64,000 bases of DNA from Stenotrophomonas africana (lineage in GTDB: Bacteria; Pseudomonadota; Gammaproteobacteria; Xanthomonadales; Xanthomonadaceae), in NCBI RefSeq assembly GCF_013004645.1, contig NZ_JABEME010000002.1:248001-312000 (forward strand), in the 5' to 3' direction. Below the pieces are notes generated by a model that saw only the letters and a program-made list of their open reading frames with translations, was not told the origin of the DNA and did no database searches. Numbering within the stretch: position 1 is the first letter of the stretch; each line of letters begins with the position of its first letter. A program made the translations under genes and the position numbers. Of the stretch, positions 1-64,000 are shown in pieces.

Positions 1-1177
1 TGTCAGCGACCTATCTATGATTTTGTCGGCCAGTAAGAAGGGCATTGATCGTGTGCGTCGACGATTAGAGCTTGGCGAGATCGCGATCAGAACTGGTGAA
101 TGTGAGGAGCTCTCCGGCCGTGACGTTGCCACATTGGTTGGCATCCAGAAGGGGTTGCAGCGAGGAGTGCTAGCAAAGCACCAGCTGACAAGGAGGGGCT
201 TGATTCAGCACAGCTGCCGGTACAGGGAGGTTCGTCGCTACGTCGTCCTGGACGCACGTGATTTCATCCCATATCTCATTTGTCTGATGTGCCAGACACT
301 CGCTAATCCTCAGTCGGCAATGGAGATCTCTGTGGACTGTGTTGAAGCGCACCCGGTTGACCCGTTGAAAAGGCGTGTCATATGGGACAAGTACAGGGCC
401 GGGCGGCAACAGGTGCTAGACGTAAGTGCAGATGGCCGTTACTCAGTTCCTGCTCTGGTAGACGATATCACTCAAAAAACTCGCGTCCTACGCCCGATTG
501 CTGGTGACTTTTCAGCGCGCTTGTTCATCAGTCCTTTCGGGGCGGGAGCGAGGACTCCTAATGTCCAGGGTTGGCACAACGCGCTGGCCGAATTTATCAA
601 GGAGCATGATCTTCCGGACTTCAACTTCGTCGACATTCGCGCGTCTGGTGCAGAAGCTCTGAGTACATCCGGTGTTGGAATTGAGTCCATTCAGAGGAAG
701 ATGCAGCACAGCCATCCTAGGACAACGCAGCGGTACCTGAGTCAGCATCCTCCCTCGTCACAAGCTCGAAGAAGAGTTGCGACGTTCATTGGCAAGGTTC
801 TGGAAGAGGCCAGGCGTCCAACTGTGCGTCGCTACGAAACAGTGACGGGTTTGCAGTGCTCTGATCCATCTTCGGGGGTCGCGCCGCAGTCAATTGTTGG
901 GAAGGAGTGTCTCCAGTACCTGCAGTGCGCGACATGTCCCAATAGCATTGTGGTGATTGACAGCGCGAAGCATGTGTCCAGGATGCTCGCGACACTAAGT
1001 TCGCTAGAGCGAATGAAGAAGGAGGCCACTAAATCAGTCGATGTCCGAGCACGCTATCTGGCAGCTTTTGAGGAAACGCACCAAGTCCTGCTGGCATTAC
1101 TGGAAAGGATTCCCAAAAGAGTGCTTGAAGTAGCGAGGCCGCTCGCTCTGAAGATCCCGCATCTGAGTATGGAGTGA
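1..1177 (+). CDS. Tyrosine recombinase, TnpA-like (5' end outside window)
   Basis: The C-terminal part of a tyrosine-type site-specific recombinase. The frame is open to the window edge, so the true start is probably upstream; the first in-window ATG is at 17. The catalytic-domain signature is visible near residues 205-240 (counted from that ATG): DIRASGAEAL followed by MQHSHPRTTQRYL, giving the box-II arginine, the histidine and the nucleophilic tyrosine. A Cys-rich tail follows near residues 298-310 (CLQYLQCATC). The stop lies 3 nt before the next recombinase start, so the two are probably one operon. Size and order match Tn554-type tnpA-tnpB-tnpC modules. Which element it mobilises is not known. 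Confidence 0.8.
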   Translation, partial: VSDLSMILSASKKGIDRVRRRLELGEIAIRTGECEELSGRDVATLVGIQKGLQRGVLAKHQLTRRGLIQHSCRYREVRRYVVLDARDFIPYLICLMCQTLANPQSAMEISVDCVEAHPVDPLKRRVIWDKYRAGRQQVLDVSADGRYSVPALVDDITQKTRVLRPIAGDFSARLFISPFGAGARTPNVQGWHNALAEFIKEHDLPDFNFVDIRASGAEALSTSGVGIESIQRKMQHSHPRTTQRYLSQHPPSSQARRRVATFIGKVLEEARRPTVRRYETVTGLQCSDPSSGVAPQSIVGKECLQYLQCATCPNSIVVIDSAKHVSRMLATLSSLERMKKEATKSVDVRARYLAAFEETHQVLLALLERIPKRVLEVARPLALKIPHLSME

Positions 1178-1180
1178 TCT

Positions 1181-2965
1181 ATGAATAGGGTCCGCTCTGC
1201 GCCAGAGAAGGTTGATTTCGATCTCACAAAATTTGGTGTCCGGTATGAAGACGGCTGCTGGGAGCTCCGTCAGTACGTCGTTGGCGATTCCTATCATAGG
1301 GTCTGTTTAGACTTTCATAAGCTTCCCTCCGCTTGGAGGTCTTCCGCGAAAGACTACTTTGCTAAAACCCTTCTAGGGTTGGTTCCGCGGGCGTCGACTA
1401 TCCCATTGACGTTGAGAGAGCGGTTCTACGCCATCAAGTCTTTCGCCGTCTGGTGTAAGGAGCACGGCGCTGCGTCGCCCAAAGAAATTGATTCTGAGCT
1501 GATTGAGTATTGGGGCCGCGAGGTTGTCGGATTTCAGAAGGGTAGGCGGATCACGCCACGTGCGGAGGGCTGTAGGTCTGCGAACGTGGAGGATTTTCTG
1601 AGAGGACATACTGACTGTTCTGTCGAGGTACGGGCGGCCTGCTCTGCGGTCGCGCAGCGATCGCGCAAGAGAATTAGGATGGCTGGGAATGAGGCCGGAA
1701 CAGACGCTCTCGGCGAGGATCTGATTCTAAGGGTGCTGAGGGACGCACTGGTGGTGGTACAGGAGGACGCACCGGAGGTACTTAGGCTCGTCAGCAAGTT
1801 TGCCGGACCCAGGGCCACAAGGACTGCCAGACGTGGACGTCGTCATTGGCACTCAGAGTGGGTAGGGGATCGGCCGAACTTTAGCTCTGAGGCCATGAAG
1901 AGGCTTGGAGAGCGCACGTGTTTGAGCGAAGAGCGAATGATTGGGACGGTGATCGGAGCTGCTATCGCGGTGATCGCGCTGCTTTCGGTTATGCGAACGT
2001 CTGAGTTGCAGCGACTATGTGTCGGGTGTGTTGAGAAAGAGGGTGACGGTGAGTTCGGCAGTTGGGTCATCAAAGGAATTCTCGCCAAAAGTGGGCGTGC
2101 CCACACTTGGATAGTCGTCCCAGAGGTCAAAGCTGCTGTGGAGGCAATTGAACTATTGGGGGCAGAAGTACGAGCTAATAGCGGCACTAAGGCGCTCCTG
2201 GCGGCGCGAGTGGTGAGCAGAAAACCGTATCTAAGTGGCCGGACGCGCGCACCATCTAAGGTTGCATGGGCTTCGATGTTGCTATGCAGGGTGAGAGAAT
2301 TCGCTCAGCTGTCGTGCCCTGAGGGAGGAACGGCGCTGGAGCACCTGACTTTTCGGAAGACCAGGAGGTTCTTAGCCCGATTCGTTGCAAGGCGAGATCG
2401 CTCCAGTCTCGGCGCCCTCGCATTTCAGTACGGACACTTGGATGCGCAGATCACTGATACGTACTATGTCGGCAACGACCCAGAGCTAACCAAGCTACTG
2501 AACGAAGAATCCAGCTTAGAAGTGATCAGGGCCATGGAGGATCTTGCGCGCTCTGATTCAGTACATACGAATGTTCCTGCTGAAGTGATGGAAGCGACTA
2601 GGCAGAGGATCGAAGCTGTACTGTCGCGCGTGAGTACCCAGAAGGAGGTGTTTCGAATGCTGGGTGCCGGGGTTGTCCTGGGTCCTTGCGATTGGGGATA
2701 CTGCTTCTACCGGCAAGAGCGATCGAAGTGCGAGGGGAATGAAGACGGACCGAACAAGGCAAATAGAACTCCAACTACCTGTGCGAGCTGCTTGAACTTC
2801 GCAGCGACGCCTCGGCATGCCGAGTGGTGGAGGCGGCGCGTTGCTGACTTGGAAGAGTTCGCCAGGTTTCGAGGAACTCCGGCGCAGTCCAAGAGGATCG
2901 CCGCTGAGAGATTGGCACAGGCAGTGAAGATTCTCTCTGTTATTGGGGGAAGTGATGAACCGTGA
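1181..2965 (+). CDS. Tyrosine recombinase, TnpB-like
   Basis: A 594-residue tyrosine recombinase, close to the length of Tn554 TnpB (about 630). The first catalytic arginine is probably in MRTSELQRL near residue 272. Box II is around LTFRKTRRFLARF near 390, and the His/Tyr part is YGHLDAQITDTYY near 420-428. The last 90 residues hold spaced cysteines (CDWGYCF, SKCEG, TTCASCLNF) that look like a zinc-binding or DNA-binding appendix seen in this recombinase group. It starts 3 nt after the preceding recombinase stop and overlaps the next gene by 11 nt, so the three are translationally linked. Base composition is lower in G+C than the core genes, fitting a mobile element. Confidence 0.85.
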   Translation: MNRVRSAPEKVDFDLTKFGVRYEDGCWELRQYVVGDSYHRVCLDFHKLPSAWRSSAKDYFAKTLLGLVPRASTIPLTLRERFYAIKSFAVWCKEHGAASPKEIDSELIEYWGREVVGFQKGRRITPRAEGCRSANVEDFLRGHTDCSVEVRAACSAVAQRSRKRIRMAGNEAGTDALGEDLILRVLRDALVVVQEDAPEVLRLVSKFAGPRATRTARRGRRHWHSEWVGDRPNFSSEAMKRLGERTCLSEERMIGTVIGAAIAVIALLSVMRTSELQRLCVGCVEKEGDGEFGSWVIKGILAKSGRAHTWIVVPEVKAAVEAIELLGAEVRANSGTKALLAARVVSRKPYLSGRTRAPSKVAWASMLLCRVREFAQLSCPEGGTALEHLTFRKTRRFLARFVARRDRSSLGALAFQYGHLDAQITDTYYVGNDPELTKLLNEESSLEVIRAMEDLARSDSVHTNVPAEVMEATRQRIEAVLSRVSTQKEVFRMLGAGVVLGPCDWGYCFYRQERSKCEGNEDGPNKANRTPTTCASCLNFAATPRHAEWWRRRVADLEEFARFRGTPAQSKRIAAERLAQAVKILSVIGGSDEP

Positions 2966-3317
2966 GTGTCTTTTGACCGAGTTCGAGCTGCAGCTGGCGG
3001 CTTGGAGGGCGGGTGGCAGAAAGCCATCAGTTAGATCGGTCGCAGAAGGCTGTGGGATCTCGAGACAGTCCGTCTATCGGTCCCATCAATGCGTGGTTGC
3101 GAAGATTGCTGAGCTCTCAGACCCGCAAAAGCGCGAAAGGGACGTAGCCTTGAAAATCGATCTTCTTCGAGAGCGACTCAGGCGCGAAGTTGAGAAGGTC
3201 GGGATTCTCACCACGTTGTGTGGTGAGCTGGCAGCGGCCCTGCATGATGCCCGTGAGGAGCTGGCCTTTGCGCAGTCAACGGTTGAGCGACTCCGAATGA
3301 AGAAGGGGCGAGGATGA
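2955..3317 (+). CDS. TnpC-like small coiled-coil protein of recombinase trio
   Basis: A 120-residue protein and the third gene of the recombinase module. The start ATG at 2955 lies in the end of the upstream gene and has a GGGGGAAG stretch before it. Residues 25-45 look like a helix-turn-helix (KPSVRSVAEGCGISRQSVYR). The rest is charged and helical (KIDLLRERLRREVEKVG), probably coiled coil. Tn554 TnpC is 125 residues, is the third gene of its operon and influences transposition orientation and efficiency; here that role is inferred from position, size and architecture only. Confidence 0.7.
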   Translation: MNRECLLTEFELQLAAWRAGGRKPSVRSVAEGCGISRQSVYRSHQCVVAKIAELSDPQKRERDVALKIDLLRERLRREVEKVGILTTLCGELAAALHDAREELAFAQSTVERLRMKKGRG

Positions 3318-3368
3318 GGTTCAGCAAGCCTGTAGCCACAATCTGAGGACCTTTGTGCCGATGCCTGG

Positions 3369-3815
3369 TCAGTTCTCTGGCTGGAATTCAGTAAGCGCAG
3401 CCCTCAAGACTTGGTGGGGCACTGTTGCGAGCAGCTCTGCAGGCGTTCGCCCATCCAGAAGGGCATGGCCGGAGAGAAACCATTCAATCTCTGACCAACC
3501 AGTGGTTCGACCCTTGGCGTCGAGAAACTGGCCGGTGCGCCGAATCGATCCAAGGATCTCTGCGAGGCATTGGACCGGCTTGCCATCGCAACCGAACTGC
3601 CAAGGTGGAAAGTGCCAGCTGCCGCCCGAGTCAGGTAGATAGGCTGCCAGAAGTCTTCCTTCACGAAACCACCGCATAGCGAATGGCGCTTGGCCGCTTC
3701 GCCCGTCGCTAAGAGCTCGCTCGACTTGGGTTGCAGTCGGCCATCGGGTGGCGAGGTCCGTTCGCCGCGCGACTGCAAGATGCTCTAGTGAGATCGGGCT
3801 TCCAATGCTTCGCAT
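3369..3815 (-). CDS. Orphan antitoxin-like protein (Xre/MbcA/ParS toxin-binding-type C-terminus)
   Basis: A 148-residue protein from ATG at 3815 (GGAG upstream); a GTG at 3845 would add ten residues. The C-terminal half ends in GHALLDGRTPAELLATVP followed by an A/E-rich helix. This resembles the toxin-binding domain of Xre/MbcA/ParS antitoxins (DUF2384), where a xGxTPxELL segment follows a helix. The central part has aromatic residues (WHFPPWQFG). No RES-type toxin is visible beside it, so it is an orphan or uses a distant partner. A shorter relative of its C-terminus lies at 4777-4962. Family assignment is by eye and only moderate. Confidence 0.55.
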   Translation of the reverse strand: MRSIGSPISLEHLAVARRTDLATRWPTATQVERALSDGRSGQAPFAMRWFREGRLLAAYLPDSGGSWHFPPWQFGCDGKPVQCLAEILGSIRRTGQFLDAKGRTTGWSEIEWFLSGHALLDGRTPAELLATVPHQVLRAALTEFQPEN

Positions 3816-3893
3816 AGAGGTTAGCTCCGGCTGAGTGAGGAACACTCAAGGGGGTTGGCACAGGTTGTCGAGACGACAAGTCCGTGCGATGGA

Positions 3894-3986
3894 TGGTGCC
3901 CCCGGTCGGGCTCGAACCGACACAAGCCGCTTATCTGGCGCTGACGGGTTATAAAACCGCTGCTCTACCTATTGAGCTACAGGGGC
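3894..3986 (-). tRNA. Atypical tRNA with long variable arm, anticodon read as UAU
   Basis: On the minus strand the acceptor arm is GCCCCTG/CGGGGGC with discriminator A and encoded CCA. The D arm is GCTC/GAGC and the T arm is GTCGG-TTCGAGC-CCGAC. The anticodon arm GCGGT-TTTATAA-CCCGT has one mismatch (T31/C39) and places TAT at 34-36, nominally Ile (AUA). About 22 nt between anticodon and T stems can form a bulged variable arm, giving 93 nt in all. Class II tRNAs are normally Leu, Ser, Tyr or Sec, so the isotype is unresolved. The 3' end faces the recombinase trio, making it a candidate attachment site. Confidence 0.75.
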
Positions 3987-4037
3987 ATGTCAACGGACGA
4001 TGCCTCCGTATTCGGTGATATGAAGCGAAGATCTCTT

Positions 4038-4277
4038 TCATAGGGCACCATCGCCGGCGAGAAGATCCCGGTTGAGCTCCGCAACCCGGACGACATCCAG
4101 GAAGACGGTTTCGGCCAGATAGATCGACAACTGTCGTAGGAGGCTATCTCTAAATGCGTCAGCGCCTGAGTCGCGCTCCGTCACGCCCAGTCGGAAGTCG
4201 GTCACGGCCTGAACCTCCGGACCAGATACTCCATCCCGGACCTCACGAACGGACCAACTCAAGATCACTTCGATCAT
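4038..4277 (-). CDS. Small hypothetical protein
   Basis: A 79-residue acidic protein with no family I recognise. The start is supported by GAGGAGAC placed a few bases before the ATG at 4277. The sequence is mixed hydrophobic and charged with no membrane segment or obvious motif (for example SIYLAETVFLDVVRVAEL). It lies alone between the atypical tRNA and an XRE regulator in low-G+C accessory DNA. The function is unknown; the good ribosome binding site is the main evidence that it is real. Confidence 0.5.
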   Translation of the reverse strand: MIEVILSWSVREVRDGVSGPEVQAVTDFRLGVTERDSGADAFRDSLLRQLSIYLAETVFLDVVRVAELNRDLLAGDGAL

Positions 4278-4434
4278 CTTGTCTCCTCATCCGGCGGGAT
4301 GCGGCCAATACCCAAGCGCAAAGCCGGCCAAGCACACGGGGTTAGCTGGACGGGTCCGCCTGATACTACATGATTTTCGTGTAATCGGTGAGTGAGTCAT
4401 ACCGTACCTATCGCCCAAGCTTGGCGATGGTTCG

Positions 4435-4689
4435 ATGGCCCGAAAAACGATCTACCAGGCCGAGTATAGAAGCCTGATCGAAGCCCTGCGGCGTCGACGT
4501 GAGGCGCTTGCAAGAAGTCAGACGGAGGTCGCGAAGGCACTGGGCTGGTCTCAGCAGGCCCTGTCGGCAGTAGAAGCAGGAGCGCGCCGTCTCGACATCA
4601 TTGAATTTGTTCAGCTATGCCGGGTGCTCGAAATCTCTAAGGAAGACGCATTTGCACTCCTAACACATCTCCATTCCGACTCGGTCTGA
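4435..4689 (+). CDS. XRE-family helix-turn-helix regulator
   Basis: An 84-residue single-domain DNA-binding protein. Residues 25-65 form a classic XRE helix-turn-helix: SQTEVAKALGWSQQALSAVE followed by LCRVLEISKEDAFALL. It lacks any effector or peptidase domain. The start ATG is at 4435 after TTGGCGATGGTTCG; the ribosome site is weak. It sits between a small hypothetical gene and the remnant of an antitoxin-like gene, so it may regulate neighbouring accessory genes or be the DNA-binding half of a decayed toxin-antitoxin locus. The target is unknown. Confidence 0.8.
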   Translation: MARKTIYQAEYRSLIEALRRRREALARSQTEVAKALGWSQQALSAVEAGARRLDIIEFVQLCRVLEISKEDAFALLTHLHSDSV

Positions 4690-4725
4690 TGCTCAGGGAA
4701 TGTGCTGCAAAGTTGCTCCATCTAA

Positions 4726-4962
4726 GGCCAGAGAGGGCCGCACCAAACAGGATCGCGTCCCTTCCCTGCGGGCATCGTGCGAATTCTGCACGAAAGTGGT
4801 CTGTTCCTGGGCGCCCAAGGTCGCTCCACCGGCAGGGGCAAAGTTGAGTGGCTCATGACTGGTCATGTGCTTCTCGAGACTCGCGCTCTCATTGAGGTGC
4901 TTCAAACGGACCCAAGACGCGCGCTGATGGCCGCTAAGCGGGAGTTTCAGGGCAGTCAATAG
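4726..4962 (+). pseudogene. Fragment related to the antitoxin-like gene at 3369-3815
   Basis: The frame is open from 4726, with a possible GTG start at 4777. The 61 residues from there align along their length with the C-terminus of the antitoxin-like protein at 3369-3815: GLFLGAQGRSTGRGKVEWL against GQFLDAKGRTTGWSEIEWF, then GHVLLETRALIEVLQ against GHALLDGRTPAELLA. The N-terminal half is missing, so this is most likely a decayed or recombined second copy. A short functional protein cannot be excluded. Confidence 0.55.
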
Positions 4963-5340
4963 AGGCTACTCCACGCGTCGCATCATTTGGTGTCATGTGT
5001 CGCGTGCAGACTTTCGACAAAGAATCCTACTTGAGCAACGTTTCGCACGTCATCTTCCAGTTAAAGAGAGTATGAATTGTTTGAGACTTAGTAAGCTCAA
5101 GTCATTGGAATTGCCCAGGAATAGCGGAAATGGTGCGGTGCCGTTGTTGCTCCATGCACGCAGCACTGTACGGGTAAATCAGTGGAGCCCAACCTCTGCT
5201 CAGGCAGACGCAGAGGCGACGGAAGGAATCCAGATTGCCTTACCGGTCCCCTGACGCCTAAGTGCGGCAGCCGGCTGTGGCACACGTGAAGCATGTTGTG
5301 ATTGTGACGGGACAAGCTGTTTGCTCCGCAAGAGTTCCAA
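4963..5340. other. Intergenic, no supported gene
   Basis: A low-G+C spacer between the antitoxin-like fragment and the end of the ABC operon. Short open frames are present, but none has a convincing ribosome site or a recognisable protein. No strong hairpin was seen. Confidence 0.4.
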
Positions 5341-6036
5341 CTACACGGCAGCGAACTCGCCCACTGGCTTGATCAAATCTGACAAATGGCCATCCACGAT
5401 GTGTACGTTTCGAGCGGCTTGAAGGGCCAGCTCCTGATCATGAGTCACCATGATGATCGTCGTACCCGCGATGTTGATCTCTTGGAGCAGCTCGAGGACG
5501 CCCCGCGCCATCTCTGTATCGAGATTACCGGTTGGTTCGTCGGCAAGCAGTAGCCTCGGACTGCCGGCGAGGGCTCGCGCAATGGCGGCTCTCTGTTGCT
5601 GCCCGCCTGACAGCGTGCTGGGGTAGTGGTTAGCTCTTGAGCCGAGGCCGACTCTCTCAAGGACGCTGATGATCCTTTGCTTACGATCCTTCGCGTCAAG
5701 GCCTCGATATCTCAAGGGGACGTCAACGTTGTCGTAGAGCGTCAGGTCAGGAATCAGGTTGAATCCTTGGAAGATGAATCCGACCTTCTCATTTCTGATC
5801 CGGCTGCGCTCGCGATCACCCAAGCGGGACACATCCTGCCCATCTAGCGCATAGGTGCCGCCGGAAGATTCCTCAAGAAGGCCTGCAATGTTGAGAAACG
5901 TCGATTTTCCAGAGCCGGAAGGACCTGTTACCGCTACGAACTCGCCCTCTTGCACGTGTAGATTTAGCTCCCTAAGCGCATGCGTCTGTACCTGTTGGAT
6001 CTGAAATACCTTGCTAAGCCCTTGCATCTTGAGCAT
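5341..6036 (-). CDS. ABC transporter ATP-binding protein, MacB/LolD type
   Basis: A 231-residue ATPase; the ATG at 6036 (AAGGTGCGAC upstream) fits the family start better than the longer frame. The Walker A GPSGSGKST, Q-loop FIFQGFNLIP, signature LSGGQQQRAAIARAL, Walker B LLLADEPTGNLD and H-loop VTHD are all intact. This is the profile of the MacB/LolD/FtsE group that works with FtsX-like permeases. It is the last gene of a minus-strand run with two such permeases and, further upstream, a lanthipeptide synthetase. In RiPP clusters such systems usually export product or protect the producer; that role here is inference from position. Confidence 0.9.
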   Translation of the reverse strand: MLKMQGLSKVFQIQQVQTHALRELNLHVQEGEFVAVTGPSGSGKSTFLNIAGLLEESSGGTYALDGQDVSRLGDRERSRIRNEKVGFIFQGFNLIPDLTLYDNVDVPLRYRGLDAKDRKQRIISVLERVGLGSRANHYPSTLSGGQQQRAAIARALAGSPRLLLADEPTGNLDTEMARGVLELLQEINIAGTTIIMVTHDQELALQAARNVHIVDGHLSDLIKPVGEFAAV

Positions 6037-6084
6037 GTCGCACCTTGTCGTTTGCCGACTAAGGGTCGGCACGTGGGAAATGGA

Positions 6085-7299
6085 TCAGAGTGAGCGGATA
6101 GCTTGTACAGGCGTGACTGCTGATGCCTTCAGAGCTGGGGCCAAGACTGCGGCCTGGCCTAGCAGCCACAGTGCCATGGCACTGACCGGAAGGTAGATTG
6201 CCGGCAGCCTAGGCAACTCGTAGAACCGCATCAGACCAAGATTCATCGCGTAAGAAAGAGCCACGCCAACCGCAATGCCAATACTGACGATCAGGAAGTT
6301 CTCGATCTGGAAGTAGCGCAAAATGTCCGACCGAGTGGCTCCCAACGCGCGCCGAATACCGATCTGCTTTCGGCGCTGCTCTACCCAGTAGCTGGCCAAG
6401 CCCACTATGCCTAACGCAGTGGCTCCAAGAAGGGCAATGATCACCGCGGCAAGCAGCCCCATCATGACCTTGGCGCTGCGGAAATAGTCTGATCTGAGTT
6501 CGGATACCGGGCGACTGGCAGATTGATCAAAGACCACATCAGGTGCGGCAGCGGATACGACCTTCCCCACTTGACCGAAAATTCGCGGAAGATCTTTCGG
6601 ATTGGCTTGCACCAAGTACCTGCCTGCGAGCTGTGGCCCAGCGACGGCTGGAACGATGAGCGACCAATCATTGCCCAATGCCTCTCCACCGCCGGGTTGC
6701 GAGACGACAAGGTGGTCGACGACACCAATTACAGTGAAACGGGTATCCATCGCCCACACGCTTTGACCAATTGCGCTTTGCCCTGGCCAATAGCGATCAG
6801 CCAATTGCCGAGTCACCAGCACAGGCGCGTTGGACGGGACGAACTGCGCGATGGGCGCATACTCGGCCGGCTCTGGCATACGGCCAGACACCACATTCAA
6901 ACCGAGGGCCTTCAGCGCCACAGCGTCCCCAAGATAGAAATCCAGCACTCCGCCAGAGCGCTCAAGCGCCTCGTCGATGTTCACACCAGCACGCACACCG
7001 GGATCGCCAAAGGGGACGGCACTGATGACGCCCACAGCCTGCACACCCGGAATGGCGCGGATAGCGTCTATTACACGCGCGTTGATGTCATTTGCATTCT
7101 CTGCACTGAATCCCGTCAGTTGGACGATCCCAAGTGATTGCTCCTGAATGCCGCTATCAAGGTTGAGCGCTCGATTCTTTTCCATGAACATGAAGATCGC
7201 GTTGCACAGAACCGCACATGCCAAAGCTATCTCAATAGCGATCAAGAACGTAGACAATTTGTGCTTCTTCAGCGCCGCGACGATGATTCCAACTTGCAT
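6085..7299 (-). CDS. FtsX/MacB-like ABC permease (second subunit)
   Basis: A 404-residue permease starting at the ATG at 7299 (GAGGGAAG upstream). It has an N-terminal membrane helix (STFLIAIEIALACAVLCNAI), a large periplasmic MacB-type core domain, and three C-terminal helices containing GIRRALGATRSDILRYF, the FtsX-family cytoplasmic loop. It starts 11 nt after the stop of the paralogous permease upstream and is followed by the MacB-type ATPase, so the three form one transporter. The periplasmic domain may handle a peptide substrate; the link to the lanthipeptide is contextual. Confidence 0.88.
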   Translation of the reverse strand: MQVGIIVAALKKHKLSTFLIAIEIALACAVLCNAIFMFMEKNRALNLDSGIQEQSLGIVQLTGFSAENANDINARVIDAIRAIPGVQAVGVISAVPFGDPGVRAGVNIDEALERSGGVLDFYLGDAVALKALGLNVVSGRMPEPAEYAPIAQFVPSNAPVLVTRQLADRYWPGQSAIGQSVWAMDTRFTVIGVVDHLVVSQPGGGEALGNDWSLIVPAVAGPQLAGRYLVQANPKDLPRIFGQVGKVVSAAAPDVVFDQSASRPVSELRSDYFRSAKVMMGLLAAVIIALLGATALGIVGLASYWVEQRRKQIGIRRALGATRSDILRYFQIENFLIVSIGIAVGVALSYAMNLGLMRFYELPRLPAIYLPVSAMALWLLGQAAVLAPALKASAVTPVQAIRSL

Positions 7300-7310
7300 G
7301 GCATCTTCCC

Positions 7311-8630
7311 TCAAAGCAGTTTCAGTTGGGCAACTGGCTGGATGGAACTCGCTCGATACGCAGGGATAGCACCCGCCAAGAGGCTTGTGAGCAAAGAAAG
7401 AACGAATGTTGCCAAGAACATTGCGGTGTCCAGGTGGACAAGATCGGCATAGGCGACTGGCTGAATGCGAATCGTCCACAGGCCGAGTAACGTTAGGAAC
7501 AAACCAAGTACGCCGCCCAAGGCGCCGATTACGCCGGCCTCGACCAAGCATTGCGTGAAGACAGCTAGTCTGCTTGCCCCCAACGCACGGCGGAGGCCTA
7601 TCTCCCCGCTGTGTCTCATGAACTTTGCGAGCAGCAGGCCGACTACGTTTGCGAGGCAGATCAGAAGGAAGGCGAAGGCTAAGGCCGTCTGAACTTTTAC
7701 ATCGCTGGGTACGACCTGATTGAAGTCCAGCCATCCCATTAAGGATCTCAATCGGGTGTTATCGTCATGTTTGATGCGTCCTAAACGCTTCTGCTCAGCA
7801 GCATAATTGCGGAGGAAGCGATCGTAGTCCTGAACGCGCTGCGGACCACTTAGCTTTACCCACAGCGCAACGGCGACGCAGGGCGAGCCTTCCAGCACAC
7901 CTGGGCGATCTGGGGTGGCCCAGCAAGTGAATGGTTGGAAGTCGCCCTCATTGATTTCGAGGCTAGCTGAAAGAGGTAGAAACACGTCGTCCGCGGCGCC
8001 GTAGAAACCTGAGGTCTCGCCGCCAGAGAAGCGTCCGCCTCTGATCTTGTAGAACAGCGGGGAAGGGCGCCATGGGCCTAGAACGCCAATGATCTGAAGA
8101 TTCGTATCTTTGACCCTGAGGCTCTGACCGATGCTGTTGCGGCCGCCGAATAACTTCTGGTTAAGTCGGTCGGAGATCACTGCCACACGACTGCGACGTG
8201 CGTCATCCTCGGCAACCCAAGTCCGCCCGTACTGTAGCGGTACATCGAACATGGTGAAGAAATCTGCGGTTGTCGATATCGAAGAGATCATCAGCGGTGC
8301 TGCGCCAGGAATCTCTGATCTAACCTTGGCAGGATTCGAGACCACCAGAGTCTGGCTATCCGCCTGCTTAGCGGACCACAGGTCGAACGCAGTCTTGTAG
8401 TCCATAACATCATAGGGTTCTCGCCCCTTGGACTCGGGATTCACATCGACCTGTGGGTAGTAGATGTCACCACTCTTGCCTGGAAGAGGATCTCCAGACA
8501 GGAGATGCATGACTGTAAGGGTTGTCATGCTCGCTCCAATGCCAACTGCTATCGCTAGGATCATTAAGCCAGTAATGACCTTGTTCCTTGCTGCGTTGTG
8601 CAGAGCAACCTTCACATAGTAGCTAAACAT
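7311..8630 (-). CDS. FtsX/MacB-like ABC permease (first subunit)
   Basis: A 439-residue inner-membrane permease with GGAGC ahead of the ATG at 8630. The N-terminal helix (VITGLMILAIAVGIGASMT) is followed by a MacB_PCD-like periplasmic region of about 260 residues. A C-terminal three-helix FtsX domain has the loop GEIGLRRALGASRLAVF. It is similar in plan to the next gene but not a close copy, as in heterodimeric MacB-type permeases. It lies in the same orientation as the exporter and LanKC genes upstream, with a 55-nt spacer, so the locus may be a single transcript or have an internal promoter. Confidence 0.88.
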   Translation of the reverse strand: MFSYYVKVALHNAARNKVITGLMILAIAVGIGASMTTLTVMHLLSGDPLPGKSGDIYYPQVDVNPESKGREPYDVMDYKTAFDLWSAKQADSQTLVVSNPAKVRSEIPGAAPLMISSISTTADFFTMFDVPLQYGRTWVAEDDARRSRVAVISDRLNQKLFGGRNSIGQSLRVKDTNLQIIGVLGPWRPSPLFYKIRGGRFSGGETSGFYGAADDVFLPLSASLEINEGDFQPFTCWATPDRPGVLEGSPCVAVALWVKLSGPQRVQDYDRFLRNYAAEQKRLGRIKHDDNTRLRSLMGWLDFNQVVPSDVKVQTALAFAFLLICLANVVGLLLAKFMRHSGEIGLRRALGASRLAVFTQCLVEAGVIGALGGVLGLFLTLLGLWTIRIQPVAYADLVHLDTAMFLATFVLSLLTSLLAGAIPAYRASSIQPVAQLKLL

Positions 8631-8685
8631 CTAAGCAACGCTCCTTTGCTGTCCCGCCTTCTAAGCGACGGCCCACGGATCTCTA

Positions 8686-10290
8686 CTACGCCTGTTGAAG
8701 TGCGGCGTCCTCGACGGTCGAAGCACTCGCTGATCCAAGATCCAGCGTTCTATCAAAGAAGGCGCGGTACTCGATTCCGCCGTGCATGATCATTACCAGT
8801 GTTTTTCCCTTCGTGATCGTCATGATCATCTCCATGGCAGCTCGCTGGATGCCGACATCCAGGTTCGCAAGTGGTTCGTCTAATACATAGAGATCGGCCG
8901 CTCTACTGAGTACCATGGCCAAGGCAACCTTCTGCTGTTGACCTGCCGAGAGCTGCTCAGGATAAGCCTCAAGAACTTCTGACGAAGAGACGGCTAATTT
9001 CTTCAGAAGCTCAATGTCAATGCCAAGGTCCTTCACAGCGAGCGGCGGAAAGGCGAGTGGCAGAGTGGATGAACTGATTCTTGAAGGAAGTGAAATGATG
9101 CCGCTTGTTGGCTGTAGGTGCCTCGCGAGGATGTTGGCGAGCGTGGTTTTGCCCGATCCGTTGTCACCCGAAATTAGGACTCTTTGACCGCGATCGATGA
9201 CTGTCGACACATCCTGGAGAACGCTAGTTTGGCCGAAGCGGAAGGACACGCGATCGAGGACGACACTTTCCGAAATATGAAATTCGGTCGCACCCCGCAA
9301 CTGGAGAAATGTTGATACTCGATGAACCGTGGTGCCGTAGCTCTGCAGCTCTGCCCAGTGCTTGAAGATAGCGATGAGGGTTGTTGCTGCACGCCAGAAT
9401 GCATTCATGAATGCGATGAATGATCCAAAGGTCATCTTCTTCTGAAAGACGAATAGCGCGCCAACAAATATTGAGCACACATCCGACAGAACCATCGTCA
9501 AGTCACTTGCGCCTTGGAGTGTGCGCACCACCTTGAATCGGTTGTAGCTGGTGTCCAGCAGGCCGTGAATGCTCCTGTCGAACGAGCTCAACGTTTTTCC
9601 TGCCAGGCCGAATGTTCCAACCATCTTGAGGCTACCAATGGCTCTGGTGAGGACGCCTAAGACCTCGGCTTCCTTTTCCCGTTCTGTAGATGTAAGAGCT
9701 CTGACACGCTTTCCGACAATCAGACTGACAATCGTGGCCACAGGGATGAGCGCGGCGAGCACTGCGAAGGCCTGCCAGGAGATGTACAGCAGAGCGGTAA
9801 CCAACGCTACGAACATGGAGATCTTGACTGCCACTCCTCTTACTAAGGCCAGCATTGGTAACAGGCCATCCTTTACATCAGATCTGATTCGCGAGACGTA
9901 GTACCCAACTCCATTTCGTAGGAAATCTTCGTAGCGCTCACTGTAGAAGGCGCTCAGTAGATCTTCACTGACTCGCCTCACAATGCGGTTGTCCAATCGT
10001 TGCTGCCAAAGAGACGTCACGTAGGCAGCAACATTGAGTGACACGCCGAGCGCGAGATAGCCAATTACTAGGTGCATCAGGCGCGAGAAGTCGCCCCTTA
10101 GCGACGCCTCATCAAGAATCGCCTTGATCAGAAGAGGATGTATCAGACCTTCAACTGCACCAACTGTCGCAGCGATGATCGTCACCGCTAGGTACTCATG
10201 ACGGTTGGCGCCTAGCAAACGTGAGAAGTCACGCCAGGGTGTGTGGGCGTGAACAGGATCCGACAGATTGCTGCCGCTCGGCGTGTTCAT
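8686..10290 (-). CDS. ABC exporter with fused membrane and ATPase domains (LanT-like, no peptidase domain)
   Basis: A 534-residue half-transporter from the ATG at 10290. Residues 25-290 carry about six membrane helices. The C-terminal 200 residues form the nucleotide-binding domain, with Walker A GDNGSGKTT near 375, signature LSAGQQQKVALAM and Walker B YVLDEPLANLD. There is no N-terminal C39 leader-peptidase domain, so a separate protease must remove the leader if this exports the lanthipeptide. The gene starts 14 nt after the LanKC stop, which supports coexpression. The ATP-binding domain is shorter and more divergent than in MsbA. Probable exporter of the modified peptide. Confidence 0.85.
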   Translation of the reverse strand: MNTPSGSNLSDPVHAHTPWRDFSRLLGANRHEYLAVTIIAATVGAVEGLIHPLLIKAILDEASLRGDFSRLMHLVIGYLALGVSLNVAAYVTSLWQQRLDNRIVRRVSEDLLSAFYSERYEDFLRNGVGYYVSRIRSDVKDGLLPMLALVRGVAVKISMFVALVTALLYISWQAFAVLAALIPVATIVSLIVGKRVRALTSTEREKEAEVLGVLTRAIGSLKMVGTFGLAGKTLSSFDRSIHGLLDTSYNRFKVVRTLQGASDLTMVLSDVCSIFVGALFVFQKKMTFGSFIAFMNAFWRAATTLIAIFKHWAELQSYGTTVHRVSTFLQLRGATEFHISESVVLDRVSFRFGQTSVLQDVSTVIDRGQRVLISGDNGSGKTTLANILARHLQPTSGIISLPSRISSSTLPLAFPPLAVKDLGIDIELLKKLAVSSSEVLEAYPEQLSAGQQQKVALAMVLSRAADLYVLDEPLANLDVGIQRAAMEMIMTITKGKTLVMIMHGGIEYRAFFDRTLDLGSASASTVEDAALQQA

Positions 10291-10304
10291 TTTTGTCTTA
10301 ACCC

Positions 10305-13028
10305 TCACGCAGGATCTTCGACGAAGGCAACGATCGGTTGATGTGCTCGTGCCTTCAAAAAATTGGCGTCCAAGATGTCCAGACAAAAATCATCTGGATG
10401 AGGTGAACTCAGTCGATGCAAGGCCAGGATACTTCCAGCGATACCTGTGGCGTAGTCGCAGGAAATACGAAACAGGTTCTCTCCCGGAATAGCCGCTGTG
10501 TCGTCGTCACCAAAGACATAGATATCGGTGAGGCCGTCATAAGGTCGCTTAGCCAGATCTAGGTACCTAGCATCCCCTGAGTACACATAGGCATCCACCA
10601 GAGTGTCAATCAAGCCGGCAAGGCCATAGATGAGTCCCGGGAATCCTGAGTACTTGCGGTAGAGGTCCATCACTAGAGATTCAACTGTTTCCCATAGACC
10701 GTATCTGATGGCGACCTTAATGATGCCGGCGGTGCCTTGCTCCACGTAAGGTTCGTAGGTGGCCACGCCATTAGGCGCCGCAGCGAACGTGGAAATACCT
10801 GCTTCCAACTCGCTTCCCTGTGCCAGGTCGTAAGCCAGGGCCAGCTGTCCCATGGTTCGCCACTTGGCATCACCAGTAGCTTGGGACAAGCGAAGAAAGA
10901 AGAGTGCTACTCCTGATTGACCGTAGCCAAGTCCAATCCGGATGACGCCGTCGTCTTCCCAGTAGATGCCGTTCTCCGTTCGAACTGCAGATGATGCCAG
11001 TCGCAGGCCCAGCTCTAGGGCGGATTCGAGATAGTTCAAGTCGTGCGAAGCGACAAACGCTGCCAGGTTTGCCATTCCGATGCCAGCTGCTCCGTAGTAA
11101 AGGGAGATTTGGCCCATCGGAACTGGACTCCTGTTGGCCATATCAATGAAATTGAGTCCAACAGCATTGTGACCCATGGCCAGGTGGGCCCATCCAATTC
11201 CAGCTAGTCCCGTCAGCACGCCGGGCGGCGCGTTGGTCTCATGCAGACGACCTGCGTCCGCAAAATGTCGTTCGAGCACTTCATTCGGCACCTCCACGCC
11301 AGCGCGTGTGAGCGAGTAGATTACTCCCGACGACCCGAATCCCAAGCTGGTTGCGTTAGTGGAGAGGGCAAAGGGATCGCAAGGGAACAGCGTGTACTTC
11401 GGGTTCAATCGGTAGTTTTGCAGAACGAATCGCGACAGCCGTTCAAGCAGCGGCCCCAATGGCTCAGAGGAGGTCTCGCGCGAATCATACGGCTCACGTA
11501 TCGAGACATTTGGCAGTAGCCTTTCTTCGGCTTGCCGCAGAGTGGTCCGTCCCTGCGCTAGATCACGAATGACGTTGAGCACCGGCGTCCCTTCCCAGCC
11601 GATGTCCCGTACAAGAGTAGGGAGAACATTGTCAAAAAGATCGTCTCTAACATACGCCATCGCCACGATCGGGAACATGGAGTACATCATGATTGCAGAG
11701 ATTGCGTACAGATCGTCCTCCATGTTGCTGACCTTTGTTCTGCTCTTCATCTTGCTTCTGAAGCCAGGCGTGTGGATATCGTCCGACTCTCCCTGAGATG
11801 GCTGGAATGCGGCTTCCAGATCAATCAGGCGGACTTCCAAGGATTCTCTCTTCACCAAGATGTTTGGGGGCGACAGATCGCCAATCACCAGCCCCGCCTG
11901 ATGTGCCAGATCAACGGCTCTGAAGATGTTGGTAAAGATCGTGCGATACATTACGTAGAATTTTTCGCTATCCGCCGCAGATGGGCGTACCTTCATGAGT
12001 GGCGAAAATTGGAGCATGATCTGCCGCATATCCAGGGCATCGAAGTGCTCCTCTACCATGTAGAAGTTCTCCCAATCCCAGAACGAATCCAGCACCGCAG
12101 GGGCTATTCCTAGTGGACCGAGGATGTTCAGATTGGCCATCTCTCTTTTCAGGCGAGTGGTCGCATCACCGCCGTTCTCATAGAGCTCGACATGGGGTCT
12201 GGCCTCCTTGATGACGACTTTCTGATCGGTGCAAGTGTCCCTTGACAGGTATACGCCACCGGTGTTCGAGAAGCCCAAGGCGCTTTCGATCAGGTAGCGA
12301 CCGTTGTTCAGGGTCAATTCTCCTGCGTTCTCCTCATCGGAAGTAAAGGGATCCTGCGCCCACTCTGGAGTCTCGAAGTAAGGTGTTCGGCGATCGGGTA
12401 CATGATCTCCTGATGGCGAAACCAGCATCGGGATCATTCTTCCCATGAAGTCCAGGCGGTTCACCTGGATGATGCCGCCGTATCGGTAGTAGATGCAGCG
12501 ACTGTCTTTGTAGCGCTTGTCGGACAGGATGTACGATCCGATGCTCGCTCCCACCTCCTGATAAAGAAGCTCGATTAGCTCTTTAAATTCGGTATCGGTG
12601 TGAGGGTAGACGGTAATGAACTTTCCAGATCCACCCCGAGGCCAGCGCTTTGACGTCATCATCCGCATGGTGCGGCAGTCGTTGGCGAATTTGAACTGAA
12701 CATCCCGCTGGAGCAACAGCTCAGCAACACGCTGGAGAGTCTGCTTACAGTTCTCCTCGATTGCTGAAAGGTGGATCTTCCAGCCTTGGGATGGAAGTGG
12801 GCGCACGCCAGACTTCGCAGGCGGCAAGACATGGGACCACACTCCGATCTGTCGAATGCTCCAGTCTCGACCATGCTCCAGGAGAATCGAGTTCACGATC
12901 GATACCAGCTCATCGGTTGGCTTGTAATGCTCGTAGTTCGGTTCGTAGAAGCGTTCGTCGCTACCAATGAAGTTGATCTTGTCGACATGCCGCAGCTCAC
13001 GCAGCGTAGAGTTTCCTGCTGACATCAC
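10305..13028 (-). CDS. Class III lanthipeptide synthetase (LanKC)
   Basis: A 907-residue three-domain enzyme that phosphorylates Ser/Thr, eliminates phosphate and cyclises Cys in a precursor peptide. The N-terminal 220 residues match the LanKC/LanL lyase region. The kinase domain has its lysine in VVIKEARPH (near 272), the catalytic loop GDLSPPNIL (near 385) and the metal aspartate in IDLEAAF. The C-terminal third is LanC-like, with repeats such as GVLTGLAGIGWAH, LYYGAAGIG, GYGQSGVAL and GFPGLIYGLAGL. The zinc ligands of LanC/LanL (WCYG, CHG) are not present, which points to class III rather than IV. The start is GTG at 13028 or ATG at 13025, with AAGGA upstream. Confidence 0.92.
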   Translation of the reverse strand: MMSAGNSTLRELRHVDKINFIGSDERFYEPNYEHYKPTDELVSIVNSILLEHGRDWSIRQIGVWSHVLPPAKSGVRPLPSQGWKIHLSAIEENCKQTLQRVAELLLQRDVQFKFANDCRTMRMMTSKRWPRGGSGKFITVYPHTDTEFKELIELLYQEVGASIGSYILSDKRYKDSRCIYYRYGGIIQVNRLDFMGRMIPMLVSPSGDHVPDRRTPYFETPEWAQDPFTSDEENAGELTLNNGRYLIESALGFSNTGGVYLSRDTCTDQKVVIKEARPHVELYENGGDATTRLKREMANLNILGPLGIAPAVLDSFWDWENFYMVEEHFDALDMRQIMLQFSPLMKVRPSAADSEKFYVMYRTIFTNIFRAVDLAHQAGLVIGDLSPPNILVKRESLEVRLIDLEAAFQPSQGESDDIHTPGFRSKMKSRTKVSNMEDDLYAISAIMMYSMFPIVAMAYVRDDLFDNVLPTLVRDIGWEGTPVLNVIRDLAQGRTTLRQAEERLLPNVSIREPYDSRETSSEPLGPLLERLSRFVLQNYRLNPKYTLFPCDPFALSTNATSLGFGSSGVIYSLTRAGVEVPNEVLERHFADAGRLHETNAPPGVLTGLAGIGWAHLAMGHNAVGLNFIDMANRSPVPMGQISLYYGAAGIGMANLAAFVASHDLNYLESALELGLRLASSAVRTENGIYWEDDGVIRIGLGYGQSGVALFFLRLSQATGDAKWRTMGQLALAYDLAQGSELEAGISTFAAAPNGVATYEPYVEQGTAGIIKVAIRYGLWETVESLVMDLYRKYSGFPGLIYGLAGLIDTLVDAYVYSGDARYLDLAKRPYDGLTDIYVFGDDDTAAIPGENLFRISCDYATGIAGSILALHRLSSPHPDDFCLDILDANFLKARAHQPIVAFVEDPA

Positions 13029-13094
13029 ACGCTATCCTTGGAGATGATCGGCCTGCAGTCTCAATCACGCACTGGCAGCCGGTACTGTCATGGA

Positions 13095-13118
13095 AGGGCG
13101 CCGGATTTCCGGCGCCCT
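13095..13118 (-). promoter_or_regulatory. Hairpin between first precursor gene and LanKC
   Basis: A perfect 10-bp GC-rich stem (AGGGCGCCGG/CCGGCGCCCT) with a 4-nt loop, located after the stop of the precursor at 13128-13250 and before LanKC. There is no long T run on the minus strand, so it would act as a partial terminator or an mRNA 3'-end stabiliser. Such elements commonly keep precursor expression above synthetase expression. Confidence 0.7.
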
Positions 13119-13127
13119 CTTTATTAC

Positions 13128-13250
13128 CTACTGCAGTTCCTGTTCCTGTGCGGGACCGCAGCATGTATGGGTCGAACTTGTTGAACTGTTGCCCAAGAGG
13201 CTGTACGAGGTATCTAGAGACAGGCGCTGCAGATTCAGTACACGATTCAT
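13128..13250 (-). CDS. Lanthipeptide precursor peptide 1 (LanA1)
   Basis: A 40-residue peptide directly upstream of LanKC. The leader MNRVLNLQRLSLDTSYSLLG contains VLNLQRL, the type of L-x-L-Q motif that class III synthetases bind. The C-terminal core NSSTSSTHTCCGPAQEQELQ holds Ser, Thr and two Cys and includes STSSTHTC, an S-x2-S-x3-C pattern as used for labionin rings. The start ATG has AGAGGAAAGC upstream. Two further genes share the first ten residues almost exactly. Modification and final structure are inferred. Confidence 0.88.
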   Translation of the reverse strand: MNRVLNLQRLSLDTSYSLLGNSSTSSTHTCCGPAQEQELQ

Positions 13251-13676
13251 CCTTGCTTTCCTCTACGTCTCAGGGGAGCGCCACTCTCTTCAGTTCATCA
13301 TCCTTGGATGAGCGCGCGCCTTGCTGGTAGGTGATGGAATCGCCAGCTGAGATTCATACAATCGGCTGGCGGTTGCCTGTATCAACGTGCTTGTTCGACA
13401 GGCGTCGCGCAGCAGCTATGTTGCGAGCTGGTACAGCTGTTTCCGAGCGCCGATACGCTGCTGTCCAGAAGCAATTTCTGCAAGCTGAGAACTCTATTCA
13501 TTGAAGGATCCTCTTCTGATAGGAGGTTCGCCGATGAACCGCTTTCGGCCAACGCGTCGAGCCGGTTGCGTCGGTGAGTACTCCTCTGCGGGAAATCAAT
13601 CGGATGACGTGGCAGTGCTTGAGGTGCCGCCGAGGCACCTAGGAAGCCAGCGGCGGCACGTCATGCGTCAGCGGCT
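13251..13676. other. Spacer between precursor genes, with a possible decayed small frame
   Basis: Mostly no gene. On the plus strand a 48-residue frame runs 13534-13680 with a very good AGGAGG site and begins MNRF, recalling the MNRV start of the precursors, but it then diverges and lacks the leader motif and Cys-rich core. A hairpin AGGTGCC-GCCGA-GGCACCT at 13622-13640 lies downstream of the second precursor on the minus strand and could end its transcript. Confidence 0.4.
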
Positions 13677-13799
13677 TTAAAGCTGCTGCTCCTGGCTGCT
13701 GCCGTCACAGCAACTGTGCGTGGAGCTACTGCAACTATTGCCCATCAGGCTGACGTTGGTATCCAGAGCCAGGCGTTGCAGATTCAGTACACGGTTCAT
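13677..13799 (-). CDS. Lanthipeptide precursor peptide 2 (LanA2)
   Basis: A 40-residue peptide starting at the ATG at 13799 (GGAG seven bases upstream). The leader MNRVLNLQRLALDTNVSLMG is nearly the same as in precursor 1. The core NSCSSSTHSCCDGSSQEQQL has three Cys and seven Ser/Thr, including SSSTHSCC, which allows an S-x2-T-x3-C labionin-like pattern plus an extra Cys near the leader boundary. The longer frame upstream of this ATG has no leader-like features, and the conserved upstream block ending GGAGAGTTGTT supports this start. Confidence 0.87.
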   Translation of the reverse strand: MNRVLNLQRLALDTNVSLMGNSCSSSTHSCCDGSSQEQQL

Positions 13800-13801
13800 A
13801 A

Positions 13802-13817
13802 CAACTCTCCATAGTTG
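13802..13817 (-). promoter_or_regulatory. Conserved hairpin presenting the ribosome binding site of LanA2
   Basis: CAACT-ATGGAG-AGTTG forms a 5-bp stem with the Shine-Dalgarno GGAG in or at the edge of the loop. The same 16 bases, followed by TT and ATG, precede LanA3 at 14383-14398. The conservation may reflect recent duplication or translational control. Confidence 0.5.
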
Positions 13818-14351
13818 ACTACGAAATTCCGAGCAACCTCGACCATGGGCCGGGCAGTCGGCGGGGTACTGCACGGCTGACTGATCAGCTGCGCAGATGC
13901 TTGGGCAGGGAATGGTCTTGCATGCAGATAGGGGAGCGGTCTACTCAACCGGAGATCTGTGCGCATGCTGATGCAGGGCGCACTGGGATGCTCTGGCCAT
14001 TCCATGCCGATACATACTCCTTAATGCGTGCAGTCCGCTAAGCATCATCACGTTCGAAGGACGATGTTCGACTGCAACTGGATTTGATGGTGCTTCAAAG
14101 ATTGGGCCGAGTCTAGATGACGAATGATCAAGAACATTGCCGGAACATTGCGGGGTGACATTTTTTTCGCACTTCTCATTGCTGCGAAGCAACAGGTGCG
14201 TTTTCTGATTATTTTGTATTGACGTTGGCAACGGGGGCTGTCACCGTTCGCCCATTGAAGCGCTGGCATAGGAACTCACGCGTTGTTTGACGCCGCCAGT
14301 CTGAAAAATTCCGGTCTGTGCAGATGATCAGCCGTGCATTGATCGGTGTGT
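13818..14351. other. Divergent intergenic region between LanA2 and LanA3
   Basis: About 530 nt with no supported gene, lying between two precursor genes transcribed away from each other. It should hold both promoters, but I could not pick a convincing -35/-10 pair. An AT-rich stretch (TTTTTTTCGC near 14162 and TTTTGTATTG near 14213) stands out. Confidence 0.4.
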
Positions 14352-14380
14352 ATCCGGCGGCATGGTGTCGCCGGATTTTT
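14352..14380 (+). terminator. Terminator-like hairpin just upstream of LanA3
   Basis: ATCCGGCG-(9 nt)-CGCCGGAT directly followed by TTTT, ending about 10 bases before the ribosome site of LanA3. In this position it can act as an attenuator in the LanA3 leader, or end transcripts entering from the left. Part of the surrounding sequence resembles the LanA2 upstream region, but the perfect stem is seen only here. Confidence 0.6.
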
Positions 14381-14400
14381 CGCAACTATGGAGAGTTGTT

Positions 14401-14514
14401 ATGAACCGTGTACTGAATCTGCAGCGCTTGATGATGGACTCGTCGATCGGCCTGATGGGCAATAGTTGCAGTAGCTCGACCCATTCTTGCTGCAACAACC
14501 AGCAGGAAAGGTGA
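14401..14514 (+). CDS. Lanthipeptide precursor peptide 3 (LanA3), opposite strand
   Basis: A 37-residue peptide beginning MNRVLNLQRLMMDSSIGLMG and ending with the core NSCSSSTHSCCNNQQER. The leader motif and the NSCSSSTHSCC block are the same as in LanA2; only the leader middle and the tail differ. It is on the plus strand, transcribed away from the LanKC operon, so it must be expressed from its own promoter. Its upstream block (GGAGAGTTGTT before ATG) is shared with LanA2. Too short for ordinary gene calling, but the family pattern is clear. Confidence 0.86.
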   Translation: MNRVLNLQRLMMDSSIGLMGNSCSSSTHSCCNNQQER

Positions 14515-14521
14515 TGTGGCG

Positions 14522-14570
14522 GGAGCAGCGGCTTTAGCCGTTGCTCCTACTTGGTGCTTGGACTTTTTTT
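14522..14570 (+). terminator. Hairpin and T-run after LanA3
   Basis: An 11-bp stem GGAGCAGCGGC/GCCGTTGCTCC (one G-T pair) with loop TTTA starts 8 bases after the LanA3 stop. A TTTTTTT tract follows 16 bases later. The distance is long for a strict intrinsic terminator, but this is the probable 3' end of the LanA3 transcript. Confidence 0.6.
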
Positions 14571-14723
14571 GAGAAATCCAGCTTGACCAAGGATCTTCCG
14601 TTGCTCAGTAGTTGAAACGGTGTCGACGGTTGTTCTTCCGAGAGGCGATACGTATCAGATCTTCTGTTGCTCTTCACCTGAGGTCGTAGCTAGACGTGTC
14701 CTCTAGCTGTGAATCCTGGGATA

Positions 14724-14804
14724 TCAGCTCGGAGGAAACTGCCACGCGATCTCGCTCAGTGTGATTGGCCTAGGCGGCAGTTGACGCACGCGCCAGAGTT
14801 CCAT
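14724..14804 (-). CDS. Very small open frame, doubtful
   Basis: A 26-residue frame beginning MELWRVRQLPPRPITL, with AGGTGAG before the ATG. It starts 9 nt after the stop of the frame at 14813-14968. Both may be pieces of one decayed gene. No family recognised. Confidence 0.2.
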   Translation of the reverse strand: MELWRVRQLPPRPITLSEIAWQFPPS

Positions 14805-14812
14805 CAGGCAGC

Positions 14813-14968
14813 TCACCTCGACTTGGGCGTGGGAGGTCGTGAGAGTTCGGGAAGTTGCCCGGACTTTTCGTACTGAACTTTGAGTTTGATCTCAAACAAG
14901 AGCTCGTTCCTTGGACCCCGTAGGAGCCAGTGAATGCAGTACAAGGCCGCGTGCACTGCGATGGACAT
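14813..14968 (-). CDS. Small open frame of unknown function
   Basis: A 51-residue frame from an ATG with GGAG four bases upstream. The start MSIAVHAALYCIHWLLRG is hydrophobic; a charged stretch (EIKLKVQYEKSG) and a Pro-rich end follow. It is unlike the precursor peptides and I recognise no family. It could be a remnant of a larger gene, because the codon pattern continues upstream to a stop. It lies in low-G+C DNA between the lanthipeptide genes and the efflux region. Confidence 0.3.
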   Translation of the reverse strand: MSIAVHAALYCIHWLLRGPRNELLFEIKLKVQYEKSGQLPELSRPPTPKSR

Positions 14969-15411
14969 CAAGCTCCGTCGATACCAGGCGCTGTACTGCG
15001 GGACTTCTCTCTTTGATCAGTGGCAATGCCCCCTGTTCTGATCGTCGAATCAATGCTTAGCTGCCTTGCTTCAGATGCGGCCGGCCTTGCCCCGTGGATG
15101 TCCACGTCTTTGCAATTGACTTCCAAGTGGGAAATGGTGATGCGGAGGAAGACCTGCGCTCATTGAGCCGCCAGCGATTGCCCTTACAAGGTCTCCTGCT
15201 GGTGATGGCACTAAGCGAAGCTCGACCTGCGTCCGAAAGAAGAGCGTGGTGCCCTAGGCGGGCGGCCAGAGGCAAGTCAATGACTGGGACTCTACGGTTG
15301 GCTCCTTACTCTAGGGCGGTGTTGGAACTCGCCCCAGATGCGAGACGAAGCAGAACGGATCCTGACTGAACCGGCCGGGAGGATTGACCCGGTTGGCATT
15401 CCGCGTATTAT
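14969..15411. other. Intergenic, boundary of low- and high-G+C DNA
   Basis: No supported gene. Composition changes from the lower-G+C lanthipeptide region to the G+C-rich efflux region near 15.4 kb, so this may contain an island junction. No clear direct repeat was seen. Confidence 0.35.
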
Positions 15412-15429
15412 GCGACGAACTACTCCGTT
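15412..15429 (+). promoter_or_regulatory. Candidate TetR operator, copy 1
   Basis: The sequence TGCGACGAACTACTCCGT lies just upstream of the gene pair at 15447 and 15815. A copy with 16 of 18 identical bases lies at 16477-16494 before the efflux adaptor gene. The centre is a weak palindrome. A shared site before regulator and pump is what a local TetR repressor would produce. Confidence 0.6.
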
Positions 15430-15446
15430 AATTAATGGAAGCCACG

Positions 15447-15743
15447 ATGCGCATCGCCACTGCTGAAGCCGGCTGTACCCGACAGACCCGCCAATCCGGC
15501 TCCTCCCTCAAGAAGAAGGTCGGCCTGGTGCTTCTGGCGCTGGTAGCCGCCTATTGGATCTCCTTTCCCTTCGTCGCTTTGCTCGACATCCCCTACAAGG
15601 CCTTGATCATCAGCAGCCTCGTGGTGCTCGGCGAAGCGCTGTTCCTGATCGCGGTCGCCTTGCTTGGAAAAGAATACTGGGGGCGAATCAAGAGTGGAAC
15701 ACGTTCGCTGCTGGCGCGTGTAAGGGTAGGGCGACGCCGGTAG
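15447..15743 (+). CDS. Small membrane protein with transporter-suffix-like domain
   Basis: A 98-residue protein; the ATG at 15447 has GGAAG upstream, whereas the ATG at 15435 has no site. Two membrane helices (VGLVLLALVAAYWISFPFVA and ALIISSLVVLGEALFLIAVA) are followed by LLGKEYWGRIK and a basic tail. This pattern fits the short transporter-suffix domain proteins found alone or at transporter ends. It probably shares a transcript with the TetR gene 71 nt downstream and is therefore probably controlled with the efflux system. Its role is not known. Confidence 0.7.
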   Translation: MRIATAEAGCTRQTRQSGSSLKKKVGLVLLALVAAYWISFPFVALLDIPYKALIISSLVVLGEALFLIAVALLGKEYWGRIKSGTRSLLARVRVGRRR

Positions 15744-15814
15744 TATCAGGCTTGGCACTTCGAATGCCGCTGAAGCGTCCACCCACCCCGATACCGTTCT
15801 GAAATAAGCAAACA

Positions 15815-16411
15815 ATGGCTCGAATCCGTAACGACAAACTCCACGAAGAGCGCCGTGCTCAGATCCTGGAGGCCGCCGCCAGCGTCTTCCGCGAAAAGGG
15901 CTTTCACGCGGCACGTACGGAAGATATCTGCACTCAGGCCGAGATGAGTGCTGGTGCAGTGTTCCGCTACTTCAAGGACAAACGCGAGATGATCGATGCC
16001 ATCGTCTCTCGGGAAATCTCCAGCTACGCAAACGATGCCAAGGCGCTCGTGAGCCGGGAAGGGCTCGAGTGGCTGGCCAGGGCGAGCTCCGAGGAACTGA
16101 AGGAGCGTTGGAAGGAGTCTGACAACGGTCTCGGCCTGGATGCATGGATGGAGCTGGTTCGCGATCCTGACCGTCACCGGGAGATCCTAGACCTGGATGT
16201 AGAGACGCGAAAGGACCTGGCCCTTACTCTGGAATCGGGCATTAGAGAGGGATGGGTCCGACCCGGGATCGACCCCGAAGGCACGGCGTCACTGATTGTC
16301 ACGGTGACAAACGGGTTGTGGCTTGAGCAGTCGTTGAAAAAGACCGCGGATGTGGAGCAGTCAGCCAAAGCCGTCCGCGACTTCCTCAGGAGTCACGTGC
16401 TGAAAACATGA
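15815..16411 (+). CDS. TetR-family regulator of the efflux operon
   Basis: A 198-residue TetR protein. The N-terminal DNA-binding domain is standard: RRAQILEAAASVFREKGF, then TEDICTQAEMSAGAVFRYF with the recognition helix. The ligand domain ends in a helix (SAKAVRDFLRSHVLK). It lies directly before the RND operon in the same direction and ends at an intrinsic terminator. Near-identical 18-bp sites precede its own operon and the pump operon, so autoregulation and repression of the pump are the likely arrangement. The inducer is unknown. Confidence 0.88.
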   Translation: MARIRNDKLHEERRAQILEAAASVFREKGFHAARTEDICTQAEMSAGAVFRYFKDKREMIDAIVSREISSYANDAKALVSREGLEWLARASSEELKERWKESDNGLGLDAWMELVRDPDRHREILDLDVETRKDLALTLESGIREGWVRPGIDPEGTASLIVTVTNGLWLEQSLKKTADVEQSAKAVRDFLRSHVLKT

Positions 16412-16438
16412 TCGAGCCAACAGGTTCTTCCTGACAGG

Positions 16439-16467
16439 GAGGGCGCCAGATTGCGCCCTCATTTTTT
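16439..16467 (+). terminator. Intrinsic terminator after TetR gene
   Basis: GAGGGCGC-CAGATT-GCGCCCTC is followed by ATTTTTT. It separates the regulator transcript from the efflux operon, which therefore needs its own promoter. Confidence 0.85.
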
Positions 16468-16476
16468 GCATAAATG

Positions 16477-16494
16477 TGCGACGAAGTACTCCAT
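16477..16494 (+). promoter_or_regulatory. Candidate TetR operator, copy 2
   Basis: TGCGACGAAGTACTCCAT, 16 of 18 bases identical to 15412-15429. It lies between the terminator and the start of the adaptor gene at 16519, where a repressor would block the pump promoter. Confidence 0.6.
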
Positions 16495-16518
16495 CCAATA
16501 ACATCAGAGCAACCACCC

Positions 16519-17646
16519 ATGCGCTTTACGACCCGCCCCCCTCAATGGCCGCGCCAACTGGCGATAGGCCTGCTCGTCATCGGCCTTGCTGCCTGTTCGC
16601 CTGACGCACCCCAGAAAACGCAGAAGCCCACTGCACTCACCGCGAGCGTCAGCTTTGTCCATCGTCATGAACTGACGCCGGAAGTCCGCATCGTCGGACA
16701 GCTGGTGCCGCAGGAGATGGTGCGTGTCCAGCCGCAGGTTGATGGACTGATCGTGCAGAAGGTGCTGGTCGAAGCCGGGCAGCATGTGCGTGCGGGCCAG
16801 CCCCTGCTGGCGCTTGATGTGACCACTACCAAGCTGCAGCAACAGCAAGCCGCCGCAGAACGGCAGCGGGCGTGGGCGGATGTCGAGCGCATGCGCCGCG
16901 AACTGGAAAAGATGCGAGCGGTTGCCGACATTGGAGGCATTTCGCGCAATACCATTGAAAGCAACGCGCTTCAGCTGAAGGCGGCCGAGGCGACCGCCCA
17001 TGCCGCCGACGCTGCGGAAGCGTTGGCGAGTACCCGGCTGCAGCAGGCAGCCTTCCGCGCCCCCTTTGATGCGCTGGTGCTTCAGCGAAACGTAGAGGTG
17101 GGCGACCGCACCGGCGCCGCCGAAACACCGTACTTCGTTCTTGCCAAGGACGGCGGCGTGGAGTTCGAAGCGTTCGCCAGTCTCCGCCAGCTCGACCAGA
17201 TCAAGCCCGGCATGGCCGCACGCATCCAGGTTGACGGCCAGGTGCCGGCCGCAGGCCAGGTCAAGAGTGCTGCAGTCGCCGTTGATGGCCAGACCCGCAG
17301 TGGCCGCGTACGTGTCACTGCCGATGCCTCTGCGCTCGGCGCCAGTGGCGCGCCCGCATCGATCCTGATCACCTTGCCCAGCCGCCAGGCGGTAGCCGTG
17401 CCGGTGGATGCGCTGCGCTTTGACCCGACTCCCTGGGTATGGAAGGTCGATGAGCGCAACGTCGTGCGTCGCCAGGACGTGGAGCTTGGCGTTGCCAACG
17501 GCGACCACTACGAGGTCATCCGTGGGTTGAAGGAAGGGGATCGTGTCGTCGGCGATTCCGGTGCGCTGCTTGTCGAAGGTGACCAGATCACCGCAGTCGA
17601 TCCGCGCAGCCCGGTTGCCGCTCCGTCAGCGAGGAAGCCCAAGTGA
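16519..17646 (+). CDS. RND efflux periplasmic adaptor (membrane fusion lipoprotein)
   Basis: A 375-residue adaptor. The ATG at 16519 gives a lipoprotein signal peptide ending in the lipobox LAAC; the in-frame ATG at 16474 would put 15 extra residues in front and overlaps the operator. The biotinyl-lipoyl half motifs (VQPQVDGLIVQKVLVEAGQH and FRAPFDALVLQRNVEVGD) flank a helical hairpin, followed by beta-barrel and membrane-proximal domains. It links the inner-membrane pump with the outer-membrane channel. The stop overlaps the GTG start of the pump gene by 4 nt, indicating coupled translation. Confidence 0.92.
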   Translation: MRFTTRPPQWPRQLAIGLLVIGLAACSPDAPQKTQKPTALTASVSFVHRHELTPEVRIVGQLVPQEMVRVQPQVDGLIVQKVLVEAGQHVRAGQPLLALDVTTTKLQQQQAAAERQRAWADVERMRRELEKMRAVADIGGISRNTIESNALQLKAAEATAHAADAAEALASTRLQQAAFRAPFDALVLQRNVEVGDRTGAAETPYFVLAKDGGVEFEAFASLRQLDQIKPGMAARIQVDGQVPAAGQVKSAAVAVDGQTRSGRVRVTADASALGASGAPASILITLPSRQAVAVPVDALRFDPTPWVWKVDERNVVRRQDVELGVANGDHYEVIRGLKEGDRVVGDSGALLVEGDQITAVDPRSPVAAPSARKPK

Positions 17647-20600
17647 AGATCGGCATTTCCGAATGGGCGGTCAAGCATCCCACGCCCGTCATTCTTCTCT
17701 TCGTGTTGCTGACCCTGATGGGCATCGGTGGCTATGCCGGTCTTCCGCTGGCTGGATCGCCGAAGGTCGAGCTTCCCATCGTCGAAGTGCGCGTCGATCA
17801 ACCCGGCGCCACTCCAGCGGAGCTTGAGGGAAACGTCGCCCGCCGTATCGAAGATGGACTCAGCGATATTGCCTCGCTCAGTCATCTCAACACGGTCATC
17901 AGCGAAGGCTCCGTGGTCATCACGGCAGAGTTTGCCTTTGATGCGAACCTGGATCGCGCAACGCAGGACGTGCGCGAGTCGGTCTCGCGCGTCCGTCCTC
18001 AGCTGCCGGGCAACGTCTCCGAGCCAGTGATCAAGCGCGTCGATGTTTCCGGTGGCGTGCAGTTGAGCTACGCCGTGCGTTCGGACACCTTGTCCCAGGT
18101 GGCGCTGAGCCGCTACATCGACGAGGAGGTGCGCCCAGCACTGCTCGCCGTGCCGGGCGTCCAGGAAGTCACCCGCCGCGGCGGTGCCCGTCGCGAGTTC
18201 CGTGTCGAGCTGGAACCCGAAAGGCTGGCGGCCAGCGGCCTCAGCCTGGCCGAGGTCCATCGGCAGCTCATTGCCAGTGAAGCCAACCTGCCGGGCGGCA
18301 GTGTCCGCAACGAGGTCGGCGACCGGTCGATCCGCATCACCAGCGCAAGTGCCTCGGCCATTGCGCTGGGCGAAAAGCTGATCAGCCTCCCGGCTGGTGG
18401 CAGCATCCGCCTGGACGAGGTCGCCCACATTCTGGACGCCGGCAACGCAAGCGAAGGCTACGCGATGCTGGACGGCCGTCCGGTCACCGTCATCGAACTG
18501 CGCAAGAAGCGCGGCGCCAGCGAAACCAGCATGGCCGATGCCGTGGCCAAGACACTGGCCGACATGCAGCGTTCCCCGCACCTGGCCACCTTCGAGCTGT
18601 TCAATGACGGTGTGCAGACCACGCGTGAGAGCTTCCATAGCGCACGCAGCACCCTACTGGAAGGTGCCGCGCTGACCGTTCTCGTCGTGCTGCTGTTCCT
18701 GCGCAGCTGGCGCGCCACCCTGGTCGCAGCGCTCGCCATCCCGTTCTCGCTGCTGCCTACATTTGCCGCGATGTACGCGCTGGGCTTCTCGCTCAACGTC
18801 ATCACCCTGCTGGCCCTGATCCTGGTCATCGGCATCCTCGTCGATGACGCGATCGTCGAGGTCGAGAACATCGAGCGGCGCATCGAGCAAGGGGATAGTC
18901 CGCGCCAGGCGGCACTACTCGGTGCAGATGCGATCGGACTGGCCGTGATCGCGATCACCGCCACCATCGTCGCCGTGTTCCTTCCGGTCAGCCTGATCCC
19001 GGGCATGATCGGCCAGTTCTTCCGGGAGTTTGGCCTGACCGCCAGCATCGCGGTGATCGCCTCGTTGATCGTGGCGCGGCTGCTGACCCCGCTGCTCTGC
19101 GCCGTGCTGCTGAAGCCGCGCCCGCATGCGCAGGCCGGCACCACCGAATCCGCGCTCACCCGTCATTACGATCGATTGCTGACCTGGACGCTGCGTCATC
19201 GCAAGACCAGCGTGCTGGCCGCCGTGCTGGTGATGGTCGCCACTGTCGGGTTGCTGTCGATGATTCCGTCCGGCTTCATCCCCACGCCGCAGCCCAATGC
19301 CTACCAGGTGCGTTACCAGCTCTCGCCCGGCATCACGTACGAGCGCGCGGTGCATCGCGCCGAAGCCATCCGCCGGGCGGTGGATGGCATCCCGGAGGTC
19401 AAGCACGTGTTCCTTTCCGATGGCGGAAGCGCCTTCACCGGCACGGCCCTGCTTGTACTGAAGCCACGCGGCGAGCGGTCGCGGCCGAACGCGGCGATCG
19501 AGCAATCCATCCGCGAGCGGCTGGAGGGGCTGAAGGACATTCGCCCGGAGCTGCTGCTGGGGGAGGGCAACAAGGAAATGTCGCTGTCGTTCCGCAGCCG
19601 GGATACCGCTGCCCTCGATGCATTCGTTACCCAGTTGGGGCGTGAGGCCAAATCGATCCCGGGCCTGCGCGATGTCAGCACCACCATTCCTCTGCCGCGC
19701 CCGGGCTACGACCTGAAGATCAATCAGCAGGATGCCGCCCGACTGGGCGTCCTTCCGCAGGATCTTGCGTCCATGCTCAATACCGCCAGCTACGGTGGCC
19801 TGGATACGTTGCTGCCACGCGTGCCGGTGGGCAACGAACAGGTGCCCGTCCGCATCCGGGTAGCCGGTGGTACGCGTATCAGTGCGGAACAGATCCTGGA
19901 TCTTCCGGTGCAGACCAAGTCCGGGAAGACCATCCCGCTGCGTGCGTTGGCCACCCTTGTTCCCACCGAAACACCGGCCAGCGTGCGTCGCCTTGACCGC
20001 GAGCGGGTCGTTGAACTAACCGCCAACCTGAACGGACTGACGCTCAGCCAGGCGGTCGAGCAGGTCCGCCAGCTGAAGACCTACGCGCAGATGCCCGCTG
20101 GAGTGCGCTACACCGAGTACGGCGACACCAAGTACATGACCGAAATGTTCACGCAGTTCGGTGTGGCCATCCTGCTGGGGCTGGTAGCCGTCTACGCCGT
20201 GCTGGTGCTGCTCTTCAGTGATTGGCTGCAGCCGATCACCATCATGACGGCACTTCCGCTGTCTCTCGGTGGTGCGGCGCTGGCGCTGCTGCTTACCGGC
20301 CATTCGCTGACCATTTCCACGGTGATTGGCTTGCTGATGCTGTTCGCAATCGTCGGCAAGAACTCGATCCTGCTGGTGGACTACATCGTTGAAGACCGCG
20401 AGAAGGGCCAGGACCGGGAGCAGGCCGTGCGTAGTGCGGGCCGTGAACGTATCCGCCCCATCCTGATGACGACCGTCGCCATGGTTGGCGGCATGTTGCC
20501 GGCAGCCTTTGGCTTCGGTGGCGACGATGGCTTCCGCGCGCCGATGGCGATCGCGGTGGTCGGCGGTCTGCTGGCCTCCACGCTGCTGAGCCTGCTGTTT

Positions 20601-20693
20601 GTCCCGGTGGCCTACACCCTGATGGATGACCTGGAGAACCGATGGCTGCGCCGTCGCAAGAACCACCCCTTGAACGGAGAGACTGCCCCGTGA
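17643..20693 (+). CDS. RND multidrug efflux pump, inner-membrane subunit
   Basis: A 1016-residue resistance-nodulation-division transporter of the AcrB/MdtB-like group, with a GTG start overlapping the adaptor stop. Twelve membrane helices and two large periplasmic loops are evident. The proton-relay aspartates sit in VIGILVDDAIVEVEN (TM4) and the lysine in FAIVGKNSILLVDYI (TM10). These are drug/proton rather than metal-pump features. Together with the flanking adaptor and outer-membrane gene it forms a complete tripartite pump. S. maltophilia has several Sme systems; I cannot say which, if any, this equals. Confidence 0.93.
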   Translation: MKIGISEWAVKHPTPVILLFVLLTLMGIGGYAGLPLAGSPKVELPIVEVRVDQPGATPAELEGNVARRIEDGLSDIASLSHLNTVISEGSVVITAEFAFDANLDRATQDVRESVSRVRPQLPGNVSEPVIKRVDVSGGVQLSYAVRSDTLSQVALSRYIDEEVRPALLAVPGVQEVTRRGGARREFRVELEPERLAASGLSLAEVHRQLIASEANLPGGSVRNEVGDRSIRITSASASAIALGEKLISLPAGGSIRLDEVAHILDAGNASEGYAMLDGRPVTVIELRKKRGASETSMADAVAKTLADMQRSPHLATFELFNDGVQTTRESFHSARSTLLEGAALTVLVVLLFLRSWRATLVAALAIPFSLLPTFAAMYALGFSLNVITLLALILVIGILVDDAIVEVENIERRIEQGDSPRQAALLGADAIGLAVIAITATIVAVFLPVSLIPGMIGQFFREFGLTASIAVIASLIVARLLTPLLCAVLLKPRPHAQAGTTESALTRHYDRLLTWTLRHRKTSVLAAVLVMVATVGLLSMIPSGFIPTPQPNAYQVRYQLSPGITYERAVHRAEAIRRAVDGIPEVKHVFLSDGGSAFTGTALLVLKPRGERSRPNAAIEQSIRERLEGLKDIRPELLLGEGNKEMSLSFRSRDTAALDAFVTQLGREAKSIPGLRDVSTTIPLPRPGYDLKINQQDAARLGVLPQDLASMLNTASYGGLDTLLPRVPVGNEQVPVRIRVAGGTRISAEQILDLPVQTKSGKTIPLRALATLVPTETPASVRRLDRERVVELTANLNGLTLSQAVEQVRQLKTYAQMPAGVRYTEYGDTKYMTEMFTQFGVAILLGLVAVYAVLVLLFSDWLQPITIMTALPLSLGGAALALLLTGHSLTISTVIGLLMLFAIVGKNSILLVDYIVEDREKGQDREQAVRSAGRERIRPILMTTVAMVGGMLPAAFGFGGDDGFRAPMAIAVVGGLLASTLLSLLFVPVAYTLMDDLENRWLRRRKNHPLNGETAP

Positions 20694-22072
20694 AGTACAT
20701 GACCCTCCGCCGTCGTTTCATGGCCATCACCATCACCGCCGTGTTGGGGGCCATCGGGTCTCCTGCAGCGCTCGCACAGGCCAGCCAGCCCGCGTGGGTG
20801 CACTGGGAGGATCCGGAGCTAGAGCGGTTGCTGTCGCTCGCATCCAGAAGCTCTCCGACGCTGGCGCAGGCGGCCGCACGCCTAGAAGAAGCGCGCGCCG
20901 CCACGGCCGGTGCGCAGGCCAATCGCTGGCCAGAGCTGACGGCCAACGGTGGCGTGCAGCGCACGCAGCGCCCGGAGTCGAGTGCCCTAGTCAGCAGCAC
21001 GGGATCTCCACGCTACTTCACCCAGAGCAATCTGGATGCAACGCTGCGGTGGCAGATCGATCTGTTTGGCCGAAAGCGCGCCGCCCTGGCCAGCAGCGCT
21101 GCCCGCCAGGAAGCGGAACGCCTGGAGTTCATCCGCACGCGGGCCCGGCTGGCCGCCGAGATCGCGCGGCAGTACATGATGTTGCGCGCGGGTGACCAGC
21201 AGCAGCGGGTTGAAGAAGAACTGGCGATCGTCCTCAGCGAGATTGCCGGCATCGACGAGGCGCTTGAGCAGGCAGGACTGCAGTCGGTTGCGGAGACCGC
21301 GCCCCTGAAAGTGGAGATCGCCAATCGCCAGGCCAGCCTGGAGGAGGGCCTTCACAACCGCGCATTGGCCATGGCCAGGCTGGCTACCCTCACCGGGATC
21401 AGTCCTCCGTTGCTCGACGACATCGCCTCCCGCTACCGTCCGGCGCCGCAATGCGCCAGTCCCGAGCCGATTGGCATTCCGATCAGCGTTGTCGCCAGCC
21501 GCCCGGAAGTCATGGCTGCGGAGTCACTGCTGCGCGCCAGCCAGGCAGATCGCTTCATTGCCGAACGCGCGAACTGGCCCACGCTGACCCTGTCCGGAAC
21601 GGGGGGCTGGGCGAGGGAGGGCAGCGGTGGCGGACTGATCGCAGGGAGCAACCTGGCCAGCCAGCTGCTCGGCTCCCTGGGCCTGCAACTGCTCGACTTC
21701 GGCCGGGCCCGTGCAGAGAAGGATGCCGCACAGGCACGTCTTGACCGTGCCGGCGCCACCTATGCAGAGGCGATTCTTCTAGCAGCAGAGGACGTCGACG
21801 CTGCGGTTGCAGATGTCTCGCGTGCCTCGAAGTCCCGCGAGCAGCAGAGGGTAGCGGCGAGCACTGCCGATCGCGCCATGCTGATTGCTGACGCGAGGCT
21901 TGAATCCGGCCTGATCAATCGGCGCGAAGATCTGGCGATCAGGCGGAGCACGCTGGAAGAGCGCCTGAGGCTGATCGCAACCGTCCAGCAGAAATGCGAG
22001 GCGGACATCCGCCTCTCGCTGGCGACCACATCAGGTGGACCGCCTGCCACAAACCGGATCAGCAGTCGCTGA
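20690..22072 (+). CDS. Outer-membrane efflux channel (TolC/NodT family)
   Basis: A 460-residue outer-membrane factor; the GTG at 20690 overlaps the pump stop and has CGGAGAG upstream. The start MKYMTLRRRF leads into a signal peptide ending AALAQAS, with no lipobox. Two homologous coiled-coil halves follow, with patterns such as TLAQAAARLEEARAATAGAQ and GSLGLQLLDFGRARAEKDAA, typical of this family. It completes the tripartite pump and ends 67 nt before a second TetR gene. Confidence 0.9.
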   Translation: MKYMTLRRRFMAITITAVLGAIGSPAALAQASQPAWVHWEDPELERLLSLASRSSPTLAQAAARLEEARAATAGAQANRWPELTANGGVQRTQRPESSALVSSTGSPRYFTQSNLDATLRWQIDLFGRKRAALASSAARQEAERLEFIRTRARLAAEIARQYMMLRAGDQQQRVEEELAIVLSEIAGIDEALEQAGLQSVAETAPLKVEIANRQASLEEGLHNRALAMARLATLTGISPPLLDDIASRYRPAPQCASPEPIGIPISVVASRPEVMAAESLLRASQADRFIAERANWPTLTLSGTGGWAREGSGGGLIAGSNLASQLLGSLGLQLLDFGRARAEKDAAQARLDRAGATYAEAILLAAEDVDAAVADVSRASKSREQQRVAASTADRAMLIADARLESGLINRREDLAIRRSTLEERLRLIATVQQKCEADIRLSLATTSGGPPATNRISSR

Positions 22073-22139
22073 CCAGCAGGCCAAGGGCGGAGCTGCAACG
22101 CAGCTCCGGTATATCGATACAGGAAGGGCTGATTCCAAC

Positions 22140-22820
22140 ATGGCACGACAACGGAAAGAGGATGCAGAGGCGACGCGGAAACGGATTCTCGACGCCGCAC
22201 GCAGTTGCTTTCTGCAGTTTGGTTTCTCCAGCACATCGATGGAGATGATTGCGTCGCATGCAGGCAACACACGGGGCGCCATCTATTGGCACTTCAAGTC
22301 GAAGGAGCACATCCTGAGTGTGTTGACGGAGCTGGAGCTGGCCCCGTGGCACGGCAGGCTGCGCTGGGATGCGGTGAGGAAATCGGATGAGCCTCTGAAG
22401 CTACTTCGCTATGAGCTCTTGAAGTCCCTTCGGGAATTCTCGCAGAACGTCCGACTTCGGGATATGTTCGAGGTGCTGCTTCACGCAGGCCCGTCGGCCA
22501 GTCTCGATGGTGTGCGTCTGCTTGCGCAGCGAGGAGCGCTGGTCGAACTTCATACGTTGGAGCGGGTGTTGCAACGGGCGGATGAGCTAGGGCAGCTGCT
22601 TCAGCGTACCAACGTCACCGTTGCGGCACGCAGTCTATACACCGGTATATCTGGTGTTCTATACGGCGCCATCCTCGATCCGGAGGAGTTCAGCATTGAA
22701 CGCGACGGAGAACTTGTGCTGGACGCGTTTCTACTGCTCCACGCGCCGATTCACGCGCTGTATGGCCCGGAGGAAAGGAGCGTGGTGCCGAGCTGGGAGA
22801 GGCAGAGCCCTCGTAAGTAG
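22140..22820 (+). CDS. TetR/AcrR-family regulator at the end of the efflux operon
   Basis: A 226-residue TetR protein of the AcrR/TtgR/SmeT subtype: TRKRILDAARSCFLQFGF, then MEMIASHAGNTRGAIYWHF, a pattern typical of efflux regulators. The ATG at 22140 is preceded by AGGAAGG. It lies in the same direction as the pump genes with a 67-nt gap, so it may be cotranscribed and give a second layer of control. It is more AT-rich than the pump genes. It differs clearly in sequence from the TetR at 15815. Confidence 0.88.
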   Translation: MARQRKEDAEATRKRILDAARSCFLQFGFSSTSMEMIASHAGNTRGAIYWHFKSKEHILSVLTELELAPWHGRLRWDAVRKSDEPLKLLRYELLKSLREFSQNVRLRDMFEVLLHAGPSASLDGVRLLAQRGALVELHTLERVLQRADELGQLLQRTNVTVAARSLYTGISGVLYGAILDPEEFSIERDGELVLDAFLLLHAPIHALYGPEERSVVPSWERQSPRK

Positions 22821-23369
22821 TAGGTTGGCCAGCTGAGCACGATCACTGGTCGAGTCCTCAAGGGGGCCTCAGTAGAATCACGGGAATGACTCTGTCCTCG
22901 GAAGATCGTCTTCGAAGTTGCGTAGTAACTGCGCACCGCAATGGAACCGTCGAAACGAAACAGAAGTTGGTGGAGTGCTTCATCAACCCGATCGGGGAGC
23001 TCATCTCAAGCCCTGCAGAGCAAAAAAGGGGCGCTACTCTGTATGGCTGATCCAGGCTGGTAACAGGCCCAAGGTCCGGCGCAGCGTAGGCCCCTGTTGC
23101 CAAATGATTTTCTGCGGCCCCGTTCCCGTGCGCCGCGCCGAGGCGTTCGATAGCCAAAATGAGTGCATAGAGGTTCACGCCTCCAAAATATGGATCTTCT
23201 GATCGCCTCGCGATCCGATGAATGAAAAATAAGTTCAGGTATGTCTGTAAGTATTTACATTCGCGTAATGGAGTGAAAGTGACGTTAAGGTCCACCTGTC
23301 TCAGCGAGCGGTACGAACCAAGGGCCGCTGAGGTTTTGCCGATTCCGCATCCATTGAAGGAAGCTCTCT
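22821..23369. other. Intergenic region before TonB receptor
   Basis: About 550 nt with no supported gene. G+C falls here, marking the start of a second accessory stretch. It should contain the promoter of the TonB-dependent receptor; an AT-rich segment (GAATGAAAAATAAG near 23220) is a possible promoter region. Confidence 0.4.
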
Positions 23370-26345
23370 ATGCGAAAGACAGGTTATCCACGGAAACGCA
23401 TGTTGGTACTTGCGATGCTGGCAGCACATATGGCGCCGGTGGTCGCAGCAGCACAGGACAGTCATCAAGGCGACGCTACACGGACTACTGATCTGGATAA
23501 GGTGAATGTTACTGGTTCCCGTATTGCTCGGACTGGCTTCACGACGTCATCGCCTGTCCTCGCTCTGACAGCCGAAGAAATTCGACAGACTGGGGCGGTG
23601 ACCATCGGCGAGGTGCTGAGCAGTCTTCCGCAGATGTCGCCGACCTTCACGCTTGGAAATTCAACGCGCGCGATTGGCACTGCAGGCCTTGGTTTGATTG
23701 ATCTGCGTGGCATGGGAACAAGCAGAACTCTCGTGCTAGTCAATGGTCGGCGCCATGTCGGCGGTGACGCTGGCGAAACGACGGTTGATGTCAATACGAT
23801 TCCTGTTGAGCTCATTGAACGCGTGGAAGTGATTACGGGCGGAGCATCGGCAATCTATGGTGCCGACGCTGTTGCTGGTGTTGTCAACTTCATCATGAAG
23901 AAGAAGTTCGAAGGCTTTGAAGTACGCGCCCAGCATGGACTTGCCGGTGAGGGTGGCTTTAACAAGTCATTTGTCTCCGCCACTGCTGGCAGATCCTTCG
24001 CAGAGGGGCGCGGAAATGCAGCAATTTCCGTGGAGCTAAGTCGTCAGGGGCGATTTGGCAGGAGCGAACGGAGCATTGCACGCCGCTACGATGTTTCCGT
24101 TCCAAACCCAGCGTTTGATCCGACCCGGCCTCCTAGTGAGGGCAACCCGGAAAACATTCTTGCTCGGCCAGGTGGGAACTATGCGCTTTCCTACGGTGGA
24201 ACATTCGATCTTGGTGGAAAATTCAACTACAGGGATCCCAAAAGCTATCGATTCCGTCATCACTTCAACCCCGACGGAACGTTCAGCAAAAATCGATTTG
24301 ACGGACCAGTGCCAAATCCAAACTCGTGTGTCAATTGTGACTTCTCGGACCTGAATGCAGTAGAGGATCTACAGCCAAAGTTTGAGCGCTACAGCGTAAA
24401 TGCGCTTGTCAACTTTGAAATCACTGACAACCATCGAGCCTTCTTCGAAGGCAAGTACACGAAGACAGAGTCTGAGTTCTTTACGCAACCCTCCTTCGAT
24501 AGAGGGATTGTTGTAAAGCGAGACAATGCATTCATATCGCCGCAGCTTGGCGCGTTGATGGATGCAAATGGTGCGGATACGTTGTCGATCTCGCGATTCA
24601 ACGTCGATGCGGGGCGTCGTGGTGAAGAAGTCAAGCGAGAAACCAAGCGAATTGTCCTTGGTCTCGAGGGCTCGTTTGGCGACAACTGGAGCTACGAAGC
24701 CTCTGCCAATTATGGCGAGACCGTCGTAGATCGTATCAACGTCAACAACCGAATTAACGAGAGGTGGTTCGCTGGGCTCGACGCGGTCAAGGACGGGAGT
24801 GGGAAGGTCGTCTGCCGCATGGATCTGGATCCCGGCGCTATCAATCCGGATACCGATGAGCCGTATCGACGTGATCTGATGGGAGGGCGCTGCGTACCGT
24901 TCAGCATCATGGGCCACGGAGCGGTCTCGCCTGAGGCTGCCGAATGGTTCAATGCCCGGTCCCCGTATCGAGCAAAGATGCAGCAGACGGTGTTCAGTGG
25001 ATCCGTCTCGAACAATGCACTGTTCTCTCTTCCTGCCGGCGATGTTGGCGTTGCCGCCGGCCTCGAGTTCAGGAGGGAGAAGAGTTCGGAGCGCACGGAT
25101 CCCCTCTCCGCCGCAGGTAATACCTTCCTGAATGCAATTCCTGGAAGTGGCGGTTCCTACAATGTAAAAGAGGCTTTCGCCGAGTTCAACGTCCCTCTGC
25201 TGGCGGACATTCCCAGCATCAGGCGGCTGTCTCTTGACCTCGCTGGGCGATACTCCAAGTACAACACCATTGGCTCAACGAAGACGTGGAATGTTGGGCT
25301 TGATTGGGAGATCACCTCTACGCTGCGTGCACGCGGGACCATCGCACGCGCCATTCGTGCGCCCAGCATCTCAGAGATGTTTGGACCGCAACTCGAGAAC
25401 TTTGCGCAGATCAATGACCCATGTGATACCAACAGAACCAACCCCAATCGGCCCTCAACCGCTGCAGACCCAGCACTTCGCGCTGCAAACTGTGCCGCGT
25501 TGGGGATCCCCGCAGGATGGGTCGATTCGTACGGCGCATCCAGGCCCGGCGTGAGTGGCGGCAATCCGAATCTCAAGCCGGAGCGCGCTGAAACGATGTC
25601 TGCCGGCTTCGTATGGCAGCCAGAGGTCCTTGAAGGGTTTGGGATGTCAGTTGATTACTGGCGCATCAACCTTGAAGATGCGATTGGATCCGTCACTGCG
25701 CAAACCATCGCCACCAGGTGTGTTGACGCTCCTGGAGGTGTCAGCAATAAGTTCTGCTCCCTGATCACACGCGCACCAAGCGGAGGTAGCAAGGGCTTCC
25801 CTGAATACAGCGTCAGCCGCTGGGTTGCCACCGCCGAGAATCTCGCAAAGAGCCGGCGTGAGGGTGTCGACTTTGAATTTAGCTATGAGTTTGGTCTCGG
25901 GCCTGGGCGCATGAGTACTAGATTGGTTGGTACTCGCCTGCTGCAATCCCGTGAGTGGGAATTCCAGGACTATCCGGACGAGTACACCGAGAACTCCAAC
26001 TCGGTTACGGATCCTCGTTGGAAAGGGCAGTTCACTACGAAGTATGTGCAAGGGAACTTCAGAGCCAGCTGGGATATGCGCTATGTGCATCGCAACCTCC
26101 GGGTGACGCCCGATAGCTACAGGAGCAATCCGGGCTCACAAAGCCCCATCTGGAATCCCTCGTTCACATATCACAACCTTCAAGTTGGGTACAAGATTTC
26201 GGACTCTGGCGTTGAGGTTTATGGAGGCATCGACAACGTTTTTGATAAGGATCCGCCCGTAAACTACTTCGGCCAGAACGTTGGTGCGGCCCACTACGAC
26301 AATGTCGGCCGATTTATGTACATGGGTCTCAACTACAAGTTCTAA
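23370..26345 (+). CDS. TonB-dependent outer-membrane receptor
   Basis: A 991-residue receptor. The signal peptide ends near VVAAAQ. A plug domain follows (VNVTGSRIARTGFTTSSPV, then ITGGASAIYGADAVAGVVNF), and then a large 22-strand-type barrel ending in the terminal signature MYMGLNYKF. The start ATG has GGAAG upstream. The type with ASAIYGADAVAG is widespread in xanthomonads and takes up unknown ligands, often sugars or peptides. Codon use is lower in G+C than core genes. A PqqD-like gene follows, so a link to peptide chemistry is possible but unproven. Confidence 0.92.
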   Translation: MRKTGYPRKRMLVLAMLAAHMAPVVAAAQDSHQGDATRTTDLDKVNVTGSRIARTGFTTSSPVLALTAEEIRQTGAVTIGEVLSSLPQMSPTFTLGNSTRAIGTAGLGLIDLRGMGTSRTLVLVNGRRHVGGDAGETTVDVNTIPVELIERVEVITGGASAIYGADAVAGVVNFIMKKKFEGFEVRAQHGLAGEGGFNKSFVSATAGRSFAEGRGNAAISVELSRQGRFGRSERSIARRYDVSVPNPAFDPTRPPSEGNPENILARPGGNYALSYGGTFDLGGKFNYRDPKSYRFRHHFNPDGTFSKNRFDGPVPNPNSCVNCDFSDLNAVEDLQPKFERYSVNALVNFEITDNHRAFFEGKYTKTESEFFTQPSFDRGIVVKRDNAFISPQLGALMDANGADTLSISRFNVDAGRRGEEVKRETKRIVLGLEGSFGDNWSYEASANYGETVVDRINVNNRINERWFAGLDAVKDGSGKVVCRMDLDPGAINPDTDEPYRRDLMGGRCVPFSIMGHGAVSPEAAEWFNARSPYRAKMQQTVFSGSVSNNALFSLPAGDVGVAAGLEFRREKSSERTDPLSAAGNTFLNAIPGSGGSYNVKEAFAEFNVPLLADIPSIRRLSLDLAGRYSKYNTIGSTKTWNVGLDWEITSTLRARGTIARAIRAPSISEMFGPQLENFAQINDPCDTNRTNPNRPSTAADPALRAANCAALGIPAGWVDSYGASRPGVSGGNPNLKPERAETMSAGFVWQPEVLEGFGMSVDYWRINLEDAIGSVTAQTIATRCVDAPGGVSNKFCSLITRAPSGGSKGFPEYSVSRWVATAENLAKSRREGVDFEFSYEFGLGPGRMSTRLVGTRLLQSREWEFQDYPDEYTENSNSVTDPRWKGQFTTKYVQGNFRASWDMRYVHRNLRVTPDSYRSNPGSQSPIWNPSFTYHNLQVGYKISDSGVEVYGGIDNVFDKDPPVNYFGQNVGAAHYDNVGRFMYMGLNYKF

Positions 26346-26366
26346 CTGGGATCCCAAGGCGAGTTG

Positions 26367-26392
26367 GGCCAGTCCGCCTCGGCGGGCTGGCC
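26367..26392 (+). terminator. Strong hairpin after TonB receptor
   Basis: GGCCAGTCCGCC/GGCGGGCTGGCC forms about 11 pairs (one G-T) around a small loop, 22 nt after the receptor stop. There is no T run. It could act as a weak terminator or protect the receptor mRNA 3' end. Confidence 0.55.
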
Positions 26393-26683
26393 ATGTCCAC
26401 GACAGCAGCGGCGGTCGAGCACATTCCGGAGGGAATCTCTCGGCCGTCCAGCGTCAGCCCTTCAGTATCAACGAGGCACCCGATGGGGCAGTACTTGCCT
26501 CCAAAGATCTCTGATCTATACGGACAGATTGAGTGCTCGCTTTTCAGTTGCGGCGCTGAGCCCGAGCAGTTGCCCTTGAGTTCTGGGATGCATTCTTCCA
26601 GGTCAGGTGCGACGTCAGGCGCCGTAGACGGGGAATTCTTGGGCCAGCCTAGTGGCGTGGCCTTTCTGTACGCAAAGGACTTC

Positions 26684-26959
26684 ATGAGCCGCCCCAAGGC
26701 ATATCACTACCTAATGTTCGAGAACAGTGGAGAGGAGATGGTGGTAGTGAACCCGCTACTGGGATGGCTGTGCTCCGTGAACTCCACAGGCGCGAGAATC
26801 ATTGAATTGTGTGATGGCATGCATACGCTGGATCACATCATCAAAATCTTGGTAAGCGAGCTGGATCCAATGGGGGTTCGGAGCGATATGGAAATCCAAA
26901 TTTACGAATTCATACGAGACGCGCGGAACAAGGGGATTATCCTTTTTAGGTTGGTCTAG
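26684..26959 (+). CDS. PqqD-like protein (RiPP recognition element fold)
   Basis: A 91-residue protein from an ATG with AAGGAC upstream. It has the PqqD plan: a beta region (MVVVNPLLGWLCSVNSTG), then a helix-turn-helix (ARIIELCDGMHTLDHIIKIL) and a C-terminal helix (EIQIYEFIRDARNKGIILF). PqqD-type domains bind leader peptides and deliver them to modifying enzymes. No radical SAM or other maturase is next to it. The frame is open back to 26393 (188 residues), but that segment starts right after a hairpin, has no ribosome site and looks non-coding; an intermediate ATG at 26483 is possible. Confidence 0.7.
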   Translation: MSRPKAYHYLMFENSGEEMVVVNPLLGWLCSVNSTGARIIELCDGMHTLDHIIKILVSELDPMGVRSDMEIQIYEFIRDARNKGIILFRLV

Positions 26960-27199
26960 GTGATGATTCTCTAAATCTGGCATTTTGTCGGGGATATGAA
27001 ATCGACCTTTTCGGTAAGTGTGCGTTTCAGCATTGCGTGGACGATCAACCGCAAATAGAGCGTTCACATATCTGGGGTGCGCCTCGGCACTCTATCGAAT
27101 TGATGGTCGTCTTGATTCTGGTAATTGGTATGAGCTCTCCATCAGGCGCCGCAGCGCCGGCGTACTTGGGATGGGCTCTCTGTTGAAAAAGGAACAACA

Positions 27200-27625
27200 A
27201 TGCCTCTTCGGTCAATCGTGTATGCCAGTGAGGCCAGAGCCGGGCTCACCATAGATGATGTGGATGACCTGGCGCGTGCTGCGGCTAGGTTCAACATTCA
27301 AGCCGGCGTGACGGGAGTGCTTCTCCACGATGGCACCCGCTTCATGCAGTACGTTGAAGGCCCTGACGATGGGATTGCGGTCGTATACAGCCGAATTCTT
27401 ACTGCTTCCAGCCACCGAGAGATCGTGGAGCTTGGGCGTGGGCAGTCGTCTATTCGGCGACTGCCCTACTGGGCGATGCGCTTGTGCCCAATCGAATCCG
27501 ATGAGCTTCGGCGTCTGCTTCGGTTGGACTGGACTGGACTGCGGTGCCACAAGGCGTCTGAGGGGCAGCCGACTACCGCGATGTTCCAGTTGTTTAGCGC
27601 GGTGGTGCCCGAAATAAATGCCTGA
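27200..27625 (+). CDS. BLUF-domain blue-light photoreceptor
   Basis: A 141-residue single-domain BLUF protein. The flavin-binding pattern is clear: the N-terminal tyrosine in RSIVYASEA, the asparagine in ARFNIQAGVTGVLLHDG, the glutamine in FMQYVEGPDD, and the Trp/Met segment LPYWAMRL. AAGGAACAACA precedes the ATG. There is no fused EAL, GGDEF or cyclase domain, so it must signal through a partner protein. It lies 240 nt after the PqqD-like gene in the same direction; the link to it is unclear. Confidence 0.9.
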   Translation: MPLRSIVYASEARAGLTIDDVDDLARAAARFNIQAGVTGVLLHDGTRFMQYVEGPDDGIAVVYSRILTASSHREIVELGRGQSSIRRLPYWAMRLCPIESDELRRLLRLDWTGLRCHKASEGQPTTAMFQLFSAVVPEINA

Positions 27626-28279
27626 AAAGTCCGGTCATTGCGCTAGCAGTGGGATTTCTTGCCTGGGCCGAGCCGGAGTGCAATCCGGTCCTGGGAGCCG
27701 GGCGTGAACCTACCGGCGGGCCCGCGGTGCGCTGAACGAGTCGATTGCACAATTGGTGAAAGCGGTCGAGTCCCGTACGGAATTGATATGGGAGATACCG
27801 CCTCGCTTGGGCACAACGGCGATGGCAGGTGTGCGCCGCAGGAACCGATTTGTGCTCACCCTACGGTCCGGCATGGTGTAGCGGGACGCTTACCGCGGCG
27901 CGCCGTGATCCGCGTAAAGCTGCAGACTGGTCATCCCTGCATGCAAGCGCTTTGGTGCAGATGCATTGACGGTCATTGAGATCGCAAGCAACACCGAGCA
28001 CAGTGTACTGCGACACATCGGTCATCCTTTGACTTGAACGAGTGCCGCGTTGAAGGGGGGGGAGAGACCGGGACGCATGCCGGGCGTAACCCCGGTGGGG
28101 GGGGCTGCCTCTATCGCGTTCTGGCAGAAGGCCGGCTTTGGATAAAGAATGTCCGCGAGGTTGCTAGGACACTGGCAGGCGAGCAAGGCTCATAGCCTAA
28201 CTCTTTGGAATCGCTCTCAATTTAAGCTAGCGTTCGAGTCTCGGTATGCTTGGCTAAATTGGACCCCGGGGGCTGGCTT
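27626..28279. other. Long intergenic region with two G8 tracts
   Basis: About 650 nt with no supported gene. It contains runs of eight G at 28055-28062 and 28097-28104 and several short GC-rich inverted repeats (for example around GACCGGGACGCATGCCGGGCG). It may be remnant DNA at the edge of the Shedu module, or hold a structured RNA; neither can be shown by eye. Confidence 0.35.
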
Positions 28280-29455
28280 ATGAGTGACGAAGACTATGTG
28301 GCTAACAAACGCAGCGACAGGGTATATGTCTCCCGACCATTCAAGATTGGAGTGAGTAAGGATACGGATGCTCGATACGTCACTAGGGTCTTTGATGATG
28401 GTCAGAGATCCTGCTTCGATTCGGTAGACGGTGAGATCGTAATCAGAGCAACTCATGACGACAAGGTGCAGATCAAGGCCGTCGTTACAAGCGACCAGGA
28501 GGGCCTAAGACATCTGACGCTGCAAAGCTTTCGCGTCTATAAAGACGGCATACGGCCGAACGAGCAGTACGGCATTAATCTACGGGGCCAAGAGATCACT
28601 GAGTTTGTCGAGTTCGCACGGCTCGTCAGCAACGTGCAGCTTGATAACACCCGAAAGTTGCGCTTGGATGGAGCGTCGCTCGCGCACGTCGCTGTGGACA
28701 TGGATTCAGCAGCAAGGGCTTGGATCGCTAAGCACCCAGATGCCTTACGTGAGCTTGTGGCGAATGAAGCCACATCCCGGGACGTAGTGGCGGTGGCATA
28801 CCGGCGCAGGCAGTTGGCGGAATTCGAGCGTCTTCTGCACGAGGACGCCCACTTCGATCGGGTGACCGCAGAGCGCTTCAACGGACGCAAGGAGGCGACT
28901 TGGCAGGCCTTCTTCGAGCGGAATCGCTGGATCTTCGGGTACGGTCTGTTTCATTTGTCCGCAGATGGATTCAGCGATGAGAAGTTAGAGCAAGTGGTAG
29001 CAGGTTCCACCGTTGCTACTCCCGGGAAACGTATCGATGGCCTTCTAAGGACGCGAGGGCGTATTAGCGCCGCGTGCCTGGTTGAGATCAAGCATCACCG
29101 GACCCCGTTGCTTGCCAAGGCCAGCTATCGGGCAGGGACGTGGCAACCGTCGCAAGAGCTCACGGGAGCCGTTTCTCAGATTCTGATGTCCGTAGATGGA
29201 ATGGAGCGTCAGTTCCAGCGCTTGCTAGTGATGAATGACGACGAAGGAAACCCCACGGGAGAGGAGGCGGTTGTGGCGCGTCCTCGTTCGGTCATCGTGT
29301 GTGGCTCTCTATCGGAGTTCGTCAAAGAATTTGGCGTAAACGAGGATCAATTCCGTAGCTTTGAGCTCTATAGACGCCACTTGTTCTCCCCCGACATTCT
29401 GACCTTCGACGAACTCTACGAACGCGCGAGGTTAATCGTAGAATCGACGGAATAG
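28280..29455 (+). CDS. sduA: Shedu-type anti-phage protein (SduA, DUF4263)
   Basis: A 391-residue protein with the Shedu C-terminal nuclease domain. Visible parts are KEATWQAFFERNRWIFGYGL (near 210-230), RIDGLLRTRG, then LVEIKHHRTPLL, which fits the D...ExK catalytic pattern of a PD-(D/E)XK nuclease, and the end FELYRRHLFSPDILTFDELY. The N-terminal half is variable in this family and here shows no known domain. The ATG at 28280 is preferred over an in-frame TTG at 28250. Shedu proteins are single-gene phage defence systems acting on DNA. It stands beside a J-like membrane protein in a low-G+C accessory block. Confidence 0.88.
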   Translation: MSDEDYVANKRSDRVYVSRPFKIGVSKDTDARYVTRVFDDGQRSCFDSVDGEIVIRATHDDKVQIKAVVTSDQEGLRHLTLQSFRVYKDGIRPNEQYGINLRGQEITEFVEFARLVSNVQLDNTRKLRLDGASLAHVAVDMDSAARAWIAKHPDALRELVANEATSRDVVAVAYRRRQLAEFERLLHEDAHFDRVTAERFNGRKEATWQAFFERNRWIFGYGLFHLSADGFSDEKLEQVVAGSTVATPGKRIDGLLRTRGRISAACLVEIKHHRTPLLAKASYRAGTWQPSQELTGAVSQILMSVDGMERQFQRLLVMNDDEGNPTGEEAVVARPRSVIVCGSLSEFVKEFGVNEDQFRSFELYRRHLFSPDILTFDELYERARLIVESTE

Positions 29456-29781
29456 GCTCTGATGGGCTGCCAAGGCGACTAGACGCATCCCCGCCCGCTC
29501 TTGCGCGACAGTAAGTACGTGCCGCCTTTCGTGGCCGAACAGATAGGGTCCTCTTCTGGCCGAAAGCAAATAGGGGCTCGTTCGAATGATCAGGAATTGA
29601 AAGCAATAGAAATTCTAAATTGTGATGCTTGTTGGTCGGCTGCAGCCGTCTTAACATGAGGATGCATCGAAGTGGCTCAGTCATACGGCGCCTATGCAGA
29701 AAGTCGTGCGGCTGCCGGTGCGCCACGTCAACTGAGAAGCCAGGTGGTGGCTTCAGCCGTCCGTGACAGATGGAGGATAGC
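29456..29781. other. Intergenic with a dispersed CTGGCCGAAAGC repeat
   Basis: No supported gene. Near 29547-29563 the sequence CTTCTGGCCGAAAGCAAA matches the core of the palindromic repeats found at 36.5 and 38.0-38.4 kb. This suggests the same short repeat family lies on both sides of comM. Confidence 0.45.
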
Positions 29782-30564
29782 GTGGCCCATAATGATTTGA
29801 CGCTTGAGAAGAGGATTCTCGCCCTAAGAGAGGAGCGTTCTGGTCTTCATCCGGACAAGAACGGTGGCGAATTTGTTTCTCCTGCGGCACAAAAGCGTTA
29901 TCTGGAGATCGAGGACGAACTGGACCAGCTTCGATCTCAGGGTGAGACCTCTGGCCAGGAGCTCATTCCGCTCTCGCAGTTGCCTGCGTTAATAGAGGCA
30001 CTGAATGGATCAGCCCAAAAGCACCAGGCGTCAGCGAAAGAATTGGAGCGCGAATTCAAGCGCAGTGCAACGCAGGATATTTCGCGAAGGTACCTGACGC
30101 CAAAGATCAGCTCAGGTGTGGCCGCGGCAGTTGTCGCTTTCCTTTTTACACAAGCTCCATCGCTCGCGGAGCATCCTTTTCTAGGGCGGTTCTTCGCTTC
30201 ACCTTCAGGGATGGTTGTTCTTGCCTATGCGTTCGCGATATCTCTTGCTTTGCTTGCATGGTCGTGGATCCGCGAACGAGCTGAGGCATCATTGATTGCG
30301 CGATTGACTAGCAGGAGCATCCTCGTCGAAGTGGGTAGTCACTTAGATATTCTTCCGAGAGGACATCTGATTGAGGAAGCGGAGCTTCGCGAGCTGATGT
30401 TCAAAAACCTAGTGAGGCGGCGTAGCTTAGTTCTTTATCGAGTCTTGGATGAGGAGATGCTTGACGGTGCATTCGAGATGCAGCTCCAGCGATTGGTTGA
30501 ACGAAGGGTTCTTAAGGAGTCGGCAAAAAGGAGCAGTGTTGACCGAGTGTTCGAGAAGCTATAG
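29782..30564 (+). CDS. Membrane protein with J-domain-like HPD motif
   Basis: A 260-residue protein; GTG at 29782 with GGAGGATAGC upstream is the best start. Residues 5-50 read KRILALREERSGLHPDKNGG, then AQKRYLEIEDELDQLRSQ. This matches helix II, the HPD loop and helix III of a J domain but without helix I. Two membrane helices follow (GVAAAVVAFLFTQA and VVLAYAFAISLALLAWSW), then a charged cytoplasmic tail. J domains recruit Hsp70; whether this one does is unknown. It is 326 nt after the Shedu gene in the same direction and ends just before the comM junction. Confidence 0.65.
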   Translation: MAHNDLTLEKRILALREERSGLHPDKNGGEFVSPAAQKRYLEIEDELDQLRSQGETSGQELIPLSQLPALIEALNGSAQKHQASAKELEREFKRSATQDISRRYLTPKISSGVAAAVVAFLFTQAPSLAEHPFLGRFFASPSGMVVLAYAFAISLALLAWSWIRERAEASLIARLTSRSILVEVGSHLDILPRGHLIEEAELRELMFKNLVRRRSLVLYRVLDEEMLDGAFEMQLQRLVERRVLKESAKRSSVDRVFEKL

Positions 30565-30806
30565 ATGTTTCGTTGGCTCCAAGTGGACTGAAGTCATTGT
30601 TGTCAAAGGCAAATTTCTCGCGGTTGCGTTCAGGGGGCAGGGGCAGGGGGCAGAATCATCCGGGCTGCGGGGCAAGTTCGGGCCGCTGAGACTCTCTCGG
30701 AGTCTTGGCGTGTACGTTGTCCTGTTTCGTGAGCCGCTCCTTTGCGCGCCTTACTCTGCGCTGGTAACACCTATCGCGTTTACAGACAACTTGACAACCT
30801 AACTTT
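30565..30806. other. Accessory-region end at the comM junction
   Basis: A non-coding tail between the J-like gene and the truncated comM. Similarity to comM starts abruptly at 30807. Immediately left of it the plus strand reads GACAACTTGACAACCTAACTTT, with the short repeat ACTTGACAACCT/GACAACTTGACA. This is a candidate element terminus. Confidence 0.5.
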
Positions 30807-31712
30807 CAGCTCATCGAGGAAAAGGACACCGTGATGGGCCAGCGAGATCTCGCCGGGGCAGGGCGGGTTGCCGCCGCCCACCAGTGCCGCCGCACTCGCG
30901 CTGTGGTGCGGTGCCCGGAAGGGGCGCTGCCGCCAGCGGCGTGGGTCCAGCCCTTCACCGCTCACCGAGGCGATAGCGGCCAGCTGCAAAGCCTCGGCTT
31001 CCTCGGTATCCGGCAACAGGCTGGGCAGGCGCGAGGCCAACAGCGTCTTGCCGCAGCCAGGGCTGCCGATCAGCAGAAGATGGTGACCACCCGCTGCGGC
31101 AACCTCCAACGCACGCCGCGCATGCGCCTGCCCGCGCACGTCGGCCAGATCGGGCAGCGGCAACGGCGTCGTGTCTACGCGCTCTACTGGCAGTAGAAGG
31201 CGTGGGTTCCCCAATCCAGCGCAGCACTCCAGCAACGTACGCGCTACCCGCACATCAGCGTGCTCGGCTAATGCTGCCTCAGCGGCATTCCCCGGCGGTA
31301 CCACCAGAATGCGCCCGGCTTCGGCGGCTGCAATCGCGGCGGGCAGCGCACCGGCCACCGGCCGCAGTTCACCGGTCAGGCCAAGCTCGCCCAGGAACTC
31401 GTATTGCAGCAGCGACTGCGGATCGACCTGGCCGCTGGCCGCCAGAATGCCCAGCGCGATGGCCAGGTCGTAGCGGCCCCCCTCCTTGGGCAGGTCGGCA
31501 GGCGCGAGGTTCAACGTGATGCGCCGCTGCGGAAAGTCGAAGCGTGCGCAGAGCAGGGCGGCACGGACGCGCTCGCGGGATTCGCGCACGCTGGTTTCGG
31601 CCAAGCCAACGATCTGGGTGACAGGCAGGCCGCCAGAGAGATGCACTTCCACCCGCACCAGCGGGGCATCGACCCCGGCGCGGGCACGGCTGTGGACCAG
31701 CGCCAGGCTCAT
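30780..31712 (-). pseudogene. comM: comM (YifB, Mg-chelatase-like AAA helicase), 3' part lost
   Basis: The start ATG at 31712 has AGGAAACC upstream. The 5' part is intact: MSLALVHSRARAGVD, the Lon-like fold, Walker A GSPGCGKT and Walker B GVLFLDEL. The protein should continue with PEF and about 200 more residues, but after FLDEL it runs into KVRLSSCL and a stop. The break is at 30806/30807, where low-G+C accessory DNA begins. ComM is a hexameric branch-migration helicase needed for efficient natural transformation. Without sensor and C-terminal parts the product is almost certainly inactive. comM is a well-known insertion target for genomic islands. Confidence 0.9.
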
Positions 31713-31974
31713 GTGTGGTTTCCTGCAGATGGATGTTCGATGGTGCGGCAGGCATTCGGCACGGCGCCATCGGGCATTGCGGGTGAAACGGCTAGGGGGA
31801 TTCCGGTCAAGGGCGATCCTTCGCCCTGAATAGTCTTCGCTGCGCATCAGGAGTCCCTTCGTTGAAGCGCCAGGATCGCGCCTCGATCCCCGATGGATAC
31901 ACCCAACGAGCGGTTGCATAATCAGCGTACGAAGCGGTTCTTGCTTCGGCATGCGTCTGAGTAGAGAGGATGGA

Positions 31975-32748
31975 ATGAAGATTGTTGCAGCACAGATGCG
32001 ATCCGCTCCTGGCGACATCGATGGCAATATCGAACGGCACGTGCACTTCATTGAACGGGCCGCCTCGTGTGGCGGTGCAGCGGTCTTCTTTCCAGAGATG
32101 TCGCTCACCGGCTATGAGCCGCGGTTGGCCGAACAGCTGGCAATGACGGCAGATGATGCACGTCTGGAGGTATTCCAGTCTCTGAGCGATCGGCACCAGA
32201 TTCTGGTCGCAGTCGGCGGGCCATATCGCGGCAAAGATGGTCCGGAGATCGGCATGTTCGTCTTCCGCAGCGGTCAGGCACTGGCTGTCTACACCAAGCA
32301 GATGCTGCACGCCGACGAACTGCCTTACTTCAAGGCAGGAACCACGCCCCTGTCAGTAACCATTGGGCAGGAAATTCTGGTCCCCGCCATCTGCTTCGAG
32401 TCGCTACAGATGGAAAGTGCATTGCGGGCCAAGGACGCGGGAGCGACGGTCTACGTTGCCAGTGTTGCAAAGAACATGATCGGTATGGAGCGGGCTCACC
32501 GCCACTACGCAACAGTCGCGCGGGAGCTTGGGATGAACGTGTTGGTATGCAACGGCGTTGGCCATGCCGATGGATTCGAGATGGCGGGAGAGTCTGCAGC
32601 CTGGGACAACAGTGGTGCGCTGAAATGCCGCGCCGGAACTGAAGACGAGGCATTGGTGGTGTATGACCTCGCAGAACAGAGCGGTAGTACCGTGGCAGTC
32701 CCGGCAATGAGCATCGCGGGAGCGCGGGCCAACGCCGGGAAAGCTTGA
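31975..32748 (+). CDS. Carbon-nitrogen hydrolase (nitrilase superfamily)
   Basis: A 257-residue enzyme from the ATG at 31975 (GAGAGGATGG upstream). The nitrilase catalytic triad is visible: Glu in FFPEMSLTGYEPR (near 41), Lys in YTKQMLHADE (near 111) and Cys in VPAICFES (near 144). It hydrolyses a C-N bond in an amide or related compound; the substrate cannot be told. It lies divergent from truncated comM, and composition is lower in G+C than core genes, so it may be acquired. A 10-bp hairpin follows its stop. Confidence 0.88.
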   Translation: MKIVAAQMRSAPGDIDGNIERHVHFIERAASCGGAAVFFPEMSLTGYEPRLAEQLAMTADDARLEVFQSLSDRHQILVAVGGPYRGKDGPEIGMFVFRSGQALAVYTKQMLHADELPYFKAGTTPLSVTIGQEILVPAICFESLQMESALRAKDAGATVYVASVAKNMIGMERAHRHYATVARELGMNVLVCNGVGHADGFEMAGESAAWDNSGALKCRAGTEDEALVVYDLAEQSGSTVAVPAMSIAGARANAGKA

Positions 32749-33476
32749 CTGGCAAGCGGCTTCAGTAGTTGGCCTTGATCGAACAGAATCTGTTCGATCA
32801 GACAGTGTCCTTGAAAAACTGGTGTGCCTGTCACGTGCACGACTTCGTTCAAGAATCCGTTTGAAGGAGCCCGCCATAGACGTGGGCTACTTGGGAAAGT
32901 TCGGAGCAACGCAGAAGAGGGTGGTGCGATTCGTTCGACTGCCTGCAGTCGTCCGCTGGGTGGACGAAGCCACGAGGAAGGTTCCGACCAAGGGCGGCCT
33001 GGGTCCTTGAACACGCATCGCTGGTCATCAGACACCGGCCTATAAAAGCGCCCAAGCCGCGCCTCAACCCACGATGGCCCCGCATTCTCCACCAGCAACC
33101 GCCCCTGGCTCTGGTGGAGATCCAGCCACCGCTCGAAACTGAGACGCAGCCGTTCGATATCCGGTGCCCGCCAGTGGGCATCGGCAGGCATGCGGATCAG
33201 CACGCGCGAGGGTGCATTCTCTACGTCCATCACCAGAACCCCCTTGCACCGGATCTCGAAGGACATTGCCCCGGTATGGCGCGCATGCAGTTCAAAACCC
33301 TCGTGTGCCTTCGCGGTCACAAAGCCGAGCGCATCACTGTGTAGCAGGCGGTAATCGGCCGGCTGCAGCTTCTGGTAGGCCCACACCTGATCGCCCGCGG
33401 GCTCGGGCCACTCCATCCACATCGCGCCGATCACCGCGATGCACACCGCCGCAGCGGCCAAGCCGTGCTTCTTCAT
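32505..33476 (-). CDS. Secreted or anchored hypothetical protein with abnormal C-terminus
   Basis: The first 150 residues look like a real gene: the signal peptide or anchor MKKHGLAAAAVCIAVIGAM, then a domain with WVEARLGRFYRPVSDD, with G+C-rich codons. From about 33010 downwards the frame continues into low-complexity Ser/Pro-rich sequence and then antisense through the nitrilase gene for another 240 nt. This suggests the original 3' end was replaced by an insertion or deletion and the present stop is accidental. No family recognised. Treat residues beyond about 155 as unreliable. Confidence 0.45.
   Translation of the reverse strand: MKKHGLAAAAVCIAVIGAMWMEWPEPAGDQVWAYQKLQPADYRLLHSDALGFVTAKAHEGFELHARHTGAMSFEIRCKGVLVMDVENAPSRVLIRMPADAHWRAPDIERLRLSFERWLDLHQSQGRLLVENAGPSWVEARLGRFYRPVSDDQRCVFKDPGRPWSEPSSWLRPPSGRLQAVERIAPPSSALLRTFPSSPRLWRAPSNGFLNEVVHVTGTPVFQGHCLIEQILFDQGQLLKPLASQAFPALARAPAMLIAGTATVLPLCSARSYTTNASSSVPARHFSAPLLSQAADSPAISNPSAWPTPLHTNTFIPSSRATVA
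32776..32800 (+). terminator. Hairpin after nitrilase gene
   Basis: TGATCGAACA-GAATC-TGTTCGATCA is a perfect 10-bp stem 27 nt after the nitrilase stop, without a T run. It may end transcripts from either side. Confidence 0.5.
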
Positions 33477-33521
33477 TTGTCACCCCGCACACAGGCAGAA
33501 AGGTTCGCGCCATAGGCGCGC

Positions 33522-33878
33522 TCAGTCCTTGGGTCGCATCCGCTCGTGGATGAAGGCGGTCAGCGCCAGATCGGCCATCACCAGCCCCTCCATCACCCGG
33601 TCGCCCACGTACTGCTCCGGCTCGCCGTTCTGGCGCGTGCGCTCGGCCGCCAGCAGGATCTCCTGCACGATGCGCTGGCCGGTGAGTGCGCAGTCGGCGT
33701 CGGACAACGCCATCTGCCGGCTACGCAGGTGATGGCGCTCAGGCCACGGCTGGCCATCGGCCGCAGCGCCCGCGCCAATGGCGTGCAGGATGGCGATGAG
33801 GCTGTTGGGATCCGGGGCCGGAGCGTTTGAGCGCGCTTCCTGGATGGGGCGCGGGGGAGGGGAGTGCGGCGTGGTCAT
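33522..33878 (-). CDS. Hypothetical protein, DUF3077/DUF6124-like in size and layout
   Basis: A 118-residue protein from the ATG at 33878. It has a Pro-rich variable N-terminus followed by helical segments (QMALSDADCALTGQRIVQEI and MEGLVMADLALTAFIHERM). Size and layout recall the DUF3077/DUF6124 group of pseudomonads, but this is a weak resemblance. It is preceded by an unusual leader with two strong hairpins. The function is unknown. Confidence 0.55.
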   Translation of the reverse strand: MTTPHSPPPRPIQEARSNAPAPDPNSLIAILHAIGAGAAADGQPWPERHHLRSRQMALSDADCALTGQRIVQEILLAAERTRQNGEPEQYVGDRVMEGLVMADLALTAFIHERMRPKD

Positions 33879-33905
33879 GGCAGGCTCCGTGCATGCAGGC
33901 AGAAG

Positions 33906-34049
33906 CCGCCACCGATAAAGGTGGCGGGCAGAGCGTGGCTCGAAAACCGGATGTTGGGAACCGGCGGGTACAAGACCCCCACGCCCCGCCCGCCATAGCC
34001 GGCAGACGGATTGCCAGCCGGCACCACGCGCGGTGGTGCCGGCTGGCAA
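33906..34049 (-). promoter_or_regulatory. Structured leader with two strong hairpins
   Basis: Upstream of the 118-residue gene on the minus strand lie two stems. One is a 17-bp perfect inverted repeat at 34011-34049 (TTGCCAGCCGGCACCAC with loop GCGCG). The other is an 8-bp stem at 33906-33927 (CCGCCACC-GATAAA-GGTGGCGG). An open frame crosses the region but would have to translate through both stems. A structured 5' UTR or dispersed repeat is more likely. Confidence 0.5.
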
Positions 34050-34346
34050 GCGCAAACTACTTCCCAACAAAACGGGTTTTCGAGTCCCGACCACCGATGC
34101 ACGGTGGCGCAGTAACGATTACCTGCTGTTGTTCGGAATGCCAACGGGTAGGGGGCAATGCCGCCAAAACCCGAGACGCTTTTGGCATTGTCGCATAGCC
34201 CCGGATGCGGCGAGAGCCTTGGCGTGCTTGGCGGAACGGCGCTTCTGTAACGGAGTCGTCAGAACCTTCCGCCAGAGACGCAGGGAGCGGCAAATGCGAC
34301 AGCACAGGGTAGGCGAAAGCGTATTGCTGCTACTAGCGGCGCCTGG
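34050..34346. other. Intergenic, no supported gene
   Basis: About 300 nt of mixed composition between the structured leader and the frameshifted gene. No convincing frame, repeat or promoter was seen. Confidence 0.35.
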
Positions 34347-35208
34347 CTAGCCAGTCGAATCTGGCCGCTCGCGGAACCAAGCCCCGAGCTGGCCGTGGTG
34401 CGCGAAGTGGCGCAGTTCGAACTGACGAGATTCGTGAATGACGTGCCGCCATCGGGCACAGCCGTACTTCTTGGGGGTTTGTTCCGGGTGGTGCTCTGCT
34501 ACCCAGCGAACGGCTGTGTCCAGATTCACCCAGCCGTCGATCGCCCGTTCTCGGAAGGCCTTTCTCAGCGCACTGACAATACCTGTGAGCGGCCAATGGA
34601 TCTGCCCATCAGGCGCGATGCCGTTGACCATAAACTCATGGAACTGGGGTGACTGAACCAGCTCCGCAAACGCTTTCGCTCCCCGCGCAACATCAGCCGC
34701 AAGTGCACGCAGCCGTTGAAATTGGCGGTCGATCTGAGCGTAGGAACTGCTGAGTGCAACCTGTGCCTCCAGGCATCCTTCGATAGTCTGGATATCGTAT
34801 TGCTCGATGAAGTGGTGAACGAGCACGTTCCTGAGATTCACCAGATCGCGCAGGTCGGCTTGCAGCGTTGCATGGGATTGCTCTGGAAACTCTAGCCCCA
34901 TGTGCAGAGCGACGAAGCTTGAATTGCTGTCGTAACCCGATGGGCCGCCAGGGGCTTCGCTGCCCTCTTTGACCACGCATTCGGTAGTCAGGTGACCTAC
35001 CAGCCCCCCCCATTGTCTTGCCGCTGATCTCTGCTTTGCGCTTGTCCAAGGCCATTGGGAGCGTTTCCGGCGTACCGAACAACTTCTGAAAGGCCAGCAT
35101 GGACTTCATCAGTTGCTCGCACTGCTGAAGTCGCAGAATGCAACGGCCAAGAAGCAGTTGCACCTCGTGCTGCGCACCGACAATTTCATTCTGGTCGAAG
35201 ACGGACAT
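34347..35208 (-). pseudogene. Gene frameshifted at a G8 tract; C-terminus possibly OST-HTH-like
   Basis: Two overlapping frames read as one protein of about 287 residues. The N-terminal part from the ATG at 35208 (MSVFDQNEIVGAQHEVQLLL) runs to KTMGG. The C-terminal part continues as VGHLTTECVVKEGSEA through LRDLVNLRNVLVHHFIEQYD to WPLTGIVSALRKAFRERAID and KYGCARWRHVIHESRQFEL. The last 80 residues resemble an OST-HTH/LOTUS-type winged helix, at low confidence. Removing one base from the run of eight G (plus-strand C8 at 35005-35012) joins the frames exactly. This is either a real mutation, phase variation, or a sequencing error. Confidence 0.7.
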
Positions 35209-35463
35209 GGCAAACCTGAGCATGGGACACGTCGACTTTACAGCGTGAGATGGTGGAAACTCAGGCTGGACCAGAATGATGAGGTTGTTGTCTGCATCGC
35301 TTGCGGGCGTGAGTGACTTTCTGCCTATTGACCCCGCAGGGCGTCACGCTGAATCTGACTACCGCTGTAGTCAATCGGAACTGTCCTGCCCGCAGCAGGA
35401 AGGTTCTGCGGCGTTTGAACGGACTCCACCCACTGGCGCAGGCCGCTACAAGGATCACTGTAC

Positions 35464-36066
35464 GTGTTACGCCGCAATCGACTTCTTCTGTCTGCGGGTC
35501 TGCTCCCGCTTCCGTGGTTCCTGTTCTGGTCCAGCGTTGCTGCCCTGCTCGCGCCGGGTTACAACCCGCTTGCCCAGCACGCCAGCGAGCTGCTGCAGGC
35601 GCCAACGCTCGCAAGCATTTGCGCCAGGATCGCCGCCATCGGCTCCAGTGTCGGCTTCGTGGCGTTCTCCATCGGGGTGTGGCGGGAGTCCGGTCGCCGG
35701 ATTGCCGTAGGTGCAATCTGCTGGTTGGTCTTTGGCATTTCCATGCTGACCAACGGGCTCTGGCCCATGGGCCATCCGATGCATGGCTTCTACACCATCG
35801 GTATCGCAAACGTCATTGCACCGGCGATGTCGCACATCGAACTGAGCGCGTGGTCTGCCAACCGAAGGGCGTACGCCTTGACTGCTATGGCGAGCATCGC
35901 GGGCATCGTCTATCTCTGGTTGAACGTGGTGGGAGCGGATCCGGATGGGTTCAGGGGGCTGACACAGCGCCTGTTCTCGTCGATCAACTCGCTGTGGCCA
36001 TTCCTGGTTGCGCTGTACCTGCTGCGCAGGGGTTCAAGCGCGCTGACGGCGCAGCCTGCGCATTGA
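35464..36066 (+). CDS. DUF998-family integral membrane protein
   Basis: A 200-residue protein with six predicted membrane helices (for example LLPLPWFLFWSSVAALLAPG and AICWLVFGISMLTNGLWPMG). The motif GYNPLAQHASEL after the first helix and MGHPMHG in the middle are usual for DUF998. The start is GTG at 35464 with AAGGATC upstream. The family has no firm biochemical role. It is preceded by the frameshifted gene on the other strand, with no operon partner. Confidence 0.8.
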   Translation: MLRRNRLLLSAGLLPLPWFLFWSSVAALLAPGYNPLAQHASELLQAPTLASICARIAAIGSSVGFVAFSIGVWRESGRRIAVGAICWLVFGISMLTNGLWPMGHPMHGFYTIGIANVIAPAMSHIELSAWSANRRAYALTAMASIAGIVYLWLNVVGADPDGFRGLTQRLFSSINSLWPFLVALYLLRRGSSALTAQPAH

Positions 36067-36121
36067 TGGAAGGGTGTGCAGGCATTTGGGCGATGATTGA
36101 GCGTGCGGAGTTGAGAGCAAG

Positions 36122-36487
36122 ATGAGGATTTTTCGCCGCCAGCTGATCTACGTCAAAGTGCACCAGGACCATTTTACTGCGCGGTTGGTCGGTGGAGACA
36201 GGACCATCCGTCGCCAGTGCCATGCCCTTGGCAATCGCGCGGGCCCGATCAAAGACTTTTCGAATATCCGGCCCCTGCTCAAGGCGATCTTCTCGGAACT
36301 CATGCCCGGGTTCTCTTTCGTCAAGCCGTGGGGGATTCTGCACTTTGATCCGATTGAGTACCCGGTTACGAAGGAGGAACTGGCGGGGTTCCAGAAGGCT
36401 GCCATGCAAAGCGGCGCGAGTTTCTGCTTTCTCTCCACGTGGGAGCAGCGGCATGAAGACAGGGATCTGTTGGAGATGTTCAAGTAG
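36122..36487 (+). CDS. YjaA-like small protein
   Basis: A 121-residue protein. The pattern YVKVHQDHFTARLVGGDRTI, then FSNIRPLLKAIFSELMP and ITKE-like VTKEELAGFQKAAMQSGA, recalls E. coli YjaA and related short actin-fold-like proteins near toxin/immunity genes. The start ATG at 36122 follows GAGCAAG. The function is not established, and the similarity is by eye. It lies in the variable stretch between comM and ubiK. Confidence 0.5.
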   Translation: MRIFRRQLIYVKVHQDHFTARLVGGDRTIRRQCHALGNRAGPIKDFSNIRPLLKAIFSELMPGFSFVKPWGILHFDPIEYPVTKEELAGFQKAAMQSGASFCFLSTWEQRHEDRDLLEMFK

Positions 36488-36935
36488 GGTTCGGCCCGAT
36501 ACTTCGTTCTAGGCCACGCAGATTCTTGGGCCGGTTGGAGGCACTGCGGGAGTCCGCTCTTGACCGAAAGCGGACCCGCAGTCCAGATGATTCCGATATA
36601 TGTGCAGCCATCCGCTTGTAAGAGAGTACGGACACGATCAATCGGATAAATGACGTATGCCAGTGTGACGCCAGAATTCGACTCTACACACCTACGTGGA
36701 GCATGAAGAACCATTTCAGGTGATGACTTCGGCTCAGGGGGGGGGGCGAGGATCTTAGAGATGCATATCTGCACGCTCAATTGATTATGTTAGTTTGATT
36801 GGCTGAACAACACGATTGCTCTTCACGGGATGAGATGCCGGGTGGCGCTGATAGCACTTTTCGAACGCAGCAACAGGAATTTACGCTGGAACGAATCGCA
36901 GAAGTCCTGCGCATCCAAATAGCTAGAGGCCAGTC
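36488..36935. other. Intergenic with repeat and G10 tract
   Basis: No supported gene. GTCCGCTCTTGACCGAAAGCGGACCC near 36553-36580 is a variant of the palindromic repeat at 38392-38417. A G10 run starts at 36737. Low G+C from about 36.6 kb marks acquired DNA. Confidence 0.45.
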
Positions 36936-37271
36936 ATGAGTTCGACCGTCGAGTTCTTTGTTGAGACGATCGCCAAGGATCGCACTGGGAAGCCGGTGTA
37001 CGTAGGTTTTGTTGTCACGGGCGGCCCGATATGCGTCGGAGACAAGTTTGTCTCGATGTATGAAATTCCGAGGACACTGGAAGACATCCAACTGGGACGC
37101 CGGTGCACCTCTCCAGAAAACGTCCGTGACATCTCTATTGGTGTGGATGCAATAGATGCAAACAGGCGGCGAGTACAGGCGTTACCTGATGGCGTGACCG
37201 GTGCACTTTATCTAACGGGTGAAGACGTGAGGTTTATTGGGGCTCGAACTTACTTGCTAACGTCGGGTTGA
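36936..37271 (+). CDS. Hypothetical protein in low-G+C cluster
   Basis: A 111-residue protein from the ATG at 36936. It looks like a compact beta-rich domain (VGFVVTGGPICVGDKFVSMY, then GALYLTGEDVRFIGARTYLL), a layout like a small EF-Tu-type barrel or an immunity protein. No signal peptide. I recognise no family. Its low G+C and clustering with two other unknown genes suggest a toxin-immunity remnant, as often found at variable loci. Confidence 0.5.
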   Translation: MSSTVEFFVETIAKDRTGKPVYVGFVVTGGPICVGDKFVSMYEIPRTLEDIQLGRRCTSPENVRDISIGVDAIDANRRRVQALPDGVTGALYLTGEDVRFIGARTYLLTSG

Positions 37272-37304
37272 TCTAAGTGATCCTCAGCCATCGCCAGCGC
37301 AACG

Positions 37305-37508
37305 ATGCTCGGCGGCGATTGCCAGATAGAGATCCAGCTCTTGCGCGCCAGTGATTTGCCAATCAAGGAAGGTGAGATGAATTTCATACAAGGACAGATT
37401 GTGAAAACTGTGCTTGGAGCGGGGACTACGCTCTATATTTTCAACGCGAATGTCATCAAATACGATCTCCCGATACCACGGGCTCACACTGTCAGGAGCG
37501 ATGGATGA
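37305..37508 (+). CDS. Small hypothetical protein, coupled to the next gene
   Basis: A 67-residue frame, with an alternative ATG at 37377 preceded by AAGGTGAG. The content is beta-like (IQLLRASDLPIKEGEMNFIQ). The end overlaps the next start as ATGA at 37505-37508, the best support that it is translated. It may have a barrel-type fold like its neighbours. No family recognised. Confidence 0.4.
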   Translation: MLGGDCQIEIQLLRASDLPIKEGEMNFIQGQIVKTVLGAGTTLYIFNANVIKYDLPIPRAHTVRSDG

Positions 37509-37942
37509 AGGTCGTCTACAGCTTGCGCAATGATCTTGAGAAAGATCTGTCCAGGATTCGAGATGCGCAATCCTTGACGTTGAACGACGCGATGCCATTG
37601 CTTGGATTAAAAGGCGATAAGGGTCTATTTGGTAGCGAGGAATGGTGGTCCAATATCGAGTCCGGAGTCATTGAGGGTGAGTGCGTCACGGGTGTAATTA
37701 CGAGCCTGTACGTTGCGGGGCAGGAGTGCCTCGATCACCCAAACGAATTCGAGTTCACTCTAAATGATGGGAGTTCAAGGTCGGAAACAATCTTGACGGA
37801 TGATCCAAATTCCATTTCTGCATACGCCATCGGACGGAAAGTTCAAATCCACTACGCGTACGATGAGCTTAAGTGTCCATTGAGAAATGGGCTTCCTCAG
37901 TATCTAGACTTCGTTGTAAAAATAGAGATAGAGGAGTTATAG
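37505..37942 (+). CDS. Hypothetical protein in low-G+C cluster
   Basis: A 145-residue acidic soluble protein (MKVVYSLRNDLEKDLSRI, later SEEWWSNIESGVIEGECVTG). It starts in a 4-nt overlap with the preceding small gene. G+C is well below that of core genes. The size, acidity and aromatic pair WW resemble immunity proteins of polymorphic toxin systems, but no toxin gene is next to it, so this is a guess. Confidence 0.6.
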   Translation: MKVVYSLRNDLEKDLSRIRDAQSLTLNDAMPLLGLKGDKGLFGSEEWWSNIESGVIEGECVTGVITSLYVAGQECLDHPNEFEFTLNDGSSRSETILTDDPNSISAYAIGRKVQIHYAYDELKCPLRNGLPQYLDFVVKIEIEEL

Positions 37943-38049
37943 CGTTAGTTGGCTTCGGTGCGGTGCGCGATGAAGGCGCGGTTCCACTTGCTTTTCATGC
38001 CCGGTTTCTGGCGCGAAGACTCGGTTTGTGAATCCGCGCCTGTGGTGAA

Positions 38050-38138
38050 CGTCCGCTTCTGGCCGGAAGCAGACATCAGCACTGCGTAGGCGTTAGTCCG
38101 GTGCTATTCTCCGCTTTCGACCCAAAGCAGACATTCTC
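38050..38138. repeat. Two copies of the CCGCTT-type palindromic repeat
   Basis: ACGTCCGCTTCTGGCCGGAAGCAGACATC near 38049-38075 in parts, and TCCGCTTTCGACCCAAAGCAGACATT near 38112-38137. Both are imperfect palindromes with the core GTCCGCTT...AAGC(G/A)GAC, related to 38392-38417. Confidence 0.65.
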
Positions 38139-38143
38139 CTCCA

Positions 38144-38380
38144 ATGCCGCGAGTTGCCATAACTGTCCTGCTAGGTGAAGGTGACGACGCCGGATCCGAG
38201 GCTAAGTTCAATGCCGAGTGGGAGCTTGTCGAGCAATGGTTGGACCGCTGGCGAGACAACATGGCTACCTGCCCCGAAAACTTTGAGGGGTGCGGTTGTT
38301 GCTTCGTGTATTGGGAAGTGGATGCACCGCAGTGTGCGCTAGAGGAGCTTCCTTCTCATCTCTTGACCGGCACGTGGTAG
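38144..38380 (+). CDS. Small acidic hypothetical protein
   Basis: A 78-residue protein (MPRVAITVLLGEGDDAGSEA) with a Cys cluster GCGCCFVYWEV near residues 48-58. The start ATG at 38144 follows CTCCA with no good ribosome site, so the exact start is uncertain. It is flanked on both sides by palindromic repeats. No family recognised; it could be an immunity-like or cassette gene. Confidence 0.45.
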   Translation: MPRVAITVLLGEGDDAGSEAKFNAEWELVEQWLDRWRDNMATCPENFEGCGCCFVYWEVDAPQCALEELPSHLLTGTW

Positions 38381-38391
38381 CCGACAACCAA

Positions 38392-38417
38392 TGTCCGCTT
38401 CTGGCCGAAAGCGGACA
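38392..38417. repeat. Palindromic repeat
   Basis: TGTCCGCTT-CTGGCCGA-AAGCGGACA is a perfect 9-bp inverted repeat, the best copy of a short repeat present at least four times between 29 and 38.4 kb. Confidence 0.75.
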
Positions 38418-38469
38418 TCGTTCGAAGACATTGATCTTCCGTCAGCCAAAGCACGGGTCTTTCCTTCCA

Positions 38470-38904
38470 TCAATTGATGATCTCCCCGCTCCCCGAAGCA
38501 ACAAACGCCCTCAACTGCCGAACGAACTCCGCGTCATAGGCTTCCCACTCCGTAATCTCCCCAACCACCCGCAACGGCTGCGCACTCCGATACGACCGTG
38601 TCGGATTCCCGGGGAACTTCTTGTTGGTCACATTCGGATCGTCTTCAAACGGCCCGGTCGGCTCCACCACATACACGCGCGGCCGCCCTTCACCCCGGGC
38701 CATCTCCGCAGCCAGCCCGGCGCCCTTGGCAATGGTGGTGAAGTAGATGTGGTTCATCACCACATTGTCGCGATAGTTGGAGCGGAAGCCCGCACTAAGC
38801 AGCTCGCCCACCGCCAGGTCAGCGCGGGTACCGTGATAGAACGGCCCGGCGACCTGGTCGCAGGTGTCATGCGAAACGGGTGTCCATTCGGTGTCCTGTG
38901 CCAT
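38470..38904 (-). CDS. arr: Rifampin ADP-ribosyltransferase
   Basis: A 144-residue enzyme that inactivates rifamycins by ADP-ribosylation with NAD. It shows the Arr pattern throughout: QVAGPFYHGTRADLAVGELL near the start, HIYFTT, then the highly conserved VYVVEPTGPFEDDPNVTNKK and FPGNPTRSYRSAQPLRVVGE. Length is normal (about 140). Codon use is G+C-rich like the host, so this is probably a resident chromosomal arr rather than a cassette; no attC site is visible. It is next to ubiK in the same direction, with a hairpin between. Confidence 0.93.
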   Translation of the reverse strand: MAQDTEWTPVSHDTCDQVAGPFYHGTRADLAVGELLSAGFRSNYRDNVVMNHIYFTTIAKGAGLAAEMARGEGRPRVYVVEPTGPFEDDPNVTNKKFPGNPTRSYRSAQPLRVVGEITEWEAYDAEFVRQLRAFVASGSGEIIN

Positions 38905-39006
38905 CGCTGCTGCCCCTCTCTGTGCTGCCGGATCGACAGGCCGGCGAGTCTAGGGCGCCCGGTGGGCCTTGCTGCAAGGCCCCATCCGGGAAATAATCTG
39001 TAAACG

Positions 39007-39031
39007 GGAGGCGCGGTGCGCCTCCTTTTTT
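39007..39031. terminator. Bidirectional terminator between arr and ubiK
   Basis: GGAGGCGC-GGT-GCGCCTCC is followed on the plus strand by TTTTTT and sits right at the ubiK stop. On the minus strand it ends the ubiK transcript before arr. Confidence 0.7.
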
Positions 39032-39282
39032 CATTCTGCGGCGCCGCGCCCTTCCAGCTCGCGCACGGCGGTTTCCAGCGCGTCCAGCTTCTGGCGGGTC
39101 TTCAGCAGCACGGCGCGCTGCACTTCGAACTCCTCGCGGGTGACCAGGTCCAGCTTGGCCAGGCCGGCCTGCAGCGCGCTCTTGAAGGTGGCCTGCAGTT
39201 CCTCGCGCGACTCGCGCAGGCCCGGCGGCACCAGGTCGCTGAGGCGACGGGCGAGGTCATCGATTTGATTCAGGTCGATCAT
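39031..39282 (-). CDS. ubiK: Ubiquinone biosynthesis accessory factor UbiK
   Basis: An 83-residue coiled-coil protein (BMFP/YqiC family). MIDLNQIDDLARRLSDLVPP and the long helix EELQATFKSALQAGLAKLDL are typical. The C-terminus is the trimeric coiled coil (LLKTRQKLDALETAVRELEG). UbiK helps assemble the soluble ubiquinone complex with UbiJ. The ATG at 39282 is chosen over the longer frame because it gives the family N-terminus. comM is a frequent neighbour; here the two are separated by about 7 kb of variable DNA. Confidence 0.93.
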   Translation of the reverse strand: MIDLNQIDDLARRLSDLVPPGLRESREELQATFKSALQAGLAKLDLVTREEFEVQRAVLLKTRQKLDALETAVRELEGRGAAE

Positions 39283-39434
39283 GGGGTGCTCCGTGGGGGT
39301 GGGCCCGTGCATCCGGCGCGGGCAGGCCATTCGGGCACAAGGATACTGCCGGCACCCACTGCCCGGACAGGCGGCAGCGGCTTCGCACGGGCCGCGTTCA
39401 GGCGCTATCCTCCACGCCGGAAGACAGGAGATAG

Positions 39435-39776
<342 letters not shown>

Positions 39777-39794
39777 CCCGTTTGGCGGCATGTT

Positions 39795-39867
39795 GTAGAG
39801 CCGAGCCTATGCTCGGCTGCATTTCGCGTGATGCAGGTAGAGCGGTCGAGCAAGCTCGACCCCTACC
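39795..39867. repeat. GTAG-type palindromic element (SMAG-like)
   Basis: Two hairpins in tandem: GTAGAGCCGAGC...GCTCGGCTGC and GTAGAGCGGTCGAGC...GCTCGACCCCTAC. These match the small palindromic GTAG elements described in S. maltophilia, usually placed at gene ends. Here they follow the P-II gene. Confidence 0.8.
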
Positions 39868-39879
39868 AAAGCAAAGCAT

Positions 39880-40539
39880 TTACCGGCGCTTGGCCCACTT
39901 GTAGAACCGCTTCCAGCCCTGGCGCACGGCAGCAACCCACCCAGGGTCGGCCACCAGTGCAGCCTGCGCGGCGCTCGGCGCCTGGCCGGTCACGCGCTGG
40001 CGGATCTTCAGCAGGTTCTTCATGTCGCTGCGGCGCATCTGCCGGCTCAGCGGGCCGCGCCGCAGCCAGCGCGGTACGCGCCAGGCCGAGGTGAAGTCCA
40101 GCAGCACGGGCACGCCGCCGCTGACCACCACGTTGGTGCCATGCAGGTCGTTGTGGGTGATGCCGGCGGCGTGCAAACGACTGAGCGCGTGCTGCAGCTG
40201 CTCGAACACCTCATTGCCGACGGCCTGTGCGGTGCTCAGGGTCTGGCCGGGGATGAACTCCATGCCCAGCGCCAGGCCACCGAGGGTGCCGAGCAGCGTG
40301 GGGGCGTGCTTCCAGCCGCCGAGGCGCTGCAGCATGCGGGCCTCGCGGCGCACCATCAGTCGCGCGATCAGCGAAACGGGAGTGCCGCGGTAGCGGGAAT
40401 AGTCCTTGATGACTGCCTCGCGCCCGTCCAGGCAGGTGCGATAGACGTCAGGGGCCAGGAAGCGTTCGCCGCGCTTGAGCAGCAGCGGGGTGGCGGCCTC
40501 ATCGCCGCAGGAGGAGGGGGGCAGAGCAGGAAGATACAT
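39880..40539 (-). CDS. Lipopolysaccharide-type or RIO-like small kinase
   Basis: A 219-residue protein from the ATG at 40539. Kinase elements are seen: lysine in GREAVIKDYSRYRG, hinge GMEFIPGQTLS, catalytic loop AAGITHNDLHGTNVVVSG and metal motif VLLDFTSAWR. The N-lobe is short. This fits the LPS core kinase (RfaP/WaaP-like) or RIO group more than Ser/Thr receptor kinases. lpxO follows on the other strand with a shared upstream region, so a role in lipid A or core modification is plausible. Confidence 0.75.
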   Translation of the reverse strand: MYLPALPPSSCGDEAATPLLLKRGERFLAPDVYRTCLDGREAVIKDYSRYRGTPVSLIARLMVRREARMLQRLGGWKHAPTLLGTLGGLALGMEFIPGQTLSTAQAVGNEVFEQLQHALSRLHAAGITHNDLHGTNVVVSGGVPVLLDFTSAWRVPRWLRRGPLSRQMRRSDMKNLLKIRQRVTGQAPSAAQAALVADPGWVAAVRQGWKRFYKWAKRR

Positions 40540-40971
40540 GTCGGGGTCTCGGACGACCCGGTGGGTGGCGCAAAGCGTCAAGCGAACCGGTGTTACAGGG
40601 AGTTACTAAGTTTTCGTTAATTTTAGTACTCGCCAGTTCGCTATTCCACGATTTGTCGGAGAAATGTCAGGGGCGTGGCTGGAACAGTTCGTCGCGCTCA
40701 ATCGGACAATTATGTCTCACTTGGTCGACGGTTCTTTCCGAATCAATAGGTTGGGCGTCGCATCGGTTCGTTCATCCGCGGCCCGCTGAACGTCGCGCAC
40801 GTCCGGCTTGACCCCGACGCACGGCCTGCCGACCATAAGCTGTTAATTCGCGACATCGGCGGCCGCACCCTTCGGCACGTCCCCGTTCCCTGCCGCGTTC
40901 CTTACCGATGCTGGCCACCAGGCCGTGCATCGCCCCGATTCCCGTTCCGGCCGCGGCTGGAGGAAAGTGCT
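40540..40971. other. Divergent intergenic region between kinase and lpxO
   Basis: About 430 nt, including an AT-rich block (AGTTTTCGTTAATTTTAGTACT near 40609) that is likely to contain the promoter of one or both genes. No supported gene. Confidence 0.5.
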
Positions 40972-41880
40972 TTGATCATCAAAATCGTCATTGCAGCGCT
41001 GTTCGTCGCCTGCGTGCTGTACATCCACTTCCGTGGCAAGGTCCGCGCGCGCTGGTCGCGCCAGCTGCTGGACCACTCCAGTTTCATGGCCCCGATCAAC
41101 GTGGTCATGTACATGTTCTCGAAGGTGCCGACCACGCCGTTCCTGGACCCGGCCAAGGAGTTCCCGCAGCTGGAGCCGCTGCGCCAGAACTGGCAGATGA
41201 TCCGCGACGAGGCGCTGGCGCTGCGCGATGCACAGAAGATCGCTGCCTCCAGCACGTTCAATGATGCTGGCTTCAATTCGTTCTTCCGCCGTGGCTGGAA
41301 GCGCTTCTACCTGAAGTGGTACGGCCCGTCGCACCCGTCGGCGAAGGCGATGTGCCCGAAGACCACGGCGTTGCTGGAGTCGCTGCCGGACGTGCGTGCG
41401 GCGATGTTCGCGCAGCTGCCGTCGGGCAGCGAGCTGCGTCCGCACCGCGACCCGTTCGCCGGATCGCTGCGCCTGCACCTGGGCCTGGCTACGCCGAACA
41501 ACGACGGCTGCTACATCGAAGTGGACGGCATCAAGAAGAGCTGGCGCGATGGCGAGTGGATGATGTTCGACGAGACCTACATCCACCACGCGCACAACGA
41601 GACGCCCGATGACCGCGTGATCCTGTTCTGCGACATCGCCCGCCCGCTGCGCTTCGGCCTGCCGGGGCTGTTCAATCGTGCGGTGGCGGCCACGCTGCTG
41701 GCCGGTGGTGCCTCGCCGAACCTGCCGGGTGACCCGACCGGTGGCGTCAACAAGGCATTCGGCAGCGTCTACAAGGTGCGCCTGAAAGCCAAGGCGCTGC
41801 GCGAGCGCAGCGTGGTGGCCTACCAGCTGATCAAGTGGGGCCTGGTGGTGGCGGTGATCGCCGGCATCTGGGCGCTGTAA
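40972..41880 (+). CDS. lpxO: Lipid A hydroxylase LpxO (aspartyl/asparaginyl hydroxylase family)
   Basis: A 302-residue Fe/2-oxoglutarate dioxygenase. It has an N-terminal membrane helix (IIKIVIAALFVACVLYIHF), then the family core ending in the iron ligands of LRPHRDPFAGSLRLHL (HxD) and YIHHAHNETPDDRVILFCDI (distal His and Arg). The C-terminal helix VAYQLIKWGLVVAVIAGIWA fits membrane association. LpxO hydroxylates a secondary acyl chain of lipid A. The start is TTG at 40972 with GGAGGAAAG upstream. A SMAG element and terminator follow. Confidence 0.9.
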   Translation: MIIKIVIAALFVACVLYIHFRGKVRARWSRQLLDHSSFMAPINVVMYMFSKVPTTPFLDPAKEFPQLEPLRQNWQMIRDEALALRDAQKIAASSTFNDAGFNSFFRRGWKRFYLKWYGPSHPSAKAMCPKTTALLESLPDVRAAMFAQLPSGSELRPHRDPFAGSLRLHLGLATPNNDGCYIEVDGIKKSWRDGEWMMFDETYIHHAHNETPDDRVILFCDIARPLRFGLPGLFNRAVAATLLAGGASPNLPGDPTGGVNKAFGSVYKVRLKAKALRERSVVAYQLIKWGLVVAVIAGIWAL

Positions 41881-41881
41881 C

Positions 41882-41957
41882 TGTAGAGCCGAGCCCATGC
41901 TCGGCTTGATTTATCGCAACCTGTCCGAAGAGCAGCCGAGCATGGCTCGGCTCTACA
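41882..41957. repeat. GTAG-type palindromic element (SMAG-like)
   Basis: TGTAGAGCCGAGCCCATGCTCGGC at one end and its inverted copy GCCGAGCATGGCTCGGCTCTACA at the other, giving nested hairpins right after the lpxO stop. Confidence 0.85.
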
Positions 41958-41965
41958 GAAAGCAG

Positions 41966-42000
41966 AAAACCCGCGCTGTCGCCAGCGCGGGTTTTTCTTT
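41966..42000. terminator. Bidirectional intrinsic terminator between lpxO and speE
   Basis: AACCCGCGCT-GTCGCC-AGCGCGGGTT has A's before and TTTCTTTT after, so it works in both directions between convergent genes. A further GGTGCCGACC/GGTCGGCACG repeat lies at 42008-42032. Confidence 0.85.
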
Positions 42001-42035
42001 TGCATTGGTGGGTGCCGACCGTTGGTCGGCACGCC

Positions 42036-42887
42036 TTACTTCAATGCCGCCTGCACGAACGGCGGGGTCACCAGCACGCCGGTGTGCAGCGCGGCGGTGT
42101 AGTACAGGGTGTTGAAGGTCTTGGCGGCCGAGTCGGCCTGGCGGAAGTCGAAGCTGCTGTCGCCCTTGCGCGCCATGGTCACGCTCCACCAGCCGGTGGG
42201 GTAGCACGGCTGCGGGAACGGCAGGGTCTTGAACGAGCCGAAGCCGGCCTTGCCCATCTCGGTGCGCATTTCGTTGATCAGGTCCAGCTGCATCAGCGGC
42301 GACTCGGACTGCTGCACCAGGATGCCGTCGTCCTTCAGGGCCTTGAAGCAGCTCTCGTAGAAGGCCTTGTTGAACAGGCCTTCGCCCGGGCCGACCGGGT
42401 CGGTCGAATCGACGATCACCACGTCCACGCTGCCGGCCGGGCAGTTGGCCATGTAGGCCACGCCGTCGTCGAACAGCAGCTCGGCGCGGGCGTCGTCGTT
42501 GGAGTCGCACAGTTCCGGGAAGTGCTTGCGCGCCATCACGGTGACCTGCTCGTCGATATCGCACTGGGTCACGCTCTCCACGCCCTTGTGCTTGAGCACT
42601 TCGCGCAGGGTGCCGCAGTCGCCGCCACCGATGATCACCACGCGCTTCGGCGCGGCGTGGGTGAACAGCACCGGGTGGCTGATCATCTCGTGGTAGAAGA
42701 AGTTGTCCTTGCTGGTCAGCATGATGGCCCCGTCGATGGTCATCAGGTTGCCCCAGTCGGTGGTCTGGAAGATCTCGATCTTCTGGAACGGCGACTGCAC
42801 CTCGTCCAGCTTGCCGGTGATGCGGTAGCCGATGGCCGAGCCGGTGCGCTCGAAGTGTTCGATGTACCAGTTGTTGCTGTCAGTCAT
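42036..42887 (-). CDS. speE: Spermidine synthase
   Basis: A 283-residue aminopropyltransferase converting putrescine and decarboxylated S-adenosylmethionine to spermidine. Seen are the N-terminal MTDSNNWYIEHFERTGSAIG, the catalytic block VVIIGGGDCGTLREVLKH, VDVVIVDSTDPVGPGEGL and the substrate loop. The ATG at 42887 fits the family start; the longer frame is upstream leader. It is divergent from speA, so arginine-derived polyamine synthesis is grouped here. Confidence 0.95.
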   Translation of the reverse strand: MTDSNNWYIEHFERTGSAIGYRITGKLDEVQSPFQKIEIFQTTDWGNLMTIDGAIMLTSKDNFFYHEMISHPVLFTHAAPKRVVIIGGGDCGTLREVLKHKGVESVTQCDIDEQVTVMARKHFPELCDSNDDARAELLFDDGVAYMANCPAGSVDVVIVDSTDPVGPGEGLFNKAFYESCFKALKDDGILVQQSESPLMQLDLINEMRTEMGKAGFGSFKTLPFPQPCYPTGWWSVTMARKGDSSFDFRQADSAAKTFNTLYYTAALHTGVLVTPPFVQAALK

Positions 42888-43078
42888 TGGAAAACAGTCC
42901 TGTTCGGAGGGGTGGAGCCGGGCTGGCGGGCGGGGCCGCGTGGCACAGATGCCACATCCGGACGGATCGGCCCGTTCAGGTTGGAACCTGTCACGGGCGC
43001 GGGCGCGCATGATAACGAACCTGTGGGCATATAGGCGTTATCATGCCCCCCCTTTTATTGCCAACAAGGCCGACTGAA

Positions 43079-44968
43079 ATGACCGATTGGTCCCTCGACC
43101 AAGCCCGCAAGACCTACTCGATCCCGCATTGGGCGGACGGTTACTTCGACGTGGATCAGGCCGGGCACATGGTGGTGAGACCGACCGGGGCGGACGGCCC
43201 GGTGGTGTCGCTGCCCAAGGTGGTCGATGCGGCGCGCGCGGCCGGCGCCAAGCTGCCGCTGCTGGTGCGCTTCCCGGACATCCTCGGCCAGCGCCTGGGC
43301 AAGCTGCAGGCAGCCTTCGGCCAGGCCCAGCAGGACTGGGAGTACAGCGGCGGCTACACCGCTGTGTACCCGATCAAGGTCAACCAGACCCGCGGCGTGG
43401 CCGGCACCCTGGCCAGCCACCACGGCGAAGGCTTCGGCCTGGAAGCGGGCAGCAAGCCCGAGCTGATGGCCGTGCTGGCGCTGTCGCGCCCGGGTGGCCT
43501 GATCGTCTGCAACGGCTACAAGGACCGCGAGTACATCCGCCTGGCCCTGATCGGCCGCAAGCTGGGCCTGCAGACCTTCATCGTCATCGAGAAGCCGTCC
43601 GAGCTGAAGCTGGTGCTGGAAGAGTCCAAGGCGCTGGACGTGAAGCCGGGCCTGGGCGTGCGCATGCGCCTGGCGTCGCTGGGCGCCGGCAAGTGGCAGA
43701 ACAGCGGTGGTGACAAGGCCAAGTTCGGCCTGTCGCCGCGCCAGCTGCTGGACCTGTGGAAGTCGCTGCGTGACACCGAGTACGCCGACTGCCTGAACCT
43801 GCTGCACTTCCACATGGGCTCGCAGATCTCCAACGTGCGCGACATCGCCAACGGCATGCGCGAAGCCACCCGCTACTTCGTGGAGCTGTCGCGCCTGGGC
43901 GCGAAGATCACCCACGTCGATGTGGGCGGTGGCCTGGGCGTGGACTATGAAGGCACCCGTTCGCGCAGCTTCTGCTCGATCAACTACGGCCTGCATTCCT
44001 ACGCCAGCAACATCGTGCAGCCGCTGGCCAATGCGTGCGAAGAGTTCGGCCTGACCCCGCCGCGCATCGTCACCGAGTGCGGCCGCGCGATGACCGCGCA
44101 CCACGCGGTGCTGATCGCCAACGTCTCGGAAGTGGAAGAGGCGCAGGAAGGCCGCGTGCCGGACCAGCACGACGACGAGCCGGCGGCGATCCGCCACCTG
44201 CGTGAGATCCACGACGAGCTGGACGTGCGCCCGGCGGTGGAGCTGTTCCAGGAAGCGCAGCATTTCCACGCTGAAGGCCTGGCCAGCTACGCGCTGGGCC
44301 AGATCGACCTGCCGCAGCGTGCGCGCATCGACGATCTGTTCTACGCCATCGCCCACGGCGTGCGTGCGCGCCTGAGCTATGACGAGAAGAGCCATCGCCC
44401 GGTGCTGGACGAACTGAACGAGCGCCTGGTCGACAAGTACTTCGTCAACTTCAGCGTGTTCGAATCGATCCCGGACGTGTGGGCGATCGACCAGGTGTTC
44501 CCGATCGTGCCGATCGAGCGCCTGGACGAAACCCCGGACCGTCGCGGCATCATCGCCGACATGACCTGCGACTCGGACGGCATGGTGGAAACCTATGTCG
44601 AGAACGAGAGCCTGGACAGCTCGCTGCCGCTGCACAAGATGAAGCCGGGCGAGAGCTACCGCATCGGCTTCTTCATGGTCGGCGCCTACCAGGAAATCCT
44701 GGGCGACATCCATAACCTGTTCGGCGATACCGACGCGGTGGAAGTGCTGGCCGATGCCGATGGCTACGCGATCACCCAGCAGCGCCGTGGTGACACCACC
44801 GACGTGATGCTGGACTACGTGGGTTACCGCCTGGACGAACTGCGCGCGACCTATGCCCAGCGCGTGGCCGAGGCCCAGTTGTCGCCGGAACGCGCGCAGG
44901 AGTTGTCGGAGGCGCTGGAAGCCGGCCTGACCGGTTACACCTACCTGTCCGACGAACCGCTGGTCTGA
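43079..44968 (+). CDS. speA: Biosynthetic arginine decarboxylase
   Basis: A 629-residue PLP enzyme of the alanine-racemase-fold type, the first step from arginine to agmatine. Seen are the PLP lysine in YTAVYPIKVNQTRGVAGT, the glycine loop HVDVGGGLGVDYEGTRS, and the active-site region GIIADMTCDSDG near the C-terminus. The ATG at 43079 gives MTDWSLDQARKTYSI, the usual start; the frame extends 12 residues further upstream. Divergent from speE, with 191 nt between the start codons. Confidence 0.95.
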   Translation: MTDWSLDQARKTYSIPHWADGYFDVDQAGHMVVRPTGADGPVVSLPKVVDAARAAGAKLPLLVRFPDILGQRLGKLQAAFGQAQQDWEYSGGYTAVYPIKVNQTRGVAGTLASHHGEGFGLEAGSKPELMAVLALSRPGGLIVCNGYKDREYIRLALIGRKLGLQTFIVIEKPSELKLVLEESKALDVKPGLGVRMRLASLGAGKWQNSGGDKAKFGLSPRQLLDLWKSLRDTEYADCLNLLHFHMGSQISNVRDIANGMREATRYFVELSRLGAKITHVDVGGGLGVDYEGTRSRSFCSINYGLHSYASNIVQPLANACEEFGLTPPRIVTECGRAMTAHHAVLIANVSEVEEAQEGRVPDQHDDEPAAIRHLREIHDELDVRPAVELFQEAQHFHAEGLASYALGQIDLPQRARIDDLFYAIAHGVRARLSYDEKSHRPVLDELNERLVDKYFVNFSVFESIPDVWAIDQVFPIVPIERLDETPDRRGIIADMTCDSDGMVETYVENESLDSSLPLHKMKPGESYRIGFFMVGAYQEILGDIHNLFGDTDAVEVLADADGYAITQQRRGDTTDVMLDYVGYRLDELRATYAQRVAEAQLSPERAQELSEALEAGLTGYTYLSDEPLV

Positions 44969-45005
44969 TGGACGGCGCCGGGCCTGCCCGGCGCCACCGT
45001 TGCAG

Positions 45006-45326
45006 ATGAGCGCGCGCGCGATCTTCCACCTGTTCCTGCATGCCGCCGTGCCAGCGCTGCTGGCATGGCTGTTCTGGCGCAAGCGCTTTGCCTCGGCATG
45101 GTTGCTGATGCTGCTGGGCTGGATCATCGATCTGGACCACCTGCTGGCCGATCCGATCTATGCACCGAACCGCTGCAGCATCGGTTTCCACCCGCTGCAC
45201 ACCGCACCGGCCATCGCGTTCTATGCCGGGCTGTGCGTGCCGAAGAAGACGCGGTTGGTAGGCATCGGTTTGATCATCCACATCGTGCTGGACGCGATTG
45301 ATTGCTGGTGGATGCATCACCGTTGA
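45006..45326 (+). CDS. DUF6122-family small membrane protein
   Basis: A 106-residue protein with three or four membrane helices and conserved acidic/His positions: LLMLLGWIIDLDHLLADPIY, then CSIGFHPLHTAPA and LDAIDCWWMHH. This His/Asp-rich membrane pattern is that of DUF6122 and recalls YdjM/LexA-induced membrane hydrolases. It follows speA after a GC-rich hairpin (GGCGCCGGG-CCTG-CCCGGCGCC near 44974) that may end the speA transcript. The function is unknown. Confidence 0.8.
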   Translation: MSARAIFHLFLHAAVPALLAWLFWRKRFASAWLLMLLGWIIDLDHLLADPIYAPNRCSIGFHPLHTAPAIAFYAGLCVPKKTRLVGIGLIIHIVLDAIDCWWMHHR

Positions 45327-45353
45327 TGGGGAACTGAAATGCCCGGCGAAGGC

Positions 45354-45443
45354 GGTAGAGTCGACTGTTAGTCGACTGCTCTTGGCTGCGGTGCTGGGAA
45401 ATCCCGCGCTGCGCGCGAAAGTCGACTAACAGTCGACTCTACC
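45354..45443. repeat. GTAG-type palindromic element (SMAG-like)
   Basis: GGTAGAGTCGACTGTTAGTCGACT is paired with AGTCGACTAACAGTCGACTCTACC 40 nt further on. Each arm is itself palindromic, and the whole can fold as a cruciform. It lies between converging genes. Confidence 0.85.
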
Positions 45444-45468
45444 CGCCTGGCGTTCCAGCGTTGACGAG

Positions 45469-46788
45469 TCACCCCACCGGCAACCACAACGTTGCGCGCA
45501 ACCCTGGCTGCGCATTCTCCAGCGCCACGCGTCCGCCATAACTGGCGGCGATATCCCCCACGATCGCCAACCCCAGTCCACTACTCCCTTCGCGCTCATC
45601 CAGCCGCACGCCGCGCTGGGTGACCCGTTCCAGGGCGTCTGCAGCCAGGCCGGGGCCGTCGTCGCGCACTTCGACGCGTAGCTGCCCTTCGCTGGTTTCC
45701 GCTTCGACAGTGACCTGCTGTTGCGCCCAGCGCCCGGCGTTGTCCAGCAGGTTGCCCAGCATCTCTTCCAGATCCGCACTGGCACCGGCGAACTGCAACG
45801 CTGGATCGATGCCTGCCGCCGTGAACGCGATGCCACGTTCGCCATGCACCCGTGCCATCAGCCGGCACAGCGCCTGCGCGACGGCGGCCACGTTGGTGCG
45901 CTGGCGATGGTCTGCGGCCAGTCCGGCAGCCAGGTAACGGTCGACGCTGGCCTGCATGCGCGCACTTTGTTCGCGCACGGTGGCACGCCAATGCGTACCG
46001 TCGCCGTCGGCCTCGGTGGCCAGCACGCTCAAGGGGGTTTTCAATGCATGCGCCAGATCCTGTGCGCTGGTGCGTGCCCGCGTGACCATGCGCTGCTGGT
46101 GCTCCAGCAGTGCGTTGAGTTCGTCACCCAGGGGCGCGACCTCCGCGCCCAACCCGCGCGTCTCGATGCGCTGCGCCTCACCGCGCCGCACGCGCTCCAG
46201 CTGTGCACCGAGGCGATGCAACGGGCGCAGCCCGAAGTGCACCTGGCTGGCCAGCACCGCCAGCCACGCTGCGACGAGCACACCCAACGCGATGGCGGTG
46301 CGCTGCCGGAACGCGGCCACATCGGCATCCAGCGCGCTGCGGTCGGTGGCAACCACCGCCACGAATGGTTCACTGGCACGTGGCAGGCGCACCTGCTGCA
46401 CGCGTGCGCGCAGGGATTGCTGCAGCGGTCCGGGCAGATTGCGCGTGGCCGGCCCGGTAGCCGGCGCCGGCAGGGTTTCATCCCACAGCGAGCGCGACTG
46501 CAGCAGCACGCGGCCATCGGCACCGGCGATCTGCCAGTAGGCGCCGGAGAACACACGCTGGAAGCGCGCGTCATTCGGTTCCTGGCGCAGGCGCAGCTGT
46601 CCGTCCGCATCCACCTCGGCCTGCGCCAGCAGGGTCAGCATGTCCTGCTGCAGTTCGTGGTCGAGGCGGTCACGCGCGTTGCGCTTGAACAGTTCGCCCA
46701 GCAGCGCGCTGGCCAGCAGCGAGACCAGCAGCAGGCCGACGCCGCCGGCCAGCAGCAGTCGCCGCCGCAGCGAGCGTTGCCTGTTCAT
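45469..46788 (-). CDS. phoQ: Sensor histidine kinase, PhoQ-like
   Basis: A 439-residue membrane kinase. It has two membrane helices (LLLAGGVGLLLVSLLASALL and AIALGVLVAAWLAVLAS) around a periplasmic sensor of about 130 residues. The dimerisation histidine is in DLAHALKTPLSVLA, and the ATPase boxes are NLLDNAGRWA, DDGPGL and GSSGLGLAIVGDI. Kinases of this type sense divalent cations and antimicrobial peptides. It overlaps the response-regulator gene by 4 nt. The name follows neighbourhood and similarity in xanthomonads. Confidence 0.85.
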   Translation of the reverse strand: MNRQRSLRRRLLLAGGVGLLLVSLLASALLGELFKRNARDRLDHELQQDMLTLLAQAEVDADGQLRLRQEPNDARFQRVFSGAYWQIAGADGRVLLQSRSLWDETLPAPATGPATRNLPGPLQQSLRARVQQVRLPRASEPFVAVVATDRSALDADVAAFRQRTAIALGVLVAAWLAVLASQVHFGLRPLHRLGAQLERVRRGEAQRIETRGLGAEVAPLGDELNALLEHQQRMVTRARTSAQDLAHALKTPLSVLATEADGDGTHWRATVREQSARMQASVDRYLAAGLAADHRQRTNVAAVAQALCRLMARVHGERGIAFTAAGIDPALQFAGASADLEEMLGNLLDNAGRWAQQQVTVEAETSEGQLRVEVRDDGPGLAADALERVTQRGVRLDEREGSSGLGLAIVGDIAASYGGRVALENAQPGLRATLWLPVG

Positions 46789-47444
46789 GGCGCGGCCAAC
46801 CGCCAGCCTTGGCCGCGCACGGTTTGTATCAGATCGGTGCCGAGCTTGCGGCGCACGCGCCCGAGCAGCACGTCCAGCGCGTTGGAGTCCGGGTCGTGGC
46901 CGCCCTCGAACACCTGTTCGCCCAGGCGATCGCGACCGATGACCTGGCCGCTGTGATGGATGAAGTAGCTGAGCAGGCGGAACTCCTGCGGACTGAGCGA
47001 CAGCGCTTGGCCGTCCAGTTCGAAGCGGCCGGCGTTGACGTCCAGCTGCAGCGGCCCGCAGTGCAGGCGCGGGCTGGCATGGCCATGACTGCGGCGGATC
47101 AGGGCGCGCAGGCGCAGCACCAGCTCGTCGGCCTGGAACGGTTTGGTCAGGTAATCGTCGGCGCCGGCATCGAAGCCAGCCAGCTTGTCGTGCCAGCGCC
47201 CGCGCGCGGTCAGCACCAGCACAGGAAAGCTGCGGCCGTTGCCGCGCCAGCGCTCGATCACGCTCAATCCGTCCAGCCCGGGCAGGCCCAGGTCGACGAT
47301 GGCCGCCTGCAGGTCCTCGATCTGGCCGATTTCCTCGGCCTCGCGCCCGTCGGCAACCGCGTGCACCACGTAGCCGGCCTGTTCCAGCAGGGGCAGCAGG
47401 CGCTGAGCCAGCGCGGCATCGTCTTCGGCCAACAGGATGCGCAT
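46785..47444 (-). CDS. phoP: OmpR-family response regulator, PhoP-like
   Basis: A 219-residue regulator. The receiver domain has the acidic pair in LLAEDDAAL, phospho-Asp in AAIVDLGLPGLDG and lysine in YLTKPFQADEL. The winged-helix output is ALSLSPQEFRLLSYFI to VIGRDRLGEQVFEGG and VRRKLGTDLIQTVRGQGW. Together with the overlapping kinase it forms a two-component system. The start overlaps the stop of the PepSY gene, so all three are one operon. Confidence 0.9.
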   Translation of the reverse strand: MRILLAEDDAALAQRLLPLLEQAGYVVHAVADGREAEEIGQIEDLQAAIVDLGLPGLDGLSVIERWRGNGRSFPVLVLTARGRWHDKLAGFDAGADDYLTKPFQADELVLRLRALIRRSHGHASPRLHCGPLQLDVNAGRFELDGQALSLSPQEFRLLSYFIHHSGQVIGRDRLGEQVFEGGHDPDSNALDVLLGRVRRKLGTDLIQTVRGQGWRLAAP

Positions 47445-47734
47445 CAGTCGTCCAGCTCCGTCTTCAGCAGCTTTCCGCTGCGCGCATCATAGTCCAGCTC
47501 CACCACCACGCCGTCGCCGCGCAGGATCTCCACTTCGTAGACGCCGTCGTCCAGCTCTACCTCCAGCAGCTGGCCGGGGTAGCGCTTGAGTGCATCGCGC
47601 ACCACGCTTTCCAATGGCACGTAGCGGCCCTGCTGCACCGCGCGGCGCGCGACCTGCTGCGCCGGGTCCTGTGCGGACGCGGCGGCGGTCGGGGCGCTGG
47701 CCAGGGCCAGCAGCAGGGGCAGGGTGGAGAGCAT
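47444..47734 (-). CDS. PepSY-domain periplasmic protein
   Basis: A 96-residue protein: signal peptide MLSTLPLLLALASAPTAAAS, then a PepSY fold (YVPLESVVRDALKRYPGQLL, ending VVVELDYDARSGKLLKTELD). First gene of the operon with the PhoPQ-like pair; its stop overlaps the phoP start by one base. PepSY proteins next to two-component systems often modulate the sensor or a periplasmic protease. Divergent from a second PepSY gene. Confidence 0.85.
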   Translation of the reverse strand: MLSTLPLLLALASAPTAAASAQDPAQQVARRAVQQGRYVPLESVVRDALKRYPGQLLEVELDDGVYEVEILRGDGVVVELDYDARSGKLLKTELDD

Positions 47735-47884
47735 CGGTGCACAGGGCGGGCGGTAGGAACAGGCGTGAGTGTGGCGGGGGTGACTAACAGCTGGCTAACA
47801 GTGGCGGCTAAGGCGCTGTTAACCACGGGGTGCATTGTGGCGTTGCCGGGATGGTCCGGCCACGAACACGAACGGAGAACCCCC

Positions 47885-48319
47885 ATGTTGAAGTCGCTCA
47901 CCCTCGCCACTGTTGCCCTGCTGGTCATCGCGCCGACCGCCCAGGCGGCGCCGCTGGGCATGGCCCAGGTTGAACAGACCCTGCGCAAGGCTGGCTACAC
48001 CCAGATCCACGAAATCGAACGCGATGATGGCCTGTGGGAGGCCGACGTGAGCCGCGCCGATGGCCGCTTCAGCGAGGTTTACGTGGACCCGAAGACCGGC
48101 GAGATCTTCGACGAGCACAGCAGCCGCGCGCTGTTGACCACCGAGCAGGTGTTGGCACGGGCACAGGCGCATGGCCTGCGCGAAATCCATTCACTGGAAC
48201 GCGATGGTGCGACCTGGTCGTTGGAAGCCCGCAATGCCCGCAACCAGAAGGTGGACGTGCGCCTGAGCGGTTATGACGGCCGCATCCTGCACAGCGAGCG
48301 TGATGGCTGGCTGGATTGA
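47885..48319 (+). CDS. Double PepSY-domain periplasmic protein
   Basis: A 144-residue protein from the ATG at 47885: signal peptide LATVALLVIAPTAQAA, then two PepSY repeats with matching parts (AGYTQIHEIERDDGLWEADV and HGLREIHSLERDGATWSLEA, each ending in a D-x-G segment). Divergently transcribed from the PepSY-phoPQ operon, with a 150-nt shared promoter region, so it may be part of the regulon. It probably binds or inhibits a periplasmic partner. Confidence 0.85.
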   Translation: MLKSLTLATVALLVIAPTAQAAPLGMAQVEQTLRKAGYTQIHEIERDDGLWEADVSRADGRFSEVYVDPKTGEIFDEHSSRALLTTEQVLARAQAHGLREIHSLERDGATWSLEARNARNQKVDVRLSGYDGRILHSERDGWLD

Positions 48320-48329
48320 TTCGCGTACC

Positions 48330-48392
48330 GGTAGGTGCCGGCCTTGGTCGGCACGGAGCGCAAAGCGTGTCGACCAAGGTCGACACCCACCG
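48330..48392. repeat. GTAG-type palindromic element (SMAG-like)
   Basis: GGTAGGTGCCGGCCTTGGTCGGCAC and the inverted GTGTCGACCAAGGTCGACACCCACC follow the PepSY gene; a third related arm CGGCCGACCTTGGTCGGCC is at 48410-48428. Confidence 0.8.
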
Positions 48393-48445
48393 GACACGTG
48401 CAGCGTTAGCGGCCGACCTTGGTCGGCCCAGGCCTGACGCGGGGC

Positions 48446-48925
48446 TTACCAGCCAAACGGCGGCGGGTAATCCCAGCCCGGGCCGCGGCCGTAGTAGCCG
48501 CCATACGGACCGAAGAAGCCCGGGCCCTTGCCCTCGCTCACGTGGATGTTGACGTTGACCCCGTGGGTCTTGCCCTCATCGGTGGTGTAGTTCTTGCTCA
48601 GGTTCAGCGTGGCGGCGTTGTAGTGACTGTTGCCGCCGTTCTTGGAATAACCGATGCCGGTGGTGAAGCTGCCGGACACTTTGACCTTGTCGTCGGTCAC
48701 GTCGGCGATCTTGGCGTCGTCGTGCACGCGCGGGCCGCTCTTGTCGCCGTAGTACGTGCCTGGCGGGTCCTGCTGCAGGGTCGGGTCATTCAGATAGCGC
48801 ATGGGTGCCTGCGGCAGCGACAGATCCAGGCCGGTCGCCTGTGGCGCGGTCGCGCCGGCAGCGGACTGGGCCAGCACGGTTCCCGGCAGGGCCAAGCACA
48901 GCAGCAGGGTCAGGGGGCGGATCAT
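48446..48925 (-). CDS. Secreted Gly/Tyr-rich hypothetical protein
   Basis: A 159-residue protein with a signal peptide (MIRPLTLLLCLALPGTVLAQ). The middle contains alternating beta-like sequence (VKVSGSFTTGIGYSKNGGNS, then YNAATLNLSKNY). The end is rich in Gly, Tyr and Pro (GPGFFGPYGGYYGRGPGW). Similar secreted proteins of unknown role occur in Stenotrophomonas and Xanthomonas. It may be surface or periplasmic. Confidence 0.7.
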   Translation of the reverse strand: MIRPLTLLLCLALPGTVLAQSAAGATAPQATGLDLSLPQAPMRYLNDPTLQQDPPGTYYGDKSGPRVHDDAKIADVTDDKVKVSGSFTTGIGYSKNGGNSHYNAATLNLSKNYTTDEGKTHGVNVNIHVSEGKGPGFFGPYGGYYGRGPGWDYPPPFGW

Positions 48926-49051
48926 GACAGCGCTCCAGCGGACAGGTGGCCACGCAACACGCGGCGGTACAGGCCGACGCTAGCAGGGGCTGCTTGAATG
49001 ATGCCTGTCGGCGCCGGATTGGGGTAGAGCCAGGCCATGCCTGGCTGCACG

Positions 49052-50260
49052 CTACAACCGCCCGAACCCGAACAGCCCCGCCAGCGGATGCCTGCGGCGC
49101 TCGATCCGGGCCCGTAGCAGCTGCGCGCCGATCATCGAATAGGTGATGCCGTTGCCGCCGTAGGCCATGGCGAAGTGCACCCTTGGGCCCCACTGATCGT
49201 GCGGGCCGAAGAACGGCAGGCCGTCCGCTGTTTCGGCGAAGGTACCGGCCCAGGAGAAGGCGGGTATCGGATCAAGGCGCGGGAACCAGTGCCGCAGCTG
49301 TTTCATCAGCTTGTCGGCCTTGCCCTGAACGCGCCGGTCGCGGCGGGCAGGGATGTCGACGGCGTCGTCCAGCCCGCCCACCAGCAGGCGACGCTCGCCG
49401 GTGGCGCGCAGGTACAGGTACGGGCGTGCGCTTTCCCACACCATCGTGCGCTGCAGGCGGCCCAGCACGTCTGCCTCGATGGGATCGGTAATGAACGCGT
49501 AGCTGCTGCGGTTGCGCGCAACCCGCTGATCGAGCCAGCGCTGGTTGGCATAGCCCATGGCCAGCACCACGTGGCGGGCGCGGATGGTGGCACCGTCTTC
49601 GGTACGGGCGGTCACCCCACGCGCAGTGGCGTCGAGGCTGTGCAGCACCGTGCGGTCATGCACGTGCCCGCCGCGCCGACGCAGGCGCTGCAGCAGCGCA
49701 TAGGTCAGCCGATACGGATCGACCCGCGCCGCCTGGCGCGTGAGCAGGGCACCACCGGCGTCCACGCCGAAGCGCTCCTGCAGTGCCTTCGGGCCTAGCC
49801 AACGTGCGTCCAGGCCGATGCTGCGCCGGGCCTCACCCTCGGCCATCAGGCGGGGCACGTCGCGATGGCGGCTGGCCAGGTACAGGCTGTCCATGCGCTG
49901 GAAATCCACGTCCTTCAACCCGCGAGCGACCTCTCCCAGGGCCGGGATGGCCTCGGCACACGCCCGGTAGGCAAGCGCGGCGGCGTCCTGGCCGTAGCGC
50001 TGGGCCAGTTCCAGCAGATGGGTATCGATTTCGTACTGCAGCAGCGCCGTGCTGGCAGCCGTGCTGCCCCAGCCGATGTCGCGTTGCTCGATCAGGGCGA
50101 CGTCGTGGCCATGCTGGGACAGTTCGTCGGCGATCAGCGCACCGGTGATGCCGCCGCCGACCACCAGCACGTCGCAGCGCAGGTCCTTTTCCAACGGTGG
50201 GAAGGCGTGGATCAATCCATTGCGTACCGCCCACCACGGGTAGCCACTCTTCAGGTCCAT
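49052..50260 (-). CDS. FAD-dependent oxidoreductase (DAO family)
   Basis: A 402-residue flavoenzyme. The dinucleotide-binding motif is VLVVGGGITGALIADELSQH, and the C-terminal FAD segment is DGLPFFGPHD followed by HFAMAYGGNGITYSMIGAQL. This is the D-amino-acid oxidase/PuuB-like group that oxidises amines or amino acids; the substrate cannot be told. It lies 13 nt after the lipocalin gene in the same direction, so the two are an operon. Confidence 0.88.
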   Translation of the reverse strand: MDLKSGYPWWAVRNGLIHAFPPLEKDLRCDVLVVGGGITGALIADELSQHGHDVALIEQRDIGWGSTAASTALLQYEIDTHLLELAQRYGQDAAALAYRACAEAIPALGEVARGLKDVDFQRMDSLYLASRHRDVPRLMAEGEARRSIGLDARWLGPKALQERFGVDAGGALLTRQAARVDPYRLTYALLQRLRRRGGHVHDRTVLHSLDATARGVTARTEDGATIRARHVVLAMGYANQRWLDQRVARNRSSYAFITDPIEADVLGRLQRTMVWESARPYLYLRATGERRLLVGGLDDAVDIPARRDRRVQGKADKLMKQLRHWFPRLDPIPAFSWAGTFAETADGLPFFGPHDQWGPRVHFAMAYGGNGITYSMIGAQLLRARIERRRHPLAGLFGFGRL

Positions 50261-50273
50261 GGTCGTGCGTTGC

Positions 50274-50768
50274 TCAGGCGGTGGGGCGGCCGGTGTGCGG
50301 GGTCTGGATCAGTTCGGACAGATCGAAGCCCTGCAGGCGGGCGGTGGCCAGATAATGGTCCTGCACGGTGGCGTCCAGCTGCGGTTCGCGGGCCAGCAGC
50401 CACAGGTACTTGCGGTCCGGGCTGCCGACCAGCGACACGCTGTAGTCCGGCGCGACCTGGATCACCCAGTAGTCGCCCTTGGCGAACGGCAACCAGCGCA
50501 GGCCCTTGGGCAGGAAACTCACCTCCAGGCGCGCGCTGTCGTTGTCGACGGCGCAGGCCTCGCCGGTGGCTTCCTCGACCTCGCCGCCCATACGGCAGCG
50601 GTTGGTGACGCCGACGTTGCCGTTGTCGAGCAGGCTGTAGTGCGCTGACACGTCGGTGCAGCCTTCCGGTTCATGGCGCATCGGCAGGCGTGCGATCTCG
50701 TACCAGGTGCCCAGGTAGCGGGGCAGCTTGAGGTCAGCGACGGTTTTCAGCGGCGGATGGTCGGTCAT
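50274..50768 (-). CDS. blc: Lipocalin family protein (Blc-like)
   Basis: A 164-residue protein with lipocalin signatures: YLGTWYEIARLPMRHE (GxW motif), SVSLVGSPDRKYLWLLAREP and the strand GDYWVIQVAPDYS. E. coli Blc is an outer-membrane lipoprotein; this copy begins MTDHPPLKTVADLKLPRY without a signal or lipobox, so it may be cytoplasmic or start differently. It precedes the oxidoreductase gene. Confidence 0.88.
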   Translation of the reverse strand: MTDHPPLKTVADLKLPRYLGTWYEIARLPMRHEPEGCTDVSAHYSLLDNGNVGVTNRCRMGGEVEEATGEACAVDNDSARLEVSFLPKGLRWLPFAKGDYWVIQVAPDYSVSLVGSPDRKYLWLLAREPQLDATVQDHYLATARLQGFDLSELIQTPHTGRPTA

Positions 50769-50950
50769 CGGTGATCGTGGCAGGGGTGGGCCTCCACGAT
50801 GCCGATGGCCTTGCCATGGGCGGGTGAAGCCGGGGCGATGGCCGTGTCCAGAACGTTCCGTCGCCCCGGCGGAGCGCCCGTTGTCACCGGCGTGGCGGTA
50901 TCCTGCAGCCAGCGCCGTGTTTTCCTGATCCAACCGAGGTGGAGGTGCCG

Positions 50951-51199
50951 ATGTACCAGGTGATCCTGTTGAAGAGTGAATCCGCGTTCGCACGCGAACA
51001 GTGGCCGCAGGTCGATGACCTGGTCGACTATGAAGGCGTGGCCTACAGCCTGCGTGCCGGCCCGCGCCAGCCGTTGCCGACCGACCACGACTGGCACCCG
51101 GTGGCGGTGTACGCGCCCGATGAGATCACCGAGGAAGAGTTCCAGGACTGGTACGCGCTGCAGCAGCCGGCCGTGGAAGAGCTGCGCCTGAAGTACTGA
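50951..51199 (+). CDS. Small hypothetical protein
   Basis: An 82-residue acidic protein from the ATG at 50951 (GGTGGAGGTGCCG upstream). It has Trp/Tyr residues and an Asp/Glu-rich C-terminal half (DEITEEEFQDWYALQQPAVE). Codon use is that of a core gene. I recognise no family; it lies before the mechanosensitive channel gene in the same direction with a 297-nt gap. Confidence 0.65.
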   Translation: MYQVILLKSESAFAREQWPQVDDLVDYEGVAYSLRAGPRQPLPTDHDWHPVAVYAPDEITEEEFQDWYALQQPAVEELRLKY

Positions 51200-51495
51200 T
51201 TTCGCCGGCGTGGCGTGCGGGCGCGCGTAAACGCGGGCTGGGTGAATTGACCGGGCGAATCGACGGAGCAAACCGACGGGGTAGAGTCGATTCGCCCGGC
51301 AACGATCACCCCGCCGCAATCGCCAGGCCGTCATCGCCGAGTCGTGACCACCCAGCGGCATCACCCCGCCGCCATTACCCCGTCGAAGCTCCCATCGCGG
51401 TGGGTGTGGTCCTCTGCGCCCCCATCCGCCCTTTACCGTCTCTGCCGTATAGTCGCGCGCAGGCGCGGTGGTCCGCGCGAACCGGTGTGGCTGGC

Positions 51496-53916
51496 GTGTC
51501 TTCTTTCCTGCGATCGATCCGTGCACGGGGGCCTTGGCTGGCCCTGCTGCTGTGCACTGCCTTCCTGCTGTCCGCGCCGGTGCTGGCACAGGATGAGGAC
51601 CCCACGCCAAAGCAGCAGTTGGCGGATATCGATTCGAGACTGAAGGAGGTCGAGCGCAAGCGTGGCGATGCAGAGGCCATCGAGACGCTGGCCATGCTGT
51701 CCGAGAATGCCTCGCAGGCGCGGCGTGATGCTGAGGCGCTGGAAAAGGCGCTGCAGCCACAGCTGGTTCGCCTCGACGAACAGCTGGCGCAGCTGGGTAC
51801 GCCTGCGGAAGGCACTGCCGAGCCGCCGGAACTGGCAGCGCAGCGACGCACCATCACCAAGCAGCGCGACGGCCTGGCCGCGTCGGTGGCGCAGGCCAAG
51901 ACCAGTGCCGTGCGTGCCCAGCAGCTGGCAACCGACATCGACCAGCAACGCGCCGCGCAACGGACCGAGGAGCTGGGCCAGAAGGTAGCCTCGCCGTTGT
52001 CGCCTGCACTGTGGAGCAAGGTGGCCGAGCGCCTGCCGATCGATATCGCGCGGGTTGCGCCGCTGGCCAAGCAGGGACGTGACACGCTGATCGCCGCCGT
52101 CCGCGCCAATGGCTGGGGCACACCGTTGCTTGGCCTGGCGGCCGCGCTGGTGATGATGTTCCCGCTGCGGTTGTGGCTGCGCAGGCTGGGCCGCCGGTTC
52201 GCAGCCTCCGAGCGCGCGCCGGACGGTCGCCTGCGCCGCTCCGGTCTGGCCATGTGGCTGTTGCTGGTGGGCACGCTGTTGCCCGGCTATGCGGTGGTCG
52301 TGTTCATCGCCTCGCTCAACGCCATCGGTGCGATCGCCCCGCGCCTGCAGAACGTGGCCGACGGTGTGGAGCAGGCCACCTTTGCCGCCGCATTCATCGC
52401 TGCGCTCAGCGCCTGCCTGCTGGTGCCCAAGCGCCCATCATGGCGGCTGTTGAACCTGGACGACACCGCTGCGCTGAAGCTGCGCAAGTATGCCTGGGGC
52501 GCGGCAGCGCTGGCCTGGCTGAGCACGGTGCTGGTCGCCATCGATCAGGCCACGCGCACCAGCGACGTCACCACGGTAGCGCTGGATGGCGTGATCGCGC
52601 TGACCTATCTGGGACTGATCATGGCGATGCTGGTGACGCTGGCGCGCCTGCACCGGCGGCAGACCGCCGAGGCCGAAGCCAAGTTGGAGGCACAGGCCGA
52701 CGGGCTGACGGTGAGCACGCCAGTGCGGCGCAGCAGCTGGCTGGTGCTGGCACGTGTGGCGGGCAACATCGCGGTGGTGGCTGCCATCATCGCGACGCTG
52801 CTGGGCTACGTGAATTTCGCCAAATTCGTCAACCAGCAGCTGATCGGCGGCAGCATCGTGGTGCTGGCGGCAACCCTGCTGTTCAAGTTCGTCGATGACC
52901 TGAGCACCTGGATGCTCAACGCCGACAGCAAGGTCGGCCAGACCATCCTGCTCAGCACTGGCTTGAGCGTATCGCGGCTGGAACAGGCGGGCGTACTGTT
53001 GTCAGCGATGCTGCGAACCCTTGTTGTGCTGGTTGCCCTGCTGGCTCTTGCCGCGCCGTTCGGCAACGTCGGCACGATCGTTGAACGCATTGCCTCGCTG
53101 TCAAACGGCATCGAGATCAACAAGGATCTGACGCTGCAGCCCGGCCGCATTGTCACCGGCGTGCTGGTGTTGCTGGTGGGCATGGGGTTGACCCAGCTGC
53201 TGCAGCGCTGGCTGACCGACACCTACCTGCCCAAGACCGAGCTGGATCTGGGCGCGCGCAACTCGATCAGCACCATCGCCGGCTACGTCGGCATCATCCT
53301 GGTGGGCCTGTGGGCGCTGACCGCGATGGGCCTGAACCTGAAGAACCTGGCGCTGCTGGTCAGCGCATTGTCGGTGGGTATCGGTTTCGGCCTGCAGGCG
53401 ATCATCCAGAACTTCGTCTCCGGGCTGATCCTGCTGGCTGAGCGCCCGGTGAAGATCGGCGACTGGGTGAAGCTGGGTGATCAGGAGGGCGACATCCGCC
53501 GCATCAACGTGCGCTCGACCGAGATCCAGGTGGGTGACCGGTCGACGCTGATCGTGCCGAACTCGGAGCTGATCACCAAGACCATCCGCAACATGACGAT
53601 GGGCAACAACCAGGGCCGCATACAGATCCAGTTCGCGGTGCCGCCCAGCACCGACGTCGGCAACCTGCGGCAGGCGCTGCTGGATGCGTACACCGCGCAC
53701 ACCAACGTGCTGAAGCAGCCGGCGCCAACGGTCTACATCGACAGCATTGCCGGTGGCCAGATCACCATCAACAGCTTCGCGTACGTGGCCAGCCCGCGGC
53801 AGGTGTATGCCACCCGCAGCGATCTGTACTTCAGCCTGCTGCAGATCCTGGCGGAGCGGAACATTCCGCTGTCGACCCCGACCGATATCCACATCACCCG
53901 CGATCCGCAGGAGTAG
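51496..53916 (+). CDS. Mechanosensitive ion channel of the MscS family with DUF3772
   Basis: An 806-residue protein from a GTG at 51496 (51487 is another option). Signal peptide ALLLCTAFLLSAPVLAQ, then a periplasmic coiled-coil region of about 200 residues (LADIDSRLKEVERKRGDAEA), as in DUF3772. Many membrane helices follow, then the MscS core: GIGFGLQAIIQNFVSGLILL and AERPVKIGDWVKLGDQEGDI. The C-terminal beta/alpha part ends DIHITRDPQE. It releases solutes on hypo-osmotic shock. The long frame upstream of the GTG has no ribosome site and is not coding-like. Confidence 0.88.
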   Translation: MSSFLRSIRARGPWLALLLCTAFLLSAPVLAQDEDPTPKQQLADIDSRLKEVERKRGDAEAIETLAMLSENASQARRDAEALEKALQPQLVRLDEQLAQLGTPAEGTAEPPELAAQRRTITKQRDGLAASVAQAKTSAVRAQQLATDIDQQRAAQRTEELGQKVASPLSPALWSKVAERLPIDIARVAPLAKQGRDTLIAAVRANGWGTPLLGLAAALVMMFPLRLWLRRLGRRFAASERAPDGRLRRSGLAMWLLLVGTLLPGYAVVVFIASLNAIGAIAPRLQNVADGVEQATFAAAFIAALSACLLVPKRPSWRLLNLDDTAALKLRKYAWGAAALAWLSTVLVAIDQATRTSDVTTVALDGVIALTYLGLIMAMLVTLARLHRRQTAEAEAKLEAQADGLTVSTPVRRSSWLVLARVAGNIAVVAAIIATLLGYVNFAKFVNQQLIGGSIVVLAATLLFKFVDDLSTWMLNADSKVGQTILLSTGLSVSRLEQAGVLLSAMLRTLVVLVALLALAAPFGNVGTIVERIASLSNGIEINKDLTLQPGRIVTGVLVLLVGMGLTQLLQRWLTDTYLPKTELDLGARNSISTIAGYVGIILVGLWALTAMGLNLKNLALLVSALSVGIGFGLQAIIQNFVSGLILLAERPVKIGDWVKLGDQEGDIRRINVRSTEIQVGDRSTLIVPNSELITKTIRNMTMGNNQGRIQIQFAVPPSTDVGNLRQALLDAYTAHTNVLKQPAPTVYIDSIAGGQITINSFAYVASPRQVYATRSDLYFSLLQILAERNIPLSTPTDIHITRDPQE

Positions 53917-53917
53917 G

Positions 53918-54437
53918 GGGTTTTTGCAGGGCTGCGCCCTGCACCCGCCGAAGCAACGTCAACCGCAAGAGCAACAGCGTGCATTCCGTGGTTGGGCGGG
54001 GCGGTGCGGAGTGCGGGGACGCCGCAAGTACGTCCCTGTAGGCTTGGCAGCCGCATCCATGCGGCTGACACCCCACACTCCGGCACCGCCCCACCTCTGA
54101 CAGATTCCTGCGGCTGTCGGTAGGTGTCGGCCTTGGTCGACACTTCTGCCAGATATCGAAATCAATCTGGGGTCAGATCCGTTTTCCGGAGGAAAACGGA
54201 TCTGACCCCATCGGCATGTCCAACAGACCGCAGCAAACTGGCGAAGGCGGGGTGGGTCCGGTTGCGGGGGCGTGAGCCGCATGGATGCGGCGACCGAGCT
54301 TACATGGACGTACTTGCAGCGTCCCCCGCAACCGGACCCACCCCGCCATCCCCCAGGAAACCAGCTTCTGCCGTTGCTCTGGCGTTTGCCGTTGATTCGG
54401 CGGGTGCAGGGCGCAGCCCTGCCAGAACCCCCCGTAC
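53918..54437. repeat. Large imperfect inverted repeat
   Basis: GCAGGGCTGCGCCCTGCACCCGCCG near the left end recurs inverted as GGCGGGTGCAGGGCGCAGCC near 54400. Inner segments with GCCGCATCCATGCGGC and GCCGCATGGATGCGGC are also paired, as are the ACGTACTTG/CAAGTACGT parts. A SMAG-like arm (GGTAGGTGTCGGCC, 54119-54146) lies in the centre. No gene; the whole resembles dispersed Stenotrophomonas intergenic repeat units. Confidence 0.7.
54168..54210. repeat. Perfect 20-bp palindrome
   Basis: TGGGGTCAGATCCGTTTTCC and its exact inverse complement are separated only by GGA. Such GGGTCAGATCC palindromes recur in related genomes; the role is unknown. Confidence 0.85.
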
Positions 54438-54492
54438 TTGCAACGGTCATCATCCCGGTCCACACTTCGTTGCCGATCTGAAGACGGCAACG

Positions 54493-55431
54493 ATGACCCA
54501 CAAGATCCCCCTGTTGATCGACACCGACCCCGGTGTGGACGACGCCCTGGCCCTGCTGATGGCCTTTGCCGACGAACGGCATGACGTGGTCGCCCTGACC
54601 ATCGCCGCCGGCAATGTCGGCCTGCAGTACACCGTCCGCAACGCCCTCAAGCTCTGCGACATCGTCGGCCGCACCGACGTACCGGTGTTTGCCGGCAGCC
54701 CGGATCCGCTGCTGCATCCCTCCGTTGACGCTGCCCACGTGCATGGCCGTGACGGCTACGGCGACGTGGACCTGCCGCCGCCGAGCCGTCAGGCTGAAGC
54801 CGAACACGCCGCACTGGCCATCCTGCGCCTGTCGCACGAGCACGCCGGCGAACTGATGCTGGTGATGCTCGGCCCGCTGACCAACCTTGCCCTGGCACTG
54901 AAGCTGGACCCGACCCTGCCCGAGCGCATCAAGCGCATTGTGGTGATGGGCGGCGCGGTCACCTGCCACGGCAACATCACCCCGGCGGCCGAATTCAACA
55001 TTGCGTTCGACCCGGAAGCGGCGCACGTGGTGTTCACCTCGTTCAAGCACCTGCTGGTGTCGGACTGGGAGGCCACCGTCGCCCATGGCCTGCCGCTGCA
55101 GGACGCCGAGAAGTGGCTGCAGGCCGATTCCGATCGCGCCCGCTTCTACGAACTGATCTCGCGCAAGACCCGTGGCCTGTCCGAAGACAGCAAGGGCGGG
55201 CGCTGGTACACCGCCGATGCGGTGGCCATGGCCTGGGCGCTGAACCCCGAAGGGCAGCTGCGGGTCGAGTCGCGCCCGCTGAACGTGGAGCTGAACGGCA
55301 CGTTCAGCCGCGGCGCCACCATCGTTGATTGGAACCGCCAGACCGGCCAGCCGGACAACTGCGATCTGCTGATGGCCTACGACCAGCAGCGTTTCGAGGC
55401 CCTGGTGCGCCAGGCCCTGGGTGCGGACTGA
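54493..55431 (+). CDS. Inosine-uridine preferring nucleoside hydrolase family protein
   Basis: A 312-residue N-ribohydrolase. The N-terminal calcium-binding motif PLLIDTDPGVDDALAL is complete. NVGLQYTVRNALKLCDIVG, GPLTNLALALKLDP, VVMGGAVTCHGNITPAAEFN and the C-terminal RGATIVDWNR are typical. It splits nucleosides into base and ribose for salvage. The ATG at 54493 is chosen; the longer frame runs through the upstream repeat. Codon use is core-like. Confidence 0.92.
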   Translation: MTHKIPLLIDTDPGVDDALALLMAFADERHDVVALTIAAGNVGLQYTVRNALKLCDIVGRTDVPVFAGSPDPLLHPSVDAAHVHGRDGYGDVDLPPPSRQAEAEHAALAILRLSHEHAGELMLVMLGPLTNLALALKLDPTLPERIKRIVVMGGAVTCHGNITPAAEFNIAFDPEAAHVVFTSFKHLLVSDWEATVAHGLPLQDAEKWLQADSDRARFYELISRKTRGLSEDSKGGRWYTADAVAMAWALNPEGQLRVESRPLNVELNGTFSRGATIVDWNRQTGQPDNCDLLMAYDQQRFEALVRQALGAD

Positions 55432-55519
55432 CGTCGATTGACCGGCACCGGTTGCCCCGGGCGGCAACCGGTGCTTATAATGCCGCTCTTGACCACCAGC
55501 CCATTTACGGTGTGAGCCC

Positions 55520-55762
55520 ATGAAGGCCGATATCCATCCGAACTACCGCGACGTCGTCTTCCATGACGTCACCTCCGATTTCAAGATCCTGACCCGCTCG
55601 ACCATGGCGACGAAGGAAACCATCCAGTGGGAAGACGGCAACGAATACCCGCTGGTCAAGGTTGAAATTTCCTCGGCTTCGCACCCGTTCTACACGGGCA
55701 AGCACAAGGTCATCGACACCTCGGGCCGTATCGACAAGTTCCAGAAGCGCTACGCGCGCTGA
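55520..55762 (+). CDS. rpmE2: Ribosomal protein bL31, type B
   Basis: An 80-residue ribosomal protein: [40 protein letters not shown] and the end [12 protein letters not shown]. It lacks the CxxC zinc cysteines of type A, so it is the zinc-free form, which in many bacteria replaces type A under zinc limitation. An intrinsic terminator follows at 55786. Confidence 0.95.
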
Positions 55763-55785
55763 TCTGTCGATCCAGCTTCGAACCA

Positions 55786-55816
55786 ACGGCCGCGCTCTGC
55801 GCGGCCGTTTGTTTTT
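55786..55816 (+). terminator. Intrinsic terminator after rpmE2
   Basis: ACGGCCGCG-CTCTG-CGCGGCCGT is followed by TTGTTTTT, 24 nt after the stop. Confidence 0.9.
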
Positions 55817-56058
55817 CCCCAACGCCAACCCAACGGGCGTTTGGATGGGCGGAACACTGCGTTCGTGTGACAACGCTTTTGCCGATCCGGGCCGCTCAAC
55901 GGCCGGTGTCTGGCTGCCTGTCGTATACGACTTCTGTCTAGCGCCGGGCAAATGCTGCTGTGCGATAATGACCTGATCCCCGGCACAGGCCGAGGACGTC
56001 ATTCACGTGCCTGACCAATGCGCTTGGGCAGGCGCCTTCCCATGAAGGAGCGCACACA

Positions 56059-57336
<1,278 letters not shown>

Positions 57337-57361
57337 TCGCCCCGCGTAGGTTGTGCCGAGA

Positions 57362-57390
57362 ACGCCCCGCATCCGCGGGGCGTTTTTTTT
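57362..57390 (+). terminator. Intrinsic terminator after gltA
   Basis: ACGCCCCGC-ATCC-GCGGGGCGT followed by an unbroken T run. Confidence 0.93.
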
Positions 57391-57629
57391 GGAGCGGACC
57401 TGGTAGGTACGGACCGCTGGTCCGCACGAGTTCGGCGCCCGCGAAAAATCTTCCACGCATGGCGTGGATCTACCACCGCAACCGCCCTCGGTAGGTGCCA
57501 ACCCTGGTTGGCACGCGCTTCACCGCGCCAAGGCCGCGTGATTCAAGGGTCTCGCCAGCTTCACAACCGCTCGCGCAGCCTCAGGACACCAACTGCATCC
57601 GCAGCACCTGAAATGGAGCATCCACCCCG
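57391..57629. repeat. Intergenic with two GGTAGGT palindromes
   Basis: GGTAGGTACGGACCGCTGGTCCGCAC at about 57402-57427 and GGTAGGTGCCAACCCTGGTTGGCAC at about 57490-57514 are single-hairpin relatives of the GTAG elements. No gene. Confidence 0.7.
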
Positions 57630-58709
57630 ATGAGTACCCGATTCGACCCACCCGAGCGCGGCCCGCTCGGCCCAGACGTCGCCACTGTCGTCACCGCCCC
57701 CATCGTCGCCCCTCCCAGCGAAAGCGCCGTGTCCTGGGGCGCGATCTTCGCAGGCGCGGTCGCCGCTGCCGCACTCTCCCTCATCCTGTTGATCCTCGGC
57801 GTTGGCCTCGGCCTGTCGTCGGTGTCGCCGTGGTCGTTCGAGGGCGTCAGCAAGGAAACCTTCGGTTGGTCCAGCATCATCTGGCTCACTTTCACCGCAC
57901 TGGCCGCATCCGGCCTGGGCGGCTATCTGGCCGGTCGCCTGCGCACCAAGTGGACGCAGATCCACGGCGATGAAACCTACTTCCGCGATACCGCACACGG
58001 TTTCGTTTCGTGGGCGGTCGCCACGCTGCTCACTGCCGGTCTGCTGACCTCGGCCATCGGTGGCGTGCTCGGCGCCGGCGCCAAGGTCGCAGGCGCCACC
58101 GCAGGTGCAGCCGCTTCCACCGCCGGTGTTGCCGCGACGGGTGCTGGCAGCGCCGCCGCCGCTGCGCCGGAAGGCGACCTCAACTACTGGGTCGACTCGC
58201 TGTTCCGCAACGCCACCAACCCGGGCCCGGACGCCGCCGCCGCACCGCCGGCACCGGGTGCGCCGGGCGCAGTACCGATGGACCCCACCGCGCCGCCGCC
58301 GGCTGCCAACGTCGGCCCGCGCGACGCGCGCATGGCCCCGCCGCCGCCGCGCCCGATGCCGGGCAACGGTCCGATGGCCGACCGCCGCGAAGTACGCGCC
58401 GAAGTGAACCGCATCATCGTCAACAGCCTGCAGGGGGAAGGCCTGGATCCGGGCGACACCCAGTACCTGTCGCAGCTGATCGCGCGCGAAACCGGCATGA
58501 GCCCGGCTGAAGCGCAGGCGCGTGTGACCGATGTGCAGACGCGCATGCGTGCGGCGCTGGAAAAGGCCAAGAACACCGCCAAGCAGGCCGCCGACGACGC
58601 CCGAAAGGCGACCGCCTATGCCGCACTGTGGCTGTTCATCACCCTGCTGATCGGCGCGTTCTTCGCCAGCCTCAGCGCTACCTGGGGCGGCCGCCGCCGC
58701 GACCTCTAA
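57630..58709 (+). CDS. Hypothetical multi-pass membrane protein with Pro/Ala-rich loop
   Basis: A 359-residue protein. Helices are seen at residues 35-65 (GAIFAGAVAAAALSLILLIL), 80-105, 125-150 and near the end (YAALWLFITLLIGAFFASLS). Between them is a low-complexity Ala/Pro region (GAPGAVPMDPTAPPPAANVG) and a helical part (DTQYLSQLIARETGMSPAEA). The layout is common among xanthomonad membrane proteins of unknown role. A 23-residue membrane peptide follows, probably in the same transcript. Confidence 0.8.
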   Translation: MSTRFDPPERGPLGPDVATVVTAPIVAPPSESAVSWGAIFAGAVAAAALSLILLILGVGLGLSSVSPWSFEGVSKETFGWSSIIWLTFTALAASGLGGYLAGRLRTKWTQIHGDETYFRDTAHGFVSWAVATLLTAGLLTSAIGGVLGAGAKVAGATAGAAASTAGVAATGAGSAAAAAPEGDLNYWVDSLFRNATNPGPDAAAAPPAPGAPGAVPMDPTAPPPAANVGPRDARMAPPPPRPMPGNGPMADRREVRAEVNRIIVNSLQGEGLDPGDTQYLSQLIARETGMSPAEAQARVTDVQTRMRAALEKAKNTAKQAADDARKATAYAALWLFITLLIGAFFASLSATWGGRRRDL

Positions 58710-58736
58710 CCCGTATTCCGTGCAAGGAGACCTGTC

Positions 58737-58808
58737 ATGAAAATGATTCTGCTCTGGTTGTTGGGCGTGCCGATTCCGCTGCTGATTCTGTACGCGATCT
58801 TCTTCTGA
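58737..58808 (+). CDS. 23-residue membrane micropeptide
   Basis: A frame of 23 residues, almost wholly a single hydrophobic helix (MKMILLWLLGVPIPLLILYA and three more). AAGGAGACC precedes the ATG, a strong ribosome site. It lies 27 nt after the larger membrane-protein gene. Similar tiny DUF3309-like or small membrane peptides are known in proteobacteria. A hairpin ATCAGGCCGCC-GAAA-GGCGGCCTGAT at 58831-58856 ends the unit. Confidence 0.7.
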   Translation: MKMILLWLLGVPIPLLILYAIFF

Positions 58809-58830
58809 TCGTGCGCCAACGCGATGTCTC

Positions 58831-58856
58831 ATCAGGCCGCCGAAAGGCGGCCTGAT
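58831..58856 (+). terminator. Hairpin after micropeptide gene
   Basis: An 11-bp perfect stem with a GAAA tetraloop, 22 nt after the micropeptide stop, without a T run. A GTAG-type element (TGTAGAGTCGAGCCATGCTCGACTC) follows immediately. Confidence 0.75.
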
Positions 58857-58931
58857 ATCTGTAGAGTCGAGCCATGCTCGACTCCCGCGCGCAGCGATCA
58901 GCGCGCACGCCGGCCAGACGCCCGCCCGGTA

Positions 58932-59705
58932 CTACGCTTCCGCGTACCGGCTCGGCGAACACCCCAGCACGCGCCGGAATACCGCAGCAAATGCGCTCGG
59001 GCTGGCATATCCCAGGTCCAGTGCCACGCGTGTCACCGCCTGCCCTTGCCCCAGTCGTTCGATGGCCACCAGCAGGCACACCTGCTGCCGCCACTCGGCA
59101 AAACTCACCCCGGTATCGGCGCGGAACATCCGCGTGAACGTGCGACGGCTCATGCCCGCATCCGCAGCCCCCTCATCAAGCCCAATGGCGAGCGAAGGCG
59201 CATCGAACAGCGCCCGGCAGACGCGCGCGAGGCGTGCATCGGCAGGCAATGGCGCATGCAGGGAAAGCGTCGACATCGACGCGATCTCCGCCACCAGCAA
59301 TTGCATCAGCTTGCCCGCACGCCCGTCCTCGTCATAGAGCGGCGGCAGGTCCACTGCATCCTCCAGCAACTGCCGCAACAAGGGAGAGACCGCATAGACG
59401 CGGCAGTGCGCTGGCAGTGCTACAGCAGTGGCTGCCTCGATGGAAAGGAAGGCGTTGAGCATCGTCACTGGCCCGCGCATCGTCATCTCGTGGTCCAGCC
59501 CGGCCGGTACCCAGCAGGCGCGCTGCGGCGGCACCAGCCAGCGTCCCTGCGGTGTCGTCACGCTGATGGTGCCGCGCGCGGCGAACGCGAACTGACCGCG
59601 TCGGTGGGCATGGCGGGGAAACGTGGACGCGGCCGCGTAGTCGTTCGAGGTCACCACGACATCGCGCGGCAGGTCTTCGTAGGGATCGAGCAGCGAATTG
59701 CGCAT
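58932..59705 (-). CDS. AraC-family transcriptional regulator
   Basis: A 257-residue regulator from the ATG at 59705; the longer frame upstream overlaps the divergent gene. The N-terminal cupin-like domain is FPRHAHRRGQFAFAARGTIS. The C-terminal double helix-turn-helix is GAADAGMSRRTFTRMFRADT, then VTRVALDLGYASPSAFAAVF and GCSPSRY. It is divergent from an alpha/beta hydrolase with a 93-nt intergenic region, which suggests it controls that gene. The effector is unknown. Confidence 0.9.
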   Translation of the reverse strand: MRNSLLDPYEDLPRDVVVTSNDYAAASTFPRHAHRRGQFAFAARGTISVTTPQGRWLVPPQRACWVPAGLDHEMTMRGPVTMLNAFLSIEAATAVALPAHCRVYAVSPLLRQLLEDAVDLPPLYDEDGRAGKLMQLLVAEIASMSTLSLHAPLPADARLARVCRALFDAPSLAIGLDEGAADAGMSRRTFTRMFRADTGVSFAEWRQQVCLLVAIERLGQGQAVTRVALDLGYASPSAFAAVFRRVLGCSPSRYAEA

Positions 59706-59798
59706 GGCCCGGATTCTATAGCGGTTGACCCGCCACCGACGGCGGGCCGCACCTGCGCTGCCTAGCATCTGTACTCCTTCTGACTGTGGCGATTTTTC

Positions 59799-60563
59799 AT
59801 GGCCAACACTTTTCATCGCGTGGGCCAGGGGCCTCACTTCGTCCTGGTCCTGCATGGCTGGTTCGGCGACGCGCATGCGTTCGAGCCGATCGAGCCGTGG
59901 CTGTCGCACGATCACTTCAGCTACGTCTTCATGGATTGCCGTGGCTACGGAGGCATGCGTGATGCGACGGGTCAGTTCAGCATCGACGAGATGGCGCATG
60001 ATGCGTTGGCGCTCGCCGATGCGCTGCGGATCGACACCTTCAGCGTGGTAGGGCATTCCATGGGAGGCATGGCGATCGAGCGCATTGCCGTGCTCGCGCC
60101 ACAGCGCGTGCGGTCCCTGCTGGCCATCGCGCCCGTTCCCTGTGGTGGCATTGCCTATGACACGCCCACGCGGCGCCTGCTGGAGAGTGCTGCCGACAGC
60201 CTCGCCAACCGGCGGACCATCATCGATCGCAGCACCGGCGGGCGGCTGCCTGCCGCCTGGTTGGACTGGAAGGCCGGCTACTCAATGCAGCGCTCCGCGC
60301 CCGGTGCGTTTGCTGCCTATCTTTCCGCGTGGACAGATACGGATTTCAGCAATGAGATCGTTGGCGAACATCGGTTGAAGGTGGTGGTGGGCGGAAATGA
60401 TCCAACGTTCAACCGGTCACTGATGGAGAAGACCTATCTGTGCCGCTATCGAAACGCGACGCTGGAGGTCATCGAAAGTGCAGGGCACTACCCGATGAAT
60501 GAGACGCCCTTGGCATTGGTGGCGGCCATGGAGTCCTTCCTGTTGTCATTGCCCGGGAGGTAG
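59799..60563 (+). CDS. Alpha/beta hydrolase
   Basis: A 254-residue enzyme of the alpha/beta-hydrolase fold: oxyanion region LVLHGWFGDAHAFEPI, nucleophile elbow FSVVGHSMGGMAIERI (catalytic Ser), and the C-terminal histidine in VIESAGHYPMNETPLALV. The acid is probably in VVVGGNDPTF. The reaction is not determined. The gene is divergent from the AraC regulator. Repeats of the GTAG type follow. Confidence 0.9.
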   Translation: MANTFHRVGQGPHFVLVLHGWFGDAHAFEPIEPWLSHDHFSYVFMDCRGYGGMRDATGQFSIDEMAHDALALADALRIDTFSVVGHSMGGMAIERIAVLAPQRVRSLLAIAPVPCGGIAYDTPTRRLLESAADSLANRRTIIDRSTGGRLPAAWLDWKAGYSMQRSAPGAFAAYLSAWTDTDFSNEIVGEHRLKVVVGGNDPTFNRSLMEKTYLCRYRNATLEVIESAGHYPMNETPLALVAAMESFLLSLPGR

Positions 60564-61051
60564 CGTCGCCTATCCGGCGATTCGCGGGTAGGGCGCGAAC
60601 AACAGTCGAGCGTGGCTCGACTCTACAAAGGCAAGGCAATGAGGTTTGTTGTATTCAATGGGTGAGGATAGTTGCATAACCCCATCCGGTAGATTCACGC
60701 CATGCGTGGATGACCCATTGTAGAGTCGAGCCTTGCTCGACTCACGCGCGCAGCGCGGGTATATCGCGCAGTGTCGGAAGAGCAGTCGACTGACAGTCGA
60801 CTCTACAAGAGCGAAGCAATGAGGTTTGTTGCATTCAAGCAGTGAGGGAGTTTGCATAACCCTCAAACATTGAGCGCCTTCAAGAATTCTTCTTAACGTC
60901 CCACGTTTTAGGAATGCTTGCATGGCCTGCGTGGCAATGGATTCCTAACATTCTCTCCGTCGCCTGCAACCACCTCTGCGGGCGGCGCCTCCCTCCCTTT
61001 CTCCTTAGGGGAGGGGGGCTTTCATATTCCCCCTGTCCGAGAGAGACACCC
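60564..61051. repeat. Two tandem GTAG-type repeat units before fimbrial genes
   Basis: An inverted arm GTCGAGCGTGGCTCGACTCTAC (60604-60626) is followed by CAATGAGGTTTGTTGTATTCAA...TTGCATAACCC. A second pair of arms (60719-60805) is followed by a near copy, CAATGAGGTTTGTTGCATTCAA...TTGCATAACCC. The unit of about 60 nt after each arm is thus duplicated. The remaining part to 61051 should hold the fimbrial promoter. Confidence 0.75.
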
Positions 61052-61549
61052 ATGCACGCCATTCTCAAGAAGGCCGCGCTCGCTGCAGCGCTGGCCACTG
61101 CTTCGCTGTCCGCGCACGCGCTGGAAACCAAGATCACCGTCTACGCCGACGTCGACCCGACCCTGGCGCTGCTGCGCGACGATGGCACCCCGCTGCCGGA
61201 CACCGTGCAGCTGACCCACGATCCGCTGCGCGGCCTGCTGCCGTCCACGCAGCAGGTGCGCATCCACTCCAACGATATCGATAAGGACATCGAAGTTCGC
61301 CTCGGCCACGATCCGGTGCTGCTCAATGGCAGCACCCGCGTGCCGCTGGCCGTCAGCCTCAACACCGATGCGCTGACCACCGCGGTCACAGAGTACAAGG
61401 CAGCTGATCTGTTCAACGGTGCCAGCTCGACGCCGGGTGCGTCCATCTCGATGCCGCTCACCATCGCCCAAGCGGGTACCGGCGGGCCGCTTACCGTACA
61501 GGGCCGCTACGAAGGCATGGTCTACATCATCATGAACCAGAAGCCCTGA
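61052..61549 (+). CDS. CS1-type fimbrial major subunit
   Basis: A 165-residue pilin: signal peptide MHAILKKAALAAALATASLS ending AHA, then a mature start LETKITVYADVDPTLALLR, typical of CS1/Cbl alpha-fimbrial major subunits. The C-terminal region SISMPLTIAQAGTGGPLTVQ and VYIIMNQ fits the donor/acceptor strands. It is exported and assembled by the usher encoded next. No chaperone gene lies directly upstream; it may be downstream of the window. Confidence 0.88.
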   Translation: MHAILKKAALAAALATASLSAHALETKITVYADVDPTLALLRDDGTPLPDTVQLTHDPLRGLLPSTQQVRIHSNDIDKDIEVRLGHDPVLLNGSTRVPLAVSLNTDALTTAVTEYKAADLFNGASSTPGASISMPLTIAQAGTGGPLTVQGRYEGMVYIIMNQKP

Positions 61550-61565
61550 TTCACGGCTTCCCCGC

Positions 61566-61588
61566 GCCGGCCCGCATTGCGGGCCGGC
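61566..61588 (+). promoter_or_regulatory. Hairpin between pilin and usher genes
   Basis: GCCGGCCCGC-ATT-GCGGGCCGGC, a perfect 10-bp stem without a T run. It probably lowers transcription or stability downstream so that pilin exceeds usher, as usual in fimbrial operons. Confidence 0.75.
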
Positions 61589-61609
61589 CGCTTCTGCAGC
61601 GGTACCCCC

Positions 61610-64000
61610 ATGACCCCACACGCCCCCGCCGTTACCCGGCTGGCGGTCGCGCTCGCCCTTGCGCTGGCTACCCCTTCGGTAGCGGCCCACGGCGTCCCCG
61701 CTGGCTTTGAGGATCTGGTTGAAGGCCAGACCGAACAACTCGACATCCAGCTGTTCGGCCGCTCGGCCGGGCTGTCACCGGTGCGCGTGACCCTGGAGCA
61801 CGTGCAGTTGGAAGACCCCGCGCGCGTGCTGCAGGCGCTGGACCTGCCTGCCGAAGCACAGGCAGCGTTGCTACCGGCGTTGTCGCAACCGCTGCCGCGC
61901 AACAGCCACCTGGCCTGCCGCTTCGGTGGCGCCACGGCCGGCTGCGGCTATCTCGATCCACCCGAAGACCCAACCGCGGCGCGTGCGCTGTACGACGAAG
62001 GCGAGGGTGCCGTGCGCCTGTTCGTGGCGCGGCAGTGGATTCCCGGTGAACCGGCGGCTGAGCGTTACCACAAGGTCACGCCCAATGCCGAGAACGCCTT
62101 CCTGCACCAGCAGACACTCAACGTCAGCGGCGGCCGCGACTACCAGGCGCTGTCCGCGCGCGGCATGGGCACGCTGGGCCTGTTCGATCGCGGCCATCTG
62201 TCCGCCGACTGGTACTACACCCAGCAGCGCTACCGCAGCCGTGGCAGCGACGACGACTTCCAGTTCGACAACGTCTATTACCGTCATGACCTGGGCCAGG
62301 CGCATTACCTGCAGGCCGGGCGCATGGACCGCCGCAACCTGTCCAGCCCGCAGGGCGGCACTTTCAGCTTCAGCATGCTGCCGCTGGACCGCTTCCAGGG
62401 CGCGCGCGTGGGCACCACCCAGGCCTATGTGGATACCGATGCCGCCGTGCAGGCCACACCGCTGACCGTGCTGCTGGCGCGCGATGCCCGCGTCGATGTG
62501 TTCGACGGCGAACGCCTGCTGCAGACGTTCTACCTGCAGGCGGGCATCAACCAGATCGATACCCGCAATTTTCCGTTCGGCAACTACCTGGTACGCATGC
62601 GCATCTATGAGGACGGTGTGCTGGTGCGCACCGAGGAAGCGCCGTTCGACAAGGGCGGCGACTGGACCAACAGCCAGTGGCAGTGGTTCGTGCAGGGCGG
62701 CCGCCGCAACGAGCGTCGCAGCGACCGCTTCGATGGTGAAAGCGTGGCAATGGCCGGCGTACGCGTGCCGTTGGGCCGCGATGCCGCCATGACCGCCGGC
62801 GTCGCCAACCTCGGCGGCCACAGCTACGGCGAGCTGCGCCTGGACCTGCGCCGCGTGCTGGCCACCCAGGAAGTGCGCGCCTCGCTCAGCGGCATGCGTG
62901 GCAGTGATGGCAGCAATGGCCAGCAGCACCAGCTGTCGTACCGGCGCAAGGCATCGTGGAATCTCTACCAACAGCGCATGCGTGGCAAGGCCTGCCAGTT
63001 CGAGGCCGATGCGCGCGACCAGCTGGGCTGCACCAACTCACTCAGCGGCTCGATGTCGCTGCCAGTGGCCGGTGGCAACGCCTACGTGGGCTACACCCGG
63101 CGCCAGACCTGGCGCACCGGCTGGCATCAGCCCGGGTTCGAGCAGGACCCGTTGTTCGGGCTCGATCCGCTGCTGCCGCCCGGCCCGCTGGAGCCGCGCC
63201 GTGAGCCGGTGCTCAGCCGCACCTGGCAGGCCAGCTTCAGCCGCAGCCATCGCTGGCAGGACTTCAGCGTGTCCACGCGCGTGGGCTTGTGGCAGCAACG
63301 CAGCACCGACAGCGTGCGCGGCAGCAACGAGCGCGATCGTGGCATCTACTTCAACCTCAGCCTGACCCGCCTGCAGCGCAACCATGACAGCAGTGGCCAG
63401 CGCCGCTACGCCGTGGATGTACGCCAGCCCCAGCATCACCGCCCGGCCATCGATTACAGCGTGGGCCAGAGCCTGCGCCAGGAGCGGGATACGCACTATC
63501 GCGAGCTGAACGCCGAACTGCGCGCCAACAACAACGATCGCTACAGCGCTTCGCTGAGTGGCCAGCTGCAGAACGGCATCGGCAACACCACCGCCAGCAT
63601 CGCGCACTATCAGCAGCGCGGGCGTGGCGAGACCGGCTACAGCGGCAGCCACAGCTCGGGCTTCGCACTGGGCCGCCGCGGTTTCTACTGGAGCGGTACC
63701 AACGGCGCCGAGGCCGGCCTGGCCGTGCACGTGGACGGCACGGACGACATCGACCTGCGTGGCGTGGCCGCCGAACTGCAGGTGGGCGGGCTGCGCCGAC
63801 AGCGCCTGCAGATCGGCGAGCGTCGGCTGCTGCCGTTGTCGTCGTACCAGTCGCATCGCGCCGAAGTGTAGGACGCCAGCACGCTGGACAGCATCGCCGC
63901 CATCCGCGTGACCGGCGTGGGTGGTGCACGGCCGATGTTCCTCCCCCCCGGCAAGCTGATGCGCATGCCGGTGCCGATTGAAGTGACCTACACCTTCATC
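61610..64000 (+). pseudogene. CS1-type fimbrial usher with in-frame amber codon (runs off window)
   Basis: An outer-membrane usher of the TcfC/CooC type from the ATG at 61610. Signal peptide AVALALALATPSVAAHG, then a barrel-type sequence with LNVSGGRDYQALSARGMGTL and FYLQAGINQIDTRNFPFGNY. At 63869-63871 TAG interrupts the frame after SYQSHRAEV. The same frame then continues at once with DASTLDSIAAIRVTGVGG and further usher-like sequence to the window edge. A single C-to-T change of CAG would explain it. The product would be cut at 753 residues unless the stop is suppressed or is a sequencing error. Confidence 0.88.

Follow-up and report, generated by a model that had tools for sequence, protein, structure and literature searches.

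What is encoded at this locus? The window, by which we mean the whole stretch of 64,000 nucleotides of Stenotrophomonas africana DNA that was analysed, holds one LanKC gene and four short precursor genes at the place where the original prediction had put a lanthipeptide cluster, next to a set of putative export genes:

5341-6072, minus strand: ABC ATPase (closest to the DarD model, with 262.7 bits, under the cut-off of 375)
6085-7299, minus strand: MacB/FtsX-type permease 2 (inferred start; the longest open reading frame begins at 7734)
7311-8630, minus strand: MacB/FtsX-type permease 1 (MacB_PCD and FtsX domains)
8686-10290, minus strand: ABC exporter, likely LanT-like, with its membrane and ATPase domains in one fused chain and lacking a peptidase domain (inferred start codon)
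10305-13025, minus strand: lanKC, class III lanthionine synthetase of 906 residues with lyase, kinase and zinc-free cyclase (by domain models, class model, fold and ligand comparison)
13095-13118, no strand: hairpin between precursor 1 and lanKC (10 pairs, 9 of them G-C)
13128-13250, minus strand: precursor 1, MNRVLNLQRLSLDTSYSLLGNSSTSSTHTCCGPAQEQELQ (40 residues; NCBIfam lanthi_III_a 28.9 bits, cut-off 22)
13382-13501, minus strand: precursor 2, MNRVLSLQKLLLDSSVSALGNSCTSSQHSCCATPVEQAR (39 residues; lanthi_III_a 22.9 bits, cut-off 22)
13677-13799, minus strand: precursor 3, MNRVLNLQRLALDTNVSLMGNSCSSSTHSCCDGSSQEQQL (40 residues; lanthi_III_a 25.8 bits)
13708-13817, no strand: arm of an inverted duplication, 110 bp, 82.7% identical to 14383-14492; holds the first part of precursor 3
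14383-14492, no strand: other arm of the inverted duplication; holds most of precursor 4
14401-14514, plus strand: precursor 4, a divergent copy, MNRVLNLQRLMMDSSIGLMGNSCSSSTHSCCNNQQER (37 residues; lanthi_III_a 19.4 bits, under the cut-off of 22)

The three peptides starting MNRVLNLQRL that the original prediction had described are present (40 residues at 13250-13128 and 40 at 13799-13677 on the minus strand, 37 at 14401-14514 on the plus strand), but the count of three was too low: a fourth, at 13501-13382 on the minus strand, 39 residues long and starting MNRVLSLQKL, had been overlooked. Three of the four pass lanthi_III_a, and a purine-rich, ribosome-binding-like stretch, as judged by eye, lies ahead of each of the four starts. 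Leader and core motif together match four times in the window, always within the cluster, and not once in 100 block-shuffled windows, while the core motif alone gives four matches versus six summed over the same 100; the recurrence of the combined motif is not due to chance. When orthologues were compared across their first 31 codons, eight comparisons gave 0.50 synonymous versus 0.08 nonsynonymous differences per site, and sequence comparison indicates that purifying selection acts on all four precursors. Matches from a promoter scan (two found, 0.8 expected) and from a search for terminator-like sites (two, versus 1.7 in shuffles, about equal) were set aside as signals.

Nineteen precursors from eight loci could be aligned, with the precursor of a ninth locus, G622, found later and counted apart. 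All 19 share a ten-residue core, S-x2-S-S-x3-C-C, matched by a regular expression that was built on the first loci and then applied to the others. It is this core which is conserved, instead of the S-x2-S-x3-C pattern originally proposed; the latter occurs in just six of the 19, exactly those with Ser23, and within the window in the 13250 peptide alone. We do not treat the strict pattern as defining, since PMC11251773, in the part available to us, gives a wider labionin/lanthionine pattern, SxxSx{2,5}C, and class III peptides without it. The wider pattern is found in 19/19 precursors, and in 11/19 when an inner Cys is forbidden; an additional Cys23 is present in 10 cores. Ser22 is invariant throughout despite variable adjacent residues, as are L5, L7 and Q8 of the LxLQ leader motif, which is also found in 37 of 37 database peptides.

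The synthetase is as the original prediction had it, a single chain of 906 residues in which RamC_N, Pkinase and LANC_like domains, for lyase, kinase and cyclase, all score above their gathering thresholds. The curated model, the comparison of zinc ligands and the predicted fold all make it a class III enzyme. The class III model NF038151 scores 643.6 bits, above its cut-off of 575, whereas the class IV model NF038150, at 422.8 bits, falls 227 bits short of its cut-off of 650. The zinc-ligand positions correspond to E762, I799 and Y800 in a weak hhalign alignment with five class II LanMs (global mode, probability 49.8%), and E762 is invariant in 60 of 60 sequences. While the second cyclase motif is offset by one residue in the alignment with ThurKC relative to hhalign, neither places a Cys or His there. 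ThurKC F770 and D771, which are said to be important for cyclisation, have their counterparts in I799/Y800 or in Y800/G801, and are not both kept. A zinc-dependent class IV LanL, for which the ligand positions free of Cys and His leave hardly any room, is accordingly a highly improbable alternative; the order of lyase, kinase and cyclase is common to both classes, and although CuvL, which we take to be a class IV enzyme, comes second in the fold ranking of the predicted structure, ahead of SalKC and PneKC of class III, first place goes to ThurKC (801 aligned residues, 25% identity). The accessible part of PMC10604976 gives eight catalytic lyase residues for ThurKC; located by hand in the LanKC-ThurKC alignment, all eight are invariant in the eight sequences of alignment A2.

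On the sequence evidence, the locus is a class III lanthipeptide cluster, and the four precursors very probably undergo class III processing by LanKC. How widespread is such a system? In a survey of 91 genus genomes, precursors turned up in just four, those whose LanKC of this clade is intact. G058, in which an IS21 element lies next to a truncated LanKC and there is no precursor, was left out of the nine loci considered here. LanKCs of the clade were also found in Oleiagrimonas, a different genus within the family, in Duganella, and in an Oxalobacteraceae and a Sphingomonas metagenome-assembled genome (MAG). The S-x2-S-S-x3-C-C core stands beside related LanKCs on contigs assigned to three Proteobacteria classes, and the peptides are kept next to LanKC in relatives; on this point and on the absence of zinc ligands the original prediction had made itself refutable, and both came out in its favour. 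The alphaproteobacterial member of the clade is a MAG. The tree supports the clade as a distinct subfamily, with 12 ungrouped LanKCs falling inside its branch. Hence the proposal of a new gammaproteobacterial subfamily survives with respect to its distinctness, but not its restriction to one class, as beta- and alphaproteobacterial contigs carry members.

A scan with a single LanKC sequence retrieved no relative from the contigs, one with an alignment five, and at E 1e-40 the LanKC profile matched G000 alone among 369 genomes drawn from the class. One homologue comparison covered the best 120 of 1652 proteins. Clade LanKCs were rejected as phage genes (one distant relative of 28% identity in a viral scan) and as plasmid genes (42 records, all below 60% identity). 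Leader and core are common to the 37 database peptides; having been retrieved with a profile of the 19 precursors and including at least seven of these, the window's own among them, they agree in part by construction. One precursor homologue, P0152, occurs on 921 contigs; its context was sought, but outside the four genomes none of the genus gave a strong match to the precursor profile, and searches of phages, plasmids and viral contigs gave no match.

The cluster represents a distinct, apparently undescribed subfamily of a known kind rather than a new class, since NCBI already names homologous peptides and class III clusters are in print for Myxococcus and for Lysobacter, presumably of the same bacterial family as Stenotrophomonas. 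For the same reason the precursors can be called unannotated, as originally stated, only in part: relatives bear the NCBI name 'class III lanthipeptide [Stenotrophomonas]', while the entry for the window peptide carries no source name. Likewise, the remark that class III systems are best known from actinobacteria and firmicutes has to be qualified by the clusters printed for Lysobacter (PMC11451712) and Myxococcus fulvus (PMC9576775), both sources consulted in part. Among the papers that our literature search listed, with most subscription journals outside its range, none described the S-x2-S-S-x3-C-C core or a Stenotrophomonas class III cluster.

What route could the product take out of the cell? 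At each of the nine loci LanKC is followed by the peptidase-free ABC exporter, and at eight of them also by the two MacB/FtsX-type permeases; HlyD and TolC genes are added at two betaproteobacterial loci. The stretches of G080, G622 and the Sphingomonas MAG yielded no orthologue of the ATPase. From this gene content, export of the modified peptides by dedicated ABC transporters is likely: the peptidase-free exporter would move the peptide across the inner membrane, a MacB/FtsX-type complex would take it out of the periplasm, and HlyD and TolC would complete the route in the two betaproteobacterial loci. The MacB/FtsX genes might instead be unrelated neighbours or provide self-immunity, leaving the fused exporter to carry the peptide alone. 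We regard this as unlikely, if not very much so: the family is not peculiar to the cluster, since homologues occur in 90 of the 91 genus genomes, and it is absent from the Sphingomonas locus, but both permeases follow LanKC and exporter at eight of nine clade loci, the exporter and permease genes are tightly spaced in the window, and in ten stretches of other LanKC lineages permease 1 has no homologue and permease 2 a single weak partial match (G085). As a marker of the cluster the MacB/FtsX permease was rejected, given its presence in 90/91 genomes and a 76% paralogue at G000:C23 without an adjacent precursor. An RND pump at 15815-22072 was likewise excluded from the system: the adaptor of this pump occurs in one of the 91 genus genomes (G000), and the other clade stretches contain no orthologue of the pump genes.

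By analogy with ThurKC, the R-x-L-x-L-Q leader would dock on the kinase domain of LanKC; kinase and lyase domains would convert Ser/Thr to dehydro-residues, and the metal-free cyclase would link the invariant residues of each core, three Ser and two Cys. A single LanKC is predicted to act in this manner on all four precursors, dehydrating and cyclising their similar S-x2-S-S-x3-C-C cores. A leader protease was not recognised in the cluster. Which rings would form? What makes a metal-free cyclase form labionin or lanthionine is called open in PMC10604976, as far as its text was available. We give roughly even chances to one labionin (Ser22, Ser25 and Cys30 or Cys31) plus one lanthionine (Ser26 and the other Cys), an assignment that is ambiguous in that the two Cys are interchangeable; the strict pattern's absence from 13/19 precursors, the 11/19 matches without an inner Cys and the frequent Cys23 speak against it. 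Only a little less probable are two (methyl)lanthionines without labionin, the third invariant Ser ending as dehydroalanine or serving recognition. The low count of the strict pattern would suit this outcome, and, in the available parts of the sources, the motif yields lanthionine alone in some class III peptides (PMC7268733) and a Myxococcus class III product is listed with lanthionines alone (PMC9576775); yet Ser22 is kept in 19/19 precursors, amid varying flanks, and the wider pattern is matched in all of them. A noursin-like histidine crosslink, perhaps copper-binding, is very improbable for the Stenotrophomonas cores. A core His is present in each of the 12 aligned precursors from Stenotrophomonas, and the noursin LanKC joins His to dehydrobutyrine (PMC10206099, consulted in part), but the His is no conserved feature, with 16 of 37 database cores and neither Oleiagrimonas peptide containing it, and its spacing is unlike that of noursin residues 8 and 11.

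Combining the labionin-plus-lanthionine pattern with the export route, we tentatively envisage, as a scenario with rather less than even prospects, Proteobacteria-wide miniature lanthipeptides in which a metal-free LanKC would form a labionin and a lanthionine sharing adjacent Ser and Cys, an undescribed ring system, for dedicated MacB-TolC-type export through the whole envelope. As to the use of the product, our guess is a secreted antibacterial or signal peptide, the former being slightly likelier. Class III synthetases have mostly been studied in Gram-positive bacteria. The Gram-negative clade, whose core is short and never varies, provides a compact substrate with which to ask what tips the outcome towards labionin or lanthionine, four precursors with a common core and differing flanks in one genome form a natural test series, and the linked MacB/TolC-type genes make two-membrane export testable.

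Among known systems, the models lanthi_III_a and lanthi_III_c, the former passed by three window precursors, are general; neither the ten-residue core nor the accompanying set of export genes is described in the papers listed by our literature search. The Lysobacter clusters, compared by description from part of PMC11451712, number eight, with three unique precursors reported; two Lysobacter papers, PMC9410377 and PMC10380237, also mention class III lanthipeptides. The darobactin exporter (DarB, DarC, DarD) differs, with the ATPase remaining below the DarD cut-off and the betaproteobacterial adaptor scoring 51.2 bits with DarC (cut-off 450), less than with RND_mfp. Class III clusters on Deinococcus plasmids share the precursor array, LanKC and fused ABC exporter in the same order, but differ in LanKC identity (33-34%), in their WST.S..C-type cores and in having no annotated MacB/FtsX genes in the stretches read. 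ThurKC/ThurA1 of Bacillus thuringiensis (PMC10604976, in part; PDB 8sam, 8sao, 8sap) is alike in its three-domain synthetase, catalytic lyase residues and metal-free cyclase; at 25% identity over 801 residues, it has S, F and D at the former zinc-ligand positions where the window LanKC has E, I and Y, and it is the window system, unlike ThurKC, that combines paired Cys in a short core with Gram-negative export genes.

What is encoded around the lanthionine synthetase LanKC? LanKC, exporter, permeases and ATPase are spaced from neighbor to neighbor by 11 to 55 bases, with three of their start codons being inferred.

Genes of the class III lanthipeptide cluster in the window
10305-13025, minus strand: LanKC, 906 aa
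8686-10290, minus strand: fused ABC exporter
7311-8630, minus strand: first MacB/FtsX-type permease
6085-7299, minus strand: second MacB/FtsX-type permease
5341-6072, minus strand: ABC ATPase
13128-13250, minus strand: precursor gene 1, upstream of lanKC
13382-13501, minus strand: precursor gene 2, upstream of lanKC
13677-13799, minus strand: precursor gene 3, upstream of lanKC
14401-14514, plus strand, opposite to lanKC: precursor gene 4, divergent copy

The original prediction counted three precursors, having missed the gene at 13382-13501. As the two arms of an inverted duplication (110 bp, 82.7% identity) hold parts of precursors 3 and 4, the divergent gene looks like a duplicated copy; the compared genome G021 has the same arrangement of three plus one divergent precursor. 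The combined leader and core motif matches four times in the 64 kb, always within the cluster, and not once in 100 block-shuffled windows. The precursors are conserved: in eight orthologue comparisons (genomes G080, G021 and G089), synonymous differences number 84.2 at 168.5 sites, against 48.8 nonsynonymous ones at 575.5 sites.

In an alignment of 19 precursors from eight loci, one of which begins with TTG, M1, R3, L5, L7, Q8, S22, S25, S26, C30 and C31 are invariant. The last five define the core as S-x2-S-S-x3-C-C, present in all 19, in the precursor of G622, and in all 37 database peptides retrieved with the precursor profile, a set that shares at least seven sequences with the alignment. 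The S-x2-S-x3-C pattern named in the original prediction is not what is shared, being found in strict form in only 6 of 19. The wider SxxSx{2,5}C fits all 19, and 11 if an inner Cys is forbidden. The precursors are predicted to be dehydrated and closed into rings, and by arithmetic, which is not proof, three Ser and two Cys would match the needs of one labionin plus one lanthionine; two lanthionines instead are a strong rival for the predicted ring pattern. The tail after the CC is probably not essential, since it is shortened to two residues in 9 of the 37 database peptides.

How widely is this system distributed? Among 91 genus genomes, 14 match the LanKC profile (E up to 1e-40): four with an intact clade member, one truncated and nine with other LanKC lineages, one of these matches being partial. 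All 12 strong hits of the precursor profile (E up to 2.7e-17) are confined to the four genomes with an intact clade LanKC, with two weak ones near 0.008 outside them. In the truncated case (G058, L045:7287-10600), only the C-terminal part of LanKC was found, adjoining an IS21 element, and a search of the locus for a precursor found none. Clade relatives include Stenotrophomonas bentonitica VV6, Oleiagrimonas soli, Duganella sacchari, an Oxalobacteraceae MAG, a Sphingomonas MAG and G622, which belongs to a different genus within the same family. The nine clade members all fall on one side of a branch supported at 100/100 in a LanKC tree of 35 sequences, a side that they share with 12 ungrouped LanKCs; the clade stands apart from the other genus lineages, Deinococcus, Streptomyces and Bacillota, with three long branches rendering positions outside it unsure. 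A database search with LanKC at an E limit of 1e-30 matched 1652 proteins, and the NCBI names among the matches listed (120 of 1652) include Stenotrophomonas, Xanthomonas, Janthinobacterium, Massilia, Pyrinomonadaceae and others. P0152, a peptide named for Stenotrophomonas, is 33 residues long, has the S-x2-S-S-x3-C-C core and occurs on 921 contigs, whereas none of the LanKCs among these 120 is on more than seven; a partner LanKC for it was sought and not found among them.

Precursor candidates with different cores accompany seven of the nine other-lineage loci. One such lineage adjoins precursors of the form MNNVLALQ... (L039, L040, L041, L042 and L043), in which two Cys precede most core Ser, an odd order for a lanthipeptide. 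The G066 precursor (L031, 9176; AAWST.S.GCN...DEWST.S..C core) closely resembles plasmid precursors of Deinococcus sp. QL22 (L103), and the LanKCs of G066 and G061 group with Deinococcus in the tree, a likely case of transfer between phyla. Besides LanKC, the window's own genome has a gene for a class II LanM (G000:C29:56986-59721, L097; 496 bits, cut-off 304).

The associated transporters are predicted to export the peptide products. We compared nine loci: the window, G080, G021, G089, G148, the Oxalobacteraceae MAG, Duganella, the Sphingomonas MAG and G622. The fused ABC exporter follows LanKC in all nine, and a domain search of it found no peptidase domain; both permeases are present in all but Sphingomonas, and an ATPase orthologue in six. 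In two loci, both betaproteobacterial, the ATPase has genes for an HlyD adaptor and TolC as neighbors (within the fetched stretches). All six gammaproteobacterial clade genomes have an adaptor homologue elsewhere, which could serve their clusters. In the window's genome, a paralogue of the first permease (76% identical, G000:C23:70413-71723) has no precursor of the S-x2-S-S-x3-C-C family there, and another (48%) adjoins an HlyD adaptor homologue at G000:C25:190267-193530. At the Sphingomonas locus (L050:12187-16244), a TonB-dependent receptor follows the exporter, and about 0.9 kb beyond it lies a radical SAM protein whose best matches are to RiPP maturase models, at scores under their cut-offs.

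To its left, the cluster is bordered by what looks like a mobile element: a tRNA-Ile (anticodon tat) at 3894-3986 with four consecutive ORFs upstream (L080:6183-11318). The first of these ORFs is similar to XerC/D tyrosine recombinases, at scores under the model cut-offs, and the remaining three have almost no family match. The right flank (15815-22072) carries TetR, an HlyD-type adaptor, an AcrB-type pump and a further ORF; it also looks like accessory DNA, as the adaptor is present at E 1e-100 in one of the 91 genus genomes, the window's own.

How does the cluster relate to known systems? In the literature, LxLQ leaders and the S-x2-S-x3-C motif are described as class III features (PMC7268733), Lysobacter class III clusters are in print (PMC11451712), and a Myxococcus class III product has been obtained from a refactored cluster (PMC9576775); homologous peptides already bear the NCBI name 'class III lanthipeptide'. 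A literature search covering few subscription journals found no description of the S-x2-S-S-x3-C-C core or its export genes. Thus, the cluster represents a subfamily of a known kind, the class III lanthipeptides, rather than a new class, with a core and export genes that are apparently undescribed.
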